Positions 1 through 35,382 of a stretch of 35,382 nucleotides of DNA are shown here, piece after piece. The stretch is taken from NCBI GenBank assembly GCA_018268605.1, contig JAFDWG010000324.1, positions 1-35,382 on the forward strand. The letters are read 5' to 3'. The position numbers and the translations under genes were made by a program. Each line of letters starts with the position of its first letter. Position 1 is the stretch's first letter. This DNA is from Actinomycetota bacterium (GTDB taxonomy: Bacteria > Actinomycetota > Thermoleophilia > Solirubrobacterales > 70-9). The notes beneath the pieces are model-generated. The model was not told the DNA's origin. It saw only the letters and a list, made by a program, of their open reading frames with translations, and made no database searches.

Positions 1-428
1 GTCTGGCAGCACCGCGCCGCCAGACGGCCCTGTTCGGTCAGCGTCAGCGGCGGCAGGTACCCGAGGTCGGCGAGCGGCGTGCCGTCGAGCCAGGTGACCA
101 GGCGCAGAAGGTGCCCCTCGTGGGAAACCAGGTTCCTGCCGTCACGGGCCGCCACCGGCACCGGCGCGTCGAAGCCCGACGGCCGGGCGGCGACGTGGCG
201 CATCGCCACGTCCTGAGCTTCGAGATCCGCGGTCGTGGCGGACGCGTTGGAGACCTTGAAGACGTACTGGCGACCGTCGCGGGCGCGCACGCGGAAGTTC
301 TGGTCCTGGGTGCTGACCAGTTCGGAGACCGTCCCCTCGATCCCCCACTCCGAGTACAGGAGCCGCTCCGCGGTCGCCAGGTCGAACGCCGGATTAGGCG
401 AGTGAAGAGCCGCGCCGGACTCGATCAT
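1..428 (-). CDS. APH-fold phosphotransferase, N-terminal part (runs off the left edge)
   Basis: The minus-strand frame opens with ATG at 428, preceded by GAGG about nine bases upstream, and stays open to base 1, giving about 142 residues. The visible part has the N-lobe pattern of the aminoglycoside-phosphotransferase/hydroxylysine-kinase superfamily: a DQNF stretch, then RQYVFKVSN with the ATP-contacting lysine, a helix beginning LEAQDVAMRH, and LLRLVTWLDGTPLADLG as the hinge. The catalytic HGD and DxD motifs would lie beyond the window. It is the third gene after the gamma-glutamyltransferase and TSUP genes, so its substrate is probably a small amine or amino acid. This N-lobe is also found at the start of large proteins that carry a class III aminotransferase at the C terminus; the window cannot tell which form this is. 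Confidence 0.72.
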   Translation of the reverse strand, partial: MIESGAALHSPNPAFDLATAERLLYSEWGIEGTVSELVSTQDQNFRVRARDGRQYVFKVSNASATTADLEAQDVAMRHVAARPSGFDAPVPVAARDGRNLVSHEGHLLRLVTWLDGTPLADLGYLPPLTLTEQGRLAARCCQ

Positions 429-482
429 CGTTTCACCCTCGGCTCCCTCTCATGCGCTTGCGGTCGCGGACCAGACCGCGAC

Positions 483-1226
483 TCACTTGACGAAGAGGAT
501 TATCGCGACCGCGACGCCCACCGTCACCACGGCCCAGCGCAGACCCTCGTCGGGGACACGGCGGCCATAGCGGGCGCCGACCTGGGCCCCGACGATCGAG
601 CCGACCGCGACCAGCGCCGCCGCCTCCCAGGCGACATGGGCGACGATCACGAAGAGGATCGCGGCGATGCCGTTGGCGACGCCGACCATCACGTTCTTCA
701 GGCCGTTCAGTCGCTGCAGGCTGTCGGGGATCAGGAAGCGCAGCGCGGCCAGCAGGATCACGCCCTGGGCGGCGCCGAAGTAGCCGCCGTAGACACCGAC
801 CGCGAAGCCGATCGCGACCAGGCCGATCTTGCGGTGGTGGCTGAGTGAGCCGTGGCTCAATTTCGGTTTCGGCCGCAGGATCATCAGCGCGCAGGCGACC
901 AGGATCAGCGCCGGCACGACAGCTTCGAAGACGCCTTCGGGCAGCGTCAGGAGGAGGACGCCGCCGACGATCGCGCCGAGCGCGGTCCCGGTGCCGCCCA
1001 TCAGGGCGCGCTCGCGCTGGCCCTCGAGCTCGGCGCGATAGCCCGAGGCGGCGCTGAGGTTGCCGAAGACGAGGCCGACCGAGTTGGAGACGTTGGCGGT
1101 GACCGAGGAGTAGCCGACCGCCAGTAGCACCGGGAAGGTGATCAGCGAGCCCGAGCCGACGATGGCGTTGATGCCGCCGGCGGCGAATCCGGCCGCGAGC
1201 ACCGCCAGGGCGTCGAGGAGGGTCAT
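483..1226 (-). CDS. TSUP-family (TauE/SafE-like) membrane exporter
   Basis: A 247-residue, highly hydrophobic protein with about eight predicted membrane helices in two repeated halves, as in the TauE/SafE/YfcA (TSUP) family. The N-terminal repeat has the family's AGGINAIVGSGSLITFPVLL segment, and the second half has the matching YGGYFGAAQGVILLAALRF segment. Family members move sulfite, sulfoacetate or other organosulfur and organic anions across the inner membrane. The start lies 9 bases after the stop of the gamma-glutamyltransferase-family gene, so the two are almost surely co-transcribed. A link to sulfur released from gamma-glutamyl-thiol compounds is possible but is inference. Length is typical for the family. 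Confidence 0.88.
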   Translation of the reverse strand: MTLLDALAVLAAGFAAGGINAIVGSGSLITFPVLLAVGYSSVTANVSNSVGLVFGNLSAASGYRAELEGQRERALMGGTGTALGAIVGGVLLLTLPEGVFEAVVPALILVACALMILRPKPKLSHGSLSHHRKIGLVAIGFAVGVYGGYFGAAQGVILLAALRFLIPDSLQRLNGLKNVMVGVANGIAAILFVIVAHVAWEAAALVAVGSIVGAQVGARYGRRVPDEGLRWAVVTVGVAVAIILFVK

Positions 1227-1235
1227 CGGCGCGGC

Positions 1236-2795
1236 TCAGCTCCCGAGGACGACGGCGGCGCCCTCGCTGCGCGGGTCGCTGGCGGCGGTGAAGGAGCCGT
1301 CGTCGGCGCGGACGATCAATTGAGCGTGGCCGACCGAGCTGTCGAGGCGCGGTAGATGCCGGATCGGCATCCCCGTCTCCGCCAACGAGCGGACCGCCGC
1401 CTCGGGAACGCCCTCGTCGACCAGGATCTGGTCGGGCGCGTCCCCCTCGTCCAGGCCGCCGACCACCCAGCGCGGGGCGCCCACCGCCGCGGCGGGGGTG
1501 TCGCCAAGGCGCAGGCGGAGCAGGATCTGGACGAGGATCTGCGGCTGCGCGGCCCCGCCCATGGTCGCGATGACGGCGCGCGGGCGCCCCCGGTGGAACA
1601 CCGTGCAGGGGGTCAACGTGTGAGCCGGGCGCTTGCCGCCCGCGATCACGTTGGACGACCCGTGGTCGAGGCTGAAGAAGGAGCCGCGGTTGTGGAGGAG
1701 GATCCCCGTCTCCGGCTCGAGGATCACGGCGCCGAAGCGATGGAAGAGGCTTTGCAGCAGCGACACGGTGTTGCCGGCGTCGTCGGCGGCGACGATCACG
1801 ACCGTGTCCCCGTTCGCCCGCGGCGGCGCCGGTGCGGCGCCGGCCCGCGAGAGCAGATCGACGTCAGCGGGAATCGGCGTGGGCGAGGATCCCGTCGCGA
1901 CCGGATCGCAGAGGTATTCGTCGCGGAGCGACGTCGCGGCGCGGAACGCGAGGGCGAGCTCACCGGCGCGCGGCCCGAGCGGGTCGAACCCGGCGCCCAG
2001 CCGATCGACGACCGCCAGCAGCGGCGGCAACAGGATGCCCTGCGAGTTGGCGGGGGCGGTCGCCACCTGATCGCCGTCGAGCCTGGCGACCAGCGGGGTG
2101 GTCGATTCCGGGACGAAGCCGGCCAGGTCGGCGGCTGTGAGATGGGAGCCCTGGGAGCGCAGGCCGGCCGCCAGAGTCCGCCCGATCGGTCCCCTGTAGA
2201 AGGCCTCGGGGCCCTCGGCGGCGAGCGTCTCCAGGGTCTTCGCGAGGGCCGACTGGCGGAGCACGTCGCCGGCCCGAAGCGGGCGGCCTTCGATGTAGAA
2301 GGTCTCCCGGCAGCCGGGGTCGCGGCCGAGCGCCTCCGCCTCGATCGCGATTGAGGTGGCGAGGCTCGGGACCACGGTGACGCCGTCGCGAGCCTGCTCG
2401 ATCGCCGCCCGGAACGCCTCCTCCCAGCCGAGGGCCGCCCCCTCCGACCAGAGCCTGCCGAGCCCGCCGATCAGTCCGGGCACCGTGATCGGCGCCGGCC
2501 CGGTGGTCGGCATACGGGCGCCGGCCTCGCGCAGAGCATCGACGTCGACGCCAGAGGCGGCCGGGCCGGAGGAATTGATGATGGTGCGGTTGCCGTCGGC
2601 GCGATGGACGAGGGCGATCAGGTCCCCCCCGAGCGCACAGTTGTCCGGGTAGATGACCGTGAGCGAGAGTGCCGCGGCGAGGCAGGCGTCGAAGGCGTTG
2701 CCGCCGCGTTCGAAGGCGGCCTGGCCCGCGGCGGTCGCGGCCGCCTGCGGCGTCGAAAGGGCAAGCGACGTCGCGGTGTATCGGGTCCGGTCCAT
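1236..2795 (-). CDS. Gamma-glutamyltransferase-family Ntn hydrolase
   Basis: A 519-residue protein of the gamma-glutamyltranspeptidase superfamily, normally made as a proenzyme that cleaves itself to expose an N-terminal threonine. The family start AAGQAAFERGGNAFDA is present, as is GPAPITVPGLIGGL. The likely nucleophile is Thr331 in GDTVVIVAADDAGN: its spacing to the following Gly-Asn matches the E. coli GGT motif TTHYSVVDKDGN. The next residues include ETGILLHNRG and KRPAHTLTPC, the conserved small-subunit motifs. No signal peptide is visible, so a cytoplasmic amidase role (a GgtA-like or acylase subgroup) is more likely than the periplasmic enzyme. It heads a run with the TSUP and APH-fold genes and is divergent from a GntR regulator that probably controls it. 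Confidence 0.87.
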   Translation of the reverse strand: MDRTRYTATSLALSTPQAAATAAGQAAFERGGNAFDACLAAALSLTVIYPDNCALGGDLIALVHRADGNRTIINSSGPAASGVDVDALREAGARMPTTGPAPITVPGLIGGLGRLWSEGAALGWEEAFRAAIEQARDGVTVVPSLATSIAIEAEALGRDPGCRETFYIEGRPLRAGDVLRQSALAKTLETLAAEGPEAFYRGPIGRTLAAGLRSQGSHLTAADLAGFVPESTTPLVARLDGDQVATAPANSQGILLPPLLAVVDRLGAGFDPLGPRAGELALAFRAATSLRDEYLCDPVATGSSPTPIPADVDLLSRAGAAPAPPRANGDTVVIVAADDAGNTVSLLQSLFHRFGAVILEPETGILLHNRGSFFSLDHGSSNVIAGGKRPAHTLTPCTVFHRGRPRAVIATMGGAAQPQILVQILLRLRLGDTPAAAVGAPRWVVGGLDEGDAPDQILVDEGVPEAAVRSLAETGMPIRHLPRLDSSVGHAQLIVRADDGSFTAASDPRSEGAAVVLGS

Positions 2796-2802
2796 AGGAT
2801 TT

Positions 2803-2811
2803 TATATTATA
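2803..2811. promoter_or_regulatory. Overlapping divergent -10 elements
   Basis: Only 21 bases separate the ATG at 2795 (minus) from the GTG at 2817 (plus). They are AT-rich in an otherwise GC-rich region. On the minus strand a perfect TATAAT runs 2811 to 2806; on the plus strand TATTAT spans 2805-2810. Start points about seven bases beyond each would fall within a few bases of both start codons, which suggests leaderless or near-leaderless mRNAs. No Shine-Dalgarno sequence fits in the gap. No clear -35 is visible on either side. Confidence 0.55.
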
Positions 2812-2816
2812 GAATC

Positions 2817-3476
2817 GTGCATCACGGGACGAGCGTCGACCAGGTTCACGCCGCCCTGCGGGAGAGCATCCTGCGGGGTGCCTACGAACCGGGCTCGCGC
2901 CTGATCCTGTCTCGCCTCGCCGCCGAACACGGCGTCAGCTTCATCCCGGTGCGCGAGGCACTGCAACGCCTGGAGGCCGAGCGGATGGTCCGGATCGAGC
3001 CCAATCGAGGCGCGACCGTGACCGAGATCTCGATCGCCGACATGACCGACATCTACGAGACCCGCCTGGTGCTCGAGGAGCATGCGATCCGCCAGGCGGT
3101 CGCACACATCACTCCCGAGGCACTAAGTGACGCCGAGGCCGCGCTTGCGGATATGAGGGCCGGATTCGACCGAGGGGACGAGCCGGCCGCCTACCAAGCC
3201 CACGAACGGTTCCACTTCCGCCTCTACGAGGTCGCCGAATCGCCCTGGACCGACCACATCCTCCATCTCCTCTGGTCGAGCGCCGAGCGCTACGTCCGCC
3301 TGTCCGCCGGCGTCCGTCCCGATCCCGACGCCTTCGTCGCCGAGCACGAGGAGATCCTCGACGCGGTCGTCAAGGGGGACGCCGACCTCGCGGCAGCCCG
3401 CCTCGCGGAGAACCTGAGGACCACCGAGCGACTACTCGCCGCGACCTACGCGAACGCCGATCCGGAGGCGTACTAG
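2817..3476 (+). CDS. GntR-family transcriptional regulator, FCD subfamily
   Basis: A 219-residue regulator. The N-terminal winged helix (about residues 8-70) has the GntR signature LRESILRGAYEPGSRL followed by a recognition segment with VSFIPVREALQRLEAE and a wing NRGATV. The C-terminal FCD domain (about 78-210) has IYETRLVLEEHAIRQA, HERFHFRLYE and the metal- or ligand-binding histidines typical of FadR/VanR-like sensors. GTG 2817 is chosen because the winged helix begins a few residues later and upstream codons in frame are antisense to the neighbouring gene. It is divergent from the gamma-glutamyltransferase-family operon with a shared 21-base promoter, so it is probably its repressor, sensing a carboxylate-bearing substrate or product. 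Confidence 0.88.
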   Translation: MHHGTSVDQVHAALRESILRGAYEPGSRLILSRLAAEHGVSFIPVREALQRLEAERMVRIEPNRGATVTEISIADMTDIYETRLVLEEHAIRQAVAHITPEALSDAEAALADMRAGFDRGDEPAAYQAHERFHFRLYEVAESPWTDHILHLLWSSAERYVRLSAGVRPDPDAFVAEHEEILDAVVKGDADLAAARLAENLRTTERLLAATYANADPEAY

Positions 3477-3480
3477 CCGG

Positions 3481-4437
3481 TCAGTGCAGCGGCTGCCAAT
3501 CGGGGTGGAAGCCGCCGACCTTGGTCTTGGTCAAGGTCACCACCTTGCCGGTCGCGACGGAGACCTTGTCGAGCTTCTGCGAGTCGTTGAAGCCGGGGCC
3601 GTTGGAGATCGACTCCTCGAGCGCGAAGGCGATCCAACTGCCGTCGGGCGAGTAGCTCGGCGAGAGCGCGGTGACGTCGGCGAAGCGCCCGCTGCGCAGA
3701 TGGGTCAGTTGCCGGGGGCCGCCTCCGGCCGCGCCGATCAGGTAGATCTGGCCGCGGAAGGAGTAGGCGACGCGGTTGCTCTGGGGGGAAACGGTCGGAT
3801 CCCAGCCGCTTGCCAGCTTCGTCAGGTGGCTGCCGTCCGGTCGCATCGTGTAGATCTGGCCCTCGCGGTCGAAGACGACGAAGCGCCCGTTCGCGGCGGC
3901 GGCCGGGCTGTTGTCGGAGGTTTCGTGGCGCTTCGCGGTCAGCTCCTTAAGGCCCTTGCCTTCGATCCCGATCGAGTAGATCTGGCTGTAGCCCTTGCCG
4001 CCGGAGTCACGCGCGAAGTAGACGCGCTTGCCGTCGGCGCTGAAGGTGGGTTCGTTCTCGGAGACCTTCGGCGTATCGGTCAGCTTGCGGGCGCCGGACC
4101 CGTCGGCTCTCATCACCATCAGGTCCTCCTGGACGCCGTCGCAGACGCTGAAGACGATCAGCTTGCCGTTGGGCGAGTAGGAGGGATCGTCGCCCGTCGC
4201 CAGCCGGATCCGGTGGCTGCCGTCGGAGTGGACGGTGAAGATCGCGTCCCCTTCGCCACCGCAGGTTTCCTCCGACTCCCCGCCACCGCTCTGCGCCGAG
4301 CTGTCGAAGGCGATCACCCCTGGCCTGCCGGGGAAGGCTGCGTGGGCGGAGCCGATGAGGAGGACGACGGCGGCGGCGAGGCCGAGCGCGGCCGCGGCAA
4401 CCGCGGCGGGCGTCAGCTGGCGGGCAGGGAACCTCAT
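3481..4437 (-). CDS. Secreted TolB-like PD40 beta-propeller protein
   Basis: A 318-residue protein. Residues 1-33 form a signal peptide (positive MRFPARQ, then an alanine-rich hydrophobic core ending AHAAFPG). The rest is a string of PD40/WD40-like blades with the repeated pattern PSYSPNGKLIVF, PTFSADGKRVYFARD and PSYSPDGSWIAF, each followed by a short 'xMRxDGSxxxxLT' element. This is the blade type of the TolB C-terminal propeller, but there is no TolB N-terminal domain, so it is not the Tol-Pal component. Such single propellers are abundant in Thermoleophilia; their ligands are unknown. It is convergent with the GntR gene, with 4 bases between the stops. Confidence 0.82.
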   Translation of the reverse strand: MRFPARQLTPAAVAAAALGLAAAVVLLIGSAHAAFPGRPGVIAFDSSAQSGGGESEETCGGEGDAIFTVHSDGSHRIRLATGDDPSYSPNGKLIVFSVCDGVQEDLMVMRADGSGARKLTDTPKVSENEPTFSADGKRVYFARDSGGKGYSQIYSIGIEGKGLKELTAKRHETSDNSPAAAANGRFVVFDREGQIYTMRPDGSHLTKLASGWDPTVSPQSNRVAYSFRGQIYLIGAAGGGPRQLTHLRSGRFADVTALSPSYSPDGSWIAFALEESISNGPGFNDSQKLDKVSVATGKVVTLTKTKVGGFHPDWQPLH

Positions 4438-4819
4438 CTGCTCACGCTACACCCGTAAGGGATGGCGGCAAAGAGAGGGCCCAGCCACGATGACCGCGAA
4501 GCCGCGCGCGCTCATCGGGTCTCGGCGACCTTCTGCACCACCGATGCCCCTTTTTCGCTCGCGAATTCCGGCTGGACCAGATCGACGATTTCCGCCTGCC
4601 CTCCGACCGGCCGGATCACCGCCACCAAGACAGCCGCGACCAACACCAACAGGGCACTTCTCGATGAACGATTCCGGCGATCTTTCGTCACCGGAGGTCG
4701 GTCGGAGAGATTTTGGTTCGGATTTTCTTACCTTCGCTTCCTCCCGTTGACTGGCCGTCACCACGGAGCGAGACTGCGGCCGGTTCAGGTGGTCTGACCC
4801 CCAACGAACGGAGGACTTC
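4438..4819. other. Intergenic stretch without a convincing gene
   Basis: About 380 bases between divergent genes. Open frames on both strands have low-complexity shadow composition and no ribosome binding site, so none is called. A TTGACT at 4747-4752 could be a -35 for the downstream plus-strand gene, but no good -10 follows at the right distance. The upstream half may hold the promoter of the PD40 gene; no clear motif is visible. Confidence 0.5.
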
Positions 4820-5146
4820 ATGCCCGCGATGGCGATACCCCTTGCACCCGAGAAGCTCGACGCCTGGGAAGCCTGGACGGCGGAACTGTCGGGACCGAAA
4901 GCGGCCGAGTTCGCGGATATGAACAGCCGCCACGGCCTCGATGAGCATCGCGCTTACCTGCAGCCGCTGCCCGACGGTGGCTTTCTCGTGCTCGTCGTCG
5001 CCGAGGGAGACGGGGCCGACGGCTTCCTCGACTCGATCGGCGCCTCCGACCACGAGTTCGATCAGTGGTTCATCGGCAGCGTCGCCGACCTACACCAGGC
5101 TGACCCCGATGAGGAGAGGCCACCGATGGCACAGCGGAAGCTCTAG
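4820..5146 (+). CDS. Small cytoplasmic protein of unknown function (DUF6176-like fold possible)
   Basis: A 108-residue protein behind a strong GGAGG seven bases before the ATG. It has no signal peptide or membrane segment. The pattern of a helix with WEAWTAELSG, then HRAYLQPLPDGGFLVLVVAE, then a second helix ending in DQWF, resembles ferredoxin-like dimeric alpha-beta-barrel (ABM/DUF6176-type) proteins, where a helix and strand pair repeat around a tryptophan-rich core. That resemblance is by eye only and no catalytic residues can be named. The gene stands alone and ends in a strong hairpin that includes its own stop codon. Confidence 0.7.
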   Translation: MPAMAIPLAPEKLDAWEAWTAELSGPKAAEFADMNSRHGLDEHRAYLQPLPDGGFLVLVVAEGDGADGFLDSIGASDHEFDQWFIGSVADLHQADPDEERPPMAQRKL

Positions 5147-5163
5147 GGGAAGAGCTTCCGCTG
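5132..5163 (+). terminator. Long perfect hairpin overlapping a stop codon
   Basis: CAGCGGAAGCTC (5132-5143) and GAGCTTCCGCTG (5152-5163) are perfect 12-base complements around an 8-base loop. The TAG stop of the upstream gene (5144-5146) lies in the loop. There is no T-tract, as is common for high-GC actinobacterial terminators, so termination or 3'-end protection is the likely role. Confidence 0.65.
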
Positions 5164-5207
5164 CGCGCTCCCGGTGGCGCGGTGACGCCCCAGCTGCTCC
5201 GCGCTGC

Positions 5208-5876
5208 CTACTGCCTGCTCAAGCTGCCGACCCGCACCGCGGTCATCACCCGGCTGCGGGCCTGGGCGCCTTTTTCCGCTTCGCAGGCAAGCGTGACCGT
5301 GCCGCCACCGGAGGCACCGGTCAGCGCCGTCTCCTGACTGAAGACCGCAAGGGGGGCGAGGTTGGCCGAGCCGCCCGCGATCACGGTGCCGTTTTCGCGG
5401 AGCTGACAGCCCAGGAGGTTCGGGGTGGCGGCGTCGTTGCCGAGATCGGCCGAGGCGGAGATGACGTAGCTCCCGCCTGCCGGCAGGTTCAGCGAGGCGA
5501 TCGTCGTGCTCGCCCCCGCCCCTAGCGCGATCTGACCCAGCTGAGAGGTGACGAAGCCTTCGGAGCGCTCACCCGGGGCAAGCTTCTGTGCGCTGACCGC
5601 CGCTTCGGCCAACTTGCCGGTGGTGACCGCGCCTTCGGTCAGCTTGCCGCTGGACACCGAACCTTCCGCGAGCTTGCCCGTCGACACCGAGCCTTCGGCC
5701 AGCTTCGCCGCGGTGACCGCGCGGTTCTTGAGCTTCTTCGTCGTGACCGCGGCGTTCTGCAGAGACTTGGTGCCGATCTTCACGGCGGCGAAGGCCGATC
5801 CGGCCAGCGAGAGGACCAGCGCCACCAGCGCTACCACCATCGCCGGCGAGGGCCTGCCGAGCTTCAGTCGTTTCAT
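5208..5876 (-). CDS. Secreted decapeptide-repeat protein
   Basis: A 222-residue protein with a classical signal peptide (MKRLKLGRPSPAM, then a hydrophobic stretch ending SAFA at about residue 30) and an AAGGAGG ribosome binding site six bases before the ATG. Residues 41-100 are six back-to-back ten-residue repeats of the form [NE]xAVxxxKLx, for example EGSVSTGKLA. The C-terminal half (about 105-222) is a predicted beta-sandwich with LPAGGSYVISASADLGN and a Cys pair (CQLRENG, LACEA). This architecture recurs in Thermoleophilia and is probably a cell-surface or structural protein; no enzyme motif is present. The repeats probably build a small beta-solenoid or a coiled stalk. Confidence 0.8.
   Translation of the reverse strand: MKRLKLGRPSPAMVVALVALVLSLAGSAFAAVKIGTKSLQNAAVTTKKLKNRAVTAAKLAEGSVSTGKLAEGSVSSGKLTEGAVTTGKLAEAAVSAQKLAPGERSEGFVTSQLGQIALGAGASTTIASLNLPAGGSYVISASADLGNDAATPNLLGCQLRENGTVIAGGSANLAPLAVFSQETALTGASGGGTVTLACEAEKGAQARSRVMTAVRVGSLSRQ
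5577..5756 (-). repeat. Six in-frame 30-bp coding repeats
   Basis: Six consecutive 30-base units encode decapeptides with conserved Val at position 4 and Lys-Leu at positions 8-9. The DNA units are similar but not identical, and differences fall mainly in third codon positions and in the variable residues, so they are protein repeats under selection. A seventh, weaker unit (KIGTKSLQ) precedes them. Confidence 0.8.
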
Positions 5877-6021
5877 GTGGGCCTCCTTGGGCCGAATGAG
5901 TGAGCGGCAGACGCAGGCTCGCGCAGGCCGCCGGGGGACCCCACCGTCTCACGCGATCACCGACCGGTCAACGTCCACGATCCAACGTCCCTTCGCGTCA
6001 ATTTCGCCGCGCAAATTTTCC

Positions 6022-6050
6022 TTGCACTCCGAGGTTTCCTTCGGATACGT
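6022..6050 (+). promoter_or_regulatory. Possible sigma-70-type promoter
   Basis: TTGCAC at 6022-6027 is followed after 17 bases by ATACGT (6045-6050), in a locally AT-richer patch. It lies about 60 bases upstream of the Ig-like secreted protein's start at 6112. The -10 is a weak match, so this is tentative. Confidence 0.35.
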
Positions 6051-6111
6051 TGCGTTAGCTCAGAAACCCGGCCTCACCGCGGAGGCGAGGCCCGATCACG
6101 GGGCACAATCG

Positions 6112-7824
6112 ATGACAGCTCGCAAGCTCGCTCTCGTGGTTCTCCTGTCGGGACTGTTCGCCGCGCCCAGCGCGCAGGCCGCGACGGTGGTCGTCGGCGA
6201 CACCAGCCTCGTCCCCAACCCGCTCTCGACCGGCGACTTCCTCGGGCAGAACATCCCGGTCTTCCAGGGCGACGCGAGCAGCAACTACACGGTCGCGGCA
6301 CCGCAGACGGGTTACATCACGTCATGGAGCTTCCTCAGCGCCGGAGTGGCGACGGGGAAGCAGTTCGTCCTCCGGGTCCTCGCGCCGATCGACGCCGCCG
6401 CGACCGATCTGCGCGCGGTCGCGACCATCGGCCCGGTGGCGGTAACGAGCGCGACGGGGGTCGACGCACTCAACGGACCGTTCCCCGGCGACAACACCCC
6501 GATCGCGGCCGGCTCCAGGATCGCCCTGCAACCCGTCGACGACGGGAACACGCCGATCGAGCCGGGAGTGAACGGAGTGGATGGAATCCGCTTCTTCGCG
6601 GCCCCGTTCGCCGCCGAAGGGTCTTCGCAGACGGTCGCGACCACCGAAGACAACGGTCAGGTGGTCCCGATCCAGGCGACCATCTCCTACGGCGAAGCCG
6701 GGCCACCGCCGCTCGCGTCTCCGACGAACACCGTGGCGCCCTCGATCTCCGGCACCGCGAGCGCCGGGCAGACCCTGACCTGCAACCCCGGGTCCTGGAG
6801 CGGGAGCCCGAGCCTCACCTACTCCTGGACGCAGACGACCTCGCAGCTGGTGCCGGGTGCCCACCCGCAGCGGGTGACCTCCGTCACCGTCAAGGTCGGC
6901 ACCGAATCCACCTACGTGGTCCCGGACCTGGAACCGCTCAGTGTGTCCATCAAGTGCACCGTCACCGCGACCAACACGGCGGGCTCGGCGTCCGCCGATA
7001 CCCCCGGTGTGCCGAACGTGGCGACCAAGCCGGTGCTGGCTTCGAGCTTCACCCGGACGCCTCACACGATGCACAGCCAACCGAGGATCACGCCCAACGT
7101 CGGCTTCGGCGCCACCCAGTTCTGCCAGACGGGAGTGTGGCTCCATTACCCCAAGACGTTCCGCTTCGCCTGGTACAAGATGGTGCCCGCCAACACCGTC
7201 CGGCGCGGCCAGACCCGCGACGTGCGGATCCCCGGCTCCAAGCAGACGCTGAAGATCACCGCCGCGCTCGAGCTGCACAAGATCTTCTGCCGCGTCACGG
7301 CGATCAACGAAGCCGGCGGCAACTCGGCCGACAGCAACGTCGTCTTCGTGCCGCAGAACGCACCCAAGCCCCAAGGCCCGGCGCGGATCGAGGTCGACAA
7401 CCCCGCCCCGGTCCGCGTCGAACCCCCCACCAGCCCGTCGAATCCGCTCCTGGAGGGCCCCGACAAGAAGTTCGTCTTCAAATGCCTTCCGCCGCGCTAT
7501 GACCGTCGCGCGCCGCTCAGCTTCCAGTGGCAGATCTCCCTGTACGGCTGGCCGTCGGTTCCCGGCGTGCCCTCCTCCGGCGCGTTCAACCCGGAAGTGA
7601 TTCTCAGCGGCGAAACCCTCGAAATCACCCCGATCATCCCGCCGCACCAGGACGCCAACGGGCTCGAGCCCGGCCGCGACCTGCTGCTCGACGGCACCAT
7701 GGCCTACTCCGGAACCGGAGGCAACGGCAACGTGGCGATCCGCTGCCTCGTCACGGCGAAGTTGTCCCAGGCGAGCTCGGTGACAGTGTCGAGAGTGGCA
7801 TACGTCCTGGCCGTGGACGGCTGA
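6112..7824 (+). CDS. Secreted protein with Ig-like repeats
   Basis: A 570-residue protein. ATG 6112 is chosen because it starts a textbook signal peptide (MTARKLALVVLLSGLFA ending APSAQAA at about residue 24); the frame is open further upstream but antisense to the decapeptide gene. Residues about 25-195 form a beta-rich domain of a kind often found at the N terminus of Thermoleophilia surface proteins. From about residue 200 there is an Ig-like unit with the widespread motif APSISGTASAGQTLTCNPGS and a matching SLTYSW, with paired cysteines. Two more Ig-like units follow, each with a Cys pair (FCQTG/IFCRV and FKCLP/IRCLV). It is an extracellular or wall-associated adhesin-like protein; no anchor motif or enzyme is visible. 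Confidence 0.8.
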   Translation: MTARKLALVVLLSGLFAAPSAQAATVVVGDTSLVPNPLSTGDFLGQNIPVFQGDASSNYTVAAPQTGYITSWSFLSAGVATGKQFVLRVLAPIDAAATDLRAVATIGPVAVTSATGVDALNGPFPGDNTPIAAGSRIALQPVDDGNTPIEPGVNGVDGIRFFAAPFAAEGSSQTVATTEDNGQVVPIQATISYGEAGPPPLASPTNTVAPSISGTASAGQTLTCNPGSWSGSPSLTYSWTQTTSQLVPGAHPQRVTSVTVKVGTESTYVVPDLEPLSVSIKCTVTATNTAGSASADTPGVPNVATKPVLASSFTRTPHTMHSQPRITPNVGFGATQFCQTGVWLHYPKTFRFAWYKMVPANTVRRGQTRDVRIPGSKQTLKITAALELHKIFCRVTAINEAGGNSADSNVVFVPQNAPKPQGPARIEVDNPAPVRVEPPTSPSNPLLEGPDKKFVFKCLPPRYDRRAPLSFQWQISLYGWPSVPGVPSSGAFNPEVILSGETLEITPIIPPHQDANGLEPGRDLLLDGTMAYSGTGGNGNVAIRCLVTAKLSQASSVTVSRVAYVLAVDG

Positions 7825-7840
7825 GCCGGCGGCAGGCTCA
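7822..7840. terminator. Hairpin bounded by two convergent stop codons
   Basis: TGAGCC (7822-7827) and GGCTCA (7835-7840) pair across a 7-base loop. The first arm begins with the TGA stop of the Ig-like gene and the second ends with the stop of the minus-strand DUF1059-like gene. A short bidirectional terminator is plausible; the stem is only six pairs. Confidence 0.4.
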
Positions 7841-8074
7841 ATCCTCGGGCAGGTTCGCGAAGTCCCGTTTCGCCTTCCTGTACCAGCCCATCCCCGAGAT
7901 CGGATGCTTCCAGCGACCCTTCATCTCCGCGAGGGCCGGCTCATGCGCGGCGTCGCCTTCCGCGACGACCTCTTTCAGGTGACGGTCCTGCGCCTTGATC
8001 ACCTCGTTCGCGTTCTCTCCATGGTGGGCGAAGTCGCAGGGGCCGCCCAACTGCTTGCACGTCATCGTCTTCAT
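7838..8074 (-). CDS. DUF1059-like small protein
   Basis: A 78-residue protein starting MKTMTCKQLGGPCDFAHHG, a close match to the DUF1059 pattern (MKTMTCxxMGGPCxxxxxG...ADEVIKxxxxH). It has two conserved cysteines (C6 and C13) and several histidines that could bind a metal. A frame start at GTG 8080 exists, but AGGAG lies eight bases from ATG 8074 and only two or three from that GTG, so ATG 8074 is preferred. DUF1059 proteins are small, widespread and uncharacterised. The gene has its own good ribosome binding site. Confidence 0.85.
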   Translation of the reverse strand: MKTMTCKQLGGPCDFAHHGENANEVIKAQDRHLKEVVAEGDAAHEPALAEMKGRWKHPISGMGWYRKAKRDFANLPED

Positions 8075-8318
8075 CGACACTTCTCCTTTCGTTGATCGCG
8101 GTCCCGCGACGGTATGTCCCTCGGCCTGCCGTCGCTTCTCGATTCCTGATCGATCTGGAGGCGGAGCCCGGCGGCGGCGCTAAGGGGTCGGCGGGACGGC
8201 CCGGCGCCATCGGCAGCTCGCCCTTGGGGACCCCGATGATCCACTCGACGGCGGTCGGCTCCAACCCCTCGGCGGTGACGATGACTTCCGAACATTGAGC
8301 CGACCCTGATCGGTCCGT

Positions 8319-8432
8319 CTCCGCCCCGGCCGTCGATACCCTGCCTGAGCCGAGATCGACCTCGACCGACTCGACGCCTTTGAGGTCGGAGACCTCCTCT
8401 CGGACCGACGCGACGCAACGGCGGCAGGACAT
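8319..8432 (-). pseudogene. Heavy-metal-associated (HMA) domain remnant
   Basis: From ATG 8432 the first 38 residues (MSCRRCVASVREEV, then LKGVESVEVDLGSGRV) match the CopZ-type HMA fold with its MxCxxC metal site. The usual first strand before the MxC is missing: only five codons separate the upstream in-frame stop (that of the TetR gene) from this ATG, and there is no ribosome binding site. After about residue 38 the sequence loses the HMA pattern, although the frame stays open to 7941 and overlaps the DUF1059-like gene in another frame. This looks like a decayed metal chaperone. The rest of 8075-8318 shows no gene. Confidence 0.5.
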
Positions 8433-8450
8433 GCTGGGGCTCAGCTCGGA

Positions 8451-9107
8451 TCAAGGAGTCGTCTCGCCCCTGACGGCGTAAGAGTCGAGTCCGCGCCCGA
8501 GCGAGGCAAGGGAGCGTTTCGCCTGGGCGCGAACTCGCCGCGAAAGCTGCGGATTGCGGGTCCCGGCGAGCACCTCCCGACGACTGAACCTGATCAGCGC
8601 CCGGTGCACGCCCATCAGTGCGTTGGCGACGACCCAGGGTTCGGGATCGTCGGCCTTGGCCTTGGTCTCCTCCCGCAGCAGCTCCGCGAGCGAGTCGACG
8701 AAGCCCGCGAGGATCTTCTCTTCGCGGGCGAGCAGCGCCGGGCTCCCCTCGATCACCCGGGTCGTCGCCGCGTGGCGCTCGATCAGCTCAGGGTCCTTGG
8801 AGGCGAGCACGCCGCGCGGCTCGGTGACGAAGCGGCCGAAGGCGGCGAGCGCCGACTCGCCGTCGGGCCGCTCGCGGATCGCCGCCAGCAGCGCCGTCTC
8901 GAATACCTCGAGGCCGCTGTAGAGGAGGTCCTCCTTGCTGGGGAAGTAGTTGAAGACGGTCGCCTCGGAGACGTCGGCGGCGACTGCGACCTCCGCGACC
9001 GTGACCTGCTCGAAGCCGCGCTCGGCGAAGAGGCGACGGGCGGTCTCGGCGATCAGCTGTCGGGTTGCGGCCTTCTTGCGCTCGCGCAGGCCAAGGGGTT
9101 GCGTCAT
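8451..9107 (-). CDS. TetR-family repressor of the adjacent efflux operon
   Basis: A 218-residue TetR/AcrR protein. Residues 8-56 form the TetR HTH: KKAATRQLIAETARRLFAER, then VTVAEVAVAADVSEATVFNYF and a PSKEDLL helix. The C-terminal ligand domain is all-helical and not diagnostic. It is divergent from an MFS drug-exporter gene with a 72-base gap that contains a near-perfect operator palindrome inside its own promoter, so it is very probably an autorepressor that also represses the exporter. Ligands would be the exporter's substrates (hydrophobic cations or drugs), by analogy with TetR/QacR pairs. Confidence 0.9.
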   Translation of the reverse strand: MTQPLGLRERKKAATRQLIAETARRLFAERGFEQVTVAEVAVAADVSEATVFNYFPSKEDLLYSGLEVFETALLAAIRERPDGESALAAFGRFVTEPRGVLASKDPELIERHAATTRVIEGSPALLAREEKILAGFVDSLAELLREETKAKADDPEPWVVANALMGVHRALIRFSRREVLAGTRNPQLSRRVRAQAKRSLASLGRGLDSYAVRGETTP

Positions 9108-9117
9108 CGTGGGATCA

Positions 9118-9146
9118 ATGTTAGGGTGACTCTAAGTTTTTAGCAA
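9118..9146 (-). promoter_or_regulatory. Promoter of the TetR gene
   Basis: On the minus strand TTGCTA (9146-9141), 17 bases of spacer and TAACAT (9123-9118) make a good sigma-70-type promoter ending about ten bases before the ATG at 9107, so the leader is only a few bases. The operator palindrome occupies the spacer and the -10. Confidence 0.65.
9121..9135. promoter_or_regulatory. TetR operator palindrome
   Basis: TTAGGGTGACTCTAA is a 15-base inverted repeat (7-1-7) with one mismatch, typical in size and symmetry for a TetR-family dimer site. It overlaps the TetR promoter and lies 45 bases upstream of the MFS start, so one site can control both directions. Confidence 0.7.
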
Positions 9147-9179
9147 CTCCATGAATCAGGACTCGAACGGAGGTCCGAG

Positions 9180-10628
9180 ATGCGCCTGCCCAAACTATCC
9201 ATTTCCTTCGTCGTGATCGTCCTGGCGATGCTCCCCGCGGTGCTCGACCAGACGATCCTCGCCACCGCGCTGCCGACGATCGCCCGCGACCTCGGCTCCC
9301 TTGCCGACGTCTCCTGGGTGGTCAGCGCCTACGTCGTCGCCTCCGCCGCGACCATCCCGGTCTGGGGCAAGCTCGGTGACCGGGTCGGGCGCCGCTTCGT
9401 GCTCGAGGCTTCGCTGGCACTATTCCTCGCCGCCTCGGCGGTCTGCGGACTGGCCGGTGACATGACCGCGTTGATCGCCGCCCGGGCGGTGCAGGGCGCG
9501 GCCGCCGGCGGCCTGATGACGCTGGCGATGGCCGCGGTCGGCGACCTCGTCTCACCCCGCGAACGGGCCCGCTACCAGGGGTACATCGCCGCCGTCTTCG
9601 CCCTCGCCACCGTCGCCGGCCCTCTCCTCGGCGGCCTCCTGACCGAACAGGTCAGCTGGCGCTGGGTCTTCTACGTCAACTTGCCCCTCGGCCTGGCGGC
9701 GCTGACCGGGCTGCGGCTGCGCTTCCCGGCGGTACCCGGCGAGCGCCCGGCGGCGCGTTTCGACTACGCCGGCGCGTTGCTGCTTGCGTCCGCCACCTGC
9801 ACGCTGATGCTGATCTGCATCTGGGGCGGCTCGAAGTTCGCCTGGGGCTCGGCCGAGATCGTCGGTCTCGGTGCGGCGCTCCTCGCCGGGACGGGCGCCC
9901 TCGTCTGGCGCGAGCGCCGGGCCGCAGACCCGGCGGTGCCGCTCGACCTGCTGCGGGTGCCGACCGTGGCGCTTGCCAGCGCCGCCTTCTTCCTGATCAC
10001 CGCCAGCCTCTTCGCGGTGACCGTCTTCGCGCCGGTCTTCCTGCAGGCGGCGACCGGGGCGACCCCGACCAGGGCCGGCCTCCTGCTGGTCGCGATGATG
10101 ATCGGGGTCACCGCCTCGACCAACTTCGCCGGGCGACGGATCTCGCGCGGCGGCCGTTACAGGCGCTACCCGCTGGCCGGCCTGACGTTGATGGCTGCCG
10201 GCCTGGCGGGAATGGCGGCGCTGGTCGGCGCGCGCTCGCAGCTCGCGACCGTCCTTTGCCTCGGCGTCTTCGGCCTCGGTTTCGGGATGGTCGGCCAGAT
10301 CCTGACCGTGATCGTGCAGAACGGCGTCGATCGCAGCCGGCTCGGCACCGCGATGGCGACCACCAACTTCTTCCGCGCCCTCGGCGGCGCGGTCGGGGCG
10401 GCGGTCCTTGGCGCGGTCTTTGCCTCCGAGGGCGGGGTCGTGCCGGGGGTGCGGCTGGTCTTCGGGATCGCGGCGCCCCTGGCGCTGGCGGCGCTGGGCT
10501 TGGTCTGGCGGCTGGAGGAAGCGAAGTTGGGCGAGGAAACCGCCCCGCCCAGCGGGACCGCATCGGGAGAGCCGACGGGCGGGCGTGCCCCCGTCCCCTC
10601 GCGGCCCGCGATCGGGGCGGTCCGATGA
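9180..10628 (+). CDS. MFS drug exporter, DHA2 (EmrB/QacA) family
   Basis: A 482-residue proton-driven multidrug exporter with about 14 predicted helices. The start has the DHA2 motif LPAVLDQTILATALPTIARD; motif A is GKLGDRVGRR after helix 2; motif C in helix 5 reads FALATVAGPLLGGLL, the antiporter signature; and SWRWVFYVNLPLGL follows, as in EmrB/QacA. GGAGG precedes the ATG by about eight bases. The C-terminal 40 residues are Pro/Gly-rich and probably disordered. It is divergent from the TetR repressor and overlaps the cupin gene by four bases (ATGA), so it is translationally coupled to it. Confidence 0.92.
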   Translation: MRLPKLSISFVVIVLAMLPAVLDQTILATALPTIARDLGSLADVSWVVSAYVVASAATIPVWGKLGDRVGRRFVLEASLALFLAASAVCGLAGDMTALIAARAVQGAAAGGLMTLAMAAVGDLVSPRERARYQGYIAAVFALATVAGPLLGGLLTEQVSWRWVFYVNLPLGLAALTGLRLRFPAVPGERPAARFDYAGALLLASATCTLMLICIWGGSKFAWGSAEIVGLGAALLAGTGALVWRERRAADPAVPLDLLRVPTVALASAAFFLITASLFAVTVFAPVFLQAATGATPTRAGLLLVAMMIGVTASTNFAGRRISRGGRYRRYPLAGLTLMAAGLAGMAALVGARSQLATVLCLGVFGLGFGMVGQILTVIVQNGVDRSRLGTAMATTNFFRALGGAVGAAVLGAVFASEGGVVPGVRLVFGIAAPLALAALGLVWRLEEAKLGEETAPPSGTASGEPTGGRAPVPSRPAIGAVR

Positions 10629-11035
10629 GCGCCGCGCCGGAGTTCGGCACCCGGTTCCTGCTCGGCTCGCACCAGAGTGACGGCGAGGTCGCGGTGATGG
10701 AGAACTCGGCGCCCGGCCGCTGGCAGGGGCCGCCACTGCATCGCCATGACTTCGACGAGGCCTTCTACGTGCTGGAGGGCGAGCTGACGTTTCAGATCGG
10801 CGAGGACGTGAGCACGGCGGGGCCGGGGGAGTTGGTCTTCGCTCCCCGCGGCTCCGTCCACACCCTCGCCAACCGCAGCGAGGAGCCGAGCCGTTACCTG
10901 CTGGTCTGCACGCCGGGCGGTTTCGAGCGGACGCTGGCACGGCGCTGGGCGGAGCGCGACGGCGCCGATCCGCCTGCCTGGGCCGCCGGCGAGATGCCCG
11001 TGGTCGAGGTGGTCGGACCGCCGATCGAGCTATGA
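10625..11035 (+). CDS. Cupin-domain protein
   Basis: A 136-residue single-domain cupin. Motif 1 reads GPPLHRHDFDEAFYVLEGEL, giving ligands His39, His41 and Glu45; motif 2 reads GELVFAPRGSVHTLAN, with His79. The full metal-binding set is therefore present. ATG 10625 overlaps the exporter's stop as ATGA, so the two are one operon under the TetR repressor. The frame is open upstream, but that part is antisense-like and overlaps the exporter. Likely roles are a small-molecule dioxygenase/isomerase or a sensor that modifies the exported compound; the substrate cannot be told. Confidence 0.88.
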   Translation: MSAAPEFGTRFLLGSHQSDGEVAVMENSAPGRWQGPPLHRHDFDEAFYVLEGELTFQIGEDVSTAGPGELVFAPRGSVHTLANRSEEPSRYLLVCTPGGFERTLARRWAERDGADPPAWAAGEMPVVEVVGPPIEL

Positions 11036-11041
11036 CCCGCC

Positions 11042-11058
11042 ATCGCCGCCGCGGCGAT
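11042..11058. terminator. Short palindrome between convergent genes
   Basis: ATCGCCG (11042-11048) and CGGCGAT (11052-11058) pair around a CCG loop between the cupin stop and the TetR stop. There is no T-tract. A bidirectional terminator is possible. Confidence 0.35.
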
Positions 11059-11630
11059 CAGCGGGATGCCTCGACGTAGATCAGCAGGCGGTCGACCAGC
11101 TCCCTGGCGTGCTCGGCATCGGCCGGGCGGCCGAAGAAGAGCTCCTGGAAGTAGAGCGGCGCGGTGATGCTCTCGAGCAGCTCGGTCAGGGTCGGCGTCT
11201 TCTCGCCGCGTGCGGCGGCGCGGTCGAGCATCGCCTGCAGTTGGGTCGCTCGGGTCTTGAAGGAAACCGCCGAGTCGGCGTCCGGCGCCGCGAGCGCGGC
11301 GGCGCGGATCATGATCGCGCCGAGCGGTGCGATCGCCTCGGCGAAGCGGACCGCCGCCAGTTCGAGGTCGCCGCGCAGGGTCCCCGTATCGGGGATCGGC
11401 GCAAGTTCGCCGAGCCGCTCGGCGACGATGTCGTCGACGAGGCCGGCGATGTTCCCCCAGCGCCGATAGAGGGTCGCCTGGTGGACGCCCGCCCGCTCCG
11501 CGACCCGGGGGATCGTCACCTCCTCCAGCTGATGGTCAGCCAGTAGCTCGACCACCGCCGCCTGCACCCGGGCTCGCACCTGCGCCGATCGCCCGCCCGG
11601 TCGCCTCTTTATCGCCGCTCCGTCATCCAT
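11058..11630 (-). CDS. TetR-family regulator
   Basis: A 190-residue TetR/AcrR protein with the HTH at residues 17-65: RARVQAAVVELLADHQ, then VTIPRVAERAGVHQATLYRRW. The C-terminal part has LFFGRPADAEHARELVDRLL, typical of the TetR_C_16-like group. It is divergent from a small membrane-protein gene with a 100-base gap that contains a direct repeat AAACGCGAA, so it probably controls that gene and itself. Confidence 0.87.
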   Translation of the reverse strand: MDDGAAIKRRPGGRSAQVRARVQAAVVELLADHQLEEVTIPRVAERAGVHQATLYRRWGNIAGLVDDIVAERLGELAPIPDTGTLRGDLELAAVRFAEAIAPLGAIMIRAAALAAPDADSAVSFKTRATQLQAMLDRAAARGEKTPTLTELLESITAPLYFQELFFGRPADAEHARELVDRLLIYVEASR

Positions 11631-11644
11631 CGGACGACGATTCT

Positions 11645-11705
11645 AAACGCGAACTGTTGCGCTTTTGCGGAGGGTCGTGTAGCTTCAGACAAACGCGAAG
11701 ATAAT
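11645..11705. promoter_or_regulatory. Divergent control region with direct repeat
   Basis: AAACGCGAA occurs twice, at 11645-11653 and 11691-11699. The first copy is followed by CTGTTGCGCTTTT, which makes a rough inverted repeat with it. GATAAT at 11700-11705 could be a -10 for the plus-strand gene. These are the best candidates for the TetR binding sites; no clear -35 is visible. Confidence 0.4.
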
Positions 11706-11731
11706 TGCTTTAAAGCATGGAGGACGCTCCG

Positions 11732-12193
11732 ATGACACAGCCACTCAAGTTCTTCAAGACGTCCCTGACCCGCGATTTCGCCCGCCACTACGCGGAGATG
11801 GCGATCGTGATGCTGGTCGGCATGGGGTTGCTGGCCCTTCCCGCCCGCCTGGTGACCGGCGCCACGTTCCCCTCGCTCGATACGGACGACCCGACCCTGA
11901 TGCTCGCCCGCATGGCGGTGATCATGACTGTGCCGATGATCCCCTGGATGCGGTGGCGAGGCCACGCCTGGGCGCCGTGCCTGGAGATGGCGGCGGCGAT
12001 GCTGGTCCCGGCGTCGGCCGTGATCGTCCTGGCCGAGGCAGCCGTGGTCGAGAACCTGGCGATCCTGATGACGATCGAGCACGTCGCGATGTTCGGCGCG
12101 ATGTTCGGGGTCATGGTCGCGCGGCCCGATGAGTACTCGCGGCGGTGCGAGCAAGGCGGATCGCGCGGGAGGCCGATCGTGAGCCAACGATGA
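11732..12193 (+). CDS. Four-helix integral membrane protein, unknown function
   Basis: A 153-residue protein with about four predicted membrane helices: EMAIVMLVGMGLLALPARLV, LARMAVIMTVPMIPWM, MAAAMLVPASAVIVLAEAAV and the segment at about residues 110-132. An ATG also exists at 11717, but it overlaps the GGAGG that serves ATG 11732, so 11732 is the start. The last 20 residues are charged. It is divergent from the TetR gene and probably regulated by it. I do not recognise a family with certainty; a role in stress or toxin tolerance would be a guess from context. Confidence 0.72.
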   Translation: MTQPLKFFKTSLTRDFARHYAEMAIVMLVGMGLLALPARLVTGATFPSLDTDDPTLMLARMAVIMTVPMIPWMRWRGHAWAPCLEMAAAMLVPASAVIVLAEAAVVENLAILMTIEHVAMFGAMFGVMVARPDEYSRRCEQGGSRGRPIVSQR

Positions 12194-12227
12194 GCAGCCG
12201 GGCCGGGTCCAACGGAAGGCAGTTGCA

Positions 12228-12803
12228 ATGTCGACGTTGATGGTGGACTTCATCATTTCGCTCGACGGCTACGGAGCCGGCGAGGGATGGCCCGGCTTCT
12301 GGGGTATGGAGGGACCCCAATACCTCGCCTGGCTGGGGGAGGACGGCCAGGAGGAGCCCATTCATCTCATGGGTGCGACCACCTACCGGGACATGGCGCG
12401 CTTCGCCGGAGAGGCGGACGACCCTGGGACCGAGGCGTTGAATAGAGCGCGCAAGGTGGTGTTCTCCGCCACCATCACCGAGCCGCTGACATGGGCCAAC
12501 TCCGAGCTGGTCAGCGGTAGCGCGATCGCGGCCGTCCGAGAAATGAAGAGACGCGAATCAGCCCAGCTGCGCACTCTCGGCAGCCTCAGCCTGAGCCGAT
12601 CGCTGATTGCAGCCGGGCTGGTCGACCGTTTCCGTGTGGTCGTGTTCCCGGTGATCACCGGCGTGACCGGAAGAGAGCGCATCTTCGACGGCTACCCGGA
12701 CCTCTCTCTCGAACTCACCGAAAGCCGCACCTTCGACGGCCAGATCCAATTGCTCGAATACATCCCCACGGTGCTTGACGGTCCCCTGGGGGTCGATGCC
12801 TGA
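12228..12803 (+). CDS. Dihydrofolate-reductase-fold (RibD C-terminal-like) protein
   Basis: A 191-residue protein of the RibD-C/DHFR-like family. The N terminus reads LMVDFIISLDGYGAGEGWP (the usual 'xxSLDGxxA' strand), then HLMGATTYRDMARF for the nucleotide loop, KVVFSATITEPLTWANSEL, LGSLSLSRSLIAAGLVDRFR and VFPVITGVTGRERIF. These are the NADPH-binding and core motifs of the group. Such proteins are cytoplasmic reductases with unknown substrates and are distinct from true folate DHFR. It starts 34 bases after the membrane-protein gene and may be co-transcribed. Confidence 0.87.
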   Translation: MSTLMVDFIISLDGYGAGEGWPGFWGMEGPQYLAWLGEDGQEEPIHLMGATTYRDMARFAGEADDPGTEALNRARKVVFSATITEPLTWANSELVSGSAIAAVREMKRRESAQLRTLGSLSLSRSLIAAGLVDRFRVVVFPVITGVTGRERIFDGYPDLSLELTESRTFDGQIQLLEYIPTVLDGPLGVDA

Positions 12804-12882
12804 GCGTGACGCCGTGCGCATCTTCGAACAAAGGCACCCTCACCCGATCGCACCGACCGCTGCGCCTCCAGAGGATCCCTCG

Positions 12883-13310
12883 ATGTCCCAGCGTCTCACC
12901 GGCATCGCCACCGCCGCCCTCGACGCCTCGCCCTCGTGGCCCTGGTGGTGTTCCTCGCCGTCGCGATGATCTGCGGCGCCGCGCCGGGGAGCTTCGACGT
13001 CTCGCGTGCGTTCACCGATCCCAGCTCCGACTCCACCCAAGCGCGCGACAGTTCGAAGCGGCGAGCATCGTCGCGGCGACGATCCTCACCTCGGCCTCGG
13101 ATATCGACGTCGCCGAAGGCCTGCTGGAAGCTTTCGACGGCGAACCGGGGGTCGAACTGGACGGCAACGCGGTGGCCGGGGCCCAGACCTCCCGAGCCGG
13201 TCGAGGAGTCGGGCACCTGGGTCGTGGTCGGCGCCTTGTCTTGCCTGGTCAAAATCGCGCTCGTCGTCCGCGGCGCCCGGCCGACACGTCGGCTCCGTAC
13301 CCGCTGAGGA
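12883..13310 (+). pseudogene. Frameshifted N-terminal fragment of an MMPL-type transporter
   Basis: From ATG 12883 (MSQRLTGIATAAL) the reading shifts frame near 12925 to RRLALVALVVFLAVAMICGA plus AFTDPSSDSTQARD, and again near 13050 to FEAASIVAATILTSASDIDV plus VAEGLLEAFDGEPGV. Joined, these resemble the first helix and the start of the porter domain of MMPL/RND transporters (an 'FxDPxSDSxxARxxFExASG' pattern). A further piece after about 13200 cannot be assigned. At least two indels are needed, so it is a dead gene fragment of about 140 codons. It abuts the tRNA-like scar at 13315, so insertion of the element may have removed the rest. Confidence 0.5.
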
Positions 13311-13314
13311 GCAA

Positions 13315-13340
13315 CGGGAGCGACGGGACTCGAACCCGCC
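13315..13340 (-). other. tRNA 3'-end fragment, probable attachment site (att)
   Basis: On the minus strand the sequence folds as a tRNA T-arm (GCGGG, TTCGAGT, CCCGT at 13339-13323) followed by a 7-base acceptor strand CGCTCCC (13322-13316) and a G discriminator. No matching 5' acceptor GGGAGCG or D- and anticodon arms occur within 100 bases upstream on that strand. Integrases often target the tRNA 3' end and leave such a fragment at the far end of the element. The orientation means that the element lies to the right, with the intact tRNA at its other end. The tRNA identity cannot be read from this piece. Confidence 0.6.
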
Positions 13341-13385
13341 AAAGAAACCCGGGGATTGAGATTCGGGAGTAGGAAGCGGGGCCGG

Positions 13386-13448
13386 GCTTTTCAGGAACCT
13401 GCGGCCGTGTACCGCTTTTCAGAAGTGCTGCATTTGGCTTAAAAGCGG
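13386..13448. repeat. Short direct and inverted repeats next to the att scar
   Basis: GCTTTTCAG occurs at 13386-13394 and 13414-13422. CCGCTTTT (13412-13419) is also an inverted match to AAAAGCGG (13441-13448). They sit within 110 bases of the tRNA fragment, where integrase arm-type or excisionase sites would be expected. Apart from these, 13341-13626 contains nothing I can assign; the longest frames look like shadow reading. Confidence 0.4.
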
Positions 13449-13626
13449 GGATACAACCGCACTGGGGGCGAGTCTGCCACCGGGAGCGATTCGAGCTGCC
13501 TGCTGTGTTCTTCGGGGCTTCCGCCCGCCCGAGCTGCCGCAGAGATTCGCGCGGGCGCGCCTCGCTAGGTCGGTCGCCTGGGCCCGTTCCGGCGCATCTC
13601 CACTGGAACTCCCCTTCGGGGGTCGG

Positions 13627-13640
13627 TAATCTTGTACAAT
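13627..13640 (+). promoter_or_regulatory. Promoter abutting the helicase start (leaderless mRNA likely)
   Basis: TAATCT (13627-13632) and TACAAT (13635-13640) are -10-like hexamers immediately before and overlapping the ATG at 13639. Predicted starts fall at about 13639 or 13647, that is on the first ATG or beside the third codon, ATG 13645. No Shine-Dalgarno sequence precedes the ATG. TTGTACAA (13632-13639) is also a perfect palindrome and could be an operator, perhaps for the HTH of the same protein. Confidence 0.45.
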
Positions 13641-15696
13641 GTTGATGGTGGTTGATCTAGGAGAAGATTACCTGCGCGTCAGCGACGCAGCTGAGTACGT
13701 CGGCGTTTCAGCGCAGACGATGCGGAGGTGGGAAAAGCAGGGGCGGATCGAGGCGGTCAGGCATCCGAGCAATCGCTATCGCTACTACCGCCGGGCCGAC
13801 CTTGAGCCCTTCCGGCTCGAATACCAGCGGGCCGCGGCCGGCACTTCTGATCCTGGACGCCTCTTCCAGACGGCAAACGCAAACGTCGAGGCGAACGATC
13901 TGCTCCGCGAGCCCCAGCGGGGCGCGCACCGCGCGGTACGCGAGCACTTCGAATCGGAGGATGCGCCTGCGATCCTCCAGATCCCTGTCGGCTGTGGGAA
14001 GACCGGCATCATGGCGACGCTGCCGTTCGGGATCTCCAGCAGCCGCGTCCTGGTCGTTACGCCCAATCTGACGATCCGGAAAGGGGTTGCGACCGCCCTG
14101 GATATCGCGAGCCGCGAGTGCTTTTGGGCGAAGACCCGCGTACTCGATGACTTCCAGAACGGCCCGTACTTCGCCGTCCTCGACAGCCAGGACGCGAATA
14201 TCCACGACTGCACCGAGAGCCACTTCGTCGTCACCAATATCCAACAGTTGGTCAGCTCGGCCGATCGCTGGCTGCCGCAGTTCCCGCCAAATTTCTTCGA
14301 TCTGATCCTGGTCGATGAGGGCCATCACGCGGCGGCGGCGAGCTGGCAAAAGGTCTTCCGGCGCTTTCCCGACGCCAAGGTCGTCAGCTTGACGGCTACG
14401 CCGTTTCGCGCTGACGAACTTCCGCTTGAAGGCGACGTTATCTACCGGTACCCCTTTGCCCGGGCCATGATGAACGGGTTCATCAAGCAGATCCGAACCC
14501 GAAGCGTGGCTCCTTCAGAGCTGACCTTCACCTTCGAGGGCGACACCAGCGAGCACACGTTGGAGGAAGTCCTCGAACTACGGGAAGAGCAATGGTTCCG
14601 CCGCGGCGTGGCCCTATCGCCCGAGTGCAACCGGCACATCGCCGAGGCGAGCATCCAGACCTGCAATGCGTTGCGGGCGGAGACCGGCATTCCGCACCAG
14701 GTGATCGCCGCGGCGTGCTCAGTCGACCACGCGCGCCAGGTGAGCGCGATCTACGGGGAATGCGGTTATCGGGCGGCCGAGATCCACAACGAGATGAGCG
14801 AAGAAGAACGCGAAGCCGTTCTCGATCGCCTGCAGACGAATCAGCTGGACTGCATCGTGCAGGTTCAGATGCTAGGTGAGGGCTTCGACCATCCGCGCCT
14901 GAGCGTCGCCGCCGTTTTCCGCCCGTACCGCAGCCTCGCGCCATACATCCAGTTCCTCGGGCGGGTCATGCGGGTCGTCGTCCAGAACGAGCCTGACCAC
15001 CCGGACAACGTCGGGTACGTCGTCTCTCACGTCGGGCTCAACAACGAGGAGCGGTGGGACGAGTTCCGGGAGCTGGACCTCGAGGATCAGCGCCTGATTC
15101 ACGACTGGCTCGCCGCGGAGCCAGGCGAGGATGAGCCGCAGGGCGGCGTTGGAGAGCCTCGGCGCTTCGACACGATCAGTCTGGTCGACAGCGAGCTCGT
15201 GAGTCATTTTGTCGACCGGGCGTTTCTCGACCCCGAGGACGATCGCGTCCTGGACGAGCTGCTCTCGAAAGAAGTTGCCCCCGGTGTGGTGCTCAGGGAT
15301 CTTGTCGACAAGGAGAGACTCCGCGACCAGCTGCGGCAGAAACTCGCCGCCGAGCAGGACTTGCCGGCGCCGATACCCGTCACCCCTCAACGCCGGCGCC
15401 AGGCAGCGCGAAGCCGTCTGAGCCAGCGGACGGGATCGGTAGTGGCCCGCATCCTCAAAGACCTCGGACTGTCGCGTCCAGGGCGCGACGTCGCCAAGGC
15501 GCTCGGTGGTCTCCCGGCTCCCAACGTGCAGCGGGTGACCGTGCTCGTCAACCAGGAGATCAACAAATCGCTCGGGGTGCCGTCTAAATCCCGCAAGAGG
15601 CTGTCGGCTGATCAAGCCGAGACGGCGTTGCATTCGCTCGACGAAATCGGAGACCGCGTACGGGATCGGTTGCGCGGGGAATTGGGAGGCGGGTAG
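13639..15696 (+). CDS. SF2 helicase with N-terminal MerR-type HTH
   Basis: A 685-residue protein. Residues 10-55 are a MerR/HTH_17-type DNA-binding unit (LRVSDAAEYVGVSAQTMRRW, then NRYRYYRRADLEPF). An SF2 DEAD/DEAH helicase follows, of the RadD/type I-restriction-like group: Walker A VGCGKTG (117-123), DEGH box (226-229), motif III SLTATPFR (250-257), motif V LGEGFDHPRL (412-421) and motif VI QFLGRVMRV (438-446). The last 180 residues are charged and helical, with no recognised nuclease. The ATP-driven translocation of nucleic acid is well supported; the role is not. It overlaps the downstream 76-aa gene by one base, so the two act together. Joining a specific-type HTH to such a helicase suggests sequence-directed loading or autoregulation. 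Confidence 0.88.
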   Translation: MLMVVDLGEDYLRVSDAAEYVGVSAQTMRRWEKQGRIEAVRHPSNRYRYYRRADLEPFRLEYQRAAAGTSDPGRLFQTANANVEANDLLREPQRGAHRAVREHFESEDAPAILQIPVGCGKTGIMATLPFGISSSRVLVVTPNLTIRKGVATALDIASRECFWAKTRVLDDFQNGPYFAVLDSQDANIHDCTESHFVVTNIQQLVSSADRWLPQFPPNFFDLILVDEGHHAAAASWQKVFRRFPDAKVVSLTATPFRADELPLEGDVIYRYPFARAMMNGFIKQIRTRSVAPSELTFTFEGDTSEHTLEEVLELREEQWFRRGVALSPECNRHIAEASIQTCNALRAETGIPHQVIAAACSVDHARQVSAIYGECGYRAAEIHNEMSEEEREAVLDRLQTNQLDCIVQVQMLGEGFDHPRLSVAAVFRPYRSLAPYIQFLGRVMRVVVQNEPDHPDNVGYVVSHVGLNNEERWDEFRELDLEDQRLIHDWLAAEPGEDEPQGGVGEPRRFDTISLVDSELVSHFVDRAFLDPEDDRVLDELLSKEVAPGVVLRDLVDKERLRDQLRQKLAAEQDLPAPIPVTPQRRRQAARSRLSQRTGSVVARILKDLGLSRPGRDVAKALGGLPAPNVQRVTVLVNQEINKSLGVPSKSRKRLSADQAETALHSLDEIGDRVRDRLRGELGGG

Positions 15697-15926
15697 TGGC
15701 AAAGATCAAGCAGGTCCTCAACTCGGTCACCGTCGAGGAAGCGAAGAGGAAGCGGATTTGTCACCGCAATCGCAAAAAGCACGCGATCTCCGGTGGGGAA
15801 CGCTGCCTGGTCGTGCGAGATCCCGCCAGCGGCGGGAAGAGGAACTACTGTGTCGAGTGCGGGAACGAAATCCTGGATGTCGCGGCTGACGACCTTCATA
15901 TGCTTCGCACGGATCTCAACGCCTAG
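15696..15926 (+). CDS. Small zinc-finger-like partner of the helicase
   Basis: A 76-residue protein starting at GTG 15696, which shares its first base with the helicase stop; GGGAGG lies just upstream. Residues 22-60 have Cys22-His23, Cys37 and a CVECGNEIL knuckle, giving a C/H...C...CxxC arrangement with a basic stretch between, as in compact PARP-like or zinc-ribbon fingers (a 'CxxNRKKHxIxxGExxL' pattern). It probably binds nucleic acid or docks on the helicase. No close family can be named. The stop/start overlap shows translational coupling. Confidence 0.75.
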   Translation: MAKIKQVLNSVTVEEAKRKRICHRNRKKHAISGGERCLVVRDPASGGKRNYCVECGNEILDVAADDLHMLRTDLNA

Positions 15927-15940
15927 GACGATCTGTGACG

Positions 15941-15962
15941 GACCGTTCCGACTGGTTCGGTC
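15941..15962. other. Imperfect palindrome after the helicase operon
   Basis: GACCG (15941-15945) and CGGTC (15958-15962) are arms of an imperfect dyad with an inner CC/GG pair. It lies 15 bases after the stop of the zinc-protein gene and about 60 bases before the next promoter. A weak terminator or an operator for the following operon are both possible. Confidence 0.35.
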
Positions 15963-16019
15963 GCCTCAAGGTCCCGCCTCGAACTGTGTTCGGCCGATCG
16001 ATATGTCGCCTTGATCGGC

Positions 16020-16048
16020 TTGGCCATGACCGACCAGCCGGCTAGATT
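16020..16048 (+). promoter_or_regulatory. Promoter of the four-gene ImmA-macro operon
   Basis: TTGGCC (16020-16025), a 17-base spacer and TAGATT (16043-16048) form a reasonable sigma-70-type promoter. The expected start at about 16055 gives a leader of only about five bases before ATG 16060, which has no ribosome binding site, so near-leaderless translation is expected. Confidence 0.5.
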
Positions 16049-16059
16049 CGACCGTATCA

Positions 16060-17424
16060 ATGGGTGACTACTGGACGAACGAATCCGTACTCGCTTTCGC
16101 CGGGTCGCGAGATCCGCTCGAGGCGGTCGAAGAAGCGGCAAGAACGGCCGTTTTCGAGGCCGTTGAGGCAGGTTGGAAAGGCCCTCCCTTCGACCCCTTC
16201 GAGCTCGCCCGTCTACGCGATGTCGAGGTCATTCCTCGCAACGAGCTCCGGGAAGCTCGGACGGTCCCGGCCGACGGCGGTGTCGCGATCGAATACAACC
16301 CCACGCGACCTCGCGACAGGGTGCGTTTCTCGATCGCCCACGAGATCGCCCACACCTTGTTCGGCGACGTCACCCGCGAACCCCGCTATCGACACAACCC
16401 CTCCGCCGGCCCTACCGACGGCTGGCAGCTCGAGATGCTCTGCAACGTCGCTGCCGCGGAGATCCTCATGCCCACCGAAGTCCTCGGCGAGCACGCCCGG
16501 AAACCGATGCGCATCGAGGAGCTAATGGCTCTACGTGCGACCTTCGGTGTTTCCACCGAGGCCCTCCTCCGCCGTGCCACCAAGCTGGCTAACTACCCGG
16601 TGGCAATGTTCGCGGCCGCGCGGACGCACCCGGACGCACTCGACTCGAGTTTCCGCATCGATTACACCGTCCCCTCCCTCGCCTGGGGACCGAAGATCCG
16701 TCGCGGGACCGAGCTTCCGGGCGAATCGGTACTGGCGGCGTGTACGGCCGTCGGCTTCACGGCCCGGGGCGAGGAAGACTGGCCCGACTCGCCGCGCGGT
16801 CTCTCGGTGCAGGCCGTCGGTACCCCGCCCTATCCGGGTCAGAGACTCCCACGAGTCCTCGGCTGGCTCAGGCCGAAGGGAGTGTCCCGGGTCAAGCGCA
16901 TCCAGATCGATGAACGCCACGGTGATGCGACGAGACCTCACGGCAGCGGCGAGCGGATGATCGTCCACCTCGTCAATGACCGGACCGCGAACTGGGGTGG
17001 CCAGTTCGCCCGTGCCCTGAGCCAGAGACACCCCCAGAGCCAAGACGATTTCCGCTCCTGGGTCGATGAAGATTCAGCTCGCCTCCATCTCGGTGCGACC
17101 CGAATAGTCAGGATGGGCGGCGGCCTTTCGGTGGCCAGCGTGGTGGCCCAGAAAGGCTACGGCCCCTCGAAGAAAGCCCGAATCCGCTACAGCGCGCTGC
17201 GTGACGCGCTGTCGGCAGTCGCCAGCACAGCCGCGGAAACGGGGGCGAGCCTTCACATGCCCCGCATTGGTGCGGGGCAGGCGGGCGGGCGGTGGCCCCT
17301 CGTCCGCGAGATCATCGAGGAGACCGTCATACGGGCAGGCGTCCCGGTCACGGTGTACGTGCCACCGAGCCAGGAGATCGCCGACGATCCGGAGCCCTAC
17401 ACCGAGCTCCGACTGAACGTGTAG
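16060..17424 (+). CDS. ImmA/IrrE-type metallopeptidase fused to a macro domain
   Basis: A 454-residue two-part protein, first gene of a four-gene operon. Residues about 45-260 are an ImmA/IrrE (M78-like) zinc peptidase: the helix SIAHEIAHTLFGD gives His94, Glu95 and His98, and AAAEILMP gives the third ligand Glu134; the C-terminal extension with SLAWGPKIRRGTELP and GTPPYPGQRLPRVLG is usual for larger members. Residues about 299-436 are macro-domain-like: MIVHLVNDRTANWGGQFARAL has the ADP-ribose loop Asn and Gly-Gly, and PRIGAGQAGGRWPLVREII is the second ligand loop. Macro domains bind or remove ADP-ribose; ImmA-type proteases cleave repressors. The joint occurrence suggests a protease gated by ADP-ribose or NAD-derived ligands, or an antitoxin-like hydrolase. 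Inference only. Confidence 0.82.
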   Translation: MGDYWTNESVLAFAGSRDPLEAVEEAARTAVFEAVEAGWKGPPFDPFELARLRDVEVIPRNELREARTVPADGGVAIEYNPTRPRDRVRFSIAHEIAHTLFGDVTREPRYRHNPSAGPTDGWQLEMLCNVAAAEILMPTEVLGEHARKPMRIEELMALRATFGVSTEALLRRATKLANYPVAMFAAARTHPDALDSSFRIDYTVPSLAWGPKIRRGTELPGESVLAACTAVGFTARGEEDWPDSPRGLSVQAVGTPPYPGQRLPRVLGWLRPKGVSRVKRIQIDERHGDATRPHGSGERMIVHLVNDRTANWGGQFARALSQRHPQSQDDFRSWVDEDSARLHLGATRIVRMGGGLSVASVVAQKGYGPSKKARIRYSALRDALSAVASTAAETGASLHMPRIGAGQAGGRWPLVREIIEETVIRAGVPVTVYVPPSQEIADDPEPYTELRLNV

Positions 17425-17430
17425 ATCCTG

Positions 17431-19038
17431 ATGTCCGGCGTCGTGGTCGTCCTCTCAGGTCCGGTGTCCTCAGGGAAGACCACGCTCGCCCGGCGTCTCG
17501 CGGAGAGATTCGGCGCCAGGCATCTAAAGACGAGCACGCTCCTCGAAGCGATCTCCGAAGGGAAAGTTAAGCGCGAGCGGTGGGCGATGCAGAAACTCGG
17601 CTCGAGGCTCGATCGGGAGACGGATGGCGCCTGGATAGCCGAGGGCTTCGCGCAAGGAATCGAAGAGATGCCCTCCGACGCGGTGATCGTGATCGACGCA
17701 GTACGCACGCTCGAGCAGATCGAGGGCCTTCGCAGTGGTCTTTCCCGCGCAGTGGTTCATGTTCATCTGACGGCACCCCTGGCGGCACTGGAACGACGCT
17801 ACGCCCGAAGGCCTAAGTCTCGTTTCGCGGAGCGCGCAAGTTACGCCGAGGTCCTCAAGGACAGAACGGAGAAGCGCGTGCCGCTGCTGGCGGACGACGC
17901 CGACGTGGTCATCGACACCGGCAGGAGCACGCGTCCCGACGTCGCCGTCAGGGCGGCCAGCTATCTGGGGCTCAATGCCCGCGATCCAGGGGCGCTCGTG
18001 GACGTGATCGTCGGCGGGCAGTACGGAAGCGAGGGCAAGGGCAACATCGCCTTTGCGATCGGGCCGGAGTACGACCTTCTCTGTCGCGTCGGCGGCCCCA
18101 ACGCCGGTCACAAGGTGCCGCTGGACATGACCCTGACCCACCGGCTCCTGCCCTCCGCCACGCGCTCCGGCGAAGCGCCGATCGTGATCGGACCCGGAGC
18201 AGTCCTCGACATCGATGTCCTTTTCAATGAGATCGCCGAATCCGAGGTCGAGTACGGACGTCTTCACATCGATCCACAGGCGATGATCATCAACGCCTCC
18301 GACATCGAGGCCGAGGGCGGTCTCATGAACACCATCGGCTCCACCGGGAAGGGCGTCGGCGTCGCCACCGCCCGGCGTATCACCGAAAGGGACAAGCCGG
18401 CAGAACTCGCGCGAGACGTAAAAGCGCTGGAGCCGTTCATCGCTCCGACCGGCGAGATACTCGCTGACGCCTATTCGAGGGGATCGAGGATCCTCCTCGA
18501 GGGGACCCAGGGCTCAGGACTGAGTCTTTACCACGGCCACTACCCACACGTGACTTCGCGCGACACCACCGCGGCCGGATGCCTGGCGGAGATGGGCATC
18601 TCGCCCTCGCGGGTTCGCCGGGTGATCATGGTGTGCCGGACCTATCCAATCCGTGTCCAGAGCCCGTCCGGCAAAGGGAAAACCTCGGGGCCAATGAGCC
18701 AGCCGACGAACTGGACCGAGATATCACGACGTTCGGGCATTGCGCTGAAGGAGTTCCGCCGGGTCGAGAAAGGCTCGGTATCCAAGAAAAAACGTCGCGT
18801 CGGCGAGTTCGATTGGGACCTCCTCCGGAGGAGCGCCGAGTTGAACGGGGCGACCGACATCGCACTAACCTTCGTCGACTATCTGGACGTGAAGAATCGC
18901 GACGCCCGCCGCTTCGATCAGCTGCAGCCGGAGACGATCCGGTTCATCGAGGAGGTCGAGCGGGTCTCCGGGGCGCCCGTCTCCCTGATCTCGACCAGGT
19001 TCCACCTCCGTAGCGTCATCGACAGACGAGCCTGGTAG
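17431..19038 (+). CDS. P-loop nucleotide kinase fused to a PurZ-like adenylosuccinate synthetase
   Basis: A 535-residue fusion starting 6 bases after the ImmA-macro stop. Residues 1-180 form a P-loop kinase of the NMP/dNMP type (Walker A GPVSSGKTT at 10-18, acidic VIVIDAVRT at about 85). Residues about 190-535 are adenylosuccinate synthetase: GGQYGSEGKG (195-204), GGPNAGHK with the catalytic His at 227, STGKGVGVA, EGTQGSGLS with Gln360, and YPHVTSRDTTAAG. Ser200 replaces the catalytic Asp (Asp13) of PurA, as in phage PurZ, which makes 2-aminoadenylosuccinate from dGMP and aspartate. The domain is also about 90 residues shorter than PurA, again as in PurZ, and ends EFDWDLLRRSAELNG. A dGMP- or dNMP-directed ligase fed by its own kinase is the likely meaning. 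Confidence 0.85.
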   Translation: MSGVVVVLSGPVSSGKTTLARRLAERFGARHLKTSTLLEAISEGKVKRERWAMQKLGSRLDRETDGAWIAEGFAQGIEEMPSDAVIVIDAVRTLEQIEGLRSGLSRAVVHVHLTAPLAALERRYARRPKSRFAERASYAEVLKDRTEKRVPLLADDADVVIDTGRSTRPDVAVRAASYLGLNARDPGALVDVIVGGQYGSEGKGNIAFAIGPEYDLLCRVGGPNAGHKVPLDMTLTHRLLPSATRSGEAPIVIGPGAVLDIDVLFNEIAESEVEYGRLHIDPQAMIINASDIEAEGGLMNTIGSTGKGVGVATARRITERDKPAELARDVKALEPFIAPTGEILADAYSRGSRILLEGTQGSGLSLYHGHYPHVTSRDTTAAGCLAEMGISPSRVRRVIMVCRTYPIRVQSPSGKGKTSGPMSQPTNWTEISRRSGIALKEFRRVEKGSVSKKKRRVGEFDWDLLRRSAELNGATDIALTFVDYLDVKNRDARRFDQLQPETIRFIEEVERVSGAPVSLISTRFHLRSVIDRRAW

Positions 19039-19047
19039 GAAACCGGC

Positions 19048-19713
19048 ATGAAGCCCGAGGAGATCGCCGTGCACTACCCACGCCTGTTCCATATGGCCAA
19101 CCTCAGCTCATGGCCGAGCGTCCGGCGAGACGGCCTCCTCTCGACCCGTTCCCTCGTCGACCTCTATGAAGTCGACGGGGCACTCCGTGAGGAAATCCTC
19201 AGCACCCGTCGCCGCCACTCGATCCCGCTGGAGCACGGCGAGCTCGGCACGGCCGTCGTCCGGGACCAACTGCCTCTTAGGGAGAAGGCCCTCGAGAAGT
19301 GCCTTACAGACATGACGCTCGGCGATTGGCTCGAGACCCTGAACTCCCGGGTCTTCTTCTGGCTCGACGAACCTCACCTCGAGAACCTCCTCGGCGCCAG
19401 GGCTTACAAGGAGGATGCTCACGATGTGATCATCGTCGACACGGCGACGCTCGTTGATCGCGACGGTCCGAAGGTGAGGCTCTCCCCGATCAACTCGGGT
19501 TCGACCCTCTACAACCCCCGCCCCCGCGGCTCCCAGACGTTCCTTTCGATCGAGGACTATCCGTTCGCGGAGCGCCGACGCGCCCGCGGCAAGAACGCGA
19601 TCGTCGAGCTCGCGGTCGAAGGCGGGGTCGAGCGGATTGAGGAGGTGGCCGTGCGTGCCGAGAGACGTCGATGCGGCGGTGTGATCGAGGAGGTGCTGTG
19701 GGAGCGGCCGTGA
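19048..19713 (+). CDS. DUF7002-like protein, possible ADP-ribosyltransferase fold
   Basis: A 221-residue protein, 9 bases after the kinase-synthetase gene. The N terminus LFHMANLSSWPSVRRDGLLS (13-32) resembles the opening 'HxxxxxxxxSIxxxGLL' of Tpt1/KptA and DarT-like ADP-ribosyl transfer enzymes. Further conserved-looking pieces are VRDQLPL, LNSRVFFWLDE (98-108), DVIIVDTATLV, SPINSGSTLY (146-155) and a late Glu in IVELAV (187). This pattern fits the family I know as DUF7002, which has no proven activity. An R/H...S...E transferase triad could be His15 or Arg101, Ser151 and Glu187, but this is a guess. Its place in an operon with a macro domain, the usual antidote or reader of ADP-ribose, supports the idea. 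Confidence 0.7.
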   Translation: MKPEEIAVHYPRLFHMANLSSWPSVRRDGLLSTRSLVDLYEVDGALREEILSTRRRHSIPLEHGELGTAVVRDQLPLREKALEKCLTDMTLGDWLETLNSRVFFWLDEPHLENLLGARAYKEDAHDVIIVDTATLVDRDGPKVRLSPINSGSTLYNPRPRGSQTFLSIEDYPFAERRRARGKNAIVELAVEGGVERIEEVAVRAERRRCGGVIEEVLWERP

Positions 19714-20282
19714 CGATCTCGCTCGAGGGCCTGCCCGGCTCGGGCAAGACGACCACCGCCGAGCTCCTCGCCGGCATGATCGGGGTCGACTTCGCGCACG
19801 AGCGCTCTGCCGACGTCCCCTTTCTGGACGATTTCTACAGAGACGTCGAGCGATATACGTTTGAGACCGAGCTCTGCTTCGTTCTCGTCCATTATCACCA
19901 GTACCGCGACCTGCAGGGATCCACGATCCTCGACTTCTCGCCGGTAAAGGATCTCGTCTTCGCGGACGTGAATCTGGCGGGACGGGAGTACGAGCTCTTC
20001 CGTTCGATCTACGATCACACCTCGGGCTCCTGCCCCCCTCCTGACTTCGCCATCTTCCTGGAGCTTGAGACGAAGCACCTGTTGGAACGCATCGAGCAGC
20101 GTGGTCGGGCCTATGAGGTCGGCTTCGACGGCACCTACCTGGAGGCCGTCGGCGAGGGCTACCTCAGACGATTTGAGGAACTCGGAGATCAGGTCGGAAG
20201 GGTCCGGGTCTTACGGGACGACACCCGAGACGACGTCGCCGATGCTGTCAGAACCGCGCTAGCGGAGCTCGGCGCTCTCTAG
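19710..20282 (+). CDS. Deoxynucleoside-kinase-like P-loop protein
   Basis: A 190-residue protein. GTG 19710 overlaps the preceding stop as GTGA and places the P-loop strand at the N terminus (TISLEGLPGSGKTTTAELL); an upstream GTG at 19698 would add four residues. FLDDFYRDVERYTFETELCF matches the 'FxxDFYxDxxRxxFxxE' motif of dGK/dAK-type deoxynucleoside kinases, and ERIEQRGRAYE is the LID arginine segment. The DRS/DRY motif of the family is replaced by LDFSPVKDLVFA, so the substrate pocket or catalytic base may differ. It probably phosphorylates a deoxypurine nucleoside, which would supply the synthetase encoded two genes upstream. It is the last gene of the operon and is followed by a hairpin. 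Confidence 0.78.
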   Translation: MTISLEGLPGSGKTTTAELLAGMIGVDFAHERSADVPFLDDFYRDVERYTFETELCFVLVHYHQYRDLQGSTILDFSPVKDLVFADVNLAGREYELFRSIYDHTSGSCPPPDFAIFLELETKHLLERIEQRGRAYEVGFDGTYLEAVGEGYLRRFEELGDQVGRVRVLRDDTRDDVADAVRTALAELGAL

Positions 20283-20286
20283 GGCA

Positions 20287-20307
20287 ATCGGGGAATCCGT
20301 ACCCGAT
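20287..20307 (+). terminator. Hairpin after the four-gene operon
   Basis: ATCGGG (20287-20292) and CCCGAT (20302-20307) pair perfectly around a 9-base loop, four bases after the last stop of the operon and before a convergent gene. There is no T-tract. It is a modest terminator candidate. Confidence 0.4.
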
Positions 20308-20348
20308 CAGCGCGCCAGGCTACGGCCCCTTACGTGGGCGATCTTGGA

Positions 20349-21292
20349 TCAGACGTCGGATCGTAAGCCGTGCTTCTCCGCCGCCCACTTCAAGACCTCC
20401 GGCCCGACCGGCAGATCTCTGATCAGCTCCTGCCAGGAGACGGACACAAAGTTCACACCGCCGTCGCCGTAGTCGGCCACCGTCTCCCGAAGGACCACCG
20501 GCCAACCCGGCCAACGCCCAGTGGGACGGAAGTAGGGATTGTCGGCGTCGTAGATCAGACCGAACGCCGCTTCCCGGCCACCGCCGAGAGCGATCGCCGC
20601 GGCGGAATTCCGGACGGCCTGGTAGCCGGCGTGGATCGGGCAGGGGGTCCCCTCCTCCGGCCGGTTGAGACCGAAGATGCGTTCGGCAGCCGTCCAATAC
20701 GCATCCCGGCCGAGTATCCGCTCGCTGCAGTGACCGACGTCGGGTTCCTCGCAACCACAGGCGCTAATGCCGGGCTCAGTCCACTTCGCCTCCATCCAGA
20801 GGACCGACCCGGACGATTCGGCAAAGAAATCGAGCGCCGTCTGCCGCGGCCGCTCGCCCAACGTGTCGGGCTCGAGCTTCTTCTCGAACTGCGTTGTAAA
20901 CGGGGTCCCGGCGCTGGCCGGCATCCATGGCTCCAGGCTGCCGAACAGCCAGTCAAGCGCAGGACGTCGGGCGACGGCCGGGCCCAGGAGCCGAGGGCGA
21001 GGATCTGACTGGAGTTGGCTGAGAGGTGCTCACGATGGAGCTCGGATTCCGGGATCCGATCGGCCAGCACATCCCATCCAGGAGGAAGGGCGCTGGCGAT
21101 GTCGCGCGCCCGCAGTGGATGATCGCCAGCGAGCTGGGGATTGGCGGCGAAGTACCGCCGGTAGCGCTCGTTCTTCGCGCGCCTGTATTCACCGTGTGCC
21201 ACGCCACACTCGGCGGCTATCGCCGTGTTCGTCCAATTCCGGAGGTCTGCCCCGCCGATCGGCACCCGGCAATCTTGCCGCATTGGCATCAC
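20349..21292 (-). pseudogene. Frameshifted PGN_0703-like PD-(D/E)XK endonuclease
   Basis: Two minus-strand frames form one protein of about 314 residues. The first (from ATG 21292) reads through RYRRYFAANPQLAGDHPLRA to ELHREHLSANSSQILALG. At about 20995 the reading must shift: the next frame continues LLGPAVARRPALDWLFGSLEP, then on from 20924 to the stop. One missing base in CTCGGCTCCTGG explains this, since the span is 944 bases. The second part has the nuclease core: Asp in TALDFF, then 12 residues later MEAKW with Glu-x-Lys. Layout and motif context fit the PGN_0703 family of putative restriction endonucleases. It may be a true mutation, a sequencing error or, less likely, programmed frameshifting. 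Confidence 0.65.
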
Positions 21293-21323
21293 CGACAGCG
21301 CTTCGCGTTAGCTTTCACGCGAT

Positions 21324-21710
21324 ATGAAAGCTCCCGACGAAGGCCGCGCGAACGATGAGGTGACGAGGAGCGCGTGGTAGTCAGCTTCTGCCGGTTTCTC
21401 GAAAGAGACGGATGGCAGGTGGAACGGGAGGTCGACTTCTGCGACGGTGGCGGCACGTCGTGGGCCGGAAACGCTCTACGCGGAGGCGAAGGGTCGAACT
21501 GCGGCGATCGGCCTCGATGTGGACACCCTCTATGGACAACTCCTCCGGCGGATGCCGATCGCAGATCAGCCGATCGCCCGCTTCGCATTGGTGGTTCCCA
21601 ACGTCGCCCTTGCGGCCGCGGAGCGCGTTCCGATCAGGGTCAGAGAAATGTTGCGCATCGACATCTATACGGTCGACCAGAGCAACTTGGTCGTCAAGCT
21701 CAATGCCTGA
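21324..21710 (+). pseudogene. PD-(D/E)XK nuclease-like gene with two compensating frameshifts
   Basis: ATG 21324 encodes MKAPDEGRANDEVTRSA and stops at 21378. The protein-like reading continues in another frame from about 21374 (VVSFCRFLERDGWQVEREVD plus FCD) and returns to the first frame near 21447 (VAARRGPETLYAEAKGRTA to the stop at 21710). The two shifts cancel, leaving 387 bases. The middle and last parts give a nuclease-like core, Asp in REVDF and Glu-x-Lys in YAEAKG, with LYGQLLRRM and ARFALVVPN after it. It is divergent from the other broken nuclease, 31 bases away. If only the last frame is used it would be an 87-residue fragment. Confidence 0.5.
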
Positions 21711-21720
21711 CACCGGAGAA

Positions 21721-21740
21721 CGACCGTGTACTCACAGTCG
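21721..21740. other. Small inverted repeat upstream of the AT-hook gene
   Basis: CGACCGTG (21721-21728) and CACAGTCG (21733-21740) are complementary at seven of eight positions around a TACT loop. It lies about 50 bases before the start at 21793 and could be an operator or a leftover terminator. Confidence 0.3.
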
Positions 21741-21792
21741 GTTGTGGAAGACTGCGGGGCTCGATCACCAGTCCTGAATCGAAGGGAGCGGG

Positions 21793-22176
21793 ATGCCGAG
21801 ATCATCGGCGGTACTCGACGACGCACATGACCTGATCAGCAGGCGCCTCAACGAGTTGAACGAGGAGCGACAGCGCCTCGAGCGCGCTCTGGCTGCGCTC
21901 GGCGGGAAAGCGACGAGGCGCGGGCGTGGTAGACCGCGCGGAAGCAAAGCCAAAGCGAGGACGAAATCCACGACCAAAAGCCGCCGCCGTCGGGGTGGCA
22001 GTCGCGCGGATCAGGCGGTCGGCCTGATCGAGAAATCTCCTGGCATCACCGCCTCCGACATCGCGAAGAGGATGAAAATCCAGCCGAACTATCTCTACCG
22101 CGTGCTGGGCGACCTCGAGAAAGAAGGTCGGGTCAAGAAGGACGGGCGCCAGTACCAGCCCGCAGCCGGTTCCTGA
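21793..22176 (+). CDS. Coiled-coil / AT-hook / winged-helix DNA-binding protein
   Basis: A 127-residue basic protein with GGGAG seven bases before the ATG. Residues 8-38 are a leucine-rich helix suited to dimerisation (LNELNEERQRLERALAAL). Residues 42-68 are a lysine/arginine tail with an AT-hook core GRGRPRG (44-50). Residues 72-122 are a winged helix (DQAVGLIEKSPGITASDIAK, then YLYRVLGDLEKEGRV). The combination of dimer helix, minor-groove hook and winged helix recalls nucleoid-associated and silencing proteins of actinobacteria in design, not in sequence. Close relatives occur as chromosomal genes in this class, so it may be a general DNA-binding factor picked up by the element. Confidence 0.75.
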   Translation: MPRSSAVLDDAHDLISRRLNELNEERQRLERALAALGGKATRRGRGRPRGSKAKARTKSTTKSRRRRGGSRADQAVGLIEKSPGITASDIAKRMKIQPNYLYRVLGDLEKEGRVKKDGRQYQPAAGS

Positions 22177-22193
22177 ACGAGCAGACCAGCCCG

Positions 22194-22472
22194 TCAGGTC
22201 AGCCCGAGCCGACGGACCGCCTCGCCGCAATTCGGTCCGGCGAGGACGACGAAGCGCTCGATCGACTCTTCGCCGTCGACCTCCTCCACCCTGGCGACGC
22301 CGTCGCGCTCAAGGACGCGGACGTGGTAGCCGATCGTTGCCAGGGTGGCCGAGCCGTCGGTGTATTCGGAATGGAAGCGCCGCGCCGAGAGCGGCTCACT
22401 CGAGTGCCACAGCGCCTCGATCATCCTCTTACGGATCGGGTGCTCGATGATCCGGCCGACTACATCATCCAC
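22194..22472 (-). CDS. ArsR-like winged-helix regulator
   Basis: A 92-residue protein. GTG 22472 is preferred because GGAGGT lies seven bases upstream and the winged helix starts at once (MDDVVGRIIEHPIRKRMIEA); the frame is open further upstream to 22526. HTH residues include LSARRFHSE and ATIGYHVRVLERDGVARVEE, the typical ArsR/PadR-like 'xxVSYHLxxLxxxGLV' helix and wing. No metal-binding cysteine motif is present apart from one Cys near the end. Such proteins are common in Solirubrobacterales. It is convergent with the AT-hook gene. Confidence 0.8.
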   Translation of the reverse strand: MDDVVGRIIEHPIRKRMIEALWHSSEPLSARRFHSEYTDGSATLATIGYHVRVLERDGVARVEEVDGEESIERFVVLAGPNCGEAVRRLGLT

Positions 22473-22599
22473 TCGGCCACCTCCATGGTCCGAATTCCCC
22501 TGAACGCCGACAGCGTACCCGACCAACGCGCTCTAGGCCAATGCGCTCCCTACCGCTACGCTCTGGTCCGTTCGGTCGGGAGCCGCCACGCTCCCAGAC

Positions 22600-22842
22600 G
22601 TGTCGGGCCCGATCTACGAAGACGCCGAACTTGCCAGCCGGGCCTTCGGGGACCGAATGCGTGAGCTGCGGGCCAGGGAAGGCATCTCCCAGGACGGACT
22701 CGCCCACGCCTCCGGCATCCACTCGACCAGCATCGGTCGGATCGAGCGCGGCGGTCGCGAGCCGCGCCTGACGACGATCCTGCGCCTGGCCCACGGCCTC
22801 GGTGTGGAGCCCGGCGAGCTCGTCGACGGTCTCGATCGCTAA
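22600..22842 (+). CDS. XRE-family regulator
   Basis: An 80-residue single-domain HTH protein from GTG 22600. FGDRMRELRAREGISQDGLA, then ASGIHSTSIGRIERGGREP and LRLAHGLGVEPGELVDG make a full Cro/C1-type domain. No ribosome binding site is evident. XRE repressors are the usual partners of ImmA-type proteases (as ImmR in ICEBs1), so this could be the target of the ImmA-macro protein 5 kb upstream, although the genes are not adjacent. Its stop overlaps the stop of the convergent gene by bases 22839-22842. Confidence 0.85.
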   Translation: MSGPIYEDAELASRAFGDRMRELRAREGISQDGLAHASGIHSTSIGRIERGGREPRLTTILRLAHGLGVEPGELVDGLDR

Positions 22843-23222
22843 CTGCACCCCGAGGCCAACTCCTCGGGGGCGAGACCGATCACGCCGAGCCAGGCCGCCA
22901 CGACGGTCTCGGAATGCGGTCCCGTGAGCATGATCCGCCCGGCCCGCGACTCGAAGGTCCCGACCGCGACCAGCGCCTCGCGCGGTACCAGCCTGCACGC
23001 CTTGGTCGGGTAGTTCTCGACCAACCGCCCGAAGGCGTGGCGGGCACGATCGGCGAGCGTCCTCATGTTGACCTGCCCGTAAACGCCGCCCTCGAAGTAG
23101 ATCCGGACCTCCTCGCCGCCGGGAACAAGCCGACCCAGGATCGCCGAGCCACGCGCGATCCCGGCGGTCGCGGGATGACCTCCCGCCGGGACATAGACGA
23201 CGATCTCCGGCGCGGCCGACAT
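22839..23222 (-). CDS. Unknown ICE protein (127 aa)
   Basis: Starts at ATG 23222, two bases after the upstream gene's stop, so it is the last gene of a three-gene minus-strand run. It is a soluble alpha/beta protein with no signal peptide or membrane helix; GAIARG-type loops are absent. Readable segments are EIVVYVPAGGHPATAGIARG, IYFEGGVYGQVNMRTLADRA and IMLTGPHSETVVAAWLGVIG. I do not recognise the family. The frame is open further upstream to 23924, but that part is antisense-like shadow of the neighbour. Confidence 0.65.
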   Translation of the reverse strand: MSAAPEIVVYVPAGGHPATAGIARGSAILGRLVPGGEEVRIYFEGGVYGQVNMRTLADRARHAFGRLVENYPTKACRLVPREALVAVGTFESRAGRIMLTGPHSETVVAAWLGVIGLAPEELASGCS

Positions 23223-23224
23223 CT

Positions 23225-23860
23225 TCAACCCTCCGCCCCGGCCGCGGCGAGCGGCGTGTCGGAGCGATCGATGAAGCCGAGCCCGATCAATCGCCGCGCG
23301 AACTCCTCGCGACTGCCGACCCGGCCCAACGAGTCCAAGAGACCGGCGGCGATAGCGCGCCGCAGCGCCGCGTTCCCCTCGCCGAATGCCTCGAGATGCG
23401 GATATAGACCCCACGGACCGCCCTGCCCGAGCTCGATCAGCGTCACCTTGAATTCGCCGTCGTCGCCGGTACCTCCGCCGTCGAGGAAGTCGCCGATGAA
23501 GAACTCCCCCGCCTCGGCGCCGGGGACCCGCTCCGAGTAGCGCTGCCGATCGCAGTCGATGAAGCGCAGCGATTCTGCGCCGGCCTCCGCGCGCGGAGGC
23601 CCGACCGCCTCGTTGGTCTCGCGGGCCTCGGCGATCAACTCCGTGGCGATGGCCCGCCAGTCGTCCTCCGCCGCGGCCCGAAGTGCCCCCTCGATCAATC
23701 CGGGGAGGCGCCCGGCGAGCTCCTCGGTGCCGAGGCGGCCCTCGACGACGTGCGCGAAGAGCAGGTCGGCGACCTCGTCGGCGAGGGCGTCGTCGGCCAA
23801 CGTGCGGCCGATCAGGCGCCGGATCATGGGTGCGTCGGCCCTCTCCTCCACGGCGCTCAT
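23225..23860 (-). CDS. Unknown ICE protein (211 aa)
   Basis: ATG 23860 overlaps the membrane-protein stop (ATGA) and has AGGAGG seven bases upstream. The N-terminal 80 residues are helical (MIRRLIGRTLADDALADEVA, LIEGALRAAAEDDWRAIATE), and a central part has FIDCDRQRYSERVPG and FFIGDFLDGGG. It ends with two short helices and an acidic-glycine tail. No catalytic motif or domain is recognised. Because it is bracketed by a membrane protein and another unknown in one coupled run, it probably functions with them in element maintenance or transfer. Confidence 0.7.
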   Translation of the reverse strand: MSAVEERADAPMIRRLIGRTLADDALADEVADLLFAHVVEGRLGTEELAGRLPGLIEGALRAAAEDDWRAIATELIAEARETNEAVGPPRAEAGAESLRFIDCDRQRYSERVPGAEAGEFFIGDFLDGGGTGDDGEFKVTLIELGQGGPWGLYPHLEAFGEGNAALRRAIAAGLLDSLGRVGSREEFARRLIGLGFIDRSDTPLAAAGAEG

Positions 23861-24222
23861 CCGCACCTCCTCGGTCTCGGAGCCCTGGCGCGACGTCCCG
23901 GCCCGGAGGCTCGTTCTGCTGCATCGACCGTCAGGCCCGTCTCCTGCGGCACCGCCGGTTCCCGCCGATCCCGGCCTTCGAAGGCGAGGCGCGCAAGAGG
24001 CCCACGGTAGGTGCCGTGGCGCAGGGCATGGTGCGCTTGTCCGAGCGCCCACAGGACCGCGCCGAGGCCGATCAAGAGGAGCCCGACCGGGCCTCCACCG
24101 AGTGCGAGGCAGAGCGCGCCCACTAGGATCAGGATCAAGCCGCCGAGCCTCAGAAGCGCCCCGCCGAGGGTCCAGGCGAGGATCAGGACGAGCAGGATCG
24201 ACCCCAGCGTCGGGAGGCTCAT
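23857..24222 (-). CDS. Small membrane protein of the ICE
   Basis: A 121-residue protein with two to three hydrophobic segments in the first 65 residues (SILLVLILAWTLGGALLRLG, LILILVGALCLALGGG, GLLLIGLGAVLWALG), then GQAHHALRHGTYRGPLARL and a basic, Pro-rich tail. ATG 24222 overlaps a 16-codon leader frame by ATGA, and its own stop overlaps the next start by ATGA. The topology suits a small component of a membrane complex, but no named family is recognised. Confidence 0.65.
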   Translation of the reverse strand: MSLPTLGSILLVLILAWTLGGALLRLGGLILILVGALCLALGGGPVGLLLIGLGAVLWALGQAHHALRHGTYRGPLARLAFEGRDRREPAVPQETGLTVDAAERASGPGRRARAPRPRRCG

Positions 24223-24269
24223 CGGTCCCTGGCCTCCCGTCCCGATCCGCGTCCTACTGCTGCACTCAT
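24219..24269 (-). CDS. Possible 16-residue leader peptide
   Basis: ATG 24269 begins MSAAVGRGSGREARDR and stops at 24219, overlapping the ATG at 24222 as ATGA. AGGAGG lies seven bases before it. The coupling means that translation of the small membrane protein may depend on this short frame, whose ribosome binding site lies in a hairpin. It may instead be part of a longer frame from 24554, which looks like shadow reading. Confidence 0.35.
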   Translation of the reverse strand: MSAAVGRGSGREARDR

Positions 24270-24273
24270 CACA

Positions 24274-24302
24274 CCGCCTCCTCTCGGGCGAGAAGGAGGC
24301 GG
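24274..24302 (-). promoter_or_regulatory. Hairpin covering a ribosome binding site
   Basis: CCGCCTCCT (24274-24282) pairs perfectly with AGGAGGCGG (24294-24302), and the inner CTCG/CGAG also pairs, with one bulged base and a two-base loop, giving a stem of about 13 pairs. Read on the minus strand, the 3' arm contains the AGGAGG that would serve ATG 24269. There is no T-tract, so this is better read as translational control than termination. The flanking 24303-24490 shows nothing else I can assign. Confidence 0.45.
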
Positions 24303-24490
24303 CGGCGCTGGGAGCCGGCACGTCCGAGGGCGATCGCACTCCCGGCTAGGCTCCACTTTCGCGTCGAAGCTCTGTCCTTCGGCGCCCGACCGGGGGGCGT
24401 TGGCGCGCCTCCCGGTCATCTGTTTCTCTTGCGCACGGACCATAGCTCCGCGCCGCCGGCAAAGCGAGTCGAGATCGGGAGCCGCATCGC

Positions 24491-25633
24491 TCACCGCTTC
24501 CCGCCACGCTTCGGGCGCGGCGAGCGCCGCGCCCGCCCGCCTGTGTCCGCGCAACCCGGGTCATGGACTTCACCTTCCCGATGGGCGATGCGGGCGGCGG
24601 CGATCTCGAGGTAGGAGGGCTCGAGCTCGATGCCGACGAAGCGCCGACCCTCGAGCACCGCCGCGGCGCCCGTCGTCCCCGAACCCACGGTCGGGTCGAG
24701 GACGAGCCCGCCGGGCGGGCAGGCGAGCCGCACTAGCCACCGCATCAGCTCGAGCGGCTTCACCGTCGGGTGCGGGTTGCGGGCTCGAGCCGGGGCTTTC
24801 CCTTTGGCGTTCGGGAAGAGGTCGAGGACCCGTGCCGGCAACTCCTCGCAGCCGGCGTCGCGCTCGGCCCGGGTCGCCTTCGGGCAGTAGAGGAACCGAC
24901 TGGGGGCGATCCGCTTTCCAGGGTGAGCGCGCGCGGCGCAGGCGTCGACGGCCGCCGCGGTGCATCCCGGCGCGCAGCCCTCCTCCCCGCAGCCGGGCTC
25001 GTGCCCGAGGATCACGTTGGCGGGGTGGCGGCCCGCGACCCGACAGCCGTCGACGTGGAGCGCGCCGGTACCGAAGCGGTCGATCGTCTCCTCGGTGGTG
25101 CCGGCGAGCGGCCTGCGTGCCAGGACGATCGGCTCGTAGGCCGGCTTGAGGGCGGTCGCCCGCCCTCTCGGGTAGCGGCGCGACTTCGGCATCCCCTCCC
25201 CGTAGAGCCACATCAGCCGGTCGCGGATCTCGAGGCCCGCGTCCTCGATCCCGGACTCGAGCCGATGGATGGTCCGCGGCGAGCCGAAGGCGAGGAGGTG
25301 GGCGCCGGGCTTCAGCACCCGCAGGCATGCCTCGCCCCAGAGGCGGCACCAGACCTCGAAAGCCTGGTTGGGGCTCAGCCGCTTCCGGCCGGACCGTCTC
25401 GCCGCCTCGCGGAGCGCCGTACCGTCCCAGCGCTCGTTCTGGAAGCCGATCCCGTAGGGAGGGTCGGTGACGATCGCGTCGATGCCGGCCGACTCGAGCG
25501 TGCCGAGCACCTCGAGGCAGTCGCCTTGCAGCAGGCGGGCCGCAGGCCGGCGAGGACCTTTGCGATGGCAGGCCGCCGGGTCGCGCCTCCGCCGGCCTCC
25601 CCCGGCTCCCTTCTGCTCGGACTTCGTGGTCAT
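24491..25633 (-). CDS. Beta-class DNA methyltransferase (N4-cytosine or N6-adenine)
   Basis: A 380-residue amino-methyltransferase. The order of motifs is the beta class: DPPYGIGF (motif IV, 57-64) near the N terminus, and at the C terminus HPTVKPLELMRWL and LDPTVGSGTTG (motif I, 312-322), followed by GIELEPSYLEIAAARI. A Cys-rich insert CGEEGCAPGC at about 215-224 could bind zinc. ATG 25633 (TGATG with the upstream stop) is preferred; a TTG at 25636 adds one codon. No restriction enzyme adjoins it, so it is an orphan methylase that probably masks the element's DNA or marks transfer, as on many conjugative elements. Confidence 0.9.
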   Translation of the reverse strand: MTTKSEQKGAGGGRRRRDPAACHRKGPRRPAARLLQGDCLEVLGTLESAGIDAIVTDPPYGIGFQNERWDGTALREAARRSGRKRLSPNQAFEVWCRLWGEACLRVLKPGAHLLAFGSPRTIHRLESGIEDAGLEIRDRLMWLYGEGMPKSRRYPRGRATALKPAYEPIVLARRPLAGTTEETIDRFGTGALHVDGCRVAGRHPANVILGHEPGCGEEGCAPGCTAAAVDACAARAHPGKRIAPSRFLYCPKATRAERDAGCEELPARVLDLFPNAKGKAPARARNPHPTVKPLELMRWLVRLACPPGGLVLDPTVGSGTTGAAAVLEGRRFVGIELEPSYLEIAAARIAHREGEVHDPGCADTGGRARRSPRPKRGGKR

Positions 25634-26526
25634 CAATCCGCCACCCGGCCGAGCCAGTCGATCTCGAGGCCCGGCTCACGGAGGCCGCGGAAGATCGGCG
25701 CATAGGGACCGCAGGCAACGAGGTCCTCGAGCAGGCAGATGCGGACCGCGACCTCAGGGCTTCGGGACAACCCCGGCTTTGCCCGGAGCAGGGCAAGCGC
25801 GGTGTCGCGGCGGCGTTCGAGCACCTCCCGTCCGGCGCCGGCGAGGACGCAGAGGACCCCCGGGAACACTGGGTAGCGACGGCGCCACACCGGCGTGCGG
25901 TCCTTGCCCTGCGCCGCGAAGAGCTCGGCGTATCTCGCCAGCTCGGCCGCCATCGCGTCCACCGGCAAGGTCGCCCGGTCGAGCTCGAGGAAGCGCTGCT
26001 CGACCAGCACCTCCTCCTCGGTCAGTCGTAGGTAGGTGAGGACGGCGTCGGCGATCACCACCCGCGCCCGCCTGCCGCGGGCGCCCGGGTGGAGCGGATG
26101 GGCGACCTCGTGGCGCCATGCGAGCGGGCCGAAGTCCTCGCCACGTTCGCGGGCGGCGCGCAGGAAGGCGATCGCCGCCTCGTTGACCGCGACGGTGTGC
26201 GCCTGCAGGGGTCCCCGTACCTCCTCGGCCGACATCACCCTCGGGGCCCGCGGCAACGTCCCCGCACCCACCGCGACCCGGATCCCCTCCTCGGTCGCGA
26301 ACCAGAGCCGCTGCGGGGCGCCGCTCGTGCGGGTGTGGTCGACCAGGCCGGCCGCGGCGATCCGCGAGAGGACCCGCCTGCACCAGCGCTCCTTCGCTTT
26401 CGGCAGGTGGATCGTCGCGATCTGCCGTGCGGAGAGGGCCCGGTGGACGGCGAGCGAGGCGACGATCTCGATCGTCGCCGCCGGCAGCCCCTGCGGGTTC
26501 GGGATCACGGGGGTCCTCGTCTTCAT
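25633..26526 (-). CDS. Replication-relaxation family protein
   Basis: A 297-residue protein with the Replic_Relax (PF13814) pattern: an N-terminal winged helix (LSARQIATIHLPKAKERWCR, then VLSRIAAAGLVDHTRT and a wing PQRLWFATEEG) followed by an alpha/beta domain with VNEAAIAFLRAARERG, DAVLTYLRLTEEE and FLELDRAT. Such proteins are encoded on actinobacterial plasmids and ICEs next to the coupling ATPase, as here, and are thought to act at the origin of transfer or replication. ATG 26526 overlaps the coupling-protein stop as ATGA. Confidence 0.8.
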   Translation of the reverse strand: MKTRTPVIPNPQGLPAATIEIVASLAVHRALSARQIATIHLPKAKERWCRRVLSRIAAAGLVDHTRTSGAPQRLWFATEEGIRVAVGAGTLPRAPRVMSAEEVRGPLQAHTVAVNEAAIAFLRAARERGEDFGPLAWRHEVAHPLHPGARGRRARVVIADAVLTYLRLTEEEVLVEQRFLELDRATLPVDAMAAELARYAELFAAQGKDRTPVWRRRYPVFPGVLCVLAGAGREVLERRRDTALALLRAKPGLSRSPEVAVRICLLEDLVACGPYAPIFRGLREPGLEIDWLGRVAD

Positions 26527-29153
26527 CCGTTCCTCCTGCGCGAGACCCCGAGCGCCGAGGGCGGCGACCCTCTTTGCGCTGGCGCAGGCGCTCCCGCCTC
26601 ACCCTCGCCGAGGCGTTCCAGTGCCTCGAGGATGCGGGCATCGAGCGTCTCCTGGTGGGCCAGCGCCTCGACCGCCTTGCGCCTGCAGCCCGACGCCTCG
26701 ACCGCGATGCGCAGATCGGCGAGCGCCTCGGGGCTCCCTTTCCCGAGCCCGTCCTCGACCCGCACGCCACGCAGGGCGAAGGGCGCGGAGAGCTCGCCGC
26801 CCTCGGTGACCTGGGCGACGAAGTGGTAGCGACGGAGTCGCGTCAATGCCGCCGGGTCGACGCCACCACCGAGCTCCCGAGCGACCAGGGCGGCGGCGTG
26901 GGAGTTGAGCGCCGAGACTAGGAGGTGGGAGCGGTTGGTGGTCAGCGCGTGCAGGGTCGCCGGCCGCAGCCGCTCGGGGTCCTGGTTCAGGAATATCCCC
27001 CGCAACCCGAACTTGGCCGACTGCTCGAGCAGGGCGGCGAGGCTCTCGCTGTCGTAGGACTGAACCTCGTCGAAGACGGCGACGAATCTCTTCCGTTTCT
27101 CCGGATCGAGCGCCGCCCGTGAGCGGGCGGCGTGGAGGAGGTCGAAGGCCAGGAGGCCGGCGACCAGCTTCTCCCGTGGTCCGCCCGAGCCCGGACAGGC
27201 GAGGACGATCAATCCCTCATCCATCGCCTCGCGCACCGAGAAGGTCCCCTCGCTCTGCCCGAAGAGCGCGGTGGTCGCCCGCGAGGTGCGGAGGCGGTCG
27301 ACCAGGTTCGTCACCGGCGTCACCGCCTCGGGGGACAGGAGCGGGAAGCGATCGGTCCAAAAGCCGCGGGCGTGGGCCGGGAGGAATGGGATCACCGCCT
27401 CGCGCCATGACTCGTCGGTGAGAAGGGTCGGCAGCTGGAAGATCGTCGGCGCGATCTCCTCCGGCACCACCTCGGCAACCCTCGCCAACGCCGCCGCGGC
27501 CTGCGTGGTCAGGTTGATCGCCCGCGTCGACTGCTCGCCCCATCCCACCGCCGCTGCAAAGGCGGCGACGATCGCGTCGACCCGCGCCTCCGGGTCGGCG
27601 CCTCGCATCCCGAAGAGGTTCCAGGCAGGCTGAGATTCGGGGCCGCCTGGGCCAAGGTCGATCTCGACCACCCGGCCCGCCACCTGTGGATCGCCCAGAT
27701 AGGGGCGAATCCGCTCGAGCGCGTCACCGTGGGGGTCGAGGAAGAGTCCGCCCTGGCCGGAGCGGACCAGGTGGGTGAACATCGCGATCGCCGCCTCGGT
27801 CTTGCCGTAGCGGGAGCGACCGGCGACATAGGTGAAGAAGCTCTCCTCGGCCCGCACCCCGACCAGACGCCCGCCGCCCTCGGCCGAGATGCGACCGACC
27901 GGGATCAGATCCTGCCTCTCCGGGGAGAATTCGGGGAGTGGCGGAGGCGGGGACAGGACCGCGCCGGAGCGGAGCACCGCCTCGACCGGACAGGCCAGGG
28001 TCGGCGGCTTCAGGAACCCGATCACCTCGGCCGCGGTGACGACGGCCCTCCTCGCGGGACGGAAGAGCCCGGTCTCCGCCCGCCGATCGAAGCGCCGCCT
28101 CCGCCCCGGCAGGTCGGAGCCGAGGAAGTCGAGACCGAGCAGCGGGATCCCGCGGACCCGCAGATAGTTGCGATCGGCGCTCCGAGCGAAGGCGTCGCGG
28201 ATACCCGCCATCAGCATCTTCGCCCGCCCCTTCCCAGGCGCGCTCACGCGAAGGAGGATCTGCGCCTCAAAGAGGGTCGAGCCGTCCCGCAGCTTCGACT
28301 CGAGCGCCCGGCCCAGCATCCGGCGGTCGAGGAGGTCGACGGGGTCGCGACCACGAGCCTGGCGCTCGCCGCCGAGTACCTCGGCGACCGACAATCCGGG
28401 CTCGCGGTTCCGTCTCCTCGCCTGTCTGCGCATCCGCCGCCGAAGCCTCGCCGCGCGGAACCCCGCCGCGGGCAGGAGGTCGACGTTCACCTCCGCCACC
28501 TCGCCGCGGTCACGGCGCACGCCAGCGAGCGCCGCGGCGAACGGGGTCAACGGATCAGGGTCGAGCGGCAGGCGCGCGAGCGGCTCCGAGGGCGGTCGGG
28601 CGAGGACCATCTCGGCGCGGACCGTCTTCAGTTCGCTCTCGCCCTCACCCTCGCCCTCGACCGCCAGGACCTCGGATGCGTCCTTGATCTCGACGCCCCT
28701 GTATGGACGGAGGGCGGTCCGCAACCGGGGCAGCTCTCGCTCGGGAACCTCGATGACGTAGACGAGCCGGCCCGAGGCATCGTTGGTCAGCCGGACCCGG
28801 ACCGCGCTCGCCGGTCGGTCGGTCCAGCCGCCGACCCGGTGCCCGGCCTGGGCCAGGCCGGCGGCGAAGGCCGCGACCGTCTCCGGTCGCGGCGCGAAGC
28901 CGTCGGCCGGGACTATCGCGACCGCACGCCGCGAAGCGAGCGTGCGGCGGGTGGCAAGGATGCGGTGTGTCGCCGGCGCCGAGGCGATCGCGGTCGCGCC
29001 GAGTGCGAAGGGGATCAGCGAGGCGGGATGGACACCGTCCAGGTGAGGATGGAGGTGCGCCTCGGAGAGGAGATGCCAGGCGGCGAGCGCGACGATCGCG
29101 GCGACGACGAGGACGATCGGCCAGCCATCATCGGTGCGGCGAGAGGGACCCAT
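26523..29153 (-). CDS. VirD4/TraG-like conjugative coupling ATPase
   Basis: An 876-residue protein. ATG 29153 starts it, overlapping the preceding stop. Residues 12-29 and 43-60 are membrane helices; 80-430 is a long alpha/beta region; the motor has Walker A GRSRYGKT (445-452), LFLDPHGD (470-477) and Walker B FVAVFDEVQ (690-698), and later FLNQDPERL and TNRSHLLVSAL. This is the arrangement of the type IV coupling proteins of Gram-positive elements, with DPHGD as in the TraG/VirD4/HerA-like superfamily. It would take relaxase-bound DNA from the replication-relaxation side to the channel. The longer upstream frame is rejected because it overlaps the upstream gene. Confidence 0.88.
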   Translation of the reverse strand: MGPSRRTDDGWPIVLVVAAIVALAAWHLLSEAHLHPHLDGVHPASLIPFALGATAIASAPATHRILATRRTLASRRAVAIVPADGFAPRPETVAAFAAGLAQAGHRVGGWTDRPASAVRVRLTNDASGRLVYVIEVPERELPRLRTALRPYRGVEIKDASEVLAVEGEGEGESELKTVRAEMVLARPPSEPLARLPLDPDPLTPFAAALAGVRRDRGEVAEVNVDLLPAAGFRAARLRRRMRRQARRRNREPGLSVAEVLGGERQARGRDPVDLLDRRMLGRALESKLRDGSTLFEAQILLRVSAPGKGRAKMLMAGIRDAFARSADRNYLRVRGIPLLGLDFLGSDLPGRRRRFDRRAETGLFRPARRAVVTAAEVIGFLKPPTLACPVEAVLRSGAVLSPPPPLPEFSPERQDLIPVGRISAEGGGRLVGVRAEESFFTYVAGRSRYGKTEAAIAMFTHLVRSGQGGLFLDPHGDALERIRPYLGDPQVAGRVVEIDLGPGGPESQPAWNLFGMRGADPEARVDAIVAAFAAAVGWGEQSTRAINLTTQAAAALARVAEVVPEEIAPTIFQLPTLLTDESWREAVIPFLPAHARGFWTDRFPLLSPEAVTPVTNLVDRLRTSRATTALFGQSEGTFSVREAMDEGLIVLACPGSGGPREKLVAGLLAFDLLHAARSRAALDPEKRKRFVAVFDEVQSYDSESLAALLEQSAKFGLRGIFLNQDPERLRPATLHALTTNRSHLLVSALNSHAAALVARELGGGVDPAALTRLRRYHFVAQVTEGGELSAPFALRGVRVEDGLGKGSPEALADLRIAVEASGCRRKAVEALAHQETLDARILEALERLGEGEAGAPAPAQRGSPPSALGVSRRRNG

Positions 29154-29821
29154 CAGCGATCCGCCTTGGTGTGGCGGGGAGATCTCGGCAGATTCCGACC
29201 ACGGGATTCGCCGGTGTGATGCGGAGAACCGCCGCTCGGCGGCGAGATCGGGGTGGCCGGCGGGCGGGCCCGTAGACGGGCCTCGGGGGTGGCCCGCAGG
29301 TGGGCCTGAGTCGGCTGGATGGGGCGCGGACCGCTCTCCGCCCGGAGGCGCGGAAGATAGGCGCGACCGGGGTCGTCGAAGCGGCGCAGGAACCATGCCC
29401 AGCCGCGACGGGCGGCGGCCGTCGAGGGCGCCCGGACCTCGAGCACCGCCCGACCGTCGCGGGCGCCGACCAGCGTGACCGACACCCCACCGTGCCGCCA
29501 CGGCACATGCTGCAGCGCCCGGTGGGTTTCGAGCTCTCGCTCGGCTCTTCCGTGGGCCGAGGTCCCCGGTCGGTCCTGGGGGTCTTGTCGTCGCGCTGCG
29601 CCGGAAGGGCCCGCGGGCCTCGGCGCGGCGCGCTCGGGCTGCCCCACCCCTTCGGTCGGCGCCGTTGCCGGGTGGTCACCTGCTGCTTGTCCGTCCTCGC
29701 GGACCGAAGCGGCGACCAGGCAGGCGAGGCCGACGGTCACGACCATCGCGAGCAGCACCACCTGCCTCGCCACCTCCGGGTCGAGAGGACGCTCGAGGAG
29801 CACGCGCAGCCGCCCGATCAC
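29153..29821 (-). CDS. Single-helix conjugation protein, unknown role
   Basis: A 222-residue bitopic protein. GTG 29821 overlaps the stop of the hydrolase gene as GTGA. Residues about 15-41 contain a membrane helix (VARQVVLLAMVVTVGLACLV), then a Pro/Ala-rich linker rich in Arg, and a folded part from about 110 (HVPWRHGGVSVTLVGARDGR, RRGWAWFLRRFDD) before a disordered Pro/Arg tail. Topology is like small pore or linker proteins (VirB8- or TcpC-sized), but no sequence match is clear. Its stop overlaps the coupling-protein start. Confidence 0.65.
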   Translation of the reverse strand: MIGRLRVLLERPLDPEVARQVVLLAMVVTVGLACLVAASVREDGQAAGDHPATAPTEGVGQPERAAPRPAGPSGAARRQDPQDRPGTSAHGRAERELETHRALQHVPWRHGGVSVTLVGARDGRAVLEVRAPSTAAARRGWAWFLRRFDDPGRAYLPRLRAESGPRPIQPTQAHLRATPEARLRARPPATPISPPSGGSPHHTGESRGRNLPRSPRHTKADR

Positions 29822-30990
29822 GACCGACCCCCTTCGTGACCGAGGCCGGGTGGCTCGGCGTAGGCGTATATCGGGCCGGCCTCCCCCTCCGCGACCGCGA
29901 GGCCCGGAGGGAACGGCCCGACCCGGGCGACCCGGTCGCCGAAGTTGCCCTCGATCGTGACGATCTCGCCGCCGAGGACCGACTCGACGATGCCGACGTG
30001 TTCGGAGGCGGTCGGGCCCCAGCCGTAGAGGACGGCGTCGCCGGGCGAGGGCGTAGCGCCCGGCGGCAGGACCCGCCCGCCGTGTTCCTTCACCCAGCCG
30101 TAGAAGGAACCCGAGTACGCATAGGGCGCGGTGCCACCCTGCATCGGGACCCCGGCGTGCTCCCAGACCCAGGCGACGAAGAGCGCGCACCATTCCTCGC
30201 AGGGGCCGAACTTCGAGCAGTTGGAGCCGAGGGGACTCTCGGTCACGCCGAGCTGGGAGCGCGCGATCCTGACGATCGCCGAGCCCGAGGCCCCGGTCCC
30301 GACCGCGGCCGACCCGCCGCACCCGGCCCCCTGCGACACCCGGACAGATTCGTGGGCGCCACCTGAGACCCAGCCTTCCTGGCTGAACCCGAAGGAGACC
30401 GCCCGGGCCATCACCTCGTGGGCGTAGTCGACGATCCCGTCGGCGCAGGCGCCGTAGTAACTGCAGGCGGCCCGGTAGTAGCCCTCGTAAGCGCCGCCGG
30501 CGGGAGGGGCGCCGAGGTCAGAGCGGAAGATCCGCGCCGCGGTGAAGATCGCGTCGGCCGGGTCGAAGATCGAGGCGCCGTTGCCGTCGGCGTCGACCCT
30601 GAAGCGCTCCCAGAGGGTCGGCACCGAGGGATCCGGGCTGCATTCCGAGCCCCGCACGTAGGCGATCTCCATCACCCCGGCGCAACCCGAGGGCGCGACC
30701 CCGCAGTGCCCGTCGGTCCCGCACTCCTGCACACCGATCGCGGCGAGGAAGGGCCAGCTGATGTTGAACCGTGCCCCCGCCCCCATATATATGTGGAGGC
30801 GGGCGGCGGGGAGTTCGCTGAGCGCCTTACCCGCCGGCGCCGGCCCCCCAGCGATTCCAGTGGCCCCGCCGCCCACGCATCCGAGCTGGGCGCCGAAGGT
30901 CGCCATGATCGCCGCGGTGATGAGTGCGGCGATCAGAGCCGCCGTGCCGGCCGCGGCGAGCGGCCAGGCCTTGCGGGCGCCGCTCGTCAT
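29818..30990 (-). CDS. Lytic transglycosylase / CHAP wall hydrolase of the transfer system
   Basis: A 390-residue bifunctional wall-opening enzyme. Residues 9-33 are a membrane anchor. Residues about 70-200 are a transglycosylase-like domain: ISWPFLAAIGVQECG with Glu89 as candidate catalytic acid, then GVMEIA, DPADAIFTAARIF and YYGACADGIVDYA. Residues about 245-375 are a CHAP amidase: CEEWCALFVAWVWEHAG with Cys268, PSPGDAVLYGW and HVGIVESV with His331. This two-domain form is the Gram-positive VirB1 equivalent (TcpG-like) that cuts peptidoglycan at the mating pore. ATG 30990 overlaps the VirB6-like stop. Confidence 0.87.
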   Translation of the reverse strand: MTSGARKAWPLAAAGTAALIAALITAAIMATFGAQLGCVGGGATGIAGGPAPAGKALSELPAARLHIYMGAGARFNISWPFLAAIGVQECGTDGHCGVAPSGCAGVMEIAYVRGSECSPDPSVPTLWERFRVDADGNGASIFDPADAIFTAARIFRSDLGAPPAGGAYEGYYRAACSYYGACADGIVDYAHEVMARAVSFGFSQEGWVSGGAHESVRVSQGAGCGGSAAVGTGASGSAIVRIARSQLGVTESPLGSNCSKFGPCEEWCALFVAWVWEHAGVPMQGGTAPYAYSGSFYGWVKEHGGRVLPPGATPSPGDAVLYGWGPTASEHVGIVESVLGGEIVTIEGNFGDRVARVGPFPPGLAVAEGEAGPIYAYAEPPGLGHEGGRS

Positions 30991-33179
30991 CGCCCCTCCT
31001 CTGAATCGTCCGGCCTGCGATGGCTCGGGGCTGGCTTTGCCTGGGGCGCTCGGGCCGCGGACTCCTCGCGCGGCGCAGCCTCGGATCCAGCCTTCCTCCG
31101 CTCCGCCCGCGCCCGCTCGGCGTCAGCTCGCAGCTCCTCGCCGAGGCCGCCCTCGCGCGGCCGCGGAGAGCCGGCGGGCGGGGGCGTCGACTGCGCTCGC
31201 TTCCCGGCCCGGTTCGGCCGCGGCGGCGAGGAGTCCGCGGCCCGACGTTCGGAGTCGGCCCGCCCCTTGGGCTTCCGCTTCTCGGATCCCTCCGCGGCCT
31301 GGCGCCGCTCGGTGCTCCGATCGACGCCCGCCCGTCGCCGCTGCTGGTCCGCGCGGCTCTCCCGCCGCGGGCGGTCCTCACGGTCGGCCGCTCGCTCCCG
31401 CTCGGGCCCGCGCCTCGCCGGGACCGGCCGCTCGGTCCTCGCCACCCGCCGCTCGCCCTGGGCCGAGGAAGTCCCTGCGGCTTCGGCTGCCTCAGATCGT
31501 GCCGCGGGTCGGGGCGGATCGTCCCCGCTCCGGCCGGTCCCGGGCCGGCGATCCGGTGTCGAGCCGTCGCCTCCCGCCGGCTGTGCGCTCGTCGCGTCTC
31601 CTCGCGCGGCGTCCCGCGGGCGGCCTTGACGCATCCGCGAGCCAACCGCCCTGACCGGCCGGGTCACGGTCCTCGCCCCGAGCCTCGCCCCCGAGTAGAG
31701 CGCCAGCACCTCGAGCGCCTTCCCCCCTCCCGGCACCCCCGGCCCGGTGACAGCGCCGATCAGGCCGTCGGTGAGCGAGCGTCGCTGCAGGAAGACCGCC
31801 CAGAAGAAGGCGCACTGCAGCCCGAACGAGAGCAGCCAGCCGAGCTCGGAGGTGGCGGCCGAGATCGCCGCGCAGACCGCCAGCAGCACCGCGAGCACCA
31901 GCGAGTAGGCGGCCTTCCGCAGCAGCAGGCCGGCCAGCTTCGAGAGCCACCCCTTGAAGAACTGATGCCCTCTCCCGGGGATCGCCGCCGCGACCAGGGC
32001 GACCGGGCTGAAGGCGAGCAGGAGGAGCAACAGGACCTGGGCGGTGATCACCCCGATCGAGAGCGCCCCCAGCAGGACGAAGGCGCCGAGCTCGGCGCAG
32101 AAGACGACGATCGCGACCAGCAGCCGCTGGTACTGGCCGCCCTTTTCCATCGCCGCCGCGGCGGGGGTGTCGACCGGGCCGAGTTCGTAGTTGCCGTCCT
32201 TCTTGCCGGGGTCGGCGTCGGGTAGCTTCGACGAGTCGCCGTGCGAGAGGGCTTCGAACTCTCCGTCGCGATCGTCCGACCCCGGTTCGAAGCGCAGGAA
32301 GTGCGGCCCGTACTTCTTTAGGTTGTCGATGCAGGTCTTGCCGCCCGCCGAGACCTGTTCCCCGGATTCCAGCCGCCGCGCTGCGCCTTCGGGCAGCGGC
32401 TGCACCGCGACCGATTCAGGTTCCTCCCCTCCCCCTGCCTTCACGCAGTGATCGAGGCCACCGAACTCGAGCACCGACCAGGGCTGGGCGACCAGCAGGC
32501 CGAACAGCTGGTTCGCGCCCGCTTCCTTCGCTTCACCCTGGCTGACGGGCTCGCCGTCCTTGGCGATCGAGAGGAACGCCCCCGACATCGCGTTCGTCCA
32601 GTGCGAGGCCTCGCCGATCGTCTGCGCCGGCTGCAGGACGAAGAGGAAGGCGATCCCGACGTAGACGAGGGAGAGGGCGAGCTGGCCGGCGGTCTCCGCG
32701 TAGCGCCTCTGCACCAGCGCCTTCCACATCGCCCAGCAGCCCGACACCGATACCGCGAGCACCATCCAGGGACCGCCGAAGACGTCGGCGTAGATCGAGG
32801 AGATCGCGCGCGAGACCGGCCCGAGGGCGCCGGCGCCGTTCGTCGCCGCCGATCCGTTCACCAGGTCGAGCGAGAAGGCGAAGGCGAAGAGTTCGATCAG
32901 CAGATTCGCGAGCCAGGCGGTGAGCTGCCAGAGCTCGTTGGCGAAAAAGTAGGCGATCATCGGTAGGAGGCCGGAGACGTCGACGCCGCTGAAGACGCCG
33001 GCCGAGACCGCCGTGAAGTGCTCGTCGAGGGCGTAGTTGCCGAGCGGATAGCGCGTCGCCAGCCCGGCCAGCGAGGGGGCCGGCCCCACGTTCGCCCAGA
33101 CGTCGGCTTGCGCGACCGGGCCGCAGAGCAGGACCAGTGCCCCGGCCGCCGGCAGCACCAGCAGGATTCGCCGCCTCAT
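30987..33179 (-). CDS. VirB6/TrbL-like polytopic transfer protein
   Basis: A 730-residue protein. Residues 1-26 are a signal peptide (MRRRILLVLPAAGALVLLCG, ending VAQADVW). Two groups of membrane helices follow, at about 75-215 and 365-500, with a soluble loop between them that carries paired Cys. This is the TrbL/VirB6 design. Residues about 530-730 form a very basic, Arg/Ala/Pro-rich tail, likely disordered and cytoplasmic, that could bind DNA or the ATPases. ATG 33179 is the start, overlapping the VirB4 C-terminal stop. Confidence 0.82.
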   Translation of the reverse strand: MRRRILLVLPAAGALVLLCGPVAQADVWANVGPAPSLAGLATRYPLGNYALDEHFTAVSAGVFSGVDVSGLLPMIAYFFANELWQLTAWLANLLIELFAFAFSLDLVNGSAATNGAGALGPVSRAISSIYADVFGGPWMVLAVSVSGCWAMWKALVQRRYAETAGQLALSLVYVGIAFLFVLQPAQTIGEASHWTNAMSGAFLSIAKDGEPVSQGEAKEAGANQLFGLLVAQPWSVLEFGGLDHCVKAGGGEEPESVAVQPLPEGAARRLESGEQVSAGGKTCIDNLKKYGPHFLRFEPGSDDRDGEFEALSHGDSSKLPDADPGKKDGNYELGPVDTPAAAAMEKGGQYQRLLVAIVVFCAELGAFVLLGALSIGVITAQVLLLLLLAFSPVALVAAAIPGRGHQFFKGWLSKLAGLLLRKAAYSLVLAVLLAVCAAISAATSELGWLLSFGLQCAFFWAVFLQRRSLTDGLIGAVTGPGVPGGGKALEVLALYSGARLGARTVTRPVRAVGSRMRQGRPRDAARGDATSAQPAGGDGSTPDRRPGTGRSGDDPPRPAARSEAAEAAGTSSAQGERRVARTERPVPARRGPERERAADREDRPRRESRADQQRRRAGVDRSTERRQAAEGSEKRKPKGRADSERRAADSSPPRPNRAGKRAQSTPPPAGSPRPREGGLGEELRADAERARAERRKAGSEAAPREESAARAPQAKPAPSHRRPDDSEEGR

Positions 33180-33724
33180 CGCGAACGCTCCCGCGGGGTC
33201 GTGTCGAGGGCTGCCAGGAGCTCCGGCAGCGGATCGACCTGGACCTCGCCGACCCTGCCGTCGAGGTCGCGCATCAGGCACCGCCCCCGCCGGTACTCGG
33301 TCACCCGCTGGGCGAGTCCGCCCTCCTCGGGGTCGAGGCCGATCTCCGCGATCCCCGCCGCCGCGGCCCTGATCGAGTCCTGGCCGAAGAGGAGCGTGAC
33401 CCCGACCAGCTGCGAGAGCTCGCCGAGGTCCTCGACCCGCTGGCTGACCAGGAGGATCGTCGCGTTGAACGCGCGCCCGAGCCGCACCAGACGGTTGAGG
33501 AGGGCCCGCCCCTGCGAGGAGGCGAAGAGCGCCCAGGCCTCGTCGAGGACGACGAGCTTGTGGCGCGAGCGATCGCCGGAGATCAGCTTCAGGGCCAGGG
33601 CGGCGACCAGCGCCAGGGTCGCCACCGAGACCCGCTCCGAGCGCGTGTAGGCGGCGCGCTCGGTGCCGGGCTCGGGCAGGTTGAGGCCCGGCATCCGGAT
33701 CGTGATCAGGTTCGGCGCCGCCAT
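33176..33724 (-). CDS. VirB4-like ATPase, C-terminal half (Walker B)
   Basis: A 182-residue polypeptide that continues the VirB4 fold. It has LNLPEPGTE, an all-helical stretch, the Walker B HKLVVLDEAWALFAS, a following LVRLGRAFNATILLVSQRVEDL with the conserved Gln of the motor, and the C-terminal helices. On its own it lacks Walker A, which sits at the end of the upstream gene. ATG 33724 shares bases with the upstream stop (TGATG), so the two are coupled. Together they equal a normal VirB4; the break at this point is unusual. Confidence 0.8.
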   Translation of the reverse strand: MAAPNLITIRMPGLNLPEPGTERAAYTRSERVSVATLALVAALALKLISGDRSRHKLVVLDEAWALFASSQGRALLNRLVRLGRAFNATILLVSQRVEDLGELSQLVGVTLLFGQDSIRAAAAGIAEIGLDPEEGGLAQRVTEYRRGRCLMRDLDGRVGEVQVDPLPELLAALDTTPRERSR

Positions 33725-35382
33725 CAGGCCGCCGCCTCCGCGAAGCCGAGTCGGGCGAGGCCGAAGTCGGAGATTACCTCGAGCGCCTCGGCCGCCTCGC
33801 GGGCGCCGTGGGCGTCGGCCGCGCGCAGACGCTCGACGACCGCCCGCAGGCTCCCCTCGCCCTCGCGCACGGCGTCGCGCACCGCGCGGTCGATCGCCAC
33901 CTCCCACGACGGCGGCGGGTCACGCAACAACTCGAGCAGGTAGGAGGAGGCGAGCTCCTCGCGCAACTCGGGCAAGCCGATCGCGAGCGGATCGAGCTTG
34001 CCTCGGTGCTCGGGGTCGGCCGAGAGCTCGAGCAGCTCGACCTCGCCCTCCAGCTCGGGCATCTCGGCGAGCCGGTGGTCGGGCTTCGGGTCGAAGTCGA
34101 TCACCAGCGAGCCGCGCAGGAGCGCCGCGTGGGCGATCGCCTGGGCGGCGATCGTCTTGCCCGAGCCGAGGGTGCCGGTGAGGAGGACCGCCGAGGGGCG
34201 CGAGTCCCGCGGCGCCTCGGTCGGGTCGAACCGCACCGGCCTGCCGGCGACGGGGTCGAAGCCGAGGTAGACGCCCCCGGGCGAGCCGACCGCTGCGGTC
34301 GCCACCGGCACCGTCGCCGCGACCTGCTCGGCGGTCATCTGGCGGCGGTAGTCGGCGACGGCGCCGCCGTCGGGCCGCGGCAGGTGCTCGGCGAAGAGGG
34401 CGTGCTGGAGGCCGCGGGGGCGGTGCAGGGCGACCTGCCCGTAGCGCTCGCGGAGCGTCGTGATCCGGGCCTCGAGGGTCTCGGGATCCGCCGCGGCCAC
34501 GGCCAGCGAGATCGAGGCCCGCAGCATCGGCGGGCGCGCGACCGAGGAGAGGATCGCCTCGTACTCGCGCGCCAGCTCGCGGTCCTCCTCGGCGAGCGCC
34601 CCCGGGCCCGTCGGGGAGCCGGCGAGCTGCTCCTTATAAGTGTGCTCGGCGTCGAGGACCCGCCGTCGGACCTGCGCCAGCGCCTCGCGGTTGGCGACGA
34701 GGTCGGCATGGAGGACCGCGTCGACCGGCCCCACGCCTTCGAGCGGGGCGAAGAGCAGCTCGGCCGCGCCGGGGAACTCCGCCTCCTCGGCGAGCGAGCC
34801 GAGGCAGAGGAAGGCCTGGTGGGAGTCGCCGAGCTCCGACTCGACCACGAGCGAGGGCGATCGGCCCGGCTCCTCGCGCATCGGCGCGGCCGCCGTCGAC
34901 CAGAGGTCGGATTCGAGCGGCTCATAGCTCGCCTCGCCCTCGGGGTCGCCGAGGATCAGTGCGTCGGGCTCCCAGGCCTCCTCGAGCGGCGGCTCGCCGA
35001 GACCGCGACAGGCGGCCCGCAGCAGCAGCCATTGCAGCTCCGCGGTGGTGGCGCGGCGCAGGTCGATCACCGAGGCGGCCCGCCCGAAGGCGCGGCGCTC
35101 GGCCTCGGCGTGGACCCGCAGCTCCGAGGCGGAGATCGGGCTCGGAGCGCCGACCCCGGCGATCTCCTCGAGGCGCCGGCGAGCTCGATCGAGCGACCGT
35201 AGCGGACCGCCGCCCTGCCGCCCCTCGGTCAGGGAGACCGCCAGGTACACCTCGGGGAGGTGGGAGTCGAGGTCGGCGAGCCGCTCCTGCTGGGACTCGA
35301 GGTAGGAGCGCCAGCGCTCCCCGTCGGCGTGGCGCGGGTCGGCGAGCCAGGCGAGCTCGGCGGCGTAGCGCTCGGCCGGGTA
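33724..35382 (-). CDS. VirB4-like ATPase, N-terminal and Walker A part (runs off the right edge)
   Basis: A minus-strand frame open from the right edge (base 35382) to the stop at 33724, about 552 residues. The visible N-terminal region reads YPAERYAAELAWLADPRHAD, as in actinobacterial VirB4 (conjugal-transfer ATPase) proteins, then a region of helices with FAEHLPRPDG. Walker A is LLTGTLGSGKT, followed by SLVIDFDPKPDH, the 'DPKGD'-like element. The frame then stops at SDFGLARLGFAEAAA without the Walker B, which is encoded by the next gene. VirB4 powers assembly of the mating channel and heads the minus-strand transfer operon. Confidence 0.82.
   Translation of the reverse strand, partial: YPAERYAAELAWLADPRHADGERWRSYLESQQERLADLDSHLPEVYLAVSLTEGRQGGGPLRSLDRARRRLEEIAGVGAPSPISASELRVHAEAERRAFGRAASVIDLRRATTAELQWLLLRAACRGLGEPPLEEAWEPDALILGDPEGEASYEPLESDLWSTAAAPMREEPGRSPSLVVESELGDSHQAFLCLGSLAEEAEFPGAAELLFAPLEGVGPVDAVLHADLVANREALAQVRRRVLDAEHTYKEQLAGSPTGPGALAEEDRELAREYEAILSSVARPPMLRASISLAVAAADPETLEARITTLRERYGQVALHRPRGLQHALFAEHLPRPDGGAVADYRRQMTAEQVAATVPVATAAVGSPGGVYLGFDPVAGRPVRFDPTEAPRDSRPSAVLLTGTLGSGKTIAAQAIAHAALLRGSLVIDFDPKPDHRLAEMPELEGEVELLELSADPEHRGKLDPLAIGLPELREELASSYLLELLRDPPPSWEVAIDRAVRDAVREGEGSLRAVVERLRAADAHGAREAAEALEVISDFGLARLGFAEAAA

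What the first reader, a model, noticed from the sequence alone, without database searches (positions are those of the whole stretch)
16060..17424. Metallopeptidase-macro domain fusion
A complete HExxH peptidase (His94, Glu95, His98, Glu134) and a macro domain with the ADP-ribose loops (NWGGQFA and GAGQAGG) sit in one chain. It could be a protease switched on by an ADP-ribose-type ligand, or an ADP-ribosyl hydrolase/antitoxin kept in check by self-cleavage.
Basis: partly seen in the sequence, partly recalled or inferred. Interest (0 to 1): 0.75.

Follow-up and report, generated by a model that had tools for sequence, protein, structure and literature searches.

The report
Protease-macrodomain gene in ADP-ribosylation operon
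A bacterial gene that joins a DNA-damage-sensor-type protease to an ADP-ribose-removing domain turns out to be the first gene of a small mobile gene cluster that also carries a look-alike of a DNA-modifying toxin enzyme and an enzyme of the kind phages use to make an altered DNA base, a combination we could not find described.

Summary
ORF 16060-17424 is a real 454-aa protein. It has a PprI/CapP-like M78 peptidase (intact HExxH and Glu134), a middle domain that lines up with PprI's GAF-like domain, and a C-terminal macrodomain of the SCO6735/BT1257 type.

The surroundings change the picture. The gene is the first of a compact operon: M78-macro, a kinase fused to a PurZ-like enzyme (Ser replaces PurA's catalytic Asp), DUF7002, and a deoxynucleoside kinase. 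The first three genes keep order and strand in 5 of 5 loci that have the fusion, in unrelated surroundings, three of them beside or on mobile elements. DUF7002 has no described function; its model is closest to DarT, the DNA ADP-ribosyltransferase, and its invariant His15 and Glu187 fit that fold.

Best reading: a DarTG-like ADP-ribosylation module, in which the M78-macro protein removes or restrains DUF7002's modification and its peptidase half responds to single-stranded DNA, coupled to PurZ nucleotide chemistry. Against a simple toxin-antitoxin pair: many DUF7002 genes stand without any such macrodomain. All activities are inferred. The downstream XRE protein is not conserved as a partner.

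The parts
16060..17424 (+). M78-macro fusion protein, 454 aa
   Evidence: Peptidase_M78; macro profile to PDB 5E3B 1e-70; model
16060..16605 (+). M78 (PprI/IrrE/CapP-like) peptidase with helical part, residues 1-182; HExxH at residues 94-98 (16339-16353), Glu134 (16459-16461)
16606..16884 (+). middle beta domain, residues about 183-275, in the place of PprI's GAF-like domain
   Evidence: model aligned to PprI 8sln over residues 11-273, Z 15.2 but rmsd 7.4 A
16894..17367 (+). SCO6735/BT1257-type macrodomain, residues 279-436; Asn306 and Gln364 equal SCO6735 Asn27 and Gln85
17431..19038 (+). P-loop kinase (residues 1-185) fused to a PurZ-like adenylosuccinate synthetase (190-535); GSEGKG motif at 18025-18042
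19048..19713 (+). DUF7002, predicted DarT-fold ADP-ribosyltransferase; His15 (19090-19092), Glu187 (19606-19608)
19710..20282 (+). deoxynucleoside kinase (dNK); GTG start at 19710 overlaps the DUF7002 stop (inferred start)
   Evidence: dNK 5.7e-24; sequence read; same place in G068 and G045

Best explanation
The M78-macro protein is the control and reversal subunit of a mobile, DarTG-like ADP-ribosylation module. Shown here: the fusion, its folds (as models), its active-site residues, and its fixed place in front of kinase-PurZ and DUF7002. Inferred: DUF7002 transfers ADP-ribose from NAD+ to a nucleobase in single-stranded DNA or in a nucleotide; the macrodomain strips that mark off and may bind and restrain DUF7002; the PprI/CapP-like half binds single-stranded DNA that appears on infection or damage and then cuts a protein (DUF7002, the fusion itself, or an unlinked repressor), which shifts the balance between marking and unmarking. 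Kinase-PurZ and the deoxynucleoside kinase feed the same chemistry by making a 2-amino-purine (Z-type) nucleotide from dGMP. The likeliest use is conflict with phages or rival mobile elements.
For: Five of five distinct loci that have the fusion carry kinase-PurZ and then DUF7002 immediately downstream on the same strand (window; G068 and G045; viral contig 3300017645_000121; viral contig 2698536749_000002). The macrodomain is of the SCO6735 class, which reverses DarT's thymidine mark and binds and inhibits DarT (PMC9411070, passages); its key residues Asn27 and Gln85 are window Asn306 and Gln364, invariant in the four full-length proteins and all 35 rows. The DUF7002 model is closest to DarT by Foldseek (8baq, E 1.8e-4), and DarT fills the top five rows of VIA-align (Z 10.1 to 8.0); hhalign DUF7002 against DarT scores 36.6 (E 9.9e-5) over 164 columns with the catalytic Glu aligned, against a best of 21.7 in 100 column shuffles. 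The N-terminal part matches PprI and CapP, both activated by ssDNA (PMC10904395, passages); PprI Arg85 is window Arg87, invariant in 4 of 4. All 14 kinase-fused PurZ rows checked, window included, have Ser at the PurA Asp13 position.
Against: DUF7002 and kinase-PurZ occur together without the M78-macro gene in four Rhizobiales plasmid loci read here and one viral contig. Solo DUF7002 genes near dnaE keep His15 and Glu187, and 8 of 9 such genomes have no macrodomain of this type, so DUF7002 need not be a toxin that this macrodomain must restrain. DUF7002 does not match the Pfam DarT family. The hhalign probability is only 58, and only two of the five DUF7002 models were confident. SCO6735's Val25 is Leu304 here. 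No repressor is conserved beside the gene. No activity, toxicity or phage test exists.
Confidence: 0.45

Rival explanations
1. Nucleotide-modification pathway, not a toxin system. Kinase, PurZ, deoxynucleoside kinase and DUF7002 together make or process an unusual nucleotide; the macrodomain handles an ADP-ribose intermediate and the peptidase part is regulatory.
For: Two of the four genes encode nucleotide enzymes, three such domains in all. The Rhizobiales versions swap M78-macro for a YfbR-like HD protein and a 455-aa unknown. Phage kinase-PurZ genes sit beside family A DNA polymerase or DUF1937/NDT-like genes, the kind of neighbours known in Z-DNA phages (PMC12884076, passages). Solo DUF7002 lies by dnaE.
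Against: DUF7002 looks most like a macromolecule-modifying ART (DarT), and the macrodomain is of a class that acts on DarT-marked DNA. A PprI-like peptidase is unusual in a purely metabolic operon.
Confidence: 0.25
2. Counter-defence cassette of mobile elements: M78-macro cancels host DarT-type marks and acts on restriction like the ssDNA-binding metalloprotease ArdC, while PurZ alters the element's bases to evade nucleases.
For: Loci adjoin a phage integrase (L012), a serine recombinase (L051) or lie on a contig of the viral collection (L117). Phages use PurZ to replace adenine (PMC8342488, passages). ArdC is an ssDNA-binding metalloprotease that overcomes restriction (PMC7213743, abstract in listing only).
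Against: It leaves the operon's own DarT-fold DUF7002 unexplained. Kinship to ArdC was not tested. Defence genes (SIR2, AbiE) flank one plasmid copy, which suits a defence cassette equally.
Confidence: 0.15
3. Ligand-gated protease: the macrodomain is a sensor that binds ADP-ribose or an ADP-ribosylated base and switches the peptidase on.
For: Both halves lie in one chain with intact active sites. In this operon the ligand could come from DUF7002.
Against: Residues needed for hydrolysis in SCO6735 are kept, which a pure sensor would not need. No domain-domain coupling was tested.
Confidence: 0.12

Closest known systems
DarTG2 toxin-antitoxin systems (DarT2 with macrodomain antitoxin DarG)
   Same: DarT-fold ART encoded in one operon with a TARG1/DarG-like macrodomain.
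   Different: DUF7002 is outside Pfam DarT; the DarG catalytic Lys80 position is Gln364; the macrodomain is fused to a peptidase; PurZ and kinases are added.
SCO6735 and BT1257 macrodomains
   Same: About 40% identity, Z 22.9 to 26.3, same Asn and Gln.
   Different: Those are single domains; SCO6735's Val25 is Leu here; here it is joined to a peptidase.
PprI/IrrE and CapP ssDNA-activated M78 peptidases
   Same: HExxH, Glu, helical part and a domain in the GAF-like place.
   Different: No DdrO/CapH-like repressor conserved beside it; C-terminal macrodomain added.
PurZ / PurZ0 of Z-DNA phages
   Same: Ser for catalytic Asp; separates from PurA in the tree.
   Different: N-terminal kinase fused; bacterial operon; below the NCBIfam PurZ cut-off (190.7 against 300 bits).

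Membership tests
DarTG2 toxin-antitoxin | ART of the DarT family (PF14487) | tested here: not met
   No PF14487 match for the window protein or any of nine DUF7002, though fold and profile comparison point to DarT.
DarTG2 toxin-antitoxin | macrodomain with DarG catalytic Lys80 | tested here: not met
   The position is Gln364, as in SCO6735 (Gln85 stands where Lys80 is; alignments).
DarTG2 toxin-antitoxin | toxin arrests growth and is rescued by the partner | not testable with these tools
   Needs expression.
SCO6735-type (ALC1-like) macrodomain | family profile and fold | tested here: met
   5E3B E 1.1e-70 by a profile that includes the window row; Z 22.9.
SCO6735-type (ALC1-like) macrodomain | Asn27 and Gln85 | tested here: met
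   Asn306 and Gln364, invariant.
SCO6735-type (ALC1-like) macrodomain | Val25 or Ile | tested here: not met
   Leu304 in the window. It is therefore called SCO6735-like, not a SCO6735 orthologue.
SCO6735-type (ALC1-like) macrodomain | removes thymidine-linked ADP-ribose | not testable with these tools
   Needs an enzyme assay.
PprI/CapP M78 peptidase | HExxH plus Glu | tested here: met
   His94, Glu95, His98, Glu134 invariant.
PprI/CapP M78 peptidase | GAF-like domain | tested here: inconclusive
   Aligned to 8sln over residues 11-273 at Z 15.2, but rmsd 7.4 A; the domain was not folded alone.
PprI/CapP M78 peptidase | ssDNA patch Arg85/Arg207/Arg267 | tested here: inconclusive
   Arg85 equals Arg87, invariant; the two GAF arginines were not placed.
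PprI/CapP M78 peptidase | cognate repressor encoded nearby | tested here: not met
   No conserved repressor in five loci; tblastn with the window XRE hit one of four other loci, an S24-type protein. Only this one query was used.
PurZ | Ser at PurA Asp13 | tested here: met
   7 of 7 in the alignment; Ser in all 13 kinase-fused rows other than the window; the host's own PurA has Asp (L201).
PurZ | groups apart from PurA | tested here: met
   37 of 39 rows split from the two Asp-type PurA at 95/97; kinase-fused clade 100/100. Midpoint rooted, only two PurA rows.
PurZ | NCBIfam PurZ model NF038379 over its cut-off | tested here: not met
   190.7 bits against 300. It is therefore called PurZ-like.
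PurZ | condenses dGMP with aspartate | not testable with these tools
   Needs an enzyme assay.

The most novel reading that the evidence does not exclude
A bacterial self-marking immunity built on an altered base. Kinase-PurZ and the deoxynucleoside kinase put 2-aminoadenine (Z) into the replicon's own DNA, or into a decoy nucleotide. DUF7002 ADP-ribosylates bases exposed in DNA without Z (or the 2-amino group itself, as DarT1 does on guanine). The M78-macro protein, activated by single-stranded DNA, erases the mark from self DNA or ends the response by proteolysis. This would be a cellular, non-phage use of Z-type chemistry, tied to a new DarT-like branch.
Probability: 0.12. Interest if true: 0.92.

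Novelty: new variant of a known kind. Interest (0 to 1): 0.68.

Why it matters
It gives a testable function to DUF7002, a family for which the paper search found nothing in print, and joins three fields that have been separate: ssDNA-activated M78 proteases, reversible nucleic-acid ADP-ribosylation, and phage Z-base synthesis. If the operon makes Z nucleotides in a bacterium, Z chemistry is not confined to phages. If the fusion protein links ssDNA sensing to removal of ADP-ribose, it would show how a DarTG-like system could be switched.

Tried and rejected
XRE protein 22600-22842 as the peptidase's substrate: not conserved with the gene.

Helicase 13639-15696 and small ORF 15696-15926 as operon members: no tblastn match near the gene in G068 or G045. 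One helicase match in L051 (E 4e-12) falls in a 924-aa frame beside type I restriction-like genes (the type I reading there is recalled from the sequence, not tested).

M78 hits in G010 and G080 (L014, L015): peptidase part only, no macrodomain match.

HD protein of the Rhizobiales loci as DatZ: its best PDB match by phmmer is Atu1052 (2gz4), and DatZ was not among the two matches; kinship stays open.

Genome-collection scan with A1 found only G045's contig; the chosen patterns came from the variable N-terminus, so this is no count of rarity. The first viral scan with A1 found none; later queries found two M78-macro contigs.

Other macrodomain genes: of 60 viral contigs with such a macrodomain, 57 gave an ORF by the motif used and none of these had an HExxH motif in the same frame.

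VIA-align list for the M78-macro model: rows other than the macrodomain are few because the macrodomain fills the list; absence of other families there means nothing.

Paper search was swamped by unrelated papers.

Rows dropped or biased: 22 sequences had no regex match, and the viral rows came from a scan one of whose two patterns contained GSE, so the total of 72 Ser to 1 Asp is biased; only the plasmid and genome rows and the host PurA are free of that. In one search I used 39 of the sequences at hand.

Full report
The gene. ORF 16060-17424 (+) encodes 454 residues. Pfam finds Peptidase_M78 well above its cut-off and Macro below its cut-off; PADLOC's nearest model is the peptidase CapP (E 2e-19). 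The catalytic His94, Glu95, His98 and Glu134 are invariant in all homologues aligned. Codon positions 1/2/3 differ in 26/20/57% and 34/24/65% of codons against two homologues, so the frame is coding and constrained.

Fold. The AlphaFold2 model built on 35 sequences is confident (pLDDT 86.8, pTM 0.86). Residues 279-435 superpose on BT1257 (2FG1, Z 26.3, rmsd 1.5 A, 155 residues), SCO6735 (5E3B, Z 22.9, rmsd 1.8 A, 145 residues), DarG (5M3E, Z 19.2) and TARG1 (4J5S, Z 18.8). The N-terminal 270 residues follow PprI (8SLN, Z 15.2, rmsd 7.4 A, 226 residues) and CapP (7T5T, Z 15.7, rmsd 5.6 A, 234 residues, a range that runs into the macrodomain); the large rmsd points to shifted domains. By sequence PprI is also best (E 4.7e-6). 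PprI and CapP are activated by ssDNA (PMC10904395, passages). Of PprI's three ssDNA-patch arginines, Arg85 corresponds to Arg87 here, which is invariant; the other two could not be placed.

Macrodomain chemistry. SCO6735 removes thymidine-linked ADP-ribose made by DarT and also inhibits DarT; Asn27 and Gln85 are essential, and Gln85 stands where DarG and TARG1 have their catalytic lysine (PMC9411070, passages). The window has Asn306 and Gln364 there, invariant in four of four full-length proteins and in all 35 rows of the wider alignment. SCO6735's Val25 is Leu304.

The operon. Six bases after the fusion gene starts a kinase-PurZ fusion; nine bases further DUF7002; then a deoxynucleoside kinase whose GTG start overlaps the DUF7002 stop. 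Two contigs of the viral collection carry the first three genes in the same order. That makes five of five fusion loci with kinase-PurZ and DUF7002 behind them, and three of five with the deoxynucleoside kinase. Flanks differ: a phage integrase (L012), a serine recombinase (L051), other genes of a viral-collection contig (L117). The fusion is rare: three of 101 genomes in the relatives set (own included) have it full length, and one of 396 in an even draw of the phylum, the window's own.

Partners. (a) Kinase-PurZ: 7 of 7 aligned and all 13 non-window kinase-fused rows have Ser where PurA has its catalytic Asp; the genome's own PurA (G000:C258) has Asp. Published PurZ sequences have Ser in 147 of 147 phage members (PMC12884076, section 24 read). 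The kinase-fused proteins form one clade (15 rows, 100/100) apart from PurA (95/97). Phage contigs with the same fusion have it next to a family A DNA polymerase or a DUF1937/deoxyribosyltransferase-like gene, which resembles Z-DNA gene sets. (b) DUF7002: model pLDDT 82.9, pTM 0.82, though three of five models were poor. Foldseek's best hit is DarT1 8baq (E 1.8e-4); the top five VIA-align rows are all DarT (Z 10.1 to 8.0). hhalign with a DarT profile gives score 36.6 over 164 columns with the catalytic Glu aligned; 100 column shuffles reach 21.7 at most, the reversed profile 12.5. His15 and Glu187 are invariant in 21 of 21 sequences.

What speaks against a plain toxin-antitoxin pair. Eight of ten plasmid DUF7002 hits lie beside kinase-PurZ (coordinates). 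I fetched four of these eight; none of the four has M78-macro, and each has a YfbR-like HD protein and a 455-residue unknown instead (in L030 both were seen as reading frames only, without a Pfam scan). Viral contig L116 has kinase-PurZ and DUF7002 only. In Actinomycetota, DUF7002 also stands alone, directly downstream of dnaE or one to two genes away in seven of ten fetched loci (the dnaE identity was checked by Pfam in two, and rests on the same N-terminal motif in the other five), and 8 of 9 such genomes lack a macrodomain of this type. So DUF7002 and kinase-PurZ are the constant pair; M78-macro is one of at least two add-on sets.

Judgement. The fusion protein most likely removes or controls what DUF7002 does, with an ssDNA-responsive peptidase half. 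Gene order and residues are shown, folds are models; every activity is inferred. I do not file the operon as DarTG: two defining features were tested and not met. It works like DarTG in its parts list, and adds a peptidase and PurZ-like chemistry.

Literature. 'DUF7002' occurs in no paper of the library. 'IrrE' with 'macrodomain' occurs in none. Of 49 papers with two of PurZ, DarT and macrodomain, the ten listed contain no PurZ. Of nine papers with four of five terms on macrodomains, ADP-ribosyltransferases, defence and operons, none contains adenylosuccinate synthetase. Passages were also read in PMC8342488, PMC9503650, PMC7159879 and PMC11543638; [quoted passage not shown]

Noticed in passing
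L214, L215, L216, L218, L219, L221, L222: Solo DUF7002 genes lie directly or one to two genes downstream of dnaE in one actinobacterial family, with His15 and Glu187 kept: a possible housekeeping DarT-like enzyme.
   Followed up: partly
L027, L028, L029, L030: Rhizobiales plasmids carry kinase-PurZ and DUF7002 with a YfbR-like HD protein and a 455-aa protein without Pfam match (scanned in L027, L028, L029); one copy is next to SIR2, DUF87 and AbiE genes.
   Followed up: partly
L112, L114, L115, L118: Phage contigs with the kinase-PurZ fusion beside a family A DNA polymerase or DUF1937/NDT-like gene; perhaps a further group of Z-DNA phages.
   Followed up: partly
L116:7986-8543: A second, separate kinase gene directly upstream of kinase-PurZ.
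   Followed up: no
L039:3327-4471: Streptomyces phage Annadreamy has an SCO6735-like macrodomain gene directly after a Sir2 gene.
   Followed up: no
window 13639-22842: Stretch of lower G+C (63-68%) than most of the flanks, with a MerR-helicase, the operon, a REase-ARP protein and an XRE gene: looks like an acquired island.
   Followed up: partly
window 20349-20924 (-): Protein matching Pfam REase-ARP (restriction endonuclease associating with ARP), E 3e-8.
   Followed up: no

What the first reader, a model, noticed from the sequence alone, without database searches (positions are those of the whole stretch)
17998..19038. Adenylosuccinate synthetase with the PurZ-type Ser and PurZ-like length
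The P-loop-like start reads GGQYGSEGKG: Ser200 stands where PurA has the catalytic Asp (Asp13 in E. coli), while the catalytic His (227) and the Gln/Thr substrate loops are kept. The domain is about 345 residues, shorter than PurA and like PurZ. In PurZ the Ser makes room for the 2-amino group of dGMP. Finding such a domain in a bacterial element, fused to a kinase and without the other Z-genome genes, suggests a new use of dGMP-aspartate ligation.
Basis: partly seen in the sequence, partly recalled or inferred. Interest (0 to 1): 0.85.

Follow-up and report, generated by a model that had tools for sequence, protein, structure and literature searches.

The report
PurZ-type ligase in ADP-ribosylation gene cassette
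A mobile bacterial gene cassette carries an enzyme of the kind some viruses use to make the altered DNA base 2-aminoadenine, here fused to a small kinase and sitting between a protease/ADP-ribose-binding protein and a DarT-like ADP-ribosyltransferase; it recurs in bacteria and archaea and is probably an undescribed antiviral or toxin-type system.

Summary
Window 17431-19038 (+) encodes 535 aa: an adenylate-kinase-like domain (1-185) fused to a short adenylosuccinate-synthetase domain (190-535). Ser200 replaces PurA's catalytic Asp13; His227 is kept. The domain is not PurA: it scores below every curated PurA cut-off, the genome has a separate PurA, and all Ser-bearing sequences form one clade (100/99) holding phage PurZ and PurZ0, with the fused family its own branch (100/100). 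Ser is found in 68 of 68 aligned fused relatives, from many bacterial phyla and archaea.

The fused gene is the middle of a conserved operon. An M78-protease/macro-domain protein lies directly upstream (60/93 loci). DUF7002, which folds like DarT ADP-ribosyltransferases (best match guanine-modifying DarT1, Z 10.7), lies directly downstream (81/93). Deoxynucleotide genes join in different lineages: dNK (here), MazG (14 loci), YfbR-like HD (11), dCTP-deaminase-like (unfused relatives). Neighbours are rich in defence genes.

Best reading: a PurZ-type (d)GMP-aspartate ligase inside an ADP-ribosylation cassette, probably antiviral. Substrate, product and purpose are untested; Asp483 suggests GTP, not ATP, as donor.

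The parts
17431..19038 (+). Fused gene, 535 aa: adenylate-kinase-like P-loop kinase domain + short Ser-type adenylosuccinate synthetase domain
   Evidence: 76% identical full-length relative in G055; 8 plasmid relatives 43-49%; 79 genome loci
17431..17985 (+). Kinase domain (residues 1-185); Walker A residues 9-17; invariant R50, D61, Q96, H110, H112, R123
   Evidence: Pfam AAA_17/AAA_33/AAA_18; model Z 18.6 to Sulfolobus adenylate-kinase-related protein 3lw7, about 16 to adenylate and UMP/CMP kinases; conservation
17998..19035 (+). AdSS domain (residues 190-535) of the PurZ/PurZ0-containing Ser clade
   Evidence: tree, AU test, pocket residues
18028..18030 (+). Ser200 codon (AGC), position of catalytic Asp13 of E. 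coli PurA / Ser23 of S-2L PurZ
16060..17424 (+). 454 aa M78 (ImmA/IrrE-type) metalloprotease domain + C-terminal macro domain; stop lies 6 bp before the fused gene
   Evidence: Pfam M78 E 3.6e-12; family profile hits macro structures 2afc E 1.7e-46 and IrrE/CapP structures E about 1e-11; PADLOC capP E 2.2e-19; zinc motif H94, E95, H98, E125 in 32/32; directly upstream in 60/93 loci
19048..19713 (+). DUF7002, 221 aa, ADP-ribosyltransferase of DarT-like fold; starts 9 bp after the fused gene
   Evidence: Pfam PF22531 E 4.4e-64; model pLDDT 97.3; best fold match DarT1 8baq, Z 10.7, the top seven matches all DarT; H15, R55, R72, D73, Y120, E187 in 60/60; directly downstream in 81/93 loci
19710..20282 (+). 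Deoxynucleoside kinase (dNK), 190 aa, likely GTG start overlapping the DUF7002 stop (GTGA)
   Evidence: Pfam dNK E 5.7e-24; PDB deoxynucleoside kinase 8puu E 1.4e-19, deoxyguanosine kinase 2jaq E 3e-8; overlap and intact copy in the G055 operon

Best explanation
The fused protein is a PurZ-type purine-nucleotide:aspartate ligase that most likely joins aspartate to C6 of a guanine nucleotide (dGMP, possibly GMP), giving N6-succino-2-amino-(deoxy)adenylate; cellular PurB could turn this into the 2-aminoadenine nucleotide. The fused adenylate-kinase-like domain, and the dNK gene here (MazG, HD or dCTP-deaminase-like genes elsewhere), would feed guanine deoxynucleotide into it or phosphorylate its product. 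It works as the middle gene of a mobile cassette: M78 protease with a macro domain, kinase-ligase, DarT-like ADP-ribosyltransferase. I infer an antiviral or abortive-infection-type cassette in which the ADP-ribosyltransferase acts on, or together with, the 2-aminopurine nucleotide or DNA, while the macro-M78 protein binds ADP-ribose-type products and controls the response by proteolysis. Shown by computation: domain make-up, Ser and the rest of the catalytic set, clade, operon, DarT-like fold, macro and M78 domains, intact zinc and catalytic residues, defence-rich neighbourhoods. Inferred: substrate, product, order of steps, antiviral role.
For: Ser clade with biochemically known PurZ and PurZ0 (support 100/99; AU p 0.0067; activities from PMC12884076 and PMC8342488). 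Ser200, His227, Gln360, Thr375, Arg455 invariant. Independent recurrence of deoxynucleotide genes beside it: dNK, MazG in 14 actinobacterial loci, YfbR-like HD in 11 loci, dCTP-deaminase-like in all four cellular unfused relatives examined. These are the functional classes that accompany phage PurZ (MazZ, DatZ) and PurZ0 (DutZ). Operon conserved across phyla. DUF7002 has a DarT-like fold. Neighbour proteins matched 177 PADLOC models at E<=1e-10 against 3 in a same-size sample around canonical purA; plasmid copies sit by AbiE, SIR2, AbiJ, RelA/SpoT genes. Sporadic: absent from the 11 same-genus genomes searched, lower GC than its flanks, conjugation-type genes at 25-35 kb.
Against: No activity is known for any member. 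By overall fold and identity the domain is closer to P. horikoshii PurA (Z 46.0, 39%) than to PurZ0 (41.1, 35%) or PurZ (41.3, 31%). Gly448 is PurA-like in the window and the position is mixed in the family; Asp483 is PurA-like. The Arg that in E. coli PurA (R143) reaches across the dimer to the nucleotide phosphate is not conserved at its aligned position, though an Arg one residue later mostly is. The accessory genes differ between lineages, so no single one is needed. DUF7002 also occurs without the ligase, next to dnaE, so it need not depend on the ligase's product. About a third of loci lack the macro-M78 gene. The PADLOC count is of overlapping models, not of genes.
Confidence: 0.5

Rival explanations
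1. Nucleotide-depletion defence: the cassette drains the dGTP/dGMP pool during infection (hydrolysis by MazG or HD, then conversion of dGMP to succino-dZMP by the ligase), starving phage replication, while the ADP-ribosyltransferase is a separate killing arm.
For: Recurrent MazG, YfbR-like HD, dNK and dCTP-deaminase-like partners fit pool control; dNTP-depleting defence enzymes are an established theme (own knowledge).
Against: In the commonest architecture (46 of 93 loci) no MazG or HD gene was found in the neighbourhood; the fused kinase and the macro-M78 protein are not explained.
Confidence: 0.15
2. The module is a DarTG-like toxin-antitoxin system: DUF7002 is the toxin, the macro-M78 protein its antidote or regulator, and the kinase-ligase a regulatory or accessory enzyme whose product is not the point.
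For: DarT fold and invariant H15/E187; macro domain as in DarG; conserved pairing.
Against: The macro position that by eye corresponds to the catalytic Lys of TARG1-type macros (365) is variable; alpha-proteobacterial sets keep ligase and DUF7002 but lack macro-M78; the ligase's catalytic residues are invariant, which suggests selection for its activity.
Confidence: 0.15
3. The ligase keeps PurA chemistry (IMP to adenylosuccinate), or uses another 6-oxopurine such as a 7-deazapurine nucleotide, and Ser is only tolerated.
For: Overall closest structure is archaeal PurA; Asp483 and Gly448 are PurA-like; a related domain sits in a 7-deazapurine nucleoside-type cluster in R. leguminosarum.
Against: That deazapurine relative keeps Asp and lies outside the Ser clade; the genome already has a canonical PurA; Ser is invariant.
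Confidence: 0.15
4. A phage Z-DNA gene captured by a mobile element to make 2-aminoadenine in its own DNA.
For: Same clade as PurZ and PurZ0; mobile setting; a few fused copies in viral contigs.
Against: The fused family is not inside phage PurZ or PurZ0 but a sister branch; the conserved neighbour clusters that were identified include no DNA polymerase.
Confidence: 0.05

Closest known systems
Phage PurZ (S-2L, phiVC8; PDB 7odx, 6fm1)
   Same: Short AdSS fold, Ser for Asp13, His, Gln and Thr loops, Phe306-type stacking residue (Phe481), common Ser clade
   Different: Fused to a kinase; GSEGKG not GSTGKG; Asp483 instead of Gln/Asn at the donor base; Gly or Thr at 448; bacterial and archaeal operon with an ADP-ribosyltransferase; no Z polymerase seen
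PurZ0 (Arthrobacter phage Wayne, Gordonia phages; PDB 7vf6)
   Same: Ser; R-V-G-G-P-N-A-G-H-type motif; PIRV..SGP motif; Asp at the donor position
   Different: GSEAKG in the two PurZ0 compared; separate clade; PurZ0 phages carry DutZ and often DmtZ, these operons do not, although unfused bacterial relatives carry a dCTP-deaminase-like gene
Archaeal short PurA (P. horikoshii, PDB 5k7x; NCBIfam NF003295)
   Same: Best overall structural match (Z 46.0, 39% identity), same length
   Different: Asp instead of Ser; below the NF003295 cut-off (285.8 against 368); grouping with it rejected (AU p 0.0067)
DarT/DarG (DarTG1, DarTG2)
   Same: ADP-ribosyltransferase of DarT fold paired with a macro-domain protein
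   Different: DUF7002 is its own Pfam family with no PADLOC hit; the macro is fused to an M78 protease; a ligase-kinase stands between them
CapP/IrrE M78 proteases
   Same: M78 domain with intact zinc motif, in a defence-like context
   Different: A macro domain at the C-terminal end of the protein; no HTH partner gene found conserved beside it

Membership tests
Canonical PurA | Catalytic Asp (Asp13 in E. coli) | tested here: not met
   Ser200; 68/68 fused relatives Ser; 11/11 long PurAs Asp
Canonical PurA | Curated NCBIfam PurA cut-offs | tested here: not met
   TIGR00184 193.7 against 395.55; NF003295 285.8 against 368
Canonical PurA | Groups with PurA in phylogeny | tested here: not met
   Ser clade 100/99, fused 100/100; held with Asp archaeal PurA p-AU 0.0067
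PurZ (phage) | Ser replacing Asp13, short length | tested here: met
PurZ (phage) | Placement inside the PurZ branch; NF038379 cut-off | tested here: not met
   Sister branch; NF038379 190.7 against 300
PurZ (phage) | PurZ-specific substrate-contact residues (Q308/N297, T273) | tested here: not met
   Asp483 in 68/68; Gly448 in window, Thr in 40/68
PurZ (phage) | dGMP + Asp to N6-succino-2-amino-dAMP | not testable with these tools
   needs an enzyme assay
PurZ0 | Placement inside the PurZ0 branch | tested here: not met
   Wayne and Ghobes fall in the phage-side sister group
Z-genome cluster | Companions MazZ, DatZ or DutZ and a Z-specific polymerase | tested here: not met
   Window: dNK only. 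Relatives: MazG in 14 loci, YfbR-like HD in 11, dCTP-deaminase-like in the unfused ones; no polymerase among the conserved neighbours identified. The HD protein is nearer to dNMP phosphatases than to DatZ
DarT | ADP-ribosyltransferase fold with invariant candidate catalytic Glu | tested here: met
   Z 10.7 to DarT1; E187 60/60; that E187 is the catalytic Glu is inferred
DarT | Recognised by a DarT family model | tested here: not met
   No PADLOC hit and only DUF7002 in Pfam; profile hit to 8baq only E 0.097
DarG-type antitoxin | Macro domain with the catalytic Lys | tested here: inconclusive
   Clear macro domain; candidate position 365 variable; catalytic mode of this macro group not established here
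Known anti-phage defence system | Matches a PADLOC system | tested here: not met
   Only component-level hits (capP 2.2e-19, weak DarG, mad8)
Anti-phage defence function | Reduces phage infection | not testable with these tools
   needs an infection assay

The most novel reading that the evidence does not exclude
A new kind of immune system in which a PurZ-type ligase-kinase makes an amino-acid-conjugated 2-aminopurine (deoxy)nucleotide that the DarT-like transferase ADP-ribosylates, and the macro domain of the M78 protease senses the product and switches on proteolysis.
Probability: 0.15. Interest if true: 0.95.

Novelty: new variant of a known kind. Interest (0 to 1): 0.74.

Why it matters
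In the papers found here PurZ-type ligases are described from phages, with four basal archaeal sequences (PMC12884076); that survey took at most two PurA homologues per prokaryotic phylum. Here is a cellular branch, fused to a kinase, in well under 1% of the species sampled but spread over many bacterial phyla and archaea, and tied by operon to an ADP-ribosyltransferase. It makes a concrete question testable: do cells make 2-aminoadenine-type nucleotides themselves, and do they use them against viruses? It also gives DUF7002 a predicted activity.

Tried and rejected
(1) A purely metabolic reading through the R. leguminosarum deazapurine cluster was rejected for this family: that enzyme keeps Asp and lies outside the Ser clade. 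(2) A first viral-contig scan with the single protein found nothing; the alignment-based scan found fused or partly held fused copies in six viral contigs. (3) HD protein as DatZ: weak; nearer to dNMP phosphatases of the YfbR kind. (4) The roughly 450 aa protein that accompanies the HD gene in Rhizobiales has no Pfam or PDB match and stays unidentified. (5) The conserved 258 aa protein c14 (9 fused loci plus unfused L031) has no Pfam match. (6) No paper was found on DUF7002 or on a cellular PurZ-type defence system; only open-licence papers were searchable. (8) Ribo- or deoxyribo-selectivity could not be settled from sequence.

Full report
OBSERVATION. The frame 17431-19038 (+) is open for 535 aa. 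Residues 190-535 are an adenylosuccinate-synthetase (AdSS) domain: Pfam E 1.9e-52, NCBIfam NF003295 (short archaeal type) E 3.6e-85 but under its cut-off, PDB 2d7u and 5k7x E 2.6e-59. Ser200 (codon AGC) stands where PurA has Asp13; His227 and the other catalytic residues are kept. Residues 1-185 form an adenylate-kinase-like domain; the model (pLDDT 94) matches 3lw7 with Z 18.6 and adenylate and UMP/CMP kinases at about 16. The genome also has a normal PurA on another contig.

FAMILY. Full-length relatives: G055, same order, 76%; eight large plasmids, mostly rhizobial, 43-49%; and 79 loci kept from 414 confirmed matches in 84,980 species genomes, spanning Actinomycetota, Planctomycetota, Acidobacteriota, Verrucomicrobiota, Chloroflexota, Myxococcota, Pseudomonadota, Bacteroidota and others, and archaea. 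Fused copies, one cut off, also occur in six viral contigs. It is sparse: in samples of 246 to 347 genomes per phylum only one or two fused copies appeared, and none of the 11 same-genus genomes has it. The same G185/G770 match, reached from the window and from M. gordonae, shows the host to be an actinomycete; the nearest named relative is a Solirubrobacterales bacterium.

PHYLOGENY AND POCKET. In a 75-row maximum-likelihood tree, all Ser-bearing sequences form one clade (100/99) next to Asp-bearing short archaeal PurA. It splits into phage PurZ + PurZ0 + viral forms, and a cellular side where the fused family is monophyletic (100/100), with unfused bacterial and some viral forms beside it. 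Holding the fused family with Asp archaeal PurA is rejected, p-AU 0.0067. The Ser column itself was not taken out of the alignment. Pocket comparison by S-2L numbering (PMC8342488): S23 = Ser200 (68/68), V241 = Val409 (68/68), R280 = Arg455 (68/68); T273 = Gly448 here (Thr in 40/68); Q308, the donor-base residue, = Asp483 (68/68) as in PurA and PurZ0; R146 (E. coli R143), the inter-subunit phosphate contact, is not conserved at its aligned position, though residue 320, one on, is Arg in 56/68. Ser supports a 2-amino substrate; Asp483 suggests GTP rather than ATP as donor; ribo or deoxy is not settled.

OPERON. Neighbour clustering over 93 loci gives a core: an M78 + macro protein directly upstream (60), the fused gene, DUF7002 directly downstream (81). 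In the window the gaps are 6 and 9 bp, and a dNK start overlaps the DUF7002 stop (GTGA), so all four genes look co-transcribed; G055 has the same four. The macro-M78 protein matches macro structures (2afc E 1.7e-46), IrrE and CapP; its zinc residues are invariant. DUF7002 has no described activity in Pfam or in the literature searched; its model (pLDDT 97.3) matches DarT1 first (Foldseek E 3.4e-4; Z 10.7), the top seven matches being DarT enzymes; H15 and E187 are invariant. DarT1 puts ADP-ribose on the guanine amino group (PMC11543638).

DEOXYNUCLEOTIDE COMPANIONS. dNK here and in G055, G060 and G185, nearest to deoxynucleoside and deoxyguanosine kinases. MazG-type pyrophosphohydrolase in 14 actinobacterial loci, seven as MazG-M78macro-fused-DUF7002. 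YfbR-like HD protein in 11 alpha-proteobacterial loci that lack macro-M78, with an unidentified 450 aa protein. dCTP-deaminase-like protein beside all four cellular unfused Ser-AdSS genes examined (L028, L031, L263, L269). PurZ and PurZ0 phages carry MazZ, DatZ and DutZ, likewise pool enzymes (PMC8342488, PMC12884076). This recurrence is the best indirect evidence that the substrate is a guanine deoxynucleotide.

DEFENCE CONTEXT. 103 neighbour proteins sampled from fused loci matched 177 PADLOC models at E<=1e-10, against 3 for 103 neighbours of canonical purA in ten genomes that carry the cassette. The models overlap (many restriction-modification models per gene), so this is an enrichment, not a gene count. 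Plasmid copies lie next to AbiEi/AbiEii, SIR2, AbiJ and RelA/SpoT genes. Unfused relatives lie next to a CD-NTase (L031) and a BilD gene (L028). In the window the region 13-22 kb has lower GC than its flanks and conjugation-type genes follow at 25-35 kb.

INTERPRETATION. Shown: domains, Ser clade, operon, folds, conserved active sites, sporadic mobile distribution. Inferred: a (d)GMP-aspartate ligase whose 2-aminopurine product works with a DarT-like transferase and a macro-M78 regulator, probably in antiviral defence. The nucleotide-depletion, plain toxin-antitoxin and PurA-like readings remain open. DUF7002 also exists alone beside dnaE, which warns against assuming that the two enzymes share a substrate.

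Noticed in passing
L256, L257, L261 (G376, G272, G198): DUF7002 occurs alone, beside a gene that reads as dnaE (DNA polymerase III alpha), in several genomes of the same phylum, hinting at a chromosomal role near replication.
   Followed up: partly
L031 (G060), L263 (G185), L028 (S. medicae pMl5), L269 (G505): A second, unfused module: Ser-type AdSS with a dCTP-deaminase-like gene (with a membrane segment by eye near the C-terminus in L028 and L031), dNK in two of them and a YfbR-like HD gene in L028; L031 neighbours a CBASS-type cyclase gene.
   Followed up: partly
L029 (R. leguminosarum pCC283b_4) 8363-16711: A cluster with FolE, Asp-type AdSS, PurB, QueE, IMPDH, nitrile hydratase, QueC, HAD and phosphoribosyltransferase genes, resembling 7-deazapurine nucleoside antibiotic clusters (toyocamycin type, from own knowledge).
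   Followed up: no
window 13639-15696 (+): SF2 helicase with an N-terminal MerR/excisionase-type helix-turn-helix, upstream of the cassette (PADLOC mREase_IV and PbeA-like hits).
   Followed up: no
window 20349-20924 (-): ORF matching Pfam REase-ARP (restriction endonuclease associating with ARP), E 3e-8.
   Followed up: no
window 25636-35382 (-): Replication-relaxation, CHAP and AAA_10 (VirB4/TraG-like) genes: a conjugative or integrative element.
   Followed up: no
L066 9842-13985: An archaeal contig carries two diverged copies of the fused gene in convergent orientation.
   Followed up: no
L074 4366-5142 (-) and homologues: A conserved protein of about 258 aa with no Pfam match in 9 fused loci (c14), and a relative beside the unfused AdSS in L031 (a weaker one in L263).
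   Followed up: partly

Follow-up and report, generated by a model that had tools for sequence, protein, structure and literature searches.

A single open reading frame of 535 codons, encoding 535 amino acids on the plus strand at positions 17431-19038 of the window (the whole stretch of 35,382 nucleotides that was analyzed), joins a P-loop kinase to a PurZ-type synthetase. Our results confirm that this kinase-PurZ fusion is real and intact, and that it arose neither by chance nor through an assembly error. Judging from the sequences, we are inclined, with modest confidence, to regard its product as truly bifunctional and as central to a mobile cassette of defence-like character that would most likely act against phages or other mobile elements; this degree of confidence applies to the explanation as a whole, including the steps of the pathway proposed below.

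The N-terminal P-loop NMP-kinase domain (17431..17985, + strand, residues 1 to ~185) was delimited by P-loop-kinase models and conserved residues, and the C-terminal succino(amino)adenylate synthetase domain of the PurZ type (17986..19038, + strand, residues ~190-535) by model matches, a tree and an alignment. GC content and third-position GC are alike in the two halves, and the gene starts 7 bases past the end of its upstream neighbor. The initial annotation, which had placed a P-loop kinase ahead of a synthetase, is borne out by the one continuous frame and by the family models that match each half, and both kinase motifs that it had named, the P-loop GPVSSGKT (residues 10-17) and the basic stretch LERRYARRPKSRF, were found and are conserved. 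Its description of the ligase as PurA-type has to be corrected, as the active site is of the PurZ type, with Ser replacing the catalytic Asp. The domain-architecture search that it had proposed was run and returned the identical full-length architecture in plasmids, genomes and viral contigs, and this recurrence excludes both a fusion peculiar to this DNA and an error of frame or assembly.

An unbiased tblastn search of plasmids returned eight records in which 95-97% of the fusion protein was covered at 43-49% identity (four from Rhizobium, two from Agrobacterium and one each from Sinorhizobium and Methylobacterium), and a genome from the same order as the window encodes the fusion at 76% identity. 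When genome contigs were scanned with the single window protein as query, no matches were obtained, whereas an alignment-based scan of ~85,000 species genomes yielded 79 further loci that spanned both domains of the fusion; as these derive from the best 80 of 414 relatives, totals are lower bounds. The fusion is thus present at no fewer than 89 loci in cellular genomes or plasmids, which represent more than 13 phyla and include archaea (Pseudomonadota, Actinomycetota, Acidobacteriota, Verrucomicrobiota, Chloroflexota, Myxococcota, Planctomycetota, Bacteroidota, Thermoplasmatota and others), and five viral contigs also carry the full-length architecture. The full fusion is nevertheless rare, being confined, among 396 genomes of the window's phylum, to the window's genome. 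In one archaeal contig (L047, 8001-13375), two convergent copies of the fusion flank one DUF7002 gene.

The synthetase half belongs with PurZ, and its substrate is probably dGMP. Residues 190-533 match the short adenylosuccinate synthetase PRK04293 (285.8 bits), and the domain also matches PHROG 1211 (2-aminooxy adenylosuccinate synthetase; 4e-65). The match to NF038379 (PurZ) amounts to 190.7 bits over residues 190-470, below the curated cut-off of 300 bits, and we therefore name the synthetase PurZ-type rather than PurZ proper. Ser200 (GSEGKG) stands at the position of the PurA catalytic Asp13 in 93/93 full-length fusions, a conservation that is partly due to selection, since one of the two genome-scan patterns included the Ser motif; Ser is also present in the eight unbiased plasmid matches and in nine loci outside the Ser scan pattern. 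His227 (in GPNAGH) is invariant in the same 93 proteins. Asp was found in 8/8 PurA sequences compared with the fusions, namely six host PurAs (one of which was read from two overlapping loci) and that of Pyrococcus horikoshii. Phage PurZ, which condenses dGMP and Asp using ATP, has Ser in 147/147 phage sequences, and a survey of PurZ found it in phages and in four archaeal sequences (PMC12884076). In a joint alignment, the fusions and phage PurZ have Ser304 and Arg403 where PurA has Thr and Lys, respectively, share Pro406 and Ser419, and are changed at position 481 (mostly Phe, compared with mostly Lys in PurA) and mostly Tyr at position 484 (Tyr484). The pocket of S-2L PurZ comprises Y21-G22-S23, N49, A50, T132 and Q190, and F306 of that enzyme stacks against the ATP base (PMC8342488); in the fusion, the pocket residues correspond by motif to Y198-G199-S200, N224, A225, T305 and Q360, and F306 is aligned with F481.

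In a tree of the synthetases, which was built by a quick method and whose branch support is to be read cautiously, a PurZ clade of 97 rows (phage PurZ and fusions) was split from PurA (SH-aLRT 99), the sampled fusions, whether of cellular or viral origin, all formed one clade (SH-aLRT 100), and the sister group of the fusions, with modest support (93), comprised synthetases that stand alone, encoded in viral contigs and at two cellular loci. The P. horikoshii PurA, the host PurAs and a plasmid synthetase (locus L013) lay outside the PurZ clade, and phage fusions were scattered at different places within the cellular ones. That all sampled fusions fall in one clade excludes an error of frame or assembly, and sequence comparison can be regarded as having demonstrated that these proteins arose once and have spread widely by horizontal transfer. 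Like the PurZ and PurZ0 enzymes of phages (phiVC8, S-2L, Arthrobacter and Gordonia phages), with which it shares a clade, the synthetase half is short and has Ser for Asp, the dGMP-pocket motifs and an aromatic residue at the position that stacks on the ATP base. It differs from them in having an NMP kinase attached, in its location in cellular genomes and defence-like cassettes, and in retaining Glu201 (GSEGKG), where phiVC8 has GSTGKG. Among PDB entries, the short-form PurA of P. horikoshii (PDB 5k7x/2d7u) gave the best match, which spans the entire synthetase half (E=4e-81); this PurA is of the same length class but has the catalytic Asp (GDEGKG) and falls outside the PurZ clade. Every genome examined retains a further PurA-type synthetase match, with Asp wherever the motif was read. 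The window's genome encodes a separate PurA with GDEGKG, together with PurB and the guanylate kinase Gmk, so that the next steps towards dZTP would be available in the host.

In the kinase half, residues 1 to ~143 match the P-loop kinase models AAA_17 (2.4e-8), AAA_33 (8.6e-8) and AAA_18 (2.1e-7). The P-loop Gly and Lys are conserved in 91/91 fusions having that region; of the LID-like arginines, R123 is present in 93/93 and R127 is Arg in 85 and Lys in 5 of 93; in the DxVRxxxQ motif (D89, R92, Q96), D89 is conserved in 89/93 and R92 in 92/93; and an HVHLTAP motif occupies the 110-116 region. A profile of 30 kinase domains retrieved AdkA-like/UPF0200 proteins first (E=3e-11) and adenylate kinases next, and D89-x-V-R92-x-x-x-Q96 is similar to the motif found at the NMP site in that group. 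The domain therefore carries the sequence features of an adenylate-kinase-type NMP kinase, that is, the P-loop, an NMP-site D-x-(x)-R and LID arginines. The profile match to AdkA-like/UPF0200 proteins and adenylate kinases (PDB 3lw7, 3h0k) extends over the whole domain and includes D-x-V-R and the basic LID region, whereas the fusion kinase is set apart from all of these by the joined synthetase and by its own invariant residues (R50, G57, D61, W68, Q96, H110 and R123). The conservation of both active sites at ~90 loci makes it plausible that one polypeptide both makes and phosphorylates a nucleotide. The type of NMP kinase, and the fact that candidate suppliers of dGMP have genes of their own that exclude one another, favor phosphorylation of the product over making of the substrate as the predicted role of this half. 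At four loci, an extra stand-alone kinase of the fusion's type lies beside the cassette (L071, 10268-10822; L077, 10286-10873; L086, 10242-10853; L094, 7430-8014); these proteins share ~25-34% identity with the kinase half of the fusion in the window and could help to test its function.

Among the accessory genes, the window encodes a deoxynucleoside kinase (dNK; 19671..20282, + strand; PF01712, 5.7e-24) that overlaps the end of the DUF7002 gene. A MazG-like gene was found in 14 loci, an HD phosphohydrolase gene in 12 and a dNK gene in 5, counts that include two stand-alone-synthetase loci (L012 with HD, L017 with dNK); the three never overlapped, and most loci are without any dGMP-related accessory gene. 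Such mutually exclusive genes fit a role in the supply or control of dGMP. The window and locus G055 have the same four genes, dNK included, at 61-76% identity and in unrelated flanks. Rhizobial loci have the HD phosphohydrolase and a conserved 455-aa protein in place of the M78-macro protein; the 455-aa protein (L004, 12068-13426, and rhizobial relatives) lies beside HD in 11 rhizobial-type loci and matches no family. A MazG-like (PRA-PH) gene is present in actinobacterial loci. A close relationship of these proteins to their phiVC8 counterparts was not supported, as the MazG-like protein gave no alignment with the phiVC8 neighbor gene tested and the match of the HD protein to the phiVC8 phosphohydrolase was confined to the HD core. 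With regard to the set of genes of Z genomes (PurZ, MazZ and DatZ), the MazG-like and HD genes never occurred together at one locus. At 10 loci, the vicinity of the cassette or of a related synthetase also encodes an uncharacterized protein of ~250 aa with no Pfam or PHROG match (L017, 6853-7659; L039, L041, L044, L046, L052, L055, L066, L074 and L082). At L012 (6995-9057) and L017 (4853-8327), a stand-alone PurZ-type synthetase has directly behind it a dCTP-deaminase-like protein that may be anchored in the membrane; an HD phosphohydrolase and a ThiF protein are also present in the former and a dNK in the latter, and this arrangement is possibly a second PurZ-type cellular system.

The most constant partner of the fusion is the DUF7002 protein (19048..19713, + strand), which was assigned by Pfam, where DUF7002 alone matched. 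Within the flanks fetched, its gene is near the fusion in 88/89 cellular or plasmid loci (the exception is L094), nearly always directly downstream and on the same strand. A strict dependence of DUF7002 on the fusion was rejected, as 13/396 genomes of the phylum have a DUF7002 match and only that of the window has the full fusion; two plasmids likewise carry DUF7002 without it. The residues H15, R55, R72, D73, Y120, N149, G151, F165 and E187 are invariant. The N-terminal region around H15 weakly matches DarT1 (E=0.06), and comparison with DarT profiles aligned 25 columns (P=1.8e-4), a short motif around the same His. The invariant H/Y/E residues and this short DarT1/DarT match are the basis for reading DUF7002 as a candidate ADP-ribosyltransferase, and they suggest that it may be DarT-like. 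DUF7002 had no match among the PADLOC 2.0.0 models.

Directly upstream of the fusion, the M78-macro gene (16060..17424, + strand) encodes an ImmA/IrrE/CapP-like metallopeptidase with a C-terminal ALC1/TARG1/DarG-like macro domain. The peptidase has HEIAH at 94-98 and Glu125 as third ligand, with H94, H98 and E125 conserved in 61/61 sequences and E95 in 60/61, and it matches capP (2.2e-19) and PDB 7t5t and 3dte; the macro domain matches the BT1257 macro domain (E=3e-44), ALC1 (E=3e-21) and DarG (8.5e-5). The gene lies directly upstream of the fusion in 63/97 loci, and a macro-domain protein was undetected in ~1/4 of the 89 cellular loci though DUF7002 was present, which indicates that DUF7002 does not always need a macro partner. 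The HExxH metallopeptidase domain is common to this protein and to the CBASS-associated CapP and IrrE/PprI M78 peptidases. It differs from these in its fusion to a macro domain and in its neighborhood, as a conserved adjacent HTH repressor gene, of the kind that accompanies M78 peptidases in CapP-CapH and ImmA-ImmR, was looked for at the loci and none was found.

The fusion also occurs in phages. The uncultured-phage contigs L097, L099 and L100 carry it without DUF7002 and M78-macro genes; a nucleoside deoxyribosyltransferase (NDT)-like domain fused to a MazG-like domain is encoded in two of them (L097, 2144-2929; L099, 8814-9722), and a family-A DNA polymerase in L099 and L100. The Z enzymes of known Z-DNA phages keep similar company, which supports the proposal that the fused enzyme would make a modified purine nucleotide. 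The NDT-MazG chain recalls the functions of DmtZ and MazZ in one protein. Searches for the nearest phage relatives did not support assignment of the adjacent family-A polymerases to DpoZ proper. In L098, the whole cassette lies beside a serine integrase, and in L101 beside phage repressor and replication genes. The kinase half was covered by 0/218 annotated phage records.

Defence genes are common around the cassette. At 46 loci, the 92 proteins flanking the cassette gave hits to 192 PADLOC models (E<=1e-10), including type I restriction-modification, BilD and PDC-S19, whereas 92 control genes, taken from fixed regions in 28 of those genomes, gave hits to 9; the figures count models, which overlap, rather than proteins, and the controls are fixed stretches. 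Rhizobial neighbors comprise AbiEi/AbiEii, SIR2, AbiJ-NTD4, RelA/SpoT and AAA + UvrD pairs. The cassette itself was unrecognized as one known system by PADLOC 2.0.0, which gave domain-level matches only (M78, macro, P-loop), and it was undescribed in the open-licence literature searched, which is weak evidence of novelty. In the window, a RadD/type III Res-like helicase that bears a MerR-type HTH at its N terminus (13639-15696, + strand) lies upstream of the cassette and a REase-ARP family nuclease (20349-20924, - strand; PF22558, 3e-8) directly downstream. Further on, long minus-strand frames at 26523-35250 include an AAA_10 (VirB4/TrwB-like) ATPase (33724-35250) and a CHAP peptidase (29818-30990), and these frames suggest a conjugative element as the setting of the window.

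The following pathway may be proposed. From its active site and the published chemistry of PurZ, the PurZ-type half would convert dGMP to dSMP, from which host PurB would produce dZMP, the 2-aminoadenine deoxynucleotide. The fused kinase, given its type and the separate genes for dGMP supply, would then add a second phosphate to dZMP (or dSMP), and in this way an unusual purine deoxynucleotide would build up towards dZTP. The accessory enzymes could supply or free dGMP, dNK from dG and the MazG-like protein from dGTP, and the HD phosphohydrolase could trim competing nucleotide pools. DUF7002 would be a DarT-like ADP-ribosyltransferase whose product the macro domain might reverse or sense, and the M78 peptidase might be a switch that responds to damage or infection. 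A bolder proposal, which we hold to be possible but somewhat short of probable, is that the cassette serves a form of immunity widespread in bacteria and archaea, in which phages are fought with an unnatural purine deoxynucleotide, the phosphorylated succino- or 2-aminoadenine product of the fusion; the nucleotide could then be antiviral itself, a mark of self or non-self DNA, or a signal for DUF7002 and the macro-domain protease.

Other explanations have to be weighed against these. The probability that assembly or a frameshift joined two genes is negligible: the frame is intact in ~94 sequences from independent assemblies, among them complete plasmids and chromosomes, and the only support for an artefact is L057, an exceptional locus at which the kinase and synthetase halves lie in separate frames; the ORF calling used here was simple. 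We consider it very unlikely that the ligase serves secondary metabolism, such as a nucleoside-antibiotic pathway with a PurA/PurZ-like enzyme, rather than defence. A precedent exists in L013 (6989-14711), a Rhizobium plasmid whose cluster of the 7-deazapurine type includes a PurA-like gene along with those for PurB, QueC, QueE, FolE, nitrile hydratase and IMP dehydrogenase, but that synthetase stands alone and is not of the PurZ clade, the annotated fusion loci have no such biosynthesis genes, and the cassette extends across phyla and archaea, in prophage-like contigs and defence-rich regions. The kinase might also act upstream, making or recycling (d)GMP, or phosphorylating dGMP or AMP for pool balance, with channeling of the substrate. 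The intact P-loop and LID residues, a kinase-synthetase order suited to channeling into PurZ and the many loci that are devoid of a separate dGMP-supplying gene are all in keeping with this; however, AdkA-like/UPF0200 proteins and adenylate kinases use monophosphates and would not convert dG to dGMP, and supply enzymes, where present, are separate genes (dNK, MazG-like), so that we judge an upstream role improbable.

Finally, the cassette could be primarily a DarTG-like toxin-antitoxin system, with DUF7002 as the toxin, the macro domain as the antitoxin and the M78 peptidase in control, in which the kinase-PurZ protein, by supplying or removing a nucleotide, would regulate or neutralize the toxin and would not itself act on phage DNA. 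As in DarTG, a macro protein and a candidate DNA- or nucleotide-directed ADP-ribosyltransferase are encoded in one operon; the macro domain is akin to those of ALC1, BT1257 and DarG, DUF7002 has the DarT-like N-terminal motif along with the invariant H/Y/E, and M78 enzymes of the IrrE/CapP kind are tied to damage responses and immunity. Here, however, the macro domain is fused to M78, a nucleotide-synthesis gene lies between the macro and DUF7002 genes, and DUF7002 is unrecognized by models of DarT or other Pfam families. Moreover, the constant pair is the fusion and DUF7002, for which no macro partner was detected at about a quarter of the cellular loci, and we regard this explanation as rather doubtful.

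In summary, the enzyme PurZ is known from phages, where it rewrites viral DNA, and the ~90 cellular kinase-PurZ loci suggest that cells also use Z-type chemistry, perhaps directed against phages. Whether cells make dZ nucleotides and use them in immunity can now be tested, and DUF7002, an unnamed family, gains a functional context. The fused enzyme could also serve as a compact biocatalyst towards dZDP or dZTP. If the immune function proposed here is true, the Z-DNA chemistry of phages would be matched by one in cellular immunity, and it would be from cells that some phages acquired the fused enzyme.
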